From: an uncultured Opitutia bacterium
Lineage (GTDB): Bacteria; Verrucomicrobiota; Verrucomicrobiia; Opitutales; Opitutaceae
Length of the DNA: 38,343 nucleotides
Assembly (NCBI GenBank): GCA_903881475.1
Contig: CAIRTK010000006.1
Span: 1-38,343, forward strand
Reading direction: 5' to 3'
Under the pieces are notes generated by a model that worked only from the letters and a program-made list of their open reading frames with translations, did no database searches and was not told the DNA's origin. Shown one piece after another: positions 1-38,343 of this stretch (positions within the stretch are counted from its first letter, which is position 1; every line of letters starts with the position of its first letter). Made by a program: the position numbers and the translations under genes.

Positions 1-74
1 ACGATGCTCTTGCCCCCGTCCACCTCCCGCAGGATGCGGACTTTCTCCTCCGTACTGAATCTTTTTCCTTTCAT
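1..74 (-). CDS. IS3-family transposase OrfA, N-terminal fragment
   Basis: Only 24 codons are visible, read on the minus strand from the ATG at 74-72: MKGKRFSTEEKVRILREVDG followed by GKSIV. This is the typical start of an IS3-family OrfA protein, whose first helices form the helix-turn-helix that binds the element ends. OrfA is normally about 90-100 residues and is followed by OrfB, the DDE integrase, through a programmed frameshift. Both lie beyond the window edge. The call rests on recognising the N-terminal motif only. Confidence 0.7.
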   Translation of the reverse strand, partial: MKGKRFSTEEKVRILREVDGGKSI

Positions 75-137
75 GATCTGGGTCCTTTTTATTGGCCCAG
101 ACCAACTCTTCAAGCGGCTCGAATTTCCGGAATCACG
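1..137 (-). mobile_element. End of an IS3-type insertion sequence (partial, runs off the left edge)
   Basis: The left edge carries the start of a transposase-like gene (74 down to 1, minus strand). Upstream of it the minus strand runs into a channel gene whose family similarity stops near position 137. A short hairpin, TCTGGGTC (77-84) with GGCCCAGA (94-101), sits just ahead of the transposase start. On the minus strand the likely element end begins within TGACGTGATTCCGG or TGATTCCGG (about 137-125), which fits the TG...CA ends usual for IS3-family elements. The exact end and any target duplication cannot be fixed because the other end is outside the window. Confidence 0.6.
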
Positions 138-475
138 TCAGTGCCGAACGCCGCGTAGGCTCCGAGCCCGAGGGCGTCGATCACCGCCACGAGGCGGTGA
201 AACCGCTTGATCTGGCGGCCGAAGAGCGCGCCGGCCAGGGTGGCGGCCGCGACGACCTCGATGTAGCGGGGGTCGGTCAGCAGCGGCGTGGTGCCCGTGC
301 CCTGGATGAAGATCCCGTCGCGGATGAGCCCGCCGCCGAGGCCCGAGGCGAGGGCGAGGAAGAACATGCCCACGATGTCGTAGCCGCGCTTGAGGGCGAC
401 CAGCGTGCCGGTCAGCGCAAACGCAAAGGTGGCGCCGAGGTCAAAGAGCGCGGGCAGGGCAAAGGCACTAGGCAT
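110..475 (-). pseudogene. TRIC/UPF0126 (YicG-like) cation channel, 3' part lost to IS insertion
   Basis: The 121-residue reading frame starts MPSAFALPALFDLGATFAFA and contains the hallmarks of the UPF0126/TRIC family: LTGTLVALKRGYDIVG, a glycine-rich ASGLGGGLIRDG stretch, the TDPRY segment, and VIDALGLGAYAAFGT. Family members are normally about 200 residues with seven membrane helices built from two similar halves, and they act as inner-membrane monovalent cation channels. Here the first half and the beginning of the second are present. After residue 113 (near position 137) the sequence no longer resembles the family and runs into the IS end, stopping at 110. The second half, including its own glycine-rich turn, is missing, so the product is probably non-functional. 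Confidence 0.75.
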
Positions 476-499
476 GGGTGGATGGGTTCAATGACGCTT

Positions 500-591
500 T
501 GTCATTCTGAGCGCAGCGAAGAATCCAATGGCAGATGATCGAAGTCTCGCCGCGGAGTCTCACTGGATTCTTCGCTGCGCTCAGAATGACA
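500..591. repeat. 28-bp perfect inverted repeat element
   Basis: Arms 500-527 and 564-591 are perfect reverse complements of 28 bases around a 36-base loop. The arm begins TGTCATTCTGAGCGCAGCGA. It lies between the asparaginase stop (612) and the start of the truncated channel gene (475), both on the minus strand. Sequences of this type are, from general knowledge, dispersed in intergenic regions of several phyla. A related single arm occurs at 7641-7667. No protein is encoded; a mobile or REP-like palindrome is the best description. Confidence 0.85.
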
Positions 592-611
592 ATCTTGGGG
601 CGAAGCTATTT

Positions 612-1622
612 CTAGTAGGTCAGGAACAGCTCCTGCAGGGCGGCGGGATCCGCGGTGCGCGTGAGGCCGAGCATCAGCAGCACGCGGGCCTTCTGCGGGT
701 TGAGTTCGTCGGCGGCAATGAAACCCAGCTCGTCGTCGCTGATCTCGAGGTTGCGCTCCACCACGCCGCCGCCCGTGCGGGAGCTGCGCACCACGGCCAC
801 GCCGGCCCGGGCGGCCGCCGCCGTGGCGGCGAGCGCGGCGGCGTTCAGGTTGCCGTCGCCGACCCCGGCGATGACGAGGCCCTTGGCCCCGGCGCGGACC
901 GCCGCGTCGATCAGCTCGCGGCCCATGCCGGCGTACGCGTAGACGATGTCCACGCGCGGCAGCACCGTGGCCGGGGCGACGGCAAACTCGCTCGCCGTCG
1001 TATGCCGCCGCACCGGCGGCGCGTAGAGATGGAGGCGGCCTGCGTGCACCAGGCCGGCGAGGCCGCGGTGCGTGGCCTTGAACGTGCCGACCTGGGTGGT
1101 GTTGGTCTTGGACACCTCGCGGGCGAAATGGATTTCGTCGTTGGCAACGACGAGTACGCCGCGGCCGCGGGTATCGGGATGCACGGCGACCGCCACGGCG
1201 TTGTAGAGGTTCATCGGGCCGTCAGCGCTGATCTCCGTGGCCGGGCGCATGGCACCGACCAGCACGACGGGCTTGGCGCTGTGCACGACGAGGTTCAGGA
1301 AATAGCCGGTCTCCTCCATCGTGTCGGTGCCGTGGGTGATGACGACCGCCGCGATGTCCGGCTCCGCCAGCGCCGCCTGCGTGCGGGCGGCGAGCTTCAG
1401 CCAGACGGCCTCGTTCATGTCCTGGCTGCCGATCGCCGCGACCTGCTCGACCTCCAGCTGGGCGAGGGTGGCGAGCTGCGGGACGGCGCCGATCAGGGCT
1501 TCGATGGAAAAGGCCGCCGCCTGGTAGCCGCGCGAGCCGCCGGTCTGGGCGCCGGCGATGGTGCCGCCGGTGGCAAGCACGCGGAGGCGGGGGAGGACGG
1601 GGACGGGAGCGGACGGAGGCAT
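612..1622 (-). CDS. L-asparaginase (type II-like)
   Basis: This enzyme hydrolyses L-asparagine to aspartate and ammonia. The 336-residue protein has the family signatures: LATGGTIAGA (residues 16-25) with the nucleophile threonine T21, Y33 in the flexible loop, THGTDTMEET (96-105) with T99 and D100, and AKPVVLVGAMRP (116-127) with the catalytic lysine K117, followed by SADGPMNLYNAV. The length matches the bacterial family. I chose the ATG at 1622 because the possible upstream extension to 1691 runs through a GC-rich inverted repeat and has no family similarity. No signal peptide is evident, so the enzyme is probably cytoplasmic even though it resembles the type II group. It is divergent from the Gfo/Idh gene at 1889, with a repeat-filled spacer of 266 bases between them. 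Confidence 0.93.
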   Translation of the reverse strand: MPPSAPVPVLPRLRVLATGGTIAGAQTGGSRGYQAAAFSIEALIGAVPQLATLAQLEVEQVAAIGSQDMNEAVWLKLAARTQAALAEPDIAAVVITHGTDTMEETGYFLNLVVHSAKPVVLVGAMRPATEISADGPMNLYNAVAVAVHPDTRGRGVLVVANDEIHFAREVSKTNTTQVGTFKATHRGLAGLVHAGRLHLYAPPVRRHTTASEFAVAPATVLPRVDIVYAYAGMGRELIDAAVRAGAKGLVIAGVGDGNLNAAALAATAAAARAGVAVVRSSRTGGGVVERNLEISDDELGFIAADELNPQKARVLLMLGLTRTADPAALQELFLTY

Positions 1623-1631
1623 GGGAGAAGG

Positions 1632-1718
1632 GCGCAGGCATCCCGCCTGCAGGCCGGAACCTTGCCGGCTGGAAGCCTGCGCTACAAGCACGCGCGAACC
1701 GGGGAAAGGCCCCGGTTC
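1632..1718. repeat. Cluster of short inverted repeats in the divergent spacer
   Basis: Two hairpins lie side by side upstream of the asparaginase gene. In the first, GCGCAGGC (1632-1639) pairs with GCCTGCGC (1675-1682) around the inner pair GCAGGC/GCCTGC (1634-1650). The second is a perfect 9-bp stem, GAACCGGGG (1696-1704) with CCCCGGTTC (1710-1718), around a 5-base loop. They fill part of the spacer where the divergent promoters should be. They look like dispersed palindromic elements, but regulation of asparaginase cannot be excluded. Confidence 0.6.
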
Positions 1719-1719
1719 C

Positions 1720-1810
1720 TTTACAGGAAGTAACGGAGGAAACGAAGGCTAGGCCACCCCTCGCTCCCTCGGTCGGGCTCTGCTTCATTTTCTCCGTTGC
1801 CTCCTGTAAA
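1720..1810. repeat. 28-bp imperfect inverted repeat element
   Basis: The left arm 1720-1747 begins TTTACAGGAAGTAACGGAGG. It is the reverse complement of the right arm 1783-1810 with four mismatches. The 35-base middle is GC-rich. The structure matches a mobile palindromic element rather than a terminator, since no gene ends next to it. It occupies the spacer between the asparaginase start (1622) and the oxidoreductase start (1889). Confidence 0.75.
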
Positions 1811-1888
1811 AACGCGTCGGGAGTTTTGGGACCGGTTCCCGCACTCTGCGCTGGAATTGAAGCGCTCTGCTCCGCAATCTCCGCGGCC

Positions 1889-2809
1889 ATGAATCCCGTC
1901 CCGGCCCGCGAATTGAAACTTGGCATCATCGGTCTCGACACCTCGCACGTGCTCGTCTTCAGCGACACGTTCAACAACCCCGCCTCGCCGCAGGCGCTCA
2001 AGGGTGCGCGGGTCACCGCGGCGTGGCCGGGCGGCTCGCCGGACCTCGAGTCCAGCATCAGCCGCGTGGCCGGCTACACCGCCGAGGTGCGGGACAAGTT
2101 CGGCGTCGCGATTATGGACAGCCCCGAGGCCGTGGCGCAGGCCTGCGACGCGATCCTGCTCACCTCCCTCGACGGGCGGGTGCACCCCGGGCAGTTCGCG
2201 CGGATCGCGCCCTTTGGCAAGCCGGTGTTCATGGACAAGCCGTTCGCCGTCAGCACGGCCGACGCGAAGGCGATGTTCGCGCTGTCCAAAAAGCACGGCG
2301 CGCGGCTCTTCTCGTCCTCGTCGCTGCGCTTCACCGAGGCGCTCACGAAGATCGTGACCCCGGAGACACGCGCGCTGGTGCGCGGCGCGGACTTCTGCGG
2401 CGCCGCGGCGCATGAGCCGACCAATCCCGGGCTTTACTGGTACGGCATCCACGCCGTCGAAATGCTGTACACCGCCATGGGCCGCGGCTGCCGCAGCGTG
2501 CGCTGTGTCTCCACCGAGCATTATGACCTGGCGACCGGCGTCTGGGCCGACGGCCGCATCGGCACGGTCCGCGGCAACCGCACGGGCAACTACGAGATGC
2601 ACGGCTTGGTGCACTTCGAGAAGACCTCGGCCGCGGTCAACGTGCAGACGCAGGCGAAATCGTTTTATGCCAGCCTGACGGAAGCCTTCCTGGCGTTTTT
2701 CCAGGGCGGCGCGGTGCCGATCGACCCCGAGGAAACGATCGAGCTCACCCGTTTCATCGAGGCCGCCAACGAAAGCAGCGCGAACGGCGGCCGCGAGGTC
2801 CTGCTCTGA
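1889..2809 (+). CDS. Gfo/Idh/MocA family oxidoreductase (GLDTSH subtype)
   Basis: A 306-residue NAD(P)-binding oxidoreductase. The N-terminal Rossmann turn reads LGIIGLDTSHV (residues 11-21), a variant in which the usual GxGxxG is replaced by GLDTSH. I know this variant from a subgroup of these proteins in Verrucomicrobia and Planctomycetes. The EKP motif appears as FMDKPFAV (114-121), with K117 in the catalytic lysine position. A later YWYGIHAVEML segment carries the histidine typical of the substrate domain. The ATG at 1889 is preferred because the upstream in-frame ATG (1826) only adds non-family residues from the spacer. Members oxidise, reduce or epimerise sugars and cyclitols; the substrate is not predictable. 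The gene converges on the permease at 2902. Confidence 0.85.
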   Translation: MNPVPARELKLGIIGLDTSHVLVFSDTFNNPASPQALKGARVTAAWPGGSPDLESSISRVAGYTAEVRDKFGVAIMDSPEAVAQACDAILLTSLDGRVHPGQFARIAPFGKPVFMDKPFAVSTADAKAMFALSKKHGARLFSSSSLRFTEALTKIVTPETRALVRGADFCGAAAHEPTNPGLYWYGIHAVEMLYTAMGRGCRSVRCVSTEHYDLATGVWADGRIGTVRGNRTGNYEMHGLVHFEKTSAAVNVQTQAKSFYASLTEAFLAFFQGGAVPIDPEETIELTRFIEAANESSANGGREVLL

Positions 2810-2829
2810 AACCCATTGCCCGGCTGCCT

Positions 2830-2856
2830 AGTTTGTCACCCATTAGGTGACAAACT
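2830..2856. repeat. Hairpin with TGTCAC-N7-GTGACA core
   Basis: AGTTTGTCACC (2830-2840) and GGTGACAAACT (2846-2856) form a perfect 11-bp stem with a 5-base loop. It lies 20 bases after the oxidoreductase stop and ahead of the convergent permease stop (2902). There is no T-run, so it is not a classical intrinsic terminator, although it may halt or stabilise transcripts. The core (2834-2852) has exactly the same dyad and spacing as the sites near 32673 and 33645. Confidence 0.75.
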
Positions 2857-2901
2857 GAGCGGTGCTTTTGTGGCCGCGATCAATGCCGGCGGGCGCTAGG
2901 C

Positions 2902-4026
2902 TCAGCGGTCGCTGTAGGGATCGGCGGCGTCGCGCAGGGCGTCGCCGGCGAAGTTGAAGGAGAGGATCGTCAGCACGATGAAGAGCACGGGCGACAGCAG
3001 CCACGGATAGTGGCCGACAGTCTGGAGGTTCTGGCAGTCCTGGAGCATCACGCCCCAGCTCACGATGGGCGGGCGCAGGCCGAGGCCGAGGAAGCTGAGC
3101 ACGGTCTCGCCCAGGATCATGCCGGGCACTCCGAGCGTGAGCGTGACGATGATATGGCTCGTGAACCCCGGCACGAGGTGGCGGAACAGCACGCGTGCGT
3201 GCGAGGCGCCGAGCAGGCGCGCAGCGACGGCGTAGTCCTCCTCGCGGAGCGCGAGGATCTTGCCGCGCACCACCCGCGCGAGGCCGGTCCAGCTGATGAG
3301 GCTGAGCGCGACGGTCACGCAGAAGTACACGGTGAGCGGCGACCAGTCGGCGGGGAAAATTGCGCCGAGGGCGAGCCAGAGCGGGAGCTGGGGCAGGGCG
3401 TTGATCACCTCGATGACGCGCTGGATGAGGTTGTCCCAGCCGCCGCCGACATAACCCGAGATGCCGCCGAGCAGCACGCCGAGGACGAACGTGATGACCA
3501 TCGAGATGAGGCCGACGGAGAGGCTGATGCGCGCGCCGTAGATGAGACGCGACAGCACGTCCCGGCCGTATTTGTCGGCGCCGAGGAGGTAGAACACGGC
3601 GTCGGCATCGTCGGCCCGGCCGCGGGCGGCGAGCCGCTCCCGGTTGACCCCGAGGAAATGGCGGTCGAGCGGGATCAGGTTGAACAGCCGGTAAGGCTCG
3701 CCATGGACGAAGAACCCCAGCGGAATCTTCACGCCCGCATCCTCGACATAGGTCCGCGCAAACGTGACCGGGTTGTCGAGCCGCCGCAGGGCGCCGACGG
3801 TCAGGCCGTCCGCCCAGGAAAAGTGAATGGGCTGCGGCGGACAGTAGGAGTGCCGCAGATCCTGCCACTCCCGCGTGGCGGGCGCGAAGAACTCGCAGCC
3901 CAGGGCCATCACATAAAGGACGCACAGCAGGAAGAACGACGCGCTGCCGAGCCGGTGGCGCGCGAAACGGCGGAGCGTGAGCTCCCACGGTGAACGGACC
4001 GCCTCGGTTTTTTCCGGAGGATTCAT
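2902..4026 (-). CDS. DppC/OppC-type ABC transporter permease
   Basis: A 374-residue inner-membrane permease of the oligopeptide/oligosaccharide (Opp/Dpp) importer family. The order is typical: a basic N-terminus, a first membrane helix (about residues 26-50), a long periplasmic segment as in the YejE subgroup, the signature GADKYGRDVLSRLIYGARIS, then five helices. The coupling-helix (EAA) region reads DYAVAARLLGASHARVLFRHL, followed by GMILGETVLSFLGLGLRPP and a C-terminal NFAGDALRDAADPY. It lies downstream of the SBP-permease fusion on the same strand, separated by a 232-base spacer with an inverted repeat, and is its natural second transmembrane subunit. No ATPase genes are nearby. Members import peptides or, often in carbohydrate clusters, oligosaccharides. 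Confidence 0.92.
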   Translation of the reverse strand: MNPPEKTEAVRSPWELTLRRFARHRLGSASFFLLCVLYVMALGCEFFAPATREWQDLRHSYCPPQPIHFSWADGLTVGALRRLDNPVTFARTYVEDAGVKIPLGFFVHGEPYRLFNLIPLDRHFLGVNRERLAARGRADDADAVFYLLGADKYGRDVLSRLIYGARISLSVGLISMVITFVLGVLLGGISGYVGGGWDNLIQRVIEVINALPQLPLWLALGAIFPADWSPLTVYFCVTVALSLISWTGLARVVRGKILALREEDYAVAARLLGASHARVLFRHLVPGFTSHIIVTLTLGVPGMILGETVLSFLGLGLRPPIVSWGVMLQDCQNLQTVGHYPWLLSPVLFIVLTILSFNFAGDALRDAADPYSDR

Positions 4027-4039
4027 CGAGGTGGAAGCT

Positions 4040-4240
4040 CGAAGGTTGAAGTTCGAAATCCGAAATAAGTCCGATCAACCCGGAATAACCGGTCCGGCGA
4101 ACACGGGGGCCGGTCGTGACGAAACAAGGGGCGAGCCCGTGCATCATTCCGCGCCAAGGCCACCGTTTCACCCGTGGACTCCTCCTCAAAACCGGCGCGC
4201 ACGGATCGAAACCTTTTCGGATTTCGGGTTTCAACCTTCG
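4040..4240. repeat. Inverted repeat element inside the transporter operon
   Basis: Arm 4040-4066 begins CGAAGGTTGAAGTTCGAAAT and pairs with arm 4214-4240 as an imperfect reverse complement of 27 bases, with about five mismatches. The arms enclose about 147 bases with no gene. The element almost fills the spacer between the fusion gene (ends 4259) and the DppC-type gene (starts 4026), so it interrupts an otherwise co-directional pair. The GAAGGTTGAA core recurs near 8679, 14195 and 32624, each time just upstream of a minus-strand start codon. Confidence 0.7.
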
Positions 4241-4258
4241 TGCTTACGGGCGAGAATC

Positions 4259-7200
4259 TCATCTGCCGCCCCCCCCGAAACGGATGCGCGGGTCGAGCCA
4301 CAGCAGGAGCAGGTCGCTCATGACCGTGCCGAGCACGCCGAGCACGCTCAGCACCATGAGCATCGAGGCGGCGAAGTAGGTGTCCTGGTTGAGCAGCGCG
4401 AGCAGCAGCATCGGCCCGATGGTCGGCAGGCTGAGCACGAGCGCGACAATCGCGCCGCCGGACACGAGCTGCGGGAAGAGCACCGCGAGTCCCGAGACGA
4501 AGGGGTTGAGCGCGATGCGCACCGGGTACTTGAGCAGGAGCCGCAGCGGGCGCACGCCCTTGGCCCGGGCGGCGACGACGTAGGGCTTCTTCAGCTCATC
4601 GAGCAGGTTGGCGCGCATCACGCGCACCATCACGGCGGTGCTGCCGACGCCGAGCACGACGACGGCGACCCAGACGTGCTGCAGCAGGTCGACGACCTTG
4701 CCCCACGTCCACACCGGGTCCGCGGCGTAGCGCGTGCTGAACAGCCCGGACACACTGAGGCCGAAATATTCCCCGCTGAGGTACATCAGCACCAGGGCGA
4801 GCAGGAAGGGCGGCACGGACATGCCGACGAAGCCCAGCAGCGTGAGCCCGTAGTCGCCGAGCGTGTAGGGCCGGACCGCCGAGTAGATGCCGATCGGCAG
4901 GGCGATCAGCCAGGTGACGAGGATGGTCAGCAGGGAGATCACGAACGTGAGCACGAGCCGGTCGCCGAGGATTTCGTTGACCGGCAGGTTGCTCTCCATC
5001 GAGCGGCCCAGATTGCCCTGCAGCAGGCCGGTATCGGCGGCGTCGAAGGACACGAACCAGGAGAAGCCCATCCAGTGCGCGTAGCGTTGCCACGCCGGCT
5101 GGTCGAAGCGGAAGGTCTCCCGGAGGTTGGCGAGCTGGGCCTCGGCGTTCGGGTCGCCCGTCATCTCGATCTCCAGTTTCTTTGACGTGATGAAATCGCC
5201 CGGGGGCAGCTGCACGACCGTGAAAACAATGATGGAGATGACCAGCAGGGTGGGCCCGAGCACGAGCAGGCGCCGCCAGACGAACGGATACCGCAGGGCC
5301 AGGACGCCGAAGCCGCCGAGGACGGCAAGCCCGAGCGTCCAGCCCAGCCACGGCGGCAGGAGCGGTTTTGCTGCGGCGTCCTGGGCGCGGCTTTTGGCCG
5401 AGCGGGGCAGGAACGACGGATGGGCGATCGACTCCCGGATCCGGGCCACCGCGGCGGCGGAGTCGTTCGAGGACTCCCAATAGAACGTCTCGATGCCGAG
5501 GTTGGCCGGCGTCATGAAATAATAGCCGTTGAGCGCCCGGTCCGGGACATTGTGAAAGCCATCCTTCACGACCGCGAGACTGGGGGGCGGCGTGGCGAGG
5601 CTGATCGCCCAGACGTTGTCGGCCGCCAGGTCGAGGATCCGGTTGAAGTCCGCGATCCGCTCGGCCGGGGTGACGGCCACCTGGGCCCGGTCGAACAATT
5701 CCATCGCCTGGCGGGCGGGATGGCCGGGGGGCGGCCCCGCGAGGCCCGGGGCGTTCGCCTCGGGGTTGCCCTGCAGTCCGCCGCGCTGGTACCAGTGGCC
5801 CCAGACCGACGCGAAGTACGAGCTGCCGCCGGTCGGCACATAGTAGCGCGGGTCGAGCATCGGCATGAACTCCTCGAGCCCGGGCCAGTAGGTGAAGTCC
5901 TGCTCCAGCGCGGCCTGCTCGACCTGCCAGAGGGTCCGGACGTGGATCTGCACGATCGTGCGCACGCCCAGCCGGCTCCACTGCGCAGCCACCATCTGCG
6001 CGGGGTCGGGGGGGAAATTCGTGGCGAGGCTGAGGAACCACGTCATGCGTGTGCCGTCCGGAAACGTGCGGAAGCCCTCGCGGTCGCGCCGGCCGAGGCC
6101 GAGGCGGTCGAGCAGGGCGCCGGCCCGCGCCGGATCATACGCGGTGAAGGCGTGGAACTGGCGGGCGTTGGCGTAGGGCGAGTCGGGTCCGGGGGAGTCC
6201 TGCGCGGGTTCGCCGATGCCGTTGTAGACCGCGTCAATGATCGCGCGGCGGTTGATGGCCAGCGAGAGCGCCTGCCGGAAGGTTTTTTCGTTCAGCAGCC
6301 GGTGCTTCCAGGCCGTCTCGGGGTGCGCGGGATTCACTGCCCGGTTCAGGTTCGGGCTGATCTGCCCCATCGTGCGCGTGGCGCTGTACCAGTGCAGCAG
6401 GCGATAGCCCTGCCGCGGCGCCTCGGTCGAGAGCAGGGTGTAATCCTCGAAGTCGAGGCTGCGCTCCTGCATCGAGGTCTCGCCCCCGGCCACGGCGGCC
6501 GTGATCAGGGACTTGTCGCGGACGTCGACGACCACGCGGTCGAGGTAGGGCAGCTGGCGGCCGGCGGGATCGACCGCGAAGTAGTACGGGTTGCGGACGA
6601 AGGACTGCGGCGCGGTCGGCTGGTAGTCGCAGTAGATCCACGGCCACATGCGCGGGTGCTCGGGGTTGAGCCGGTGCTTCATGCGGATGTACACCGCAAG
6701 CGGGCTCGGCAGGTTCATCGCCTGCATCAGCCCGGCGATCACCGCCGGGTCGCCGAGGGCGGGATGAAATTTTTTCAGGTAATGCGCCGGCCGGAAATAC
6801 TCGACGGCCCCGGCGAGCCGCTCGAGGAACATGCTGTTGGGCTGCTCGAACCTGAACCGCACGGTCAGCGCGTCCACCTGCTCGATGGTCCCGAGCTGGC
6901 CGGCCTGGCGCATGAAGGAGTAGTCGGAGCCGCCGGAGGAGACCGTGCCGCCCTTGAAATAGAGCACCTCCCATTTCCACCAGAACAGGATGTCGTCGGT
7001 GGTAAAGGGATGGCCGTCGGACCAGCGCAGGCCCTGGCGCAGCGTGAAGGTCCACACGCGCTGGTCGGGTGACACGGTCCAGGACTTCGCGAGATGGGGC
7101 ACGATCGGGTAGCCCTGCGGCGACCAGCGGACGAGCGAGGCGTACGAGAGCCGTGTGTCGAGGATGCCCTCGATGTCCTCGGGTCCGGTGGCGAGCCGGT

Positions 7201-7591
7201 ACCAGGTGCCGCCGTAGCGGCCGGGGCCCTCGACGCCCTCGAGCACGACGGGCTCCGGGCCGGTGCGCTCGGCGACGGGCGGAAGTTTTCCCGTGCGCAC
7301 CAGCTCGTCCAGGACGGGGGACTGCGCCTTCGGCCACCAGGCGCCCCGGGAGCCGGCGCCATAGTCCACATCGCGCCAGATCACGGGGGGATGGGCCGGA
7401 TCCAGCCGGGCTTCGCGCGCAAGCCGGGCCGCCGCGGCCTCGGCGGCGGACGGCATCGCGGGCCGGCGGGAAAGGTCCGGCCGGAAAAACGCCGCCGTGG
7501 CGTAGATGAACGCCGTCAGCGCGAGCGCCGCCGCGGCCAGGCCCAGGAGGAACCGGGCGGCGAAGATCAGGCGGCGGGGAGCGTGGGGCAT
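4259..7591 (-). CDS. Fusion of family-5 solute-binding protein and DppB-type ABC permease
   Basis: This 1110-residue protein joins two normally separate importer parts. Residues 9-33 form a membrane anchor. Residues of about 110-700 form a family-5 extracellular binding protein: YGGTWYRLATGP, HLAKSWTVSPDQRVWTFTL, GLRWSDGHPFTTDDILFWW, and TFRQALSLAINRRAIIDAVY. A second helix (about 748-770, WLGWTLGLAVLGGFGVLALR) re-enters the membrane. A DppB-type permease follows from about 776 to 1110, with the usual LPPGDF loop, the PIGIYSAVRPYTLGD segment and the coupling region PYVVAARAKGVRPLRLLLKY. The helix count places the binding domain in the periplasm, tethered at both ends. Fused binding proteins are known for polar amino-acid importers such as GlnP; in the Opp/Dpp family a fusion is unusual. 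The partner permease is at 2902 and no ATPase is present. Sugar-type neighbours suggest oligosaccharide uptake (inference). Confidence 0.9.
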   Translation of the reverse strand: MPHAPRRLIFAARFLLGLAAAALALTAFIYATAAFFRPDLSRRPAMPSAAEAAAARLAREARLDPAHPPVIWRDVDYGAGSRGAWWPKAQSPVLDELVRTGKLPPVAERTGPEPVVLEGVEGPGRYGGTWYRLATGPEDIEGILDTRLSYASLVRWSPQGYPIVPHLAKSWTVSPDQRVWTFTLRQGLRWSDGHPFTTDDILFWWKWEVLYFKGGTVSSGGSDYSFMRQAGQLGTIEQVDALTVRFRFEQPNSMFLERLAGAVEYFRPAHYLKKFHPALGDPAVIAGLMQAMNLPSPLAVYIRMKHRLNPEHPRMWPWIYCDYQPTAPQSFVRNPYYFAVDPAGRQLPYLDRVVVDVRDKSLITAAVAGGETSMQERSLDFEDYTLLSTEAPRQGYRLLHWYSATRTMGQISPNLNRAVNPAHPETAWKHRLLNEKTFRQALSLAINRRAIIDAVYNGIGEPAQDSPGPDSPYANARQFHAFTAYDPARAGALLDRLGLGRRDREGFRTFPDGTRMTWFLSLATNFPPDPAQMVAAQWSRLGVRTIVQIHVRTLWQVEQAALEQDFTYWPGLEEFMPMLDPRYYVPTGGSSYFASVWGHWYQRGGLQGNPEANAPGLAGPPPGHPARQAMELFDRAQVAVTPAERIADFNRILDLAADNVWAISLATPPPSLAVVKDGFHNVPDRALNGYYFMTPANLGIETFYWESSNDSAAAVARIRESIAHPSFLPRSAKSRAQDAAAKPLLPPWLGWTLGLAVLGGFGVLALRYPFVWRRLLVLGPTLLVISIIVFTVVQLPPGDFITSKKLEIEMTGDPNAEAQLANLRETFRFDQPAWQRYAHWMGFSWFVSFDAADTGLLQGNLGRSMESNLPVNEILGDRLVLTFVISLLTILVTWLIALPIGIYSAVRPYTLGDYGLTLLGFVGMSVPPFLLALVLMYLSGEYFGLSVSGLFSTRYAADPVWTWGKVVDLLQHVWVAVVVLGVGSTAVMVRVMRANLLDELKKPYVVAARAKGVRPLRLLLKYPVRIALNPFVSGLAVLFPQLVSGGAIVALVLSLPTIGPMLLLALLNQDTYFAASMLMVLSVLGVLGTVMSDLLLLWLDPRIRFGGGGR

Positions 7592-7640
7592 GACGAAAGC
7601 GGGGAGCGCGGCGGGTGGTTCAGCCGGAGGGATTCATCCA

Positions 7641-7667
7641 TGTCATTCCGGGCGCCGCGAAGAATCC
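7641..7667. repeat. Single arm related to the 500-591 repeat
   Basis: The 27-base stretch beginning TGTCATTCCGGGCGCCGCGA and ending AGAATCC closely matches the left arm of the palindrome at 500-591, with differences mainly in the middle. No matching right arm is visible in the 158-base spacer (7592-7749) between the isomerase-like gene and the fusion gene. It looks like a decayed half-element. Nothing else is recognisable in that spacer. Confidence 0.6.
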
Positions 7668-7749
7668 AGCGCGATTACATGGAGGGGCTTTGGTCACCTT
7701 GGACAGACGGCGGCCATTGATCGGCCGGGGAAATCCGGGTGGCGGTCCT

Positions 7750-8646
7750 TCAGGCATGGTATGGATTGAGCGCGGGCTGGCGGACAAAGCGCGCATGCAC
7801 CGCGTGGAGGTAATCGCGGGAACGCCGGGCGGATTCATAGGGATCGCCGCCGAGGTCGTAAGCCTGCGAGACGACCGGCCCGGTGTAGCCGCGCGACCAG
7901 AGCAGGCCGAGCGCGGCGGCGACATCGATGTTGCCGTCATCGAGGGGCCGGGTGCGGAAGGGCTCGGCGAGCTTGGGCCAGCCGTTAAGCACGGCAAAAT
8001 AGCCGAGGCGCTCCATGCCCGGCTGCGCCAGCAACTCGGGCAGGTCGGGCACGCCCTGGTGAAAGAAAGTGTGGAAGAGCGCCAGGCCGGGCCGGATCAC
8101 CCGGGCACCGGCGTCGCGGAGCACGCGCAGCTCCGCGGCGGGCGTGTCGATGATGAACCAGACATGGTTGTAGAGATTCCCGCTCAGCCCGCGGGCGGCG
8201 ATTTCGTCGTCGGCCGCGCGCACGAGGCGGGCGGCGCGCTCCCAGTGGCGCGGCTCGGCGCGGGCGGAGCCGGCCTCGCGGTAGTCGGGCGGGCTCCGGC
8301 CGGCGGGATTGCTGAAGACGGTGAAGTTGACGAAGGCGTGTGGATCGATCGCCTGCAGGCGCGCGATCATGCGGCGGGTGCGCTCGATCTCGGCGTCGAG
8401 TTTCGGGTATTCGTCGTCGGTCGCGCCCTTGGCCACCAGGTACATCCCGGCGTGTTTCAGGCCGCTGGCCCGGAAGGCCGCGGCCGCCTCGTCCCAGGAC
8501 CGGTCGTCGTCCGGCTCGATCGGGTGCAGCTCATAGCCGTCAAAGCCGAGGTCCGCGGCGATCGCGAGGCGCGTGCGGTAGGGATAATGGCGGCGGTGGC
8601 CGGTGAAGTGGTTGTTGAACAGGTAGAGGGGATTGGGGAAAGCCAT
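7750..8646 (-). CDS. Sugar phosphate isomerase/epimerase-like TIM-barrel protein
   Basis: A 298-residue protein of the xylose isomerase-like TIM-barrel superfamily (AP endonuclease 2 fold). Visible family features are the start FPNPLYLFNNHF, the strand-helix unit ADLGFDGYELHPIEPD, GLKHAGMYLVAKG, NLYNHVWFIIDTP with likely metal-binding residues, and the late SRGYTGPVVSQAYDLGGDPY. The expected role is isomerisation or epimerisation of a sugar or sugar acid in the cytoplasm; there is no signal peptide. It is first in a minus-strand run with the binding-protein/permease fusion (158 bases downstream) and the second permease, which suggests it processes the imported compound. The ATG at 8646 is preceded in frame by TGA six bases upstream, so the start cannot be earlier. 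Confidence 0.85.
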   Translation of the reverse strand: MAFPNPLYLFNNHFTGHRRHYPYRTRLAIAADLGFDGYELHPIEPDDDRSWDEAAAAFRASGLKHAGMYLVAKGATDDEYPKLDAEIERTRRMIARLQAIDPHAFVNFTVFSNPAGRSPPDYREAGSARAEPRHWERAARLVRAADDEIAARGLSGNLYNHVWFIIDTPAAELRVLRDAGARVIRPGLALFHTFFHQGVPDLPELLAQPGMERLGYFAVLNGWPKLAEPFRTRPLDDGNIDVAAALGLLWSRGYTGPVVSQAYDLGGDPYESARRSRDYLHAVHARFVRQPALNPYHA

Positions 8647-8655
8647 GGGTCAGCC

Positions 8656-8697
8656 GGGACGATGCCGGGGAAAGGGAAAAGTTGAAGGGTGAAAGCG
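8656..8697 (-). promoter_or_regulatory. 42-base conserved leader element, copy 1
   Basis: This stretch begins GGGACGATGCCGGGGAAAGG on the plus strand and matches 14173-14214 at 38 of 42 positions. In both cases it lies just upstream of a minus-strand start codon, here 10 bases ahead of the isomerase-like ATG at 8646. It also lies in the 124-base divergent spacer with the heparinase-like gene (8771). It may be a leader or operator shared by the two operons, or simply a dispersed repeat; the sequence alone does not decide. Confidence 0.55.
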
Positions 8698-8770
8698 GCC
8701 GGGCGCAACCCGCGCGGGCAACTCGCCGCTCGCCAGCCGGGAGAAGAAGTGAAAATTTCCGCCGCACCGC

Positions 8771-11125
8771 ATGAAGCCCACTCCCATCAATTCGGCCGAG
8801 GTCATCTTTGAAGCGTTCTTTGACGAGACGCTGAGCGGCCTGCCGCAGTGGCGGGTCCACGAGGGCGGCGCCCCGGGCCTGCAGGTCGGGCAGCGCTGGG
8901 CGTGGGTGCAGTACGACTGGCAGCGCCCGCCGGCCGATCCCGCGGTCCCCGCGCTGCGCATGAGCCGCGCGTACGACGTGGACTGCACGGATTACGACGC
9001 CCTGATGCTGTCGCTGATCGCCCCGCCCGGCGCGCGCGTGGCGCTGATCGCGGAGACGGACGCCGGCGCGCGGCGCGCGCTGAGCACGCCCTTTGCGCAC
9101 CAGAAGCGCGAACTCCTCCTGCCGCTGGACGGCGCGCGGCGCGTGCGCGGGCTGACGATCGAGATCTTCGCCGATCCGCGCGGCGCCGCGGGCGCGACCT
9201 GCGGCTGGTTCAACTGGATCGGCCTGCAGCACGGCGCGCAGCTGCAGCGCCACCTCCGGCAGCTGGCGCGCTTCGACGAGCGCTGGGAGGACTACCTGCA
9301 GCCCGACACGTTTGAGCCGACGTTCGAGCCGGCGTACGGCCTGCACCTCACAGGGGCGGAGCTGGCGGAGGCGCGGGAACTGTTGGCGAAGGCCGGCGGA
9401 CCGCGCACCTCGCCGCTCTGGGAACTGGCGGAGGATGCGCAGCGGCTCGTGCCGGAGCAAATGGCGAACGAGTACGTCAATTTCTGGAACGACATGCGGT
9501 TCAACCGCGAGCGCGACGTGGGCAAGCACCTCCTGACGCACGGGGCGAACGCCGCGCAGGCGGCGGTGCTCTTCCGCGACAAGCGGCTCGGCCGGCTGGC
9601 GGCGCGTTACGCGATCGCGCTGGCGCATTGCACGCGCTGGGACCCGTCGTTCCTCAGCTGGCTGACGGGCTGCAAGTGGGAGCACCGCGCGTTCGTGCCC
9701 AGCCTCGTGATGTACGACTGCGCGCTGATCCTCGACCTGTGCGGCGAGTGGTTCACCGACTACGGCCGGGAGCTGATCCTGCGCCGGCTGGCCGAGGAGG
9801 GGCAGGGCACGAACAACTACAACACGTGGTGGTGGGAGTACCTGTTCTGGTGCAACCAGACGACGTGGTTCCTGCCCGGGCGCATGTACGCCTACCTGGT
9901 GCTGGAGCGCGCGATGCCGGCGCGGTGGCAGCCCTACCCCAAACCCGTGGCCTCGCGGGTCGCGCCCTACACCGACCTCGCGCTGGCGGACCTCTACGAC
10001 AACCTCGCCAAGATCCTCCTGCCCGACGGCGGCTATACGGAGGGGCCGATGTACTTCACCGGCACGGCCCGCTCGGCGATCCTCACGTTCTACTATTATG
10101 GTCGCGCCCGGGGCAAAAACGCCCGCGGGCTGATCCCGCCCGCCATGCGCGCCACGGCACAGATGGCCGAGATGCTCGTGAGCACGGCGGACGATCTGCA
10201 GATGATCATGATCTGTGATGCGCAGTACATCCCGCAGGAAGGCGTGGCCTTTCTTGCCTGGCTCATGCCGGATTCGCACTGGGTCACGATCTTTCACAAG
10301 TCGATCGCCCGCACCGGCGGCCAGCCGATGACGCTGCTGGCGCAGAATCTCCTTCGCGAGGTGCCGGCCGCGGGCCCGGCGTTCCGGCCGCTGGTGGAGA
10401 TGCCCGCCATCGGCCAACTGGCCTCGCACCGGCAGCTGGGCGGAGCGCGGGTGAAGCTCTTCCTCATGGGCAACCAGGCCGGGGCCTCGCACACGCACGA
10501 GGACAAGGGCTCCTTCGTGCTCGAGTTTGCCGGCGACAGTTTTGCGCGCGACTTCGGCAGCTGCGATTACAGCAACCCGCTCGCCGACCTGCTCAAGCAC
10601 TGCCAGCGGCACAACATGCTCGTGCCGCTCGGCGACGGCGTGCGTCCGAAGCCCGCGAACCCGATCCTTGCCGACATCACGCCCCGGGGCCGCGGGGACG
10701 AAACGTCCTTCCATGCCACGATGGAACTCGCGGCGGGCTGGGAGGGCTGGTTCACGCACTGGAACCGCCGCTGGGACTCACCCAACCCGGCCGAGCTCAC
10801 GATCACCGACGACTGGGCGTTGGAGCGCGGGGAGGGCGTGACCTTTTACTGGACCACGACGCTGCCCATCACGCTTGACGCGGCGCGCCGCCAGGCGGTC
10901 ATCGAGGGCCGCCGCGGCCGCGCCACGCTCAGCTGGGGCGAGGACGTCGAGGCGGTCGTGGAGGCCTTGCCGCTGGAAGAGCCGGTGTGGAAAAAAGTCA
11001 TGCAGGAGCGCAAGGAACAGTACCTGGTGGCCACGCTTCACGCCGAGACGCAGCCGCGGCTCGCACTTACCCAGCGCGGAAGCAGCGGGAAGCTCGCCGT
11101 GCGGGTGCGGCTTGAATTGAAGTGA
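8771..11125 (+). CDS. Heparinase II/III-like polysaccharide lyase
   Basis: A 784-residue protein with a C-terminal heparinase II/III domain. The N-terminal ~150 residues look like a beta-sandwich, followed by an alpha-helical toroid (about 180-520). The signature GASHTHEDKGSFVLEFAGDS (571-590) leads into RDFGSCDYSNP and CQRHNML. By comparison with heparinase II, H574 is the catalytic-histidine candidate, H576, D594 and H614 fit the zinc site, and Y422 in GGYTEGPMY is the catalytic tyrosine candidate. Such lyases cleave uronic-acid polysaccharides or oligosaccharides by beta-elimination; the substrate here is unknown. No signal peptide is visible, so it may act on imported oligosaccharide. It is divergent from the isomerase-transport operon and its stop is only 12 bases from the convergent mannosidase stop. 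Confidence 0.8.
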   Translation: MKPTPINSAEVIFEAFFDETLSGLPQWRVHEGGAPGLQVGQRWAWVQYDWQRPPADPAVPALRMSRAYDVDCTDYDALMLSLIAPPGARVALIAETDAGARRALSTPFAHQKRELLLPLDGARRVRGLTIEIFADPRGAAGATCGWFNWIGLQHGAQLQRHLRQLARFDERWEDYLQPDTFEPTFEPAYGLHLTGAELAEARELLAKAGGPRTSPLWELAEDAQRLVPEQMANEYVNFWNDMRFNRERDVGKHLLTHGANAAQAAVLFRDKRLGRLAARYAIALAHCTRWDPSFLSWLTGCKWEHRAFVPSLVMYDCALILDLCGEWFTDYGRELILRRLAEEGQGTNNYNTWWWEYLFWCNQTTWFLPGRMYAYLVLERAMPARWQPYPKPVASRVAPYTDLALADLYDNLAKILLPDGGYTEGPMYFTGTARSAILTFYYYGRARGKNARGLIPPAMRATAQMAEMLVSTADDLQMIMICDAQYIPQEGVAFLAWLMPDSHWVTIFHKSIARTGGQPMTLLAQNLLREVPAAGPAFRPLVEMPAIGQLASHRQLGGARVKLFLMGNQAGASHTHEDKGSFVLEFAGDSFARDFGSCDYSNPLADLLKHCQRHNMLVPLGDGVRPKPANPILADITPRGRGDETSFHATMELAAGWEGWFTHWNRRWDSPNPAELTITDDWALERGEGVTFYWTTTLPITLDAARRQAVIEGRRGRATLSWGEDVEAVVEALPLEEPVWKKVMQERKEQYLVATLHAETQPRLALTQRGSSGKLAVRVRLELK

Positions 11126-11137
11126 GGTGCAAGCCGC

Positions 11138-14100
11138 TCAGCCGGCCCGGCTGAGCTGCAGGCTCACGATCTCGTATGGGGCGAACGGCAGTCGGCCGGC
11201 GCGCAGCGGGGGGCCGAGCGGCTCGCCCAGCAGGTTTACCTTATGCGCGGTCCAGCCCGGCGCGAGCCGCAGCCGGGCCGTGCCGCGCTGGCCGCCCACC
11301 TCGTGGAGGCGCAGTTGCCAGCGGTTGCGACCCTGCGGCTCGGCCCAGTGCGGGATCAGGGTCCCGCCGTCGTCGAGACCGGAGAAGGCGGCGGCCACCG
11401 GCGTACCGACATAGGCCACCGGCGGCGTGAACAGGGTTTCGGCCAGCACGGCCGGGTGGTTGCCGTTTGGGGCGCCAGCGGCATAGTGCCCGAGCGCGAG
11501 CTCGATGGTGTGACGGCCAAGGTCGGTGAAGACCGTCGCCGGCCGCGGCAGGCGGCTCAGGTGGGCCGGGTAGGCGCGCGCGTGGTCCTCGAACCCGACG
11601 TGCCGCGGGGTGCGCAGCAGCGTGACGCCGAGGTCGCCGTCGCGGCAGCTCACGCCGTACTTGGCCGCCGTCACGACGAAGAGGCCCGTGCGCTCGGAGT
11701 CGGCGCTCACCGTGGCCCAGCGGCTCATCGGCCACTCCCACATTGCCTCGGCCTCGCGCGTGGTGGCGAGCTGCGGCCGGAGCACACTGCCGAACGGTGT
11801 GCCGCAGCGCACCTCGCGTCCGCGGTAGGCCGTGGGAAAATGCAGCTTCAGCAGCACGTCCGGCTCGTGCCAGTCGAGCGTCACCGTCACGCGCAGCACG
11901 TCCGCGCCCGGTTCCAGCCAGTAGCGGATCGCGGCGGTGCCGGCCCGCCCGACGGGGCGCGTCACAGTGAGGCCGGTGCGGTCGGACGTGATCCGCGCGG
12001 GCCGGCGCGCGGGTTGGCCGAGCGAGAGCGCGTGCCGGTCGATGTCCCAGGGGCCGAAGTTGGCGGACTGCTCGGGATAGACCACGAGTTCCCCGGCACC
12101 GGCGGCGAGCTCAACCGCCACGCCGTCGACCGCGAGCGCGGCGAGCCGGCCGCGCGCGTCGAGTCGCGCGGCGACACGGCCGTTGGTGAGCGTGCGACCG
12201 CGGACAACGACAGACGGCAGGCCGCGGACGAGGGCCGCGGCGGCCGGGACGCCGGCGAGCGGCGGAAGATCGTACACACGCCCGCCCACCACGCAGCGGC
12301 GCGGGAGCGGCAGAGGATTGAAGAGGCAGCGCACGCCACGCGCTGAGCGGGCCCGGCCCCGGAGGACGGTGAGAGCGGCCGCGGTCTGCTCGCGCGCGAG
12401 CCGCGCCAGCTCGGGCAGGCCCTCCGCATAGACTTCGGGAATCGAACTGCCGGGGATATAATCGTGAAATTGCGCGAACACCATCCGCCGCCAGGCGCGG
12501 GCCAGATCGGCGCCGGGAGCGCCGCGCTTCGCCACCAGCGCCGCCTCGTGCAGCTGCAGCGCGCGCTCGAGCGCGCGGAAGTGCGACTTCACGCGGCTCT
12601 GGGTGGTGAACGTGCCGCGGTGGTACTCGAGGTAGATTTCACCGTCGAGGGCGGGCAGCTTCGCGCGCTTGGCCGCGAGCCGGTCGAAGAACGCCTCCGG
12701 CTGGTCCCACTGCAGGGCGGGCAGCCCGCGCAGCGCCGTGAGCCGGCGGGCGCGCTCGCACAGGTCCTCGCTCGGCCCGCCGCCGCCGTCGCCCCAGCCG
12801 TTGGGCATCAGGAATTCATCGTGCACGTCGCCCTGCTGGTGCTGGTGCGAGGCGGCGCGCAGCTGCTCGACCGTGAGCGTGTTGTTGAACTGCACGCCCT
12901 GGGTCACGTGGCTGACCACGGCGTGTCCGCCGGGGCCGCGCCAGACAAAGCTGGAGTGGGGGAAGCGGTTGACGGTGTTCCACGTGGTCTTGGTGGTGAA
13001 GAAATAGTCCACGCCGCTGAGCCGCATCAGCTGAGGCAGGCAGGCGCTGAAGCCGAAGAGGTCGGGCAGCCACAGGACGCGCGAGCGGCGGCCGGTGAGC
13101 CGCGCGAACGACGCCTGGCCGAGGACGAATGCGCGGGCCAGGCCCTCGCCGCAGGCGACGTGCGAGTCACTCTCCACGTACATCCCGCCGGTCGCCTCCC
13201 ACTGGCCGGAGCGCAGGCGCGCACGCACGGCGCGATGCAGGGCCGGAGAGCGGCGCTGCACGGCCTCGTAGCTCGCAGCCTGCGAGTAGGCGAAGCGGAA
13301 CTCGGGATAGAGTGCCATGAGCCGGTTCGCGTTCGCGAATGTGTGCACGGCCTTGCCCTCGCCGACCTGTTCGGTCCACAGCCAGACGAGGTCGAGGTGC
13401 GAGTGGCCGGTGAGGGCGGCGCGCGCGAGCGGGCGCGGGTCGCGCAGCTCGCGATAGAGCGTGGCGAGGGCACGGCGCAGCGCGGTGACGCCGGCCGTGT
13501 CGAAGGCGTCCAGCGCGGCGTCGAGCCCGCGCAGCAGGCGGCGGTAGAGCGGGGAGACGTCGGTGAGCGGTGGCTGCTGCGCCATGCCGTTGAGCTCGCG
13601 CAGCACCCCGGGGTGTTCGCGGGTGCGCAGCTCGAGCATCCAGTCGTTGAGGCAGGCGAGATCGTGGTAGGCGGCCCAGGCCTCGTCGTCACGGCGCCGT
13701 AGTTGCGCGCCGCGGAAGATGTTGCCCGCGGCGCCCAGACCCTTGGCGTCCGGATGCCAGATGGCGGCCTGCACGCACAGGCTTTCAACCCAGACCTCGC
13801 GCACGCCGGCGGGGAGTTCGACCGTGCGGTGAGCGACATCGAAGCCGTAGAACGGGGCGTCGCCGACAAACAGCGTGGCCTCGCCCTGCTCATCCCAGTG
13901 GAGCCAGCGGCCGCCGCCGGGAGGAAGGACTAGGCGGCACCAGCGCTGGTCATAGAGCCGGCCCCACGCCTCGCCGTCGCGCACCGCCCGGCGCGAAAAT
14001 TTTTTCGCCGCGGCGAGGGATACGTGATCCGGCCGGCTCGTCGTGGCCTCGACCCGCACGGCCCGCGGGTCGTGCCAGATCAGCTCGGCGAGGCGGGAGA

Positions 14101-14155
14101 CTCCGCGTTGCATGCGGAGGGGCGTGAGTTGGATGAGGGGGTTGAGGGGCAGCAT
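11138..14155 (-). CDS. GH38 alpha-mannosidase
   Basis: A 1005-residue retaining alpha-mannosidase. The catalytic core shows TGHSHLDLVWLW (residues 249-260), whose histidine and aspartate bind zinc, WLPDLFGFSACLPQLM (362-377), where D365 is the nucleophile candidate and zinc ligand, and FAQFHDYIPGSSI (560-572), with the last zinc histidine. A beta-sandwich C-terminal half completes the family length of about 1000. I start at the ATG at 14155 (MLPLNPLIQLTPLR); the frame is open further up to 14251, but that part reads through a dispersed leader repeat and adds no family sequence. There is no signal peptide, so it is probably cytoplasmic and trims imported manno-oligosaccharides. It converges on the heparinase-like gene and is divergent from the regulator at 14595. 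Confidence 0.93.
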   Translation of the reverse strand: MLPLNPLIQLTPLRMQRGVSRLAELIWHDPRAVRVEATTSRPDHVSLAAAKKFSRRAVRDGEAWGRLYDQRWCRLVLPPGGGRWLHWDEQGEATLFVGDAPFYGFDVAHRTVELPAGVREVWVESLCVQAAIWHPDAKGLGAAGNIFRGAQLRRRDDEAWAAYHDLACLNDWMLELRTREHPGVLRELNGMAQQPPLTDVSPLYRRLLRGLDAALDAFDTAGVTALRRALATLYRELRDPRPLARAALTGHSHLDLVWLWTEQVGEGKAVHTFANANRLMALYPEFRFAYSQAASYEAVQRRSPALHRAVRARLRSGQWEATGGMYVESDSHVACGEGLARAFVLGQASFARLTGRRSRVLWLPDLFGFSACLPQLMRLSGVDYFFTTKTTWNTVNRFPHSSFVWRGPGGHAVVSHVTQGVQFNNTLTVEQLRAASHQHQQGDVHDEFLMPNGWGDGGGGPSEDLCERARRLTALRGLPALQWDQPEAFFDRLAAKRAKLPALDGEIYLEYHRGTFTTQSRVKSHFRALERALQLHEAALVAKRGAPGADLARAWRRMVFAQFHDYIPGSSIPEVYAEGLPELARLAREQTAAALTVLRGRARSARGVRCLFNPLPLPRRCVVGGRVYDLPPLAGVPAAAALVRGLPSVVVRGRTLTNGRVAARLDARGRLAALAVDGVAVELAAGAGELVVYPEQSANFGPWDIDRHALSLGQPARRPARITSDRTGLTVTRPVGRAGTAAIRYWLEPGADVLRVTVTLDWHEPDVLLKLHFPTAYRGREVRCGTPFGSVLRPQLATTREAEAMWEWPMSRWATVSADSERTGLFVVTAAKYGVSCRDGDLGVTLLRTPRHVGFEDHARAYPAHLSRLPRPATVFTDLGRHTIELALGHYAAGAPNGNHPAVLAETLFTPPVAYVGTPVAAAFSGLDDGGTLIPHWAEPQGRNRWQLRLHEVGGQRGTARLRLAPGWTAHKVNLLGEPLGPPLRAGRLPFAPYEIVSLQLSRAG

Positions 14156-14172
14156 CAGCGGCAGTTTCAGGC

Positions 14173-14214
14173 GGGACGATGCAGGGGAAAGGTCAAAGTT
14201 GAAGGTTGAAAGCG
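14173..14214 (-). promoter_or_regulatory. 42-base conserved leader element, copy 2
   Basis: This is the second copy of the element at 8656-8697, with 38 of 42 bases identical. It begins GGGACGATGCAGGGGAAAGG on the plus strand and ends in the GAAGGTTGAAAGCG motif. It lies 17 bases upstream of the mannosidase start (14155). The two copies stand in the same orientation relative to their genes, which argues for a role in expression, though both could be copies of one mobile repeat. Confidence 0.55.
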
Positions 14215-14594
14215 CCGTTGACGTACAGACTCCACGCCGAGATGCCGCCACGGCTTTCCGTTAGCAACGGGAAGCCGGTAGATACTGCCGGTTCCTTTGC
14301 CTTTACGCTAGGAACGGCCGCGAGCCGGTTGAAGGGCCGGCCGCCCGGCCGCCTTTACTTTAGGGCGATTGCCTGCCACTGGGTGAGTGGCCGGGCCACC
14401 TCCCTCTATATTATTAGAGCGAGGGCGACCAGCGTGATGATCCGGTCCAGGCTAATCATAAAAAGGTATTTTATCCTAAATTTAAGTAGTACCCTGCGAA
14501 ACTCCGCCGGCTGAGAGCCGTCATCGCCGGAACGCCAACACAACTGTGCCAAGCCAAGCGTAGGCTTTGGGCAGGAGACAAACCACCGCATTTC
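14215..14594 (+). promoter_or_regulatory. Intergenic region upstream of the pseudo-receiver regulator
   Basis: About 380 bases contain no gene. The first half is GC-rich with several short inverted repeats. From about 14400 it turns AT-rich, holds a small dyad CTCTA (14404-14408) with TAGAG (14415-14419), and then a promoter-like AT stretch around 14450-14490. AGTAGTACCCT occurs at 14485-14495, resembling two sites upstream of the TonB receptor. An AGGAG at 14573-14577 is 17 bases ahead of the regulator ATG, a long spacing for a ribosome binding site. No promoter boxes can be named with confidence. Confidence 0.4.
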
Positions 14595-15419
14595 ATGATT
14601 TCATCCCCGCCGCCCAATTCGGTCTGGCCTGCCACCTCAGGCCACGAGCTTGGTTCCCAGCGAGCGGAACGGCCGGCAACCGCCCTTCAACCTGTGCCGG
14701 TCCGGCGGGTCGTCATCGCCAAGCCCATGAAGTTGCATGCCGAGTTGCTGGTGTCGGTCTGCCAAAAGGTCTTTCCAGGCGCCGAAGTTCAGGTGTACTG
14801 CCTCGGATTGGAAACCTTGGCGGGCCTGAGGGAGCGTCCGGCCGACCTGCTGGTGCTGGGCATGGCCTTTCAGGACGTTGACGGGCTCGATCTGCTCGAG
14901 CCGATTGCGCATGAAAAGCTGGCCGCACACATCCTGGTGGATTCACCGCGACGCGATGAGTTTTCGCTGCTGGTGTTGCGCACCGCGCGATTCGACGGGT
15001 TTATCGACGCTTCCTCCGAAGGCTTGGATGCAATGATGACGGCGATGCGTCAAGTAGCTGATGGACAAGGTTATATAAGCCAATCCGTCCGCCATAACCT
15101 GGTGGACCGTCTGGAAGCGACCGCGCTGGGCCAACGGCTGACCCGGGCGGAGATCCGCGTGCTGAGCGTGATTGGTGACGGCAGTGACAATGATGAGGGC
15201 GCCCAGCGGCTTGGCCTCACGGCCTCCACGGTCCAGACCCACCGGCGCAACATTATGCGCAAGCTCGGGGTGTCAACGAGCGCCAAGCTCGTGCGCGAAG
15301 CGGTGCGCCTGGGGGTGGTGCGGATTACCCCGCGCGGGGTGTTTCCGCGCTCCGGGGTCCAGATCAAGGTGTCCGACGCAGCGGTACGGCCCAGATCGGC
15401 GGATGTGAATTCCACGTAA
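14595..15419 (+). CDS. NarL/LuxR-type regulator with degenerate receiver domain
   Basis: A 274-residue transcription regulator. Residues of about 38-155 have the outline of a response-regulator receiver, but the phosphorylation chemistry is absent. The acidic pair that follows the first strand is replaced (VVIAKPM, A42-K43), the acceptor aspartate position in DLLVLGMAFQDVDGLDLL is glycine (G89), and the conserved lysine near GFIDAS is aspartate (D138). Residues 180-245 form a NarL/FixJ-type helix-turn-helix: LTRAEIRVLSVIGDGSDNDE, then GLTASTVQTHRRNIMRKLGV with the recognition helix. It therefore probably works without phosphorylation, perhaps by binding a ligand or partner. No sensor kinase gene is near. 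It stands alone 357 bases ahead of the TonB receptor, and divergent from the mannosidase, and may control either (inference). Confidence 0.85.
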   Translation: MISSPPPNSVWPATSGHELGSQRAERPATALQPVPVRRVVIAKPMKLHAELLVSVCQKVFPGAEVQVYCLGLETLAGLRERPADLLVLGMAFQDVDGLDLLEPIAHEKLAAHILVDSPRRDEFSLLVLRTARFDGFIDASSEGLDAMMTAMRQVADGQGYISQSVRHNLVDRLEATALGQRLTRAEIRVLSVIGDGSDNDEGAQRLGLTASTVQTHRRNIMRKLGVSTSAKLVREAVRLGVVRITPRGVFPRSGVQIKVSDAAVRPRSADVNST

Positions 15420-15776
15420 ATCATTGGGTCAATACTTAGATTTGGGTACGCAAGCCCATATCGGCCAATAGGCCAACTACGGCATAGTAGTAGTATTCCC
15501 TACACCCCTCACCAGATTTTCTCTGCGTCCGTCGTACTGCGGTCTTCAGGGCACTTCTATCCGGTCACTGATTTCGCCGGATGGATGCCACCGGGGGGTG
15601 GTTTGTTCCTGAATCTACAAACCGGCGGGCGCAGAGAACCTTTTTCCCCGACTCAACCCGAGGCACGCCAAGCCGGCGGCCCAGTCCCCGCGGAGCTTTA
15701 AAAGCCCGACTCCTTTCACCCCTTTTGTCCCGGTTTCACCGGGTCAAATTAGTAGTAACTACAAAACAAACCACCC
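15420..15776 (+). promoter_or_regulatory. Long untranslated region upstream of the TonB receptor with AGTAGTA dyads
   Basis: This 357-base gap has no gene. TAGTAGTATTCCCTACA (15488-15504) and the perfect dyad GTAGTAACTAC (15752-15762) share the AGTAGTA start also seen at 14485. Two more short inverted repeats, GGG/CCC around 15443-15459 and GGCC-N4-GGCC near 15462-15473, lie between the regulator stop and the first site. The receptor ATG is reached without a clear Shine-Dalgarno sequence (AACAAACCACCC ahead of ATG). The dyads suit a dimeric NarL-type regulator, possibly the one just upstream; this is inference. Confidence 0.45.
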
Positions 15777-18700
15777 ATGAAATCTGAAACCTGTTTTACA
15801 GGATCTAGGCCCAGCCAGCGTCTGGTCGCCTATTTGGCCACGTTGGCCATGCTAGCTACCCCCGTGCTCCGAGCTGCAAGTGACAGCGACGTGCAGAAAC
15901 TGCAGGACGAGGTCGCCGCACTGAAGGCGAAGCTCGCCCAGTACGAAGGCCCGACCGCAACAGCCGTTGCCGCCCCCGGTGCTCCGGCTGCCAAACCCGT
16001 CGCTGGCTCCAACCTCGCGACCGATGAGGGCGTGACCACGCTCACACCGTTCACGGTCTCCACCGAAAAGGACAATGGTTACCTCGTGACCAATTCCGCC
16101 ACCGCGACCCGCATCGGCATGGAGATCCAGAAGATCCCGCTGTCGGTCTCGGTCATCAGCTCTGAGTTCATTCAGGATACCGGCATGCGCAGCATCACGG
16201 ACATCCTGGGTTACACCTCGGGTGCCTCGACGGACAGTCACTATGCGGTGACCCGGCCGGCGAACAACCCGACCCCCACGAGCAATTTCACCATCCGTGG
16301 CTTCCCGGTGAACATCATCCTGCGTGACGGCGTCTTCCTGTACTCCATCAAGTACATGGCCGACAACATTGATCGCGTGGAAATCATCAAGGGACCCGCG
16401 GCCATCTTCTTCGGCCAGGGCTATCCCGGCGGTGTGATCAACTTCATCACCAAGACGGCCAGCCTCGGAAAGCTGCCGACGCAGATCAGCTACACGTTTG
16501 GTTCGGACAACACCAACCGCGGGCTCATCGACGAGAACCACGTCCTTTCCAAGACGGCTGCGATCCGCATCGTGACCGGCTGGGAAAACAGCAACGGCTA
16601 CTCGGAGTTTGAGTACCAGAAGCGCTTCGACTTCACGCCCTCCGTCATCCTCGATCCGTTCGCGAACGGCAAGGTCCGGATCACGGCCAACACGATCGTC
16701 GATCAGGAGCGCTTCAACGCCAATTCGATGAGCTGGCTCTATCCGTCCGGCTGGTTCCAAGCCTATCAGTCGCCCTCCCAGGCCCTCATCAACGCGGCCG
16801 GCGCCGCGGTTTCCGGTGCGGCCAACCCGACGCTGGCCTACCAGAATCGCATCGAGGCCAACTTGGGTGCGTATGACGCTGACCGTCGCGTCGTCGCGGG
16901 CGATCCCAACCTGCCCCTCTACACGACCGACTCCCGCGGTGCCTACTACACGGACACCAACGGCAACCGGATTCATGACAATCACTTCAACTTCACCAAC
17001 CGCGGTACCTTCTTCCAGAACGATCAGGTCACCTCGACGTTTGGCATTGAGTTGAATCCGGTCAGCTGGTTCTCGGTTCACTACACCCTGACGCAGGACG
17101 AGACGAACTTCAGCGACCAGGAAGGCAACAACGCCCCGAACGCTGACGGTTACACGTTCAGCGCCATCAGCGGCTGGAGTGCGACGATGTACAACCGCAA
17201 AACGCGCACGCATCAGGTCGATGCCGTGGCCAGCGTTGATGCCTTCGGCGTGAAGAGCAAATTCCTGTTCGGCTTCTCGCTGCAGAACTACAAGCAGCAG
17301 TACGCCACGCCGGAAAACGCCTCGCCGGACTACAAGCTCGTCCCGGGCTACAACTACCCGACGACCAATCCGGCCACCAGCCTCACGGCCGGTGACGCGA
17401 CCCGCAACGTCGGCAACGTCCAGGTCATCAAGGACCGTTTCGGCAACATCCAGACCGCCACCCAGGTTTACACGAACTGGGATCCGGCGACGCAGATCCA
17501 GCCCCCGAACTCCAAGCTGTTCGACGGTTGGGCCAATCCCCTGGACGGTTATCCGAACCAATACAATGCGTGGTATGCCAATTATCAGGGCACGACGCTG
17601 TCGGATCGCCTGACGATCCTCGGTGGCTACCGTCACGAGGTGTACCGCCAGGCCGGTCAGGCGCTGACGGGCAACTTCCCGTGGTTCTCTCCCCCGGTTT
17701 ACGCCGGTTCGAACACCACGCTCTATCCTGAGGCCGTGTACGGTTACTCGGCGTCCTACGCGATCACGAACTTCCTCACCCAGGCGGGCAACTCCTGGAT
17801 GGCGGGCGCTTCGTACGAGATCAAGAAGGGCATCAGCATCTACACCTCCGAGAGCACGACCTTCCGCTACAACAGCGAGACGCCGTTCGGTGGATTCAAC
17901 AACTCGGGCTATTTGATCGACGGCTTCGGTGCCTCGACCTTCGCGGCCCTGGTGAATCCTGCGATCGCGGCCAACCCGGCCGGCTTCACGTTCCACTACT
18001 ATAATGGTGGCACGACGCTCGTGACGACGCTCGCGCAGGCGGCGGCGGCTGAAATCCACGACGGTGCGGACATCATCGCCCCGAACGAAACCGGCAAGAA
18101 CATCGAAATCGGCACCAAGATCTCCTTGGATGATGCCAAACTCGTCGGCACGTTCTCGCTCTTCCAGGCGGACCGCAACAACCAGCTGGTGCAGGATCTC
18201 CAGCACCAGGCGACGGACTCCCTGAACTACGGCAACACGGCCGGCATTCCCGCCGGTCAGCGGACCTTCCGCTGGCGCTCGGTGGCCCATAACCGGGTCC
18301 AGGGTACCGATGCTGAAGTGGTCTGGTCCCCGACCCGCAACTTCCAGCTGCTGGTCAACGGCTCGTATTACTGGCAGGCCAAGACGCTGTCCGATCCGTC
18401 GGTCACCGCCGGCAATATCATCAACGCGATCTACTTCGGCAACCGCATCGAAAACGTGCCGGTTTACACCGCGCACGTCTGGGGCAAGTACACGCTGAGC
18501 GAAGGCCTGCTGCACGGCCTCTCGGTCGGTGGCGGCTTCCGCTATGCCTCGAAGTCGAATGAGTCCCGTTCGTCCGACTGGAATCCGAATGAGGGCGGCC
18601 TCACGGGTGACAACATGCTGGTCTGGAGTGGCTTCGTCGCCTATCCGTACGAGCTGTCGGGCTATAAGCTGGTGACCCAGTTCAACATCGATAATATCTT

Positions 18701-18788
18701 CAGCGCGAAGTACATCGATGGTGGTGTCGGCAACAGCCTCCTCGCCCCCACGGCGAACTGGACGTTGACGACGACCCTGAAGTTCTAA
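15777..18788 (+). CDS. TonB-dependent outer-membrane receptor with N-terminal coiled coil
   Basis: A 1003-residue outer-membrane importer. The N-terminus carries a signal peptide (about residues 1-38, hydrophobic LVAYLATLAMLATPVL). Next come a short coiled coil (VQKLQDEVAALKAKLAQYEG), an Ala/Pro linker, and a TLTPFTVST segment that probably serves as TonB box. The plug domain includes KIPLSVSVISSEFIQD, FTIRGFPVNIILRDGV and IKGPAAIFFGQGYPGGVINF. A 22-strand barrel follows, ending in WTLTTTLKF with the terminal phenylalanine required for barrel assembly. The style, including the coiled coil, is familiar from Opitutaceae, which carry many such receptors. The ligand (siderophore, sugar or other) cannot be told. 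The gene is flanked upstream by a pseudo-receiver regulator and downstream by a strong terminator, so it forms its own unit. Its codons are somewhat less GC-rich than its neighbours. Confidence 0.95.
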   Translation: MKSETCFTGSRPSQRLVAYLATLAMLATPVLRAASDSDVQKLQDEVAALKAKLAQYEGPTATAVAAPGAPAAKPVAGSNLATDEGVTTLTPFTVSTEKDNGYLVTNSATATRIGMEIQKIPLSVSVISSEFIQDTGMRSITDILGYTSGASTDSHYAVTRPANNPTPTSNFTIRGFPVNIILRDGVFLYSIKYMADNIDRVEIIKGPAAIFFGQGYPGGVINFITKTASLGKLPTQISYTFGSDNTNRGLIDENHVLSKTAAIRIVTGWENSNGYSEFEYQKRFDFTPSVILDPFANGKVRITANTIVDQERFNANSMSWLYPSGWFQAYQSPSQALINAAGAAVSGAANPTLAYQNRIEANLGAYDADRRVVAGDPNLPLYTTDSRGAYYTDTNGNRIHDNHFNFTNRGTFFQNDQVTSTFGIELNPVSWFSVHYTLTQDETNFSDQEGNNAPNADGYTFSAISGWSATMYNRKTRTHQVDAVASVDAFGVKSKFLFGFSLQNYKQQYATPENASPDYKLVPGYNYPTTNPATSLTAGDATRNVGNVQVIKDRFGNIQTATQVYTNWDPATQIQPPNSKLFDGWANPLDGYPNQYNAWYANYQGTTLSDRLTILGGYRHEVYRQAGQALTGNFPWFSPPVYAGSNTTLYPEAVYGYSASYAITNFLTQAGNSWMAGASYEIKKGISIYTSESTTFRYNSETPFGGFNNSGYLIDGFGASTFAALVNPAIAANPAGFTFHYYNGGTTLVTTLAQAAAAEIHDGADIIAPNETGKNIEIGTKISLDDAKLVGTFSLFQADRNNQLVQDLQHQATDSLNYGNTAGIPAGQRTFRWRSVAHNRVQGTDAEVVWSPTRNFQLLVNGSYYWQAKTLSDPSVTAGNIINAIYFGNRIENVPVYTAHVWGKYTLSEGLLHGLSVGGGFRYASKSNESRSSDWNPNEGGLTGDNMLVWSGFVAYPYELSGYKLVTQFNIDNIFSAKYIDGGVGNSLLAPTANWTLTTTLKF

Positions 18789-18818
18789 TCCAACGAACGC
18801 CCGCAAGGGCCTTCTTTC

Positions 18819-18853
18819 AAAGGGGCGGAGACGAAAGTCTCCGCCCCTTTTTC
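18819..18853 (+). terminator. Rho-independent terminator after the TonB receptor
   Basis: AAAGGGGCGGAGAC (18819-18832) and GTCTCCGCCCCTTT (18837-18850) form a perfect 14-bp stem with a GAAA tetraloop, followed by a T-rich tail. It begins 30 bases after the receptor stop codon. This is the clearest intrinsic terminator in the window. Confidence 0.95.
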
Positions 18854-18959
18854 TTTTCCCGGATTGATCCGCGTTCACCGCGTTGGGCTTGTCTCGGGCG
18901 CGGCCGGATTGAGAATGCCGGGGCCCGCAGGCCTTGAACCGGATTCAGGCCCCTCCACC

Positions 18960-20870
18960 ATGAGTGTATCACCGTCCGCCGTCTCTCCCGCACCGCCGCG
19001 CCCGTGGCCCGGCCGGGCGTGGCCGCCCCTGCTGATCGTGGCGACCGGTGTGGCCGCCTATGCCAACAGTTTTTCCGGGCCGCTGGTCCTGGACGACCTC
19101 AACTCCATCGTCGTCAACCCGACGATCCGGCACTGGGGCACCGCTTTGACCCCGGTGATCGGCACGACGGTGGGTGGCCGCCCTGTCCTGAACGCATCGC
19201 TGGCGGTGAATTATGCCATCAGTGGCACGGCCGTCTGGAGCTACCATGTCCTGAACCTGGCGATTCATCTGGTGGCGGGATTGACGCTGTTCGGCATCGT
19301 GTGGCGTACCCTGGCGCCGCGAGTCCACCAGGCCGTACCCATCGCCTGTTCCATCGTGCTGCTCTGGGTGCTCCATCCCCTGCAGACCGAGGCCGTGACC
19401 TACATCATCCAGCGGGCGGAGTCGCTGATGGGTCTGTTCTACCTGCTCACGCTATATGGCTTCATCCGGGGCGCGTCGGCGGATGAATCCGGCTGGTGGT
19501 ACGCGCTGTCCTGGACGGCCTGCCTGCTGGGCATGGCGACCAAGGAGGTGATGGCCACCGCTCCGCTCATCGTGCTGCTGTATGACCGGACCTTCCTTGC
19601 GGGCAGCTTTCGGTCGGCGCTCCGGCGCCGGTGGCGAATCCATGCCGGGCTGGCCGCCACCTGGGTGATTCTGCCTTTCTTGGTCCTCTCCACCCACGGC
19701 CGGACGGGAAGCGCGGGATTTGGGAGCGGGGTTTCCTGGTGGAGCTATGCGCTGACGCAGTTTCCCGCCATCGTTCACTACCTGCGGCTATGCTTCTGGC
19801 CGCACCCGCTGATCTTTGATTACGGCGCGGCGCTCACGCTCGACGGGGCCCGGGTGCTGCCCTCGGCGCTGGTCGTTGCCGGACTGATCGCGGCGACGAT
19901 CTGGGCGCTGCGCAAGCGGCCGGCGGCCGGATTTTTGGGCGCCTGCTTTTTCGTGATCCTGGCGCCGAGTTCCAGCGTGGTTCCCGTGGCGACCCAGACC
20001 ATGGCCGAGCACCGGATGTACCTGCCGCTGATCTCCGTCGTGGCGCTCGCGGTGCTGGGGGCGTGGCGGTGGCTGGGGCGCGGGGCCTGGCCGGTGGTGC
20101 TGGTGATCGCGCTGGGCCTCGGCTGGCAGACTTCCCGCCGCAATGAGACCTATCGCACCGAGGAAGGCCTCTGGAGCGATACGGTCGCACGCCGTCCGGA
20201 TAACGAGCGGGCCCACAATAATCTCGCCTACTATTTGCTCGAGGCGGGGCGGGACCAGGAAGGGGTGGACCATTATGAACAGGCGCTGCGGCTAAAGCCG
20301 GATTACATTGATGCGCACTACAACCTGGCGAACGTCCTCGCGAAGACCCCCGGCCGACTCAATGACGCGATCGCCCATTACGAAGCCGCGCTGCGCCTGA
20401 ACCCAAAATTTTTCCAGGCCGACGTCCGGCTAGGCAACACCCTGCTGGAGGCGGGGCGCCCGTCTGAGGCCATCCGCCACTTTGAAGCGGCCCTGCGCCT
20501 GAACCCGGAATTGGCCGAGGCCCACTACGACCTAGGTAATGCCCTCGAGCAGATGCCCGGCGGGCTGAATGATGCGATCACCCACTTCGAAGCCGCCGTG
20601 CGTCTGAAGCCGGATTTTATCGAGGCGCGGAACAACCTGGGCAACGCCCTGAGCGCCGTGGACCGGACGCCGGAGGCCATCACGCAGTTTGAAGCGCTGC
20701 TCCGGCTGAGGCCGGATCTGGCCCCCATCCACTTCAACCTGGCCCTCGCGCTGCTGAAGACCCCGGGGCGCACCCAAGAGGCGGCCGGGCACCTCAGGAC
20801 GGTCCTGCAACTGGAGCCGGGAAATGGCCAGGCCCGCCAGCTTCTGGACAGTCTGCCGCTGTCCCCGTGA
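18960..20870 (+). CDS. TMTC-like multi-spanning membrane protein with TPR repeats
   Basis: A 636-residue protein with a membrane half and a repeat half. Residues of about 1-405 hold roughly ten membrane helices and motifs of the TMTC family: an early GPLVLDDLNSIVVNP with the DD pair typical of GT-C type glycosyltransferases, YHVLNLAIHLVAGLTLF, and LHPLQTEAVTYIIQRAESLM. Residues of about 414-620 are six tetratricopeptide repeats (for example AHYNLANVLAKTPGRLNDAI). Eukaryotic TMTC proteins are O-mannosyltransferases; the bacterial homologues are mostly uncharacterised, so a sugar transfer from a lipid donor is inference. I start at the ATG at 18960; an in-frame ATG at 18864 only adds sequence from the spacer. 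It converges with the LMF1-like gene, with 12 bases between stops. Confidence 0.8.
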   Translation: MSVSPSAVSPAPPRPWPGRAWPPLLIVATGVAAYANSFSGPLVLDDLNSIVVNPTIRHWGTALTPVIGTTVGGRPVLNASLAVNYAISGTAVWSYHVLNLAIHLVAGLTLFGIVWRTLAPRVHQAVPIACSIVLLWVLHPLQTEAVTYIIQRAESLMGLFYLLTLYGFIRGASADESGWWYALSWTACLLGMATKEVMATAPLIVLLYDRTFLAGSFRSALRRRWRIHAGLAATWVILPFLVLSTHGRTGSAGFGSGVSWWSYALTQFPAIVHYLRLCFWPHPLIFDYGAALTLDGARVLPSALVVAGLIAATIWALRKRPAAGFLGACFFVILAPSSSVVPVATQTMAEHRMYLPLISVVALAVLGAWRWLGRGAWPVVLVIALGLGWQTSRRNETYRTEEGLWSDTVARRPDNERAHNNLAYYLLEAGRDQEGVDHYEQALRLKPDYIDAHYNLANVLAKTPGRLNDAIAHYEAALRLNPKFFQADVRLGNTLLEAGRPSEAIRHFEAALRLNPELAEAHYDLGNALEQMPGGLNDAITHFEAAVRLKPDFIEARNNLGNALSAVDRTPEAITQFEALLRLRPDLAPIHFNLALALLKTPGRTQEAAGHLRTVLQLEPGNGQARQLLDSLPLSP

Positions 20871-20882
20871 ACCGGGTGCGGC

Positions 20883-23060
20883 CTACGGGGATTTTTTCCG
20901 GGCGGCGATTTCCCCGGCAAGCACCCGGGCTCGATTCCGGGCGGCTAGGGTGACCCCGGTCCCGGCGGACGGTTCGAGCGCGGCCCGGGCTGTGAGGGCA
21001 TCGCGATCGCCGGCCTCCGCCGCGAGGGTGAGCCAGGCGAGGCCCTCGACGGGATCCTTTGCCACTCCGGTGCCGGAGACATACATCGCGCCAAGGCTGG
21101 ACTCGGCCCCGGCGTCGCCCTGCTCGGCGGCGCGGCGAAACCACCGGACGGCCTCGCCAGGCTGCCGCGGCACGCCGTCGCCCCCGGCGTAGATCACGCC
21201 GAGATTGTACTGGGCGTCGACCATCCCCTGCTCGGCGGCCAGCCGGTACCACTTCACGGCCGCCGCGCTGTCCTTCGGCACGCCGTCGCCCTCGGCATAA
21301 ATCACCGCGAGGTTGAACTGGGCCGTGGCCAGGCCCTGTTCCGCGGCGCGGCGGTACCACTGTACCGCGGCTGCCGGGTCCTTGGCGATGTCATCGCCGC
21401 CATGGGCATAGAGATAAGCCAGGTGGTTTTGCGCCTGGGCATCGCCGCCCCCGGCCAGCAGGCGTACTTCATCCAGCTCCGAGCCCACCTCCTTGATCCC
21501 GCCCTGCTCATCCAAGTACATCACCGGCTGGTACACGCCGCCGGGTTCCTTGCGCCAGAACTGGCCGGTCTTCCGGTAGGTGGCGAAATCGGTGAAGCTC
21601 ATCCGGTACACGGGCAGACGGATCATCATGGCGGGCCGGTCCGCAAACGGGTCGCTGCGGAAGAACCGCATGATGGCCGGATCCCGCCGCAGCAGATGCT
21701 CCGCCACGATCCCGAAGAGCGGCGAGGGGGGATCGCTGTAGCCCGCGATCTGCAGGGCGGCCTCAAACCGGGCGTAGCCCGGGGCGATGACGGGGCAGAG
21801 TTGGTCCAGCCGCTGCGGCTGGTAGCGGAAGGGATACAGCCGCCAGGTGCGGCCGCCATCATTGGAGCCCTCGAACTCGACGGCATAGCGGTTCGAGGGC
21901 GTGCCCGCGAAAAGCGTGAAGGAATTGATGCTGCGGAAACTCCAGAACGCCGCCTTGAAGGGCCGGGCGAGGGCGAAGGGAAAGCCCTCCGTCGGCAGGC
22001 CGCAGACGAGGGCAAAGAAGAGCAGCGAGAGCCCGAAATAAGTCCAGAGGGCGGCGCGCAGGGCCTGGAGCCGCCACGGGGTGCAGGTGGGAACGACGGG
22101 CGCCGGTGCAGCTGGGGCCGGCCGCCACCGGGCGGGCCACCGGAGTTTTTCGGCGGCGGTGGCGAACATCTGGTCATCGAGCAGCACTAGGCCGAGCACG
22201 ATGGCCGCGGCGTTGAGCCAGCCGAAGTTGTTCGTCAGCTCGATGCCCGCCTGGAATACCGTCCAGACGACAAACGCGAACCATCGCCCGCGCCGGCCGC
22301 CGAACACCGCCAGCAGCGGCCCCGGCAGCTCCGCGATGAAGGTGAGAATGATTTCAAAGACGTGGTAGGCGAACGGCAGCTGATGGTCCAGGTAGCTCAG
22401 GAACATCGGGAACGGCGTGGTCACATACATGGCGTCCATCGCCGTGAAATTGTGCCAGTGCGGATCCCCGCCCAGTAGCTTCATCAGCCCGGCCTCGAAC
22501 ATGAGCCGGAACAGCATCCAGCGGACCATGAAGACGGCGACCGGAAGGGGCGGGGAGGAGGCCCCGAGCCCGGGGCGCAGCCCGGCGGGCGCAAACGCGA
22601 TCGCCACCAGCGCCAGTTCCAGCATCACGCGATCGGGCTGGGTCTCGGAAAACGCGCGCCACGTGGTCACGAAGGAAAGGAAGATCACCCAGCAGGCGAA
22701 GAGCGCCCCGCGCGGCCACAGGTTCAGGACCAGGGCCGCCGCCGCCACGAGGCCGCACCAGCCGAGCGCCTGGATCATGCCCGAACTTCCGCTGATCCAG
22801 AACAGGCTCGGCGCGTGCAGGAAGGCGATGACGGGATTGGGGAAGGCCTGCGCGATTCCCGCCAGGAAGTCGCCGACCGGCGTCAGGCCGCGCGGGCCGA
22901 TCAGCGGATCGCCGCCCCCGCCGATGATCTCGGCAAAGATGATCACATAGATGATCCCGGCGGCCCGCAGCATGAGCCACCGCGGCCACAGGTAGGTGGC
23001 GCTGCCGTCCGCACCGGAGAATTCCATCAAGCGCCGCCAGGCGCCTCGCAACACATGCAT
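20883..23060 (-). CDS. LMF1-family membrane protein fused to Sel1 repeats
   Basis: A 725-residue protein. Residues of about 15-520 match the lipase maturation factor (LMF1) family: YLWPRWLMLRAAGIIYVIIF, LIGPRGLTPVGDFLA, about eight further helices including NNFGWLNAAAIVLGLVLLDD, then a soluble part with YPFRYQPQRLDQLCPVIAPG and a loop around RFFRSDPFADRPAMMIRLPV. Residues of about 540-684 form four Sel1-like repeats (typical unit LATAQFNLAVIYAEGDGVPK), ending in a basic tail. LMF1 in animals helps lipases fold in the ER; bacterial members have no firm function. The Sel1 tail suggests docking of a protein partner (inference). The ATG at 23060 is chosen because the open frame upstream lacks family similarity and is antisense to the nucleotidyltransferase gene. 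It is divergent from that gene, with a 210-base spacer. Confidence 0.8.
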   Translation of the reverse strand: MHVLRGAWRRLMEFSGADGSATYLWPRWLMLRAAGIIYVIIFAEIIGGGGDPLIGPRGLTPVGDFLAGIAQAFPNPVIAFLHAPSLFWISGSSGMIQALGWCGLVAAAALVLNLWPRGALFACWVIFLSFVTTWRAFSETQPDRVMLELALVAIAFAPAGLRPGLGASSPPLPVAVFMVRWMLFRLMFEAGLMKLLGGDPHWHNFTAMDAMYVTTPFPMFLSYLDHQLPFAYHVFEIILTFIAELPGPLLAVFGGRRGRWFAFVVWTVFQAGIELTNNFGWLNAAAIVLGLVLLDDQMFATAAEKLRWPARWRPAPAAPAPVVPTCTPWRLQALRAALWTYFGLSLLFFALVCGLPTEGFPFALARPFKAAFWSFRSINSFTLFAGTPSNRYAVEFEGSNDGGRTWRLYPFRYQPQRLDQLCPVIAPGYARFEAALQIAGYSDPPSPLFGIVAEHLLRRDPAIMRFFRSDPFADRPAMMIRLPVYRMSFTDFATYRKTGQFWRKEPGGVYQPVMYLDEQGGIKEVGSELDEVRLLAGGGDAQAQNHLAYLYAHGGDDIAKDPAAAVQWYRRAAEQGLATAQFNLAVIYAEGDGVPKDSAAAVKWYRLAAEQGMVDAQYNLGVIYAGGDGVPRQPGEAVRWFRRAAEQGDAGAESSLGAMYVSGTGVAKDPVEGLAWLTLAAEAGDRDALTARAALEPSAGTGVTLAARNRARVLAGEIAARKKSP

Positions 23061-23270
23061 GACAGGGTGGGGTTCGCTGGGGTGGATTAGGATCGGGGTC
23101 GCGGTCCGCGGGATGCCACGGGCTACAAAATCAACTCCTGGCCCAACGTCTATCCCGGAACGAGGGAAGATGTGTGGCCGGTTCCGTCCGGCGCCGGCTG
23201 CGGGCCTGGTCTGGCCGGGCCCGCCCGCCGGGGTTGCGCCATGCCGGGCAATCACTTTTGCTGCCGCACG

Positions 23271-24197
23271 ATGCAACCCACGCTCCTCGTCCTCGCCGCC
23301 GGCATGGGCTCGCGCTACGGCGGGCTCAAGCAGATTGACCCGGTCGGCCCCGCCGGGGAAACCGTGCTCGACTATGCGGTGTTCGACGCACTGCGCGCGG
23401 GATTCGGCCGCGTGGTGTTTGTCATCCGGCGGGATTTCGAGGCGGTGTTCCGGGCGCAGATCGGCGCCAAGTATACCGGGCGCATCGCGGTGGATTATGT
23501 CTTCCAGTCGCCCGAGGCGCTGCCGGCGGGCGGCCTTCCGCCGGCGGGGCGCGAAAAACCCTGGGGCACGGGGCATGCGGTGTGGTGCGCGCGCGAGGCG
23601 GTGCGCGAGCCGTTCGCCGTGATCAATGCCGATGATTTCTACGGGGCGGATTCGTTTGCGCAGCTGGCCGGATTCCTCACCAGCCCGGCGGCCAGCCCGC
23701 GGGGATTCGATCCCATGTCGGGCCACCCGGCGCCGCGCTCAATGGCGGCCCGGTTTGCGATGGTCGGCTTCACCCTGGCCAATACGCTGTCCGAGCACGG
23801 GGCCGTGGCGCGCGGCCAGTGCGTGACCGGGCTTGGCGGAGAGCTCGAATCCATCACCGAACGGACGGGGATCCTGGCTGCGGACGTGGGCCCGGGCCGC
23901 ACGTATACGGGCGCCGAAACCGTCTCGATGAACTGCTGGGGCTTCACCCCGGCGCTGTTCGCGGGGCTGGACCGGCAGCTGCAGGAGTTTCTCGCGGCGC
24001 GCGGCCACGACCCGAAGGCGGAGTTTTACCTGCCAGCGGCGGTCTCGGAAATGATCGCGCGGCATGAGGCGACCGTGCAGGTGCTGCCGACCGGCGCTAC
24101 GTGGTTCGGCGTGACCTACCGCGAGGACAAGCCGCGGGTCGTGGCCGCGATCGCAGAGCTGGTGCGCGTGGGAAAGTATCCCGCGAAGCTTTTCTGA
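23271..24197 (+). CDS. Sugar nucleotidyltransferase (NTP-transferase domain)
   Basis: A 308-residue cytoplasmic enzyme expected to join a sugar 1-phosphate to a nucleotide. The N-terminus has the nucleotide-binding signature LVLAAGMGSRYGGLKQIDPV (residues 6-25). KPWGTGHAVW (96-105) and VINADDFYG (117-125) follow; the aspartates of the latter should bind the metal. A conserved C-terminal TWFGVTYREDKPRV ends the domain. The acceptor sugar cannot be predicted. I choose the ATG at 23271 directly ahead of the first strand; an in-frame ATG at 23241 would add ten residues. It is the first gene of a plus-strand run with GH116, a NahK-like kinase and a PIG-L deacetylase, though a repeat element separates it from the GH116 gene. 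Kinase plus nucleotidyltransferase is the usual way to activate a salvaged amino sugar (known for other clusters). Confidence 0.85.
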   Translation: MQPTLLVLAAGMGSRYGGLKQIDPVGPAGETVLDYAVFDALRAGFGRVVFVIRRDFEAVFRAQIGAKYTGRIAVDYVFQSPEALPAGGLPPAGREKPWGTGHAVWCAREAVREPFAVINADDFYGADSFAQLAGFLTSPAASPRGFDPMSGHPAPRSMAARFAMVGFTLANTLSEHGAVARGQCVTGLGGELESITERTGILAADVGPGRTYTGAETVSMNCWGFTPALFAGLDRQLQEFLAARGHDPKAEFYLPAAVSEMIARHEATVQVLPTGATWFGVTYREDKPRVVAAIAELVRVGKYPAKLF

Positions 24198-24225
24198 CCG
24201 AGAACCCGGATCGGAGCCGGCAGGG

Positions 24226-24339
24226 TTGGCCACGAAGAGGCACAAGGGTTCCTGGGCTCCAGTTCAAATCTCCCGCGCGCCTATAGGTGCGATGAAGGCT
24301 CCTTCGCAGCCCCACCCCTTGTGCATTTTCGCGGCCAAC
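24226..24339. repeat. 114-base palindromic interspersed element, copy 1
   Basis: The element starts TTGGCCACGAAGAGGCACAA and ends GTGCATTTTCGCGGCCAAC. Its ends are inverted repeats of about 24 bases with three mismatches. The middle carries CTCCCGCGCGCCTATAGGTG, with a small internal dyad. A second copy of similar length lies at 33677-33792. It separates the nucleotidyltransferase stop from the GH116 gene. No coding capacity is seen; it looks like a MITE-type or REP-type element. Confidence 0.85.
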
Positions 24340-24373
24340 CCTTCCGGGATCGGAATTCTGAGCGGTTCGGAAA

Positions 24374-24408
24374 ATCCGTGATAATCCGCGCAATCCGTGG
24401 TTAAAAAT
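24374..24408. repeat. Short dispersed repeat of the CCGTGATAATCCGCG type
   Basis: The tract from ATCCGTGATAATCCGCGCAA to the TTAAAAAT at its end is a known kind of intergenic repeat in many GC-rich bacteria (recognised from memory, not searched). It lies 42 bases ahead of the chosen GH116 start. Because an in-frame GTG at 24397 falls inside it, the repeat makes an earlier start for that gene unlikely. Confidence 0.55.
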
Positions 24409-24450
24409 CTAGACCTCCAATTGCGGCTTCGCCGCGTTACTCTTTTCGCG

Positions 24451-27012
24451 GTGAAAAACTCCCCCACTTCCTGGCCGGTCCTCAAGTCGTACGGCGGCGA
24501 ACATCTCGCCCGGATTGCGATGCCGCTCGGCGGCATCGGCACGGGCACCGTTTCGCTCTGCGGATGGGGGGCGTGGCGGCACTGGGAGGTGATGAACCGG
24601 CCGGCGAAGGGATTCACCCCCGCCGGGCAGGCCGGGGCTTCGGGGTTTTTCGCCGTGCGCGCAGCGCGGCGCGGTGAGTCGGCGGTCACGCGGCTGCTGG
24701 AGGGACCGCTGCCCGTGGCGGAATGGGAAGGGGACGAAGGTTCGCCGGCGCGTCAGGCCGGCCTGCCGCGGTTCCGCCGGTGCACCTTTCGTGCAGCCTA
24801 TCCGCTGGCGCAGGTCGAGCTGGCCGACGACGCCATGCCGGTGACGGCGGTGGTGCAGGCCTTCAATCCGCTGATCCCGGGCGATACCGCCCGGAGCAGC
24901 CTGCCGGTCGCGCTGGTGCGGGTGACCCTGCGCAATCCCTCGCGGGCCCCCGTCGCTGCCTCCGTAGCCGCGGTGCTGCCCAACTTCATCGGCAGCGACG
25001 GCTTTGCCGTGAAGCTGGATGAATTCCGGGGAAAAACGTTCCCGACCGGTTCGGCGGGCAACCGCAACGCCTGGCGCGAGTCCGGCGGCCTGCGCGGGAT
25101 TGAGCTGAGTTCGGAGGGCGTGGCCCGCACGCACGCCGCGTGGGGCACGATGGCGCTGGCCACCACGGCGCGCCGCGGCGTGACGCACCGCACGGCCTGG
25201 GCGGATTACGGGTGGAACGATGCGCTGCTGGATTTCTGGGACGATTTCGCGGCGGACGGGAAGCTGGAGCTGCGCACGGCAAAGACCGACACGCCGACCG
25301 CCTCGCTCGCGGTGGCGCTGGAAATTCCACCCATGGGCGAGCGGAGCGCGGAGTTTGTCGTGGCGTGGCATTTTCCGAACCGCGAAAACTGGGGCCACGG
25401 GCCGGCGCATGTGCCGGCGATCGTGGGCAACCATTACGCGACGCAGTTTCCCGATGCGTGGGCTGCGGCCGGGCAGGCGGCGCAGCAGTGGCCGGCGCTG
25501 GAGCGCGACACGGTCGCCTTTGTGCGCAGCGTGACCGAGTGCGACTTGCCGCCGGAGGTGCGCGAGGCGGCCCTGTTCAATTTGTCCACGCTGCGCTCGC
25601 AGACCTGCTTCCGCACGGCGGACGGGCGGTTCTTCGGCTGGGAAGGCTGCTTCGACCGGCAGGGCAGCTGCCACGGCAGCTGCACGCACGTGTGGAACTA
25701 TGAGCACGCCACGGCGAACCTGTTCCCCGACCTGGCGCGGTCGATGCGCGAGACCGAATTCTCAGAGTACGCGATGCAGCCGGACGGGCTGATGACCTTT
25801 CGCTTGCCGCTGCCGCTGCGGCCCGTGGCGGGCACCGTGTACGCGGCGGCGGACGGGCAGATGGGCTGCCTCCTGAAACTGCACCGGGAATGGCGGGTCT
25901 CCGGCGACACGGCCTGGCTGCGCGGGCTATGGCCGCGGGCGCGGCTCGCACTGGAATTCGCGTGGCTGCCGGGCGGCTGGGATGCGGACCAGGACGGCGT
26001 GATGGAGGGTGTGCAGCACAACACGATGGACGTGGAGTATTTCGGCCCGAACCCGCAGATGGCGTCGTGGTACCTTGGTGCGCTCCGCGCGGCAGAGGAG
26101 ATGGCGGCGGCGCTGGGGGAAAAGGAGTTTGCGGCGAAGTGCCGCGGGCTGTTCGAGCGCGGGCGCGCGTGGGTGGATGCGAATCTGTTCAACGACGACT
26201 ATTATGAGCACCAGATCCGGCCCGCCGGCACCTGGGACCGGGTCCGGCCCGGGCTGGTGATCGGGCCGGAGAACAAGAATCCCGCCGCCCCGGATTACCA
26301 GCTTGGTGCCGGCTGCCTGGTCGACCAGCTGGCGGGCCAGGTGAATGCGCACTTCGAGGGGCTCGGCCACCTGCTCGACCCGGAGCACGAGCGCGAGGCG
26401 CTCCGGGCGGTGCTCGCCCACAACCGCCGGCACGGGTTCGAGGCGCATTTCAACCACATGCGCAGCTACGTGCTCGGCGACGAGACGGCGCTGCTGATGG
26501 CCTCGTATCCGCGCGGCCGGCGCCCGGCGCGGCCGTTTCCCTACTACACGGAGGTGATGACGGGCTTCGAATACTGCGTCGCACTGCACCTCGCGCAGGA
26601 AGGCATGGTCCGCGACGCGCTGAAGGTCGTGCGCGACATCCGCGCCCGGTACGACGGCCGCAAGCGCAATCCCTTCGACGAGGCCGAGTGCGGCCATCAC
26701 TACGCCCGCGCGCTCAACAGCTGGGGGCTCATTGCGGCGCTGACGGGGTTTCATTACTCCGCGCTCACGGCGACGTTCGTGGTGGCCCCGAGCCCGCGGC
26801 GCGTCCGCTGGTTCTGGTCGGCCGGCTCCGCCTGGGGCACAGTCGAGCTGGCGCCCACGCGCCGCCGCACGAAGGTCACGCTTACCTGCACGGCCGGCTG
26901 GCTGAGGCTCCGCCGCCTCGAGTTAACGGGTTTCGGGGTCGAGGAATTTAAAACCGAGAAAACACTCGCGCCGGGCCGCTCGCTCACGATTGAAATAGCG
27001 CCCGCCGCATGA
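24451..27012 (+). CDS. GH116-type glycoside hydrolase (DUF608 catalytic domain)
   Basis: An 853-residue protein of the glucosylceramidase-like GH116 family. The N-terminal beta-sandwich starts with the glycine-rich AMPLGGIGTGTVSLCGWG, a conserved family motif. The alpha/alpha-barrel catalytic part contains FFGWEGCFD and SCTHVWNYEHATANLFP (412-425 region), and VMEGVQHNTMDVEYFGPNPQ, in which D527 corresponds to the acid/base aspartate (inferred from alignment by eye with human GBA2). Family members hydrolyse beta-glucosides, beta-xylosides or beta-GlcNAc. The start is uncertain: I take the GTG at 24451, because an in-frame GTG at 24397 lies in a repeat. No signal peptide is seen, so the enzyme is cytoplasmic. 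It overlaps the next gene by ATGA, so the two are translationally coupled. Confidence 0.88.
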   Translation: MKNSPTSWPVLKSYGGEHLARIAMPLGGIGTGTVSLCGWGAWRHWEVMNRPAKGFTPAGQAGASGFFAVRAARRGESAVTRLLEGPLPVAEWEGDEGSPARQAGLPRFRRCTFRAAYPLAQVELADDAMPVTAVVQAFNPLIPGDTARSSLPVALVRVTLRNPSRAPVAASVAAVLPNFIGSDGFAVKLDEFRGKTFPTGSAGNRNAWRESGGLRGIELSSEGVARTHAAWGTMALATTARRGVTHRTAWADYGWNDALLDFWDDFAADGKLELRTAKTDTPTASLAVALEIPPMGERSAEFVVAWHFPNRENWGHGPAHVPAIVGNHYATQFPDAWAAAGQAAQQWPALERDTVAFVRSVTECDLPPEVREAALFNLSTLRSQTCFRTADGRFFGWEGCFDRQGSCHGSCTHVWNYEHATANLFPDLARSMRETEFSEYAMQPDGLMTFRLPLPLRPVAGTVYAAADGQMGCLLKLHREWRVSGDTAWLRGLWPRARLALEFAWLPGGWDADQDGVMEGVQHNTMDVEYFGPNPQMASWYLGALRAAEEMAAALGEKEFAAKCRGLFERGRAWVDANLFNDDYYEHQIRPAGTWDRVRPGLVIGPENKNPAAPDYQLGAGCLVDQLAGQVNAHFEGLGHLLDPEHEREALRAVLAHNRRHGFEAHFNHMRSYVLGDETALLMASYPRGRRPARPFPYYTEVMTGFEYCVALHLAQEGMVRDALKVVRDIRARYDGRKRNPFDEAECGHHYARALNSWGLIAALTGFHYSALTATFVVAPSPRRVRWFWSAGSAWGTVELAPTRRRTKVTLTCTAGWLRLRRLELTGFGVEEFKTEKTLAPGRSLTIEIAPAA

Positions 27013-28124
27013 GCCACTCCCCGGTCCCGCCTGAATTTCCCGCCGTCGCCGCCGCCTTTCCGCTGGAAGGCCGGCTGGTCTCCGTGGCACCGCACGGCAG
27101 CGGGCACATCAACGAGACCTACGCGGCGGCCTTCGCGTCGGCGTCGGGCCAGCGCCGCTACATCTTCCAGAAGGTCAACCACCGCATCTTCAAGGACGTG
27201 CCGGCGCTGATGGACAACGTGCGCCGGGTGACGGCACACATCGCGGCCAAGGTCCGCGCCGCGGCCGGCGAAGCGGCGGCGGCCCGCGTGCTCACGCTGG
27301 TCCCGGCGCGCGACGGCCGGGCGTTCGCCCAGGACGTGGGCGGCGGGTTCTGGCGGGTGTACGATTTTATCGAGGGCGCGCACACCGTGGACCGCGTGAC
27401 CAACGAGGCGCAGGCCCGCGAGGCGGCGGGGGCGTTCGGCGAATTCCAGGCCCAGCTGGCCGACCTGCCGGGCGGGCGGCTGCATGAGACGATTCCCAAC
27501 TTCCACCATACCCGCAGCCGCTTCGAGGCGCTGCGCCGTGCCGTGCAGGAAGACCCCGTGCAGCGCGCCGCCGAGGTACGGGCCGAGATCGAGTTCGCGT
27601 TCGCCCGCGAGGCCGACAGCGACGGGCTCCTCACGCTGCTGGCGCGCGGCGAGATCTCGGAACGCGTCACGCACAATGACACCAAGATCAACAACGTGAT
27701 GCTCGACGACACCACCGGCCGCACGGTGGCGGTGATCGACCTCGACACCATCATGCCGGGGCTGCCGCTCTACGATTTCGGCGAGATGGTCCGCACCTCC
27801 GCGAGTTCCACGATGGAGGATGATCCGGATCCGGCGAACATGCACGTGGTGCTGCCGCTATTTCGGGCGTTGGTGGAGGGCTATCTCGGCTCGGAGGTGG
27901 GCGCCGTGCTCAACGCCACCGAGCGGGCGCACCTGGGCTTTGCAGGGAAGCTGATGACCTACGAGAACGGCCTCCGTTTCCTTACGGACTACCTGCAGGG
28001 CGACACGTACTACAAGATCAAGCACCCGCGCCACAACCTGGACCGCTGCCGCACGCAGTTCGCACTCGTCCGCAGCATCGAGGGGGCCCAGGCTGAGATG
28101 AGCGCGATCGTTGAGAACAGCTGA
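27009..28124 (+). CDS. NahK-like sugar 1-kinase (aminoglycoside phosphotransferase fold)
   Basis: A 371-residue kinase resembling N-acetylhexosamine 1-kinase. Visible features are the nucleotide loop PHGSGHINETY (residues 28-38), RYIFQKVNHRIFKDVPALM (50-68) with the ATP-binding lysine K55, the catalytic loop RVTHNDTKINNVMLDD (219-234), and the metal-binding AVIDLDTIMPG (241-251). NahK phosphorylates GlcNAc or GalNAc at the anomeric position, giving a substrate for a nucleotidyltransferase. Its ATG overlaps the GH116 stop (ATGA), so the two are co-translated. This suggests that GH116 releases the sugar that the kinase then activates (inference). The preceding nucleotidyltransferase at 23271 could complete activation. 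Actual specificity for an N-acetylhexosamine is not shown by the sequence alone. Confidence 0.88.
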   Translation: MSHSPVPPEFPAVAAAFPLEGRLVSVAPHGSGHINETYAAAFASASGQRRYIFQKVNHRIFKDVPALMDNVRRVTAHIAAKVRAAAGEAAAARVLTLVPARDGRAFAQDVGGGFWRVYDFIEGAHTVDRVTNEAQAREAAGAFGEFQAQLADLPGGRLHETIPNFHHTRSRFEALRRAVQEDPVQRAAEVRAEIEFAFAREADSDGLLTLLARGEISERVTHNDTKINNVMLDDTTGRTVAVIDLDTIMPGLPLYDFGEMVRTSASSTMEDDPDPANMHVVLPLFRALVEGYLGSEVGAVLNATERAHLGFAGKLMTYENGLRFLTDYLQGDTYYKIKHPRHNLDRCRTQFALVRSIEGAQAEMSAIVENS

Positions 28125-28148
28125 ACGGCCGCCAGCCCATCGGAGGCC

Positions 28149-28244
28149 ACCACGAAACACACCAACTACACGAAAAATCAGGCGCCAGAAACACAGGGCA
28201 CCCGCCGATGGTTTCCCTTTCGTGTAGTTGGTGTGTTTCGTGGT
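28149..28244. repeat. 27-bp perfect inverted repeat element
   Basis: Arms 28149-28175 (begins ACCACGAAACACACCAACTA) and 28218-28244 are perfect reverse complements with a 42-base loop. It lies between the kinase stop (28124) and the PIG-L start (28263) and so could form a strong hairpin in a shared transcript. Tracts of the CACGAAACACAC type are, from general knowledge, widespread in bacterial intergenic regions. The other inverted repeats in this window have different arm sequences. Confidence 0.85.
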
Positions 28245-28262
28245 TAAACCTGCTCGAAATCA

Positions 28263-29117
28263 ATGAAGTTCTCCCGTCCCGACGCCGATGTTTTCATTCC
28301 CGAGCCTGCGGCAGTCACGCCCGAGGTGGCGCTGGCGCGCACGACTCACCTGTGCGTGATCGCGCACCAGGACGACATCGAGATCAACGCCTATCCGAGC
28401 GTGGCTGAATGCTATGGCCGGGCCGACCGGTTTTTCACCGGCGTGGTGGTGACCAACGGCGCGGGCTCGCCGCGCTCGGGACCCTATGCGGTCCACACCG
28501 ATGTCCAGATGCAGGCGGTGCGCCGCGAGGAGCAGCGCGCCGCCGCGCGGCTCGGGAAGTACAACCTGCAGCTGCAACTGGCGCACCCCAGCGCGGACGT
28601 GAAGCAGCCGGGCCACGCCGGCGTGCGGGCCGATCTCGCGGCGATTTTTGCCGGCTGCCGGCCCGAGGTGGTTTATCTCCATCAGCCGGTCGACAAGCAC
28701 GACACGCACGTGGCGGTGCTGCTGCGGTGCCTCGAGGCGCTGCGCACGCTGCCGCCGGCGCAACGGCCGCGACGCGTGCTGGGCGTCGAGGCCTGGCGCG
28801 GGCTGGACTGGCTGGGCGACAACGAAAAGGTCCCGCTCGATTGCAGCTTGCACCCCGAGCTCGCGGTGCCGTTGATGCGCGTGTTCGACTCCCAGATCGC
28901 CGGCGGTAAGCGTTACGACCTCGCCGCCATGGGCCGGCGCGAAGCCAACGCGACTTTCCACACCTCCCACGCGACGGACAAGTTCACGTCCATCGCCTGG
29001 GCGATGGACCTCACGCCGCTGGTGGCGGACGAGAAACTGAGTGTGGCGGAATTTGCACTCGGTGCGGTCGACCGCCTGCGGGCCGACGTGGCGGCAAGAA
29101 TTGCGAAGCTGGGGTAA
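28263..29117 (+). CDS. PIG-L family deacetylase
   Basis: A 284-residue zinc-dependent deacetylase of the LmbE/PIG-L family. The metal-binding motif CVIAHQDDIEINA (31-43) has the conserved AHxDD, where H35 and D38 should bind zinc and D37 should act as base. YLHQPVDKHDTHVAVLL (138-154) supplies the second metal histidine (HDTH, 146-149). Family members remove acetyl groups from N-acetylglucosamine-containing compounds, for example in GPI anchors, mycothiol or bacillithiol, or chitobiose degradation. The position behind GH116 and a NahK-like kinase fits deacetylation of an amino sugar in the cytoplasm (inference). The gap of 138 bases after the kinase gene holds a strong inverted repeat, so co-transcription is possible but not certain. 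The ATG at 28263 directly precedes the conserved N-terminus. Confidence 0.9.
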   Translation: MKFSRPDADVFIPEPAAVTPEVALARTTHLCVIAHQDDIEINAYPSVAECYGRADRFFTGVVVTNGAGSPRSGPYAVHTDVQMQAVRREEQRAAARLGKYNLQLQLAHPSADVKQPGHAGVRADLAAIFAGCRPEVVYLHQPVDKHDTHVAVLLRCLEALRTLPPAQRPRRVLGVEAWRGLDWLGDNEKVPLDCSLHPELAVPLMRVFDSQIAGGKRYDLAAMGRREANATFHTSHATDKFTSIAWAMDLTPLVADEKLSVAEFALGAVDRLRADVAARIAKLG

Positions 29118-29194
29118 TGCAGGGCAGGGTTGCGGTGATGCCGCCCGGCATGGTTACAGCACGCTTCGCCTCGTCGAAGCTAGGATGGCCGAGC

Positions 29195-31249
29195 TTATCG
29201 AATGGTGCCCTGACCGATATACGACCAATCATAACTGGCATCACCGGCCGGTCCCGGGAGCAGGCGCACGATCAATTCGCCGGTTGCGCCCGGCGGCAGC
29301 GCGACGGCGAGTTTTTGCGGGCCGCGGTCAGCTTCATTCGCCCGCGGATTCAGATAGCGGTAATAAAGCCGCTGTTCCTGGCCCTGCGCCGGGCGCAGAG
29401 TGACGGTCAGTTCAATACCATCGGAAGTATGACCATTGGTGTAAGCATCATCCGAGAGTCCGTAGATTGCGGTCAACTGGGTCGCCTTCACGGGAAGCGC
29501 GAAGGTCAGTTCGGTCGTAGAATTGGCCACGAGCATTCGCTGAAAACTGACCGTAATATAGGTGAAGTCATGGGTGGCAAATGCCCGTATGGGCCGGGGA
29601 GAAAAACAGTCGAACTCACTCCGGCGACGAATCTGGCGCGCCAGCAAAACGATCCCTTGATTGGGCACATGCTCGACCGGACTAATCGTGAAATCGGGAA
29701 ATACACTGGGATTAAACCGGTCGCGCAACGCAGCCTGACGCTCCACGGGCACCCAGACGCCCGTGCCCGTCATGTCGTAAAGAAACGGTCGGCTGCCGAG
29801 ATTTAGCGCCGACATGGTGCGATTGATGAGATCGCCGTCACGCCAGTGGAAACCAGCCATGATGACCGCGGCCACCTTGTGGGGGTCGAGCCGGGCAATG
29901 CTCCGCCGCATGGATTCCGGATCCGCTTCCCGGCCGGTCAGGAACATCAGCGCCTTCCGCCCGGAATAGTAGGGCAGCGCCGCATCCCAGTCCTGACCGA
30001 ACACCACGATGATGTCATCGGGCTCGCTGATCGTCCGCACGAGTTCAGTCACGGGCGGAATAGGAACGTTCTTTTTTTGGGCATCGAGGAAGGTACGGTC
30101 AAAAGTGCTGATCTGGAGGCCCATGACCGCTGTCACCACCAGCCATTGCTTCCATTCCGGCAGCTCAAGTTGGTTGAGCAAGCCGATCAAACTGAAGCCC
30201 AATGCGGCGACGAGAAAGAGACTGTTGGCGTAAAAATAATAGTCATGCACCCAGTAGAGATTGGTGAAGATCAACTGGCCCGACAGGAAGGCCGCCAGGC
30301 AGACTAGCACGGTGCGACGGTACTGGCCCCGCCCCATGATGAAGTAGAATGCCAGAAGCAGCAGACCCCCTTCGCCAGCAATCTCATCGGCCCAGACGCG
30401 AAAGGTCTTTGACCAGAACGACCAGGACAGGCGTTGAGCGAGGTCACCGAACGACCAATAGCCGAAGATGCCATCGAGAAATTGGGCGTCAGGATTGAGA
30501 TGACGAATCCTGGCCGAATAAAACACCCACCCGATCATGGCCAGAAAGGGAAGGGCGACGAGCAAGGCGGCCCGGAGCAGGACTTGCCGGCGAAGCATCT
30601 GGCCGGGGGCGCGAAGCGCACCGCAGAGGAAGAACAAAGCGACGATCAGAAAAACGGCGAAGGTGGTGCCCTTGATCATGCCCGCCAGCGAGCCAAAGAC
30701 CATGGCGCCGGCCAGCCACCCCGGACCCGGCCGGCGAAGAAAACGTTCGAAGCAGAGTAGAAACCAGCAGGCCGTGAAAAGCGCCGTCGATTCGATCAGA
30801 ACCGCTCGCGAGTAAAACAAGTACAGGGGACTGAGAAGGAGCAGGGCCGGGAAGAGCAAACGCTGTGCGGCGGTCAGGCGGAAGCGTTCCAGCAGGAGAT
30901 AGCAGGCTGGCAGTACACCCAGGAAATATAGCCAGCTGGTCAGCCGGGCGGCGGCATCAAGGTCAAGCGCGGTGCCGCGCGCGCATAAGGCGGCACTCAG
31001 TTGATAAAGGGGAAACTCGAGCGGTACCTCCCACGGAGGGCCCAGGAGCGGGGTGATGTAATGAACGGAAAGGCCGTCGCGCAGATAATGGTAACTCGCG
31101 ATGGCGGTTTGTACCTGGCGAAACTGGTGGTAGCCCAGCAGGGTGTTATCCCACCCCAAGGTAAAAAAATGGAAATTCAGCAGCAGGGCGGCCCCCAAAA
31201 AGACCAAGCCAAGGCACTGCTGGCGGATGTCACGCCCTGCCGAACTCAT
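29195..31249 (-). CDS. GT-C type membrane glycosyltransferase
   Basis: A 684-residue inner-membrane protein. The N-terminus (LGLVFLGAALLLNFHFFTLG) starts a run of about 11 helices. The first periplasmic loop reads GWDNTLLGYHQFRQVQTA, comparable to the acidic catalytic loop of dolichyl/undecaprenyl-phosphate sugar transferases. LFYSRAVLIESTALFTACWF resembles PMT/ArnT-type helices. The last ~270 residues (from about FDRTFLDAQ) are mostly soluble: an alpha/beta part with DDIIVVFGQDWDAALPYYSG, then a beta-rich tail. The likely task is transfer of a sugar from a lipid carrier to an envelope polymer or protein; no donor can be named. It converges with the PIG-L gene, with 77 bases between stops. 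The sequence is visibly less GC-rich than its neighbours, which hints at separate acquisition. Family assignment is by general architecture. Confidence 0.75.
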   Translation of the reverse strand: MSSAGRDIRQQCLGLVFLGAALLLNFHFFTLGWDNTLLGYHQFRQVQTAIASYHYLRDGLSVHYITPLLGPPWEVPLEFPLYQLSAALCARGTALDLDAAARLTSWLYFLGVLPACYLLLERFRLTAAQRLLFPALLLLSPLYLFYSRAVLIESTALFTACWFLLCFERFLRRPGPGWLAGAMVFGSLAGMIKGTTFAVFLIVALFFLCGALRAPGQMLRRQVLLRAALLVALPFLAMIGWVFYSARIRHLNPDAQFLDGIFGYWSFGDLAQRLSWSFWSKTFRVWADEIAGEGGLLLLAFYFIMGRGQYRRTVLVCLAAFLSGQLIFTNLYWVHDYYFYANSLFLVAALGFSLIGLLNQLELPEWKQWLVVTAVMGLQISTFDRTFLDAQKKNVPIPPVTELVRTISEPDDIIVVFGQDWDAALPYYSGRKALMFLTGREADPESMRRSIARLDPHKVAAVIMAGFHWRDGDLINRTMSALNLGSRPFLYDMTGTGVWVPVERQAALRDRFNPSVFPDFTISPVEHVPNQGIVLLARQIRRRSEFDCFSPRPIRAFATHDFTYITVSFQRMLVANSTTELTFALPVKATQLTAIYGLSDDAYTNGHTSDGIELTVTLRPAQGQEQRLYYRYLNPRANEADRGPQKLAVALPPGATGELIVRLLPGPAGDASYDWSYIGQGTIR

Positions 31250-31494
31250 GCGGTGGACACGGCAGCTTCACCGGCGGGATTTGGCCCTGAGACAACCGGC
31301 GACAACTGAACTCCTTGTCTGACCAATCGGACCGAAAAATTCAGACAAGCCGCAACGTGCATCATGGTTCTCATACCAAGCGGAGAATAAGACTTTCCAA
31401 ACAGAACGATGGCAATCCCGCATCCCGCGTCGCGATGACCGCCTGGCGGCTTTGGGTCACAAATCATAACGGCACGACGACGTGATGCCCGGTC
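31250..31494. other. Gene-free spacer with a short inverted repeat
   Basis: This 245-base stretch between the glycosyltransferase start and the oxidoreductase stop (both minus strand) has no convincing gene. A 9-bp inverted repeat, CTTGTCTGA (31314-31322) with TCAGACAAG (31341-31349), sits in the position expected for the glycosyltransferase promoter. A 73-residue minus-strand reading frame (31246-31467) has no recognisable features and overlaps the glycosyltransferase start, so I do not call it. Confidence 0.5.
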
Positions 31495-32616
31495 CTACAA
31501 CGTCACCACGCGCTGGTCGCGGTACGAGGCCAGCGCGGCGGCGAAGATCTCGTGATGGGCGACAGCTTCGTCCGGCGTGGCGCAGCCGAACCTACCGCCG
31601 AGCAGACCGGCGCGCTCGGCGAGGAAGGCGGCCCACATCTGCTGGAGAATATCGGGGAATCCCGGCTCAAAGATCGCGCCGGTGATGGTCTTGAAGGGCG
31701 TGGCGAAACCGAGATCGGTCTTTTCCCACCATTGCTCCTTGTCGCGGCGGTAGGTCCAGAAGGTCTTGGGTTCCTTCGTGGAAAAGCGCACGCCGCGGTC
31801 GGTGCCGAGCACCTCGATGATCCAGGTGTTGGTCTCGGTGGGCGCGAGCCGCTTCATCTCCAGGGTGAGCGGGGTCGCATGGCCCGCGATGTCGGCGCTG
31901 CAATGCAGGGTGGCGTTATCCCACGTGTCGCACGGCGCGGTGCCGCCCTTGCCGTCGGGCCGTGTGGGGTAGATTTTCTGGAGCTGGGCGAAGACGTTCG
32001 TGGGCTTCCAGCCGAGCCGCAGGGGCACGTGCGCGACGTGCATCCCGAGGTCGCCCATGACGCCGATCTCACCGCAGAACTTCGACTGGCGTTTCCAGTT
32101 GATCGGCTTGGTCGGGTCGAGGTCGCTCGAGTGAAGAAACGCGCAGCGGGCCTCGATCACGCGGCCGAGGTCGCCGCTGGCCGCGAGCTGCCAGGCGCGG
32201 TGCACGCCGGGGAGAAAGGGAAATTCGGATGAGACGCGGACAAAGCGGCCGAGTTTTTTGGCCTCGTCGCGCACGCGGCGCGCGGCGGGGAGGTCGATGC
32301 CAAAGGGCTTTTCGGCGAGGAGGTCCTTTCCGGCCCGCAGCACATCGAGGTAAATCTCCTCGTGCAGGTGGTGCGGCACGGCGGCGTAGACGACGTCGAC
32401 GTCAGCCAGGGCGAGCAGTTCGCGGTGGCTGGTGACGAAGTGCCTCACGCCCGGCACCTGGCGGAACCAGTCGAGCAGGCCCGGCTGCAGGTCGCAGACC
32501 GCGGTGAGCTCGGCGCGGACGGGAAAATCCACGAGCGTGAACCAGCGGGCGAGCGCGCTGGCGGCCTCGCGGCCCATCAGGCCGCCACCGATGATGCCGA
32601 TGCGGACAGGGTTCAT
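31495..32616 (-). CDS. Gfo/Idh/MocA family oxidoreductase
   Basis: A 373-residue NAD(P)-dependent oxidoreductase. The Rossmann motif is VRIGIIGGGLMGREAA (residues 4-19), a normal GxGxxG. DVVYAAVPHHLH leads into the catalytic LLAEKPFGID (99-108) with K103 in the EKP motif. The C-terminal domain has GVMGDLGMHVAHVPLRLGW, where the histidine is in the usual substrate position. The start at 32616 follows directly after a GAAGTTGAAGGTTGAAAG-type leader (32624-32641 on the plus strand). It lies downstream of the aldolase gene on the same strand, with a strong palindrome in the 161-base gap, so the two probably function together in sugar or cyclitol breakdown (inference). Substrate not predictable. 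Confidence 0.92.
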   Translation of the reverse strand: MNPVRIGIIGGGLMGREAASALARWFTLVDFPVRAELTAVCDLQPGLLDWFRQVPGVRHFVTSHRELLALADVDVVYAAVPHHLHEEIYLDVLRAGKDLLAEKPFGIDLPAARRVRDEAKKLGRFVRVSSEFPFLPGVHRAWQLAASGDLGRVIEARCAFLHSSDLDPTKPINWKRQSKFCGEIGVMGDLGMHVAHVPLRLGWKPTNVFAQLQKIYPTRPDGKGGTAPCDTWDNATLHCSADIAGHATPLTLEMKRLAPTETNTWIIEVLGTDRGVRFSTKEPKTFWTYRRDKEQWWEKTDLGFATPFKTITGAIFEPGFPDILQQMWAAFLAERAGLLGGRFGCATPDEAVAHHEIFAAALASYRDQRVVTL

Positions 32617-32665
32617 TCGAATAGAAGTTGAAGGTTGAAAGCTGAATGCTGGTCGGAGGGCGGGA

Positions 32666-32698
32666 GCGAAAGTGTCACGTATTACGTGACACTTTCGC
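32666..32698. promoter_or_regulatory. 33-bp perfect palindrome with TGTCAC-N7-GTGACA core
   Basis: Bases 32666-32681 and 32683-32698 are perfect 16-base reverse complements around one central base. The core TGTCACGTATTACGTGACA (32673-32691) has the TGTCAC-N7-GTGACA layout seen at 2834 and 33645. It lies 50 bases ahead of the oxidoreductase start and 80 bases after the aldolase stop. It could be an operator for a dimeric regulator, or a hairpin in the aldolase-oxidoreductase transcript; no T-run follows, so it is not a simple terminator. Confidence 0.8.
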
Positions 32699-32777
32699 GG
32701 GCGGGAGGCGGAGGTGTCATCGAAACAGCGGGACGATTCGGATCTTTCAACTTCGGACTTTCTACCGCAACGCGCCC

Positions 32778-33608
32778 TCAGGCGAGATGCTTCATCGCAT
32801 CGGCGGCGGTGGCGCCATCGTGGACGACGGCCATAAGGGCCCGGGTGATGGCGCCGGGCTTGGGGTGCTGGATGATGTTGCGGCCATAGACGATGCCGGC
32901 CGCGCCCTGCTGGAGCAGGGCCGCCGTGCGCGCGAGGATTTCGGCCTCGGGGGCCTTGCTGCCGCCGCGCACGAGGACGGGAATGCCGCCGGCGGTTTCG
33001 ATGACCTTGTGATAGATGGAAACGTCGTCGGTCGGGTCGGCCTTGATGATGTCGGCGCCCAGCTCCACGGCCTGGCGGACGAGCGGGATGATCTTGGCGG
33101 GGTCGCCATCGACCATGTAGCCGCCGGCCTTGGCATTGGGCTGGAAGACGAGCGGCTCGATCATCAGCGGCATGCCGTAGTAGTCGCACTGCGGTTTCAG
33201 GCGCAGGATGTTCTGGATGCACTGGTCGGTGACCTCGGGCTGCTCCGGGATGCGGAAAAGGTTCACGACGACGCAGGACGCGTCGAGCCGGACGGCCTGC
33301 AGCACGGCGTCCTCGAGGATCCGGGAGAACAGCGCCCGCGGCAGCGCGGTGCCATAGACGTTGGCGACATCGGTGCGGAGCACGAGCGCGGGCTTGGGCC
33401 GCCGGGGCAGGCGCTGGAGATGCGGCGCCTGGCCGACCGTGAGCTGGATGGCGTCGGGTGCGGCCTCGGCGAGGATCGCGATGGCGCGCGGCAGATTCTC
33501 GATGCCGGCGAGAAAGGAGCCCTCGTTGAAGAAACCGTGGTCGAGGGCGACATCGAAGCAGCGGCCGGTCTTGGGGTTGAACAGGCGGTGGAGGCGGGCG
33601 GTTTTCAC
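32778..33608 (-). CDS. DeoC/FbaB/LacD-type class I aldolase
   Basis: A 276-residue TIM-barrel aldolase of the DeoC/FbaB/LacD family. CFDVALDHGFFNEGSF opens the barrel, TVGQAPHLQ and DASCVVVNLF form inner strands, ELGADIIKADPTDD (183-195) holds the Schiff-base lysine candidate K189, and GGIPVLVRGGSKAPEAEILA (207-226) is the phosphate-binding region. Members cleave or form carbon-carbon bonds in sugar phosphates, such as tagatose or fructose bisphosphate, or myo-inositol products. I chose the GTG at 33608 because the longer open frame runs into a dyad element and a repeat without family similarity; the start is therefore the weak part. It precedes the Gfo/Idh gene on the same strand. Dyads of the same type flank this gene at 32673 and 33645. 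Confidence 0.82.
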   Translation of the reverse strand: MKTARLHRLFNPKTGRCFDVALDHGFFNEGSFLAGIENLPRAIAILAEAAPDAIQLTVGQAPHLQRLPRRPKPALVLRTDVANVYGTALPRALFSRILEDAVLQAVRLDASCVVVNLFRIPEQPEVTDQCIQNILRLKPQCDYYGMPLMIEPLVFQPNAKAGGYMVDGDPAKIIPLVRQAVELGADIIKADPTDDVSIYHKVIETAGGIPVLVRGGSKAPEAEILARTAALLQQGAAGIVYGRNIIQHPKPGAITRALMAVVHDGATAADAMKHLA

Positions 33609-33644
33609 GGGGTGGAAAACCAGCAAAAGGCGCGGACCGCGGGT

Positions 33645-33663
33645 TGTCACGAAATACGTGAGT
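33645..33663. promoter_or_regulatory. TGTCAC-N7-GTGA dyad upstream of the aldolase
   Basis: TGTCACGAAATACGTGAGT (33645-33663) has the same left arm and 7-base spacer as the palindromes at 2834 and 32673, but the last two bases of the right arm differ. Read on the minus strand, TCACGTATTTCGTGACA matches the 32673 site except at one position. It lies 37 bases upstream of the aldolase GTG, a plausible operator position. Confidence 0.5.
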
Positions 33664-33676
33664 CCGGAGACGGGTT

Positions 33677-33792
33677 TTGGCCACAAAAAGGCGCAAGGGC
33701 TCCAAGACTCCGGCTTGTCTCTCCCGCGCGCCTAGAGGCGCAGTGGGGACTCCTTCGCCGCCCCGGAACCCTGGCGCCTTTTCGTGGCCAAC
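33677..33792. repeat. 116-base palindromic interspersed element, copy 2
   Basis: This matches 24226-24339 along its whole length, including TTGGCCAC at the start, CTCCCGCGCGCCTA in the middle, CTCCTTCGC before the right arm, and GTGGCCAAC at the end. The ends are inverted repeats, and the central GCGCCTAGAGGCGC is a 14-base hairpin. It lies in the 317-base divergent spacer between the aldolase (33608) and the CNNM-type gene (33926). The rest of that spacer holds no recognisable gene. Confidence 0.85.
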
Positions 33793-33925
33793 CTGGATTG
33801 GAGATTACTCCCGGGGATTGGTTTTGCTTTTTCGGGATGAGGCCTCCCCGTGGCGGAATCCTTCCCGATGTCACAGTCAATGAAGTTGATTCGTCAACCG
33901 GCCGGGGTAGCCTGCGCGGTCTGCC

Positions 33926-35260
33926 ATGCTCAGCGTCCCGACCGAACTGCTTATCATCTGCCTGCTGGTGCTGGCCAACGGCCTGCTCGCTATGGCGGAG
34001 ACGGCGGTGGTGTCGGCCCGCAAGGCCCGGCTGCGCGAACTCGCGGCGAAAAACGACAGCGGCGCGGCGAAGGCGCTGGCACTCGCGGAGCATCCCACGC
34101 GATTTCTCGCCTTGGTGCAGTTCTGGCTGACGCTTTCCGGCATGATCGCCGGCGTGCTCGGCGGCGCGAACCTCGCGATGCAGATCACCGGTGAACTGGC
34201 CCGGCTGCCGGTGCTGGTGCCCTACGCGCCGGCCCTGGCCTTTGGGATCGTCACCCTGGGCCTGTCGGCGTTCATGCTGCTGTTCGGGGAGCTCGTGCCG
34301 AAGCGCATCGGCCGCGCGCACCCGGAGAAAGTCGCCTCGCTGCTGGCGGGCTCGATGCGCGGGCTGGCGTGGCTCGCGGCGCCGTTCCTGCGCGTGCTGG
34401 AGCTCGCGACGGACGGGGTCACGCGGCTCATCCGGCTGCGCACGCGGCCGGTGGCGGAAACCGTGGGCGACGACGAGGTGCGCGCCCTGGTCGAGCAGGG
34501 GTTGCACGCCGGGGTTTTCCAGCGGGCGGAGCAGGAGATGGTCGAGGGCGTGCTCGCGCTGGACCAGCTGCCGGTGACCGCCCTCATGACGCCGCGGCCG
34601 AAAATCGTCTTCCTGAACCTCGACGACCCCGAAGAGACCAACTGGCGGAAGATCGTCACGAGCGGCCATTCATATTTTCCCGTCTACCAGAACAACCGCG
34701 ACCAGATCGTGGGCATGGTGCCGGTGAAGGCGCTGTGGGCGCACTCGGCCATCGGGCTGCCGACGACGCTGAAGAACCTGCTGCTGCCGCCGCTGCTCGT
34801 GCCGGATACGATGAAGGCGATCCAGCTGCTCGAGCAGTTCAAGAAAACCGGCAAGCACATCGCCGTCGTCACCGATGAATTCGGCGCGGTGCAGGGGCTC
34901 GTGACGCTGATTGACGTGATGGAGGCCATCGTGGGCGACCTGCCCGGCCAGGGTCAGCGCAACCAGCCGGAGGCCAAGCGGCGCGATGACGGCTCGTGGC
35001 TGATCGACGCCACGCTGGGCAACGGCGAGCTGAAGACGCTGCTCGGCCTCGAGGTGGACCTGCCCAACGAGGCGGCGGCGGACTACCAGACACTGGGGGG
35101 ATTCGTGGTCACGCAATTCGGCCGGATCCCGGCGGCGGGGGAGCATTTTGATTGGGCGGGCTGGCGTTTCGAGGTGGTGGACATGGATCGCCGCCGCGTG
35201 GACAAGGTGCTGGTGGCAAAAATTCCGCCGCCGACTTCCGTCAACCAGGAGTCGGCCTGA
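33926..35260 (+). CDS. CNNM/CorC-type (hemolysin-like) membrane protein with CBS domains
   Basis: A 444-residue protein with the full HlyC/CorC domain order. Residues of about 1-185 form the CNNM membrane domain: LLIICLLVLANGLLAMAETA, then VQFWLTLSGMIAGVLGG and the conserved FGELVPKRIGRAHPE (120-134). Residues of about 205-335 are two CBS modules, beginning VTALMTPRPKIVFL (217-230) and with VVTDEFGAVQGLVTLIDVME. A C-terminal CorC/HlyC domain (about 350-444) includes IDATLGNGELKTLLGLEVD and FVVTQFGRIPAAGEHFDWAG. Such proteins are linked to magnesium or cobalt transport across the inner membrane; the older hemolysin label is misleading. It is followed after 15 bases by a DUF3667 gene, so the two probably form an operon. 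The ATG at 33926 begins a normal first helix. Confidence 0.93.
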   Translation: MLSVPTELLIICLLVLANGLLAMAETAVVSARKARLRELAAKNDSGAAKALALAEHPTRFLALVQFWLTLSGMIAGVLGGANLAMQITGELARLPVLVPYAPALAFGIVTLGLSAFMLLFGELVPKRIGRAHPEKVASLLAGSMRGLAWLAAPFLRVLELATDGVTRLIRLRTRPVAETVGDDEVRALVEQGLHAGVFQRAEQEMVEGVLALDQLPVTALMTPRPKIVFLNLDDPEETNWRKIVTSGHSYFPVYQNNRDQIVGMVPVKALWAHSAIGLPTTLKNLLLPPLLVPDTMKAIQLLEQFKKTGKHIAVVTDEFGAVQGLVTLIDVMEAIVGDLPGQGQRNQPEAKRRDDGSWLIDATLGNGELKTLLGLEVDLPNEAAADYQTLGGFVVTQFGRIPAAGEHFDWAGWRFEVVDMDRRRVDKVLVAKIPPPTSVNQESA

Positions 35261-35275
35261 GCCCGGTCCGCAACG

Positions 35276-36133
35276 ATGTCAGCCATGGAAACTCCCGTTA
35301 AGTGTGTCACCTGCGGCGAACCGCTGACCGGGAAATATTGCGCGGCCTGCGGCGAGAAGCGGCCGGGCCCGGACGACTACAGGCTGGGACACTTTGCCGA
35401 TGAAGTGGTGGAGTCCTTCACCCACGCGGACGGCAAGCTTTTCGGATCGTTCTGGCTGCTGCTGACCCGGCCGGGCCGGCTGACGGCGGAGTACCTCGCC
35501 GGCCGGCGCAAGCCCTACCTGAAGCCGCTCGCGCTGTTCCTCGTGGCGAACACGGTGTTTTTCCTGATGCTGCCGCTGCTCGGGTGGAACACGCTCACGA
35601 CACCGCTGCACATTCACCTGCACAGCGAGCTCTACACGCCGCTGGCGCGCGCGGTGTTTGAGCGGCGTTTTCCCGCAGGCACGGCGGTGCCGCCCGACTA
35701 TGCGCGCGAGTTTAACGCGCATGGCGCGCTGCTGGCGAAGAGCCTCGTGATCGTGATGGTCCCGCTCTTCGCACTGGTGGTCTGGGCGTGCTTTGGCCGG
35801 GCGCGACGGCACTACCTGGAGCATGTGATCTTCGCGCTGCATTTTTTTGCCTTCTGGCTGCTCTATCTCCTCGCGAGCCTGGGCCTGACCAATGGGGTGC
35901 TGCGATTGCTCGCGGCCGGCGGCTGGCATCCCAGTGACCTGGTGATCGACAATGCGGTCAGTCTGGTCGGCCTGCTGGTGGTGACCCTCTTTGCCTACCA
36001 TGCCGGGCGGGAGGTTTATGGTGGCTCCCGACCGGCCGGGCTCGCGAAGGGTCTGGTGCTGGCGGCCAGCATCATGCTGATCGTGCAGATCTACCGGGGC
36101 TTTCTCTTCTTCGTGACGTATTATACGCTGTGA
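35276..36133 (+). CDS. DUF3667 zinc-ribbon membrane protein
   Basis: A 285-residue protein with an N-terminal zinc ribbon, CVTCGEPLTGKYCAACGEKR (C10, C13, C22, C25), then SFTHADGKLFGSFWLLLTRP and AEYLAGRRKPYLKPLALFLV, the conserved core of the DUF3667 family. Five or so membrane helices follow, at about 83-103, 155-172, 182-203, 221-240 and 259-283. A periplasmic loop with the ARAVFERRFPAGTAVPPDYA stretch lies between the first two. The family has no known function. The gene begins 15 bases after the CNNM-type gene and is probably co-transcribed with it; a second in-frame ATG at 35285 is possible. It ends 122 bases from the convergent peroxiredoxin stop. Confidence 0.85.
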   Translation: MSAMETPVKCVTCGEPLTGKYCAACGEKRPGPDDYRLGHFADEVVESFTHADGKLFGSFWLLLTRPGRLTAEYLAGRRKPYLKPLALFLVANTVFFLMLPLLGWNTLTTPLHIHLHSELYTPLARAVFERRFPAGTAVPPDYAREFNAHGALLAKSLVIVMVPLFALVVWACFGRARRHYLEHVIFALHFFAFWLLYLLASLGLTNGVLRLLAAGGWHPSDLVIDNAVSLVGLLVVTLFAYHAGREVYGGSRPAGLAKGLVLAASIMLIVQIYRGFLFFVTYYTL

Positions 36134-36188
36134 GCGGCTTGGCGCCGGGCTGGCGTCGGGCATGACGGGCCGGTTGCCCGGAAAGAAG

Positions 36189-36226
36189 GAAAACAAAAGC
36201 CGCCCGGCGCGGGGCGCACGGGCGGC
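36189..36226 (-). terminator. Intrinsic terminator of the peroxiredoxin gene
   Basis: GCCGCCCG (36199-36206) and CGGGCGGC (36219-36226) form an 8-bp GC stem with a 12-base loop. Read on the minus strand it is followed by TTTTGTTTT, the T-run of a rho-independent terminator. It lies 29 bases after the peroxiredoxin stop (36256). On the plus strand no T-run follows, so it serves mainly the minus strand. Confidence 0.8.
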
Positions 36227-36255
36227 GAGGAAAACAGCGGACTGGATCGGCGCGG

Positions 36256-36777
36256 TTACTTTTGGGCGGCCAGTACTTGCAGGATGGTGTCGGCCTGCTT
36301 GTCGGTGGTGCCGTTGTAATCCGTGTAGATGATTTTCCCGCCCTTGATCAGGTAGGCTTGGCGATGGGCAAACCCCACAACCGGATAAGTGGGGACCCCG
36401 AAGGCGCTGATCACGGCACCGTCATGGTCGGCGATCAGCGTGAAGGGCAGGTGGTACTTGTCCTTGAAAGCCTTCTGGGAAGCGACGTCGTCATGGCTGA
36501 CGCCGATGACGGCCACGCCCTTTTGGGTGAGCGCCTCGTAGCCGTCGCGCAGCGAGCAGCCCTGCTTGGTGCAGCCCGGCGTGTCGGCCTTCAGGTAAAA
36601 ATAAACCAGCGTGTAGGTCTGCTTGGCGTAGACATCGGCGAGGGCGAGTGATGCGCCGGTTTCGGTGACGCCGGTGACGGCGGGGGCGGGATCGCCGACC
36701 TTGAGCGGTTCGGCGCGGGCGAGGCCCGACAGGAGGGAGGAGATGGCCATAAGGAGGAGGATGGGGCGGAGTTTCAT
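36256..36777 (-). CDS. Exported PrxQ/Bcp-type peroxiredoxin
   Basis: A 173-residue thiol peroxidase. Residues 1-22 look like a signal peptide (MKLRPILLLMAISSLLSGLA, then RA before the mature EPLKVGDPAP), so it acts in the periplasm. YFYLKADTPGCTKQGCSLRD (60-79) carries the peroxidatic C69 and, five residues on, C74, the CX4C pattern of PrxQ-type 2-Cys enzymes. VAVIGVSHDDVASQKAFKDK and PFTLIADHDGAVISAFGV are typical AhpC/TSA-fold segments. It reduces peroxides with electrons from a thiol donor that is not encoded here. I start at the ATG at 36777, because the longer open frame to 36888 places non-family residues ahead of the signal peptide. It is divergent from the barrel-like gene at 36944 across a 166-base AT-richer spacer and has its own terminator. 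Confidence 0.9.
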   Translation of the reverse strand: MKLRPILLLMAISSLLSGLARAEPLKVGDPAPAVTGVTETGASLALADVYAKQTYTLVYFYLKADTPGCTKQGCSLRDGYEALTQKGVAVIGVSHDDVASQKAFKDKYHLPFTLIADHDGAVISAFGVPTYPVVGFAHRQAYLIKGGKIIYTDYNGTTDKQADTILQVLAAQK

Positions 36778-36943
36778 GCACCGGAGAAATACCAAGCATC
36801 GGGCATTTCGCAAGCCGCGCGCGTCAATGATCGCGCGCAAAAGTTCCGCCACGCGAAAATTTTTCGGAAATTTAAAAATGCGGAACACTCCGGCATCGCG
36901 CCATGGTCCAGCTCACGGCGCGTAACCAAAAAGGACCATAACC

Positions 36944-37495
36944 ATGAAACAGAAAAACAAACTCAGATTCCTAATTTTGACCGCGGCGGCCACGCTCGGT
37001 CTCGCCCTGACGGCGTCGGCGCAAAGTGCCACGGCCTCGGTGCCCGAGTCGGCGCCCACGCCGTACTGGGGCCTGCTGGGCACGAGCTACACGGGCGTCG
37101 CCTTCAATTACACGCAGCTCGACGCGGGTGCGCCGAGCGCGCTGCGCGGAGCGGAACTCACGTTCAACCAGCCGCTGTCGGCCGGGCTGGACCTGAACCT
37201 GGGCTACGACTGGGGCCGCGCGAGCGCGGGCAGCGTCCGGCTCACGGACCAGGATCTCAACCTCGGCGCCACGGCATTCACCAAGCTCGACTGGGGCCGG
37301 CCGTTTGTGCAGGCCCTCGCGGGCTGGGAGTGGCGGCGCGGCGCCGGGGTCTCGGACAGCTCGTTCGCCTACACGCTCGGCACGGGCGTGGAGTTCCAGG
37401 TGGCGCAGCCGTTCCTGCTGACGCCCTACGTCAACTTCGTGCGCGCGACGGGCTTCAACCGGAGCGAGTTTGATTTGGGCGTGAAGGGCACCTAG
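36944..37495 (+). CDS. Small outer-membrane beta-barrel-like protein, probably shortened at the C-terminus
   Basis: A 183-residue exported protein. A signal peptide (LRFLILTAAATLGLALTASA, cut near AQS) is followed by alternating polar and hydrophobic segments typical of porin-like barrels: YWGLLGTSYTGVAFNYTQLD, LSAGLDLNLGYDWGRASAG, QDLNLGATAFTKLDWGRPFV and FAYTLGTGVEFQVAQPFLLT. A clear AAGGA (36930-36934) lies nine bases before the ATG. The final residues, RSEFDLGVKGT, do not end in the aromatic residue that closes most barrels; related proteins usually continue with further strands after GVKGT-like sequence (from memory). The stop falls where the convergent MuiA-like gene also breaks off, so a deletion may have removed both 3' ends. 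I do not recognise a specific family. Confidence 0.7.
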   Translation: MKQKNKLRFLILTAAATLGLALTASAQSATASVPESAPTPYWGLLGTSYTGVAFNYTQLDAGAPSALRGAELTFNQPLSAGLDLNLGYDWGRASAGSVRLTDQDLNLGATAFTKLDWGRPFVQALAGWEWRRGAGVSDSSFAYTLGTGVEFQVAQPFLLTPYVNFVRATGFNRSEFDLGVKGT

Positions 37496-38343
37496 GCCAG
37501 GTGCTGGCCGCCGTCGGGATCCGGAAGGACGCGCTGGTTGCGCCGGTCTCAATTTGGGCGGAAGCCATGAAGGCATCCTTCAACTCGAGGGGAGGAGCAT
37601 CGGTGGTCATCAGCTGCAGGTTTATCGCCATGGCCGCCGGCGCCCGAGCCTTCAGGGACTTTGCCGAGAACTCGCGCATGATTCCGGAGCCGGTTTCCTG
37701 GGGCAGTGGCTGGGGGTCAAACACATCCAGGTTCCACGCCGTCAGCTGTGGCGCGGCGCCGCCAAGGCCGGGGCGCGCGGTGGAGAGGGTGAGGGCGACA
37801 TCCTTCCAGTCCTCGCCGGTATTCTGGCGGACGAGGCCGAAGTAGCCGAGTGCGACCGCGCGATCGGTGGTGAGGACGCGGGCGTCGTAGCTGGGCGACC
37901 AGCTGGCGCCGGGGACGGCGTACGAAAGCGCGACGGCGAGGCTGCCGGTTTGAGGGGCGGAGACCCGCACGGTCACGGTTTTGTAACTGCGGCCGCCGGC
38001 GCCGCGGAGCTCGTTGAGCTGGTTCTGGGTGGCGGTGAGCTGGTTCTGCAGCTCCTCCCGCTGCTCATCGAGCGCGGTGTGTTCGGCAATCAGCCGGGTC
38101 CTCTGCTCCGAAAGATAGGTGAGCGAATTAGTGAACTGAGTCAGGTCGGGCCGCGGCACATCCTTGGCCGGCGGGGCGAACAGCGCGGTCTCCATCCGGT
38201 CCAGCATGGTGGCCTGGGCCTGGAGCACGCCGGTGCGGTCATCGAGCGCACGAACCTGCCTTTGCAGGCCGCGGAGCGCGTCCTCGAGTTCCTTCACGCG
38301 GGCGTTGGGGGTGAAGTCCACATAGGTCTGCCGTGTGCTGACA
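37455..38343 (-). pseudogene. MuiA-like (DUF4139) protein gene, 5' end off the window and 3' part missing
   Basis: The frame is open to the right edge and reads back through QTYVDFTPNARVKELEDALR, a coiled coil (about QRTRLIAEHTALDEQREELQ), and then the start of DUF4139: TVTVRVSAPQTGSLAVALSY, GASWSPSYDARVLTTDRAVA, FGLVRQNTGEDWKDVALTLS. It proceeds to ETGATSASFRIPTAAS (near 37505) and then leaves the family. A short unrelated tail (TWPRCPSRPN...) leads to a stop at 37455, inside the convergent barrel-like gene. Complete MuiA-family proteins go on for about 200 more residues after the SFRI segment, and these are not found in any frame here. The family is named after a mucoidy inhibitor; its biochemical role is unknown. 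The product is probably defective, unless the junction is an assembly artefact. Confidence 0.7.

Follow-up and report, generated by a model that had tools for sequence, protein, structure and literature searches.

A family-5 binding protein fused to a DppB-type permease in an uncultured member of the Opitutaceae: probable receptor and half-channel of an Opp/Dpp-type importer

Background

In known Opp importers the substrate is collected by binding proteins that are free or lipid-anchored, and in the osmolyte importer OpuA a binding domain is covalently tied to the permease. A contig of an uncultured member of the Opitutaceae raises the question of what an Opp/Dpp-type binding protein does when it forms one chain with a DppB-type permease and no ATPase gene lies nearby. 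The window analysed here is the entire contig, C6, of 38,343 bases. We report that the fusion is, judged from its conservation, a real gene product design and not a sequencing error, and that it probably represents the receptor and half-channel of an Opp/Dpp-type importer, which would operate with a separate DppC, an OppD-OppF pair encoded on contig C22 and a saccharide as cargo. The preliminary description called this type of fusion unfamiliar in the Opp/Dpp family, and in the open-licence literature (titles and abstract openings) we likewise found no report of a binding protein-permease fusion in this family.

Domain organisation of the fusion protein

The fusion is encoded by a single open frame, in which a membrane helix, an SBP_bac_5 domain, a second helix and a complete DppB-type permease follow one another.

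4259..7591, minus strand: fusion protein, 1110 amino acids, SBP_bac_5 binding protein and DppB-type permease (open reading frame, Pfam, AlphaFold2 model, conservation in relatives)
7484..7582, minus strand: hydrophobic helix at the N-terminus, residues 4-36, probably a membrane anchor (AlphaFold2 model, sequence rules)
5462..7354, minus strand: family-5 (cluster C) binding domain, residues ~80-710 (Pfam, fold and sequence comparison)
5291..5353, minus strand: linker membrane helix, residues 747-767, probably running from periplasm to cytoplasm (AlphaFold2 model)
4268..5290, minus strand: DppB-type permease domain, residues 768-1108 (Pfam, NCBIfam, fold comparison)
4487..4636, minus strand: ATPase-docking (EAA-type) loop region, residues 986-1035, with DELKKPYVVAARAKG (sequence)

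The open frame, Pfam and AlphaFold2 agree with the description of one chain that joins a family-5 binding domain to a complete DppB-type permease. Pfam places SBP_bac_5 at residues 163-550 (E 4.4e-51; 174.6 bits, cut-off 32.4) and, in the permease half, BPD_transp_1_N at 770-884 followed by BPD_transp_1 at 897-1104. In the AlphaFold2 model (mean pLDDT 80.3, pTM 0.77) a helix at residues 4-36 precedes a binding-protein fold that extends to about residue 710, and the helix at 747-767 is followed by the first permease helix at 769-794. By fold the permease half matches M. tuberculosis OppABCD (chain 8j5q_B, Z 26.7) and E. coli DppABCDF (chain 8z1y_A, Z 25.4); NCBIfam Opp/Dpp models also match it, yet below their equivalog cut-offs. 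Pfam and fold together identify a family-5 binding domain as in Opp/Dpp (PepT) importers and an OppB/DppB-type permease with its N-terminal subdomain, and in a PDB profile search that matched 104 sequences, each of the best 60 spans one half only, either binding or permease.

That the binding domain is tethered by a helix on each side holds for the model, where both helices are present, but the N-terminal one may be cleaved, and an A-T-A site compatible with cleavage is found there. Using home-made sequence rules rather than a signal-peptide or topology predictor, and with some near-duplicates (from overlapping named and unnamed collections) among the 86 fused proteins, we found a median N-terminal hydrophobic run of 22.5 residues in the fused family (n=86) versus 16 in binding proteins encoded on their own (n=27), a cleavable-signal pattern in 55 of the 86 versus 26 of the 27, and a hydrophobic linker segment in all 86 fused proteins. 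We consider the N-terminal helix a probable uncleaved anchor, and the topology as a whole is predicted from the model. The loop at residues 986-1035, which we take to be of the EAA-type and presumably docks the ATPase, includes N995, L996, L997, D998, E999, L1000, Y1004, A1010 and G1012, all invariant across 47 fused proteins.

Relatives of the fusion

The same-genus genomes G001-G004, G006, G007 and G010 carry the fusion frame unbroken, at 69-78% identity, and more distant relatives (45-58%) keep most or all of it. Full-length fusions occur across the order and the phylum, in many genera and several bacterial phyla (Verrucomicrobiota, Planctomycetota and others) and in independent assemblies. 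The fused permeases group in a single clade (SH-aLRT 99; 90 fused rows and one frame-broken exception) in a tree computed without L019, L049, L099, L105, L126 and L145 (duplicates) and L074 (partial), in which the window was entered once ("win") and some near-duplicates from the overlapping collections remain.

Unfused relatives with adjacent genes do exist: L097, the sister of the fused-permease clade, where the binding-protein gene stops just ahead of a separate permease gene, and 27 separate-gene loci among L149-L178. These could suggest that an assembly or sequencing artefact joined two genes in the window, but the uninterrupted fusion recurs in the independent assemblies of many genera and several phyla, which makes such an artefact scarcely credible. 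The two findings named in advance as fatal to the fusion did not materialise, since relatives carry the same unbroken frame and the 27 loci are distant, being 34-38% identical to the fusion (28-34% in the binding protein, 44-53% in the permease). L141 was rejected as a natural split and is not counted as a separate-gene relative because its frame has breaks at more than one position and the coverage in its MAG contig name is 4.66. In L137, too, the frame is interrupted, within the binding domain. A second fusion in L042, suspected from a long open frame, proved to be separate genes. Gene positions in the loci were taken from tblastn because the ORF picker failed on low-GC loci.

Genomic neighbourhood and cargo

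2902..4026, minus strand: DppC-type partner permease, 374 amino acids, with EEDYAVAARLLGAS (Pfam OppC_N and BPD_transp_1)
4027..4258, minus strand: spacer separating the fusion from DppC; contains a dispersed inverted repeat (sequence)
1826..2809, plus strand: Gfo/Idh/MocA-type oxidoreductase, oriented convergently to the fusion operon, with synteny in the genus (locus comparison)
7750..8646, minus strand: AP_endonuc_2 / xylose-isomerase-like TIM barrel, syntenic in relatives (Pfam, locus comparison)
8771..11125, plus strand: heparinase II/III-like C-terminal domain protein, syntenic neighbour (Pfam, locus comparison)
11138..14251, minus strand: GH38 alpha-mannosidase, syntenic neighbour (Pfam, locus comparison)

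The DppC-type partner announced at position 2902 is OppC/DppC-type by Pfam, with NCBIfam matches below equivalog cut-offs, and EEDYAVAARLLGAS is presumably its own docking motif. The inverted repeat in the spacer has 37 matches in its own genome, itself included.

A saccharide-type cargo, as proposed earlier, appears likely: SPH1118 of Sphingomonas sp. A1 is among the two closest solved relatives of the binding domain, and the GH38, heparinase-type and Gfo/Idh genes are neighbours. SPH1118 is its closest solved saccharide-binding relative, alike in fold and overall sequence (E 1.2e-65; against 7veu, its complex with galacturonic acid, 593 residues superpose at rmsd 2.1 with Z 40.6); T. maritima OppA (5ipw), whose annotation is oligopeptide-binding, outscores it by sequence and, marginally, by fold (Z 42.2). 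SPH1118 is described as binding pectin and unsaturated trigalacturonate, with Arg57, Arg438, Arg466, Arg496 and Trp594 contacting the sugar (PMC9314435). In an alignment read by eye, Arg466 and Arg496 align with R552 and R582 of the fusion and Trp594 with Tyr690, while Arg57 and Arg438 are unmatched; with two of the four arginines matched, the key residues are conserved in part only, and the alignment does not establish acid-sugar specificity. SPH1118 also differs in being, as described, a predicted separate periplasmic protein with separate permease genes nearby (PMC7055323). Among 102 neighbouring proteins hand-picked from 292 listed over the fusion loci (families listed: 25 of 132) there is no dominant family, sulfatase being the most frequent (6/102), and therefore no single cargo can be deduced. 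We infer that the cargo is probably a saccharide, most likely an oligosaccharide.

Source of the ATPase

No OppD/F gene was found in the window, and the six oligo_HPY matches of the genome (G000) are all on contigs C22 and C55. The statement that no ATPase lies nearby is thus correct for the contig; a candidate OppD-OppF pair is, however, encoded on C22, assigned by tree and phylogenetic profile.

G000:C22 13757-14593: OppD (OppD tree, profile)
G000:C22 14590-15468: OppF (beside C22 OppD)

Walker A, signature, Walker B and switch motifs are intact in both proteins. C22 OppD falls inside a clade of fusion-operon OppDs (SH-aLRT 98 in the first tree; 99 in a later tree in which C55 and orphan rows were thinned). 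Members of this clade are present in 34 of 35 fusion-bearing and none of 53 fusion-free genomes (first batch 17/18 vs 0/23; second batch 17/17 vs 0/30), counts that are not independent because the genomes are mutually related. G005 (92% complete, 330 contigs) has a fusion, split across two contigs, and no clade OppD. Plain identity was discarded as a criterion for the profile: it split the first 41 genomes (at least 63% vs at most 59%) and failed in the second batch, and the OppDs of the fusion-free G137, G186, G252 and G305 reach 61-62% identity, yet lie outside the clade. OppF identities overlap between fusion and non-fusion operons. In G017, G027, G033 and G035 a close DppC (64-69%) adjoins the clade OppD on a contig separate from a fusion with no C next to it (in G035 the fusion is at a contig end, its downstream region unseen). 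Tree and profile make the C22 pair the candidate cognate motor, its physical pairing with the fusion being a prediction.

Other sugar importers are known to have ATPases in common. With this precedent, the same importer could instead be powered by the C55 OppD-OppF, which adjoins no permease or binding-protein gene, or by several pairs. We consider this unlikely and disfavour C55 as the cognate ATPase: C55 OppD lies outside the fusion-operon clade and is 52% identical to C22 OppD as against 61-77% for in-operon OppDs, and its 90-98% relatives are also found in the fusion-free genus members G008, G009 and G011. A likelier user of the C55 pair would be a cluster on G000:C13 with four family-5 binding proteins, one B-C pair and a weak OppF-like match (29-32%) only.

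Survey of fusion loci

Among 54 fusion loci with at least 5 kb downstream, the window not included, 21 have C, OppD and OppF adjacent (e.g. L062, L057, L110 and L111), 20 C only and 13 neither; a separate DppC without a binding domain comes after the fusion in 41 of the 54. In this count 17 loci were left out for short flanks, the upstream flank is sometimes missing, L119 was placed under C only (counting it with C, OppD and OppF would rest on a 36% match), and L141 and L137 are within the 21. In L130 OppD/F is divergent.

Several genomes have more fusions than clade OppDs. Fusions, close DppCs and clade OppDs number 3/2/1 in G040, a single contig, and 4/3/1, 2/2/1 and 2/1/1 in the drafts of G023, G007 and G221; the G049 draft has three full fusions and one close full-length DppC beside its one clade OppD, with an additional partial DppC adjoining an unfused permease (G049 and G221 are 82-86% complete). 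In all 14 within-genome paralogue pairs the permease half is more alike (63-85%) than the binding domain (41-72%), and 13 of the 54 loci have the fusion alone. We tentatively suggest, as a possibility we hold at somewhat below even, that fused receptor-B chains are interchangeable specificity modules on a shared OppD-OppF motor and, in some genomes, also a shared C. Sharing is not universal, because G203, with at least two fusions, has three OppDs at 64-68%, of which two adjoin fusions, and G033 has two fusions and two OppDs. A further counterpoint is that binding proteins commonly evolve faster than permeases. In ECF-type vitamin importers (group II) a common core serves several specificity units; this is an analogy only, and we take the proteins to be unrelated.

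Discussion

The fusion, its conservation, the single clade, the DppC, the docking and ATPase motifs and the clade membership of C22 OppD are all read from sequence; topology, the pairing with the C22 ATPases, transport itself and the cargo are predictions. The family-5 domain would sit in the periplasm, held by the permease-side helix and, probably, the uncleaved N-terminal helix, and would capture a saccharide, most likely an oligosaccharide, and pass it to a channel whose two halves are the DppB part of the fusion and the separate DppC, with ATP supplied by the C22 pair. Because only B bears a binding domain, each B-C heterodimer would carry exactly one tethered receptor.

Alternatively, the permease half could merely anchor the binding domain, and the protein signal the presence of a nutrient with no transport. 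The contig without an ATPase and the 13 loci with neither C nor D/F nearby fit such a sensor, and SPH1118 is described as doubling as a chemotaxis receptor (PMC7055323). We regard it as very improbable, given that the docking-motif residues are invariant, the DppC partner is intact, 21 of 54 loci retain C, OppD and OppF, and in four genomes a close DppC and a clade OppD lie together on a separate contig.

The proposed importer shares with E. coli DppABCDF and M. tuberculosis OppABCD the binding-protein fold, B and C permeases and docking motifs; by fold its permease half resembles 8z1y and 8j5q, and the C22 ATPases are of the oligo_HPY type. It differs in that a single chain with an additional helix comprises both binding protein and B, the ATPases are unlinked in this genus and the cargo is probably a saccharide. 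The fusion-bearing relatives are, we assume, mostly from phyla with two membranes. Binding domains are described as typically soluble in Gram-negatives and lipid-anchored or fused in Gram-positives (PMC9732360). The earlier comparison with GlnP stands for the working principle, a binding domain covalently joined to the permease in one chain as in GlnPQ (PMC8025302) and OpuA, but not for homology: GlnPQ and OpuA belong to different transporter families, and up to E 0.001 the permease half matched Opp/Nik/Gsi/Dpp/Yej/Sap-type permease models only, with no GlnP/OpuA model among them (the separate DppC has a marginal GlnP match, E 0.00089). GlnPQ is described as a homodimer with two binding domains per permease chain (PMC8025302), whereas the B-C heterodimer would bear one, and a fixed 1:1 ratio of receptor to channel, unlike in GlnP, is plausible.

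One lineage appears to have joined a receptor permanently to a half-channel. Each transporter would then have exactly one tethered receptor, a naturally occurring example in which to study the effect of tethering on affinity, speed and competition. If several chains share a motor or core, specificity would be changed by swapping units of receptor and half-channel, not binding proteins, and operon-based annotation would miss the motor. Finally, our data suggest uptake of oligosaccharides by proteins whose annotation is probably that of parts of peptide transport systems.

The fusion protein and its relatives

The preliminary description had proposed that a family-5 binding protein and a DppB-type permease are joined in one chain, which is borne out by an uninterrupted frame with ordered domains.

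4259-7591, minus strand: fusion gene, a stop-free frame of 1110 residues with SBP_bac_5, BPD_transp_1_N and BPD_transp_1 in that order (Pfam)
4027-4258: spacer containing a dispersed inverted repeat (37 genomic matches, itself among them)
2902-4026, minus strand: DppC-type partner

The fusion and DppC genes almost abut in several relatives. The top permease models are Opp4B and Opp2B (NCBIfam), with scores under the equivalog cut-offs. An AlphaFold2 model of the fusion (pTM 0.77, mean pLDDT 80.3; input alignment of 47 rows, the window protein and scanned loci) predicts a helix at residues 4-36, the binding fold, a helix at 747-767 and finally the permease helices, with pLDDT below 50 at residues 216-222, 732-746, 1042-1056 and 1104-1110. 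Since DppB topology is usually N-in, the helix ahead of the permease would be required for the chain to return from periplasm to cytoplasm.

All 57 same-order genomes gave some match to the fusion. Uninterrupted fusions of full or almost full length occur both within the genus (69-78% identity; one copy, in G005, is divided between two contigs) and outside it (45-58%); a sequencing error joining two genes is thereby rejected. In the phylum 24 of 387 genomes, own included, matched at E 1e-100 or better, among them one partial match (G274, residues 22-882) and one separate permease alone (G359). A wider contig scan, limited to the best 80 matches, gave 78 loci. Of these, 51 count as fused, two of them frame-broken (L137, L141) and two edge-cut (L129, L139), and in 27 the genes are separate and adjoining. 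Rhizobiales, Rhodobacterales-type, Chloroflexi and a few further records account for the separate-gene loci; the fused records are named Verrucomicrobia/Opitutae, Lentisphaeria, Victivallis, Kiritimatiellota, Planctomycetota/Phycisphaerae, Spirochaetes, Hydrogenedentota, Gemmatimonadetes, Raymondbacteria, Abditibacterium and Electrothrix, and because most are MAGs, lone fused records in odd phyla may be binning errors. Judged from sequence, the fusion is real and conserved. A quick tree built from 129 permease domains (branch support SH-aLRT, no bootstrap) groups 90 fused rows and L141 in a single clade (99), to which the unfused L097 is sister (98); the simplest reading would be one gene-fusion event.

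The N-terminus and the linker each carry a strongly hydrophobic segment in 86/86 fused proteins. Compared with 27 separate binding proteins, they have a longer N-terminal run (median 22.5 vs 16) and fewer cleavable-signal patterns (55/86 vs 26/27), which favours retention of an N-terminal anchor across the fused family; in the window protein, which has an A-T-A site, the helix may be either retained or cleaved.

GlnPQ has binding domains linked to its permease (PMC8025302), and binding domains are described as typically soluble in Gram-negative and lipid-anchored or fused in Gram-positive bacteria (PMC9732360). The fusion would resemble GlnP in working principle but belongs to the Opp/Dpp family, where such fusions had been called unfamiliar; this agrees with searches of an open-licence library, in which the titles and abstract openings listed contained no description of an Opp/Dpp binding-protein/permease fusion. 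In PMC3654945 a table row for the PepT family gives 27, and the word 'fused' is absent from the text. The importer parts are ordinary, their joining unusual.

Cargo and neighbouring genes

Among solved structures, T. maritima OppA (5ipw; E 1.4e-80) and SPH1118 (E 1.2e-65) come closest to the binding domain, followed by the alpha-galactoside-binding MelB. Pectin and unsaturated trigalacturonate are ligands of SPH1118, whereas it hardly takes up tryptone or yeast extract components in binding tests (PMC9314435). Two of its four sugar-contacting arginines align with arginine in the fusion, and its key tryptophan with tyrosine. Fusion neighbours in the window and genus include GH38, a heparinase II/III-like protein, a TIM-barrel isomerase and Gfo/Idh enzymes. 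Oligosaccharide, the cargo suggested earlier, is likely from SPH1118 kinship and sugar-type neighbours; an acidic oligosaccharide is possible. Comparison of 102 hand-picked neighbour proteins found no cargo enzyme common to the other fusion loci.

An enolase-superfamily gene, absent from the window, lies directly ahead of the fusion in L050 (6393-7532). Elsewhere the window encodes a GH116 glycosidase followed by an APH-type kinase (24397-28124), a protein combining LMF1 (lipase maturation factor) domains with Sel1 repeats (20883-23726), and a 736-aa frame (31495-33705) with a Gfo/Idh-type oxidoreductase domain in its C-terminal half and no Pfam match in its first 360 residues.

A candidate OppD-OppF pair

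The absence of a nearby ATPase, noted in the preliminary description, holds for the window contig, as all six oligo_HPY matches in the genome lie on contigs C22 and C55, but C22 provides a candidate OppD-OppF pair. One C22 operon, of another Opp type, comprises binding protein, B, C, D and F; facing away from it is a second OppD-OppF pair, in whose neighbourhood no permease gene was found. The OppD of this second pair shares 61-77% identity with 27 OppDs from fusion operons and 49-59% with 24 from unfused ones. For OppF there is slight overlap between the two ranges (59-73%, n=25, vs 50-61%, n=23). In the OppD tree the second-pair OppD falls in a clade of fusion-operon or fusion-genome rows only (support 98, 42 rows; 99 and 56 rows in a second tree).

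OppDs of this clade were present in 17/18 fusion-bearing vs 0/23 fusion-free genomes in a first batch and 17/17 vs 0/30 in a second, fusion status being taken from the same-order and phylum searches. Eleven fusion-free rows of the second batch placed on the tree all fell outside the clade; fusion-free matches not put on a tree did not exceed 58% identity, or there was none at the threshold. The exception, G005, is a fragmented assembly. Fisher's test on 34/35 vs 0/53 gives 1.3e-23, not a real probability because the genomes are related; within the genus the counts are 8/9 vs 0/3 (p 0.018).

The C55 pair sits among apparent housekeeping genes (judged by eye). A B-C permease pair on C13, near four family-5 binding-protein genes (L078, 6232-18434) and with only a weak OppF-like match nearby (29-32%), is possibly a client of this orphan pair. 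Another kind of Opp-family fusion, apparently of DppB with DppC in one putative chain, occurs in L041 (1504-3792; 762 aa) and L042 (2-1873; frame open at the end).

Split operons and unequal numbers

Where 5 kb or more of downstream sequence was available, in 54 fusion loci, 21 have C, OppD and OppF beside the fusion, 20 C only and 13 neither (counts corrected for L119; 17 further loci with short flanks lie outside this count). In G017, G027, G033 and G035 a close DppC (64-69% identity) adjoins a clade OppD on a contig other than the fusion's. OppF was checked in some of these four; G033 has, in addition, a complete operon on C48, and the G035 fusion is located at a contig end.

Fusions, close DppCs and clade OppDs number 3, 2 and 1 in the single-contig genome G040, 4, 3 and 1 in G023, 2, 2 and 1 in G007, and 2, 1 and 1 in G221. 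G049 has three full fusions, one full-length close DppC side by side with one clade OppD, and an additional partial DppC on C21; upstream of an intact fusion it also carries a partial fusion binding domain, a match with one stop (L065, 3648-4952). Counter-examples are G203, where three OppDs at 64-68% (one of them placed on the tree) accompany two or more fusions, and G033 (two fusions, two OppDs). In 14/14 paralogue pairs the permease halves are closer than the binding domains. The most interesting part lies outside the window: some genomes have more chains uniting receptor and B permease half than motors for them.
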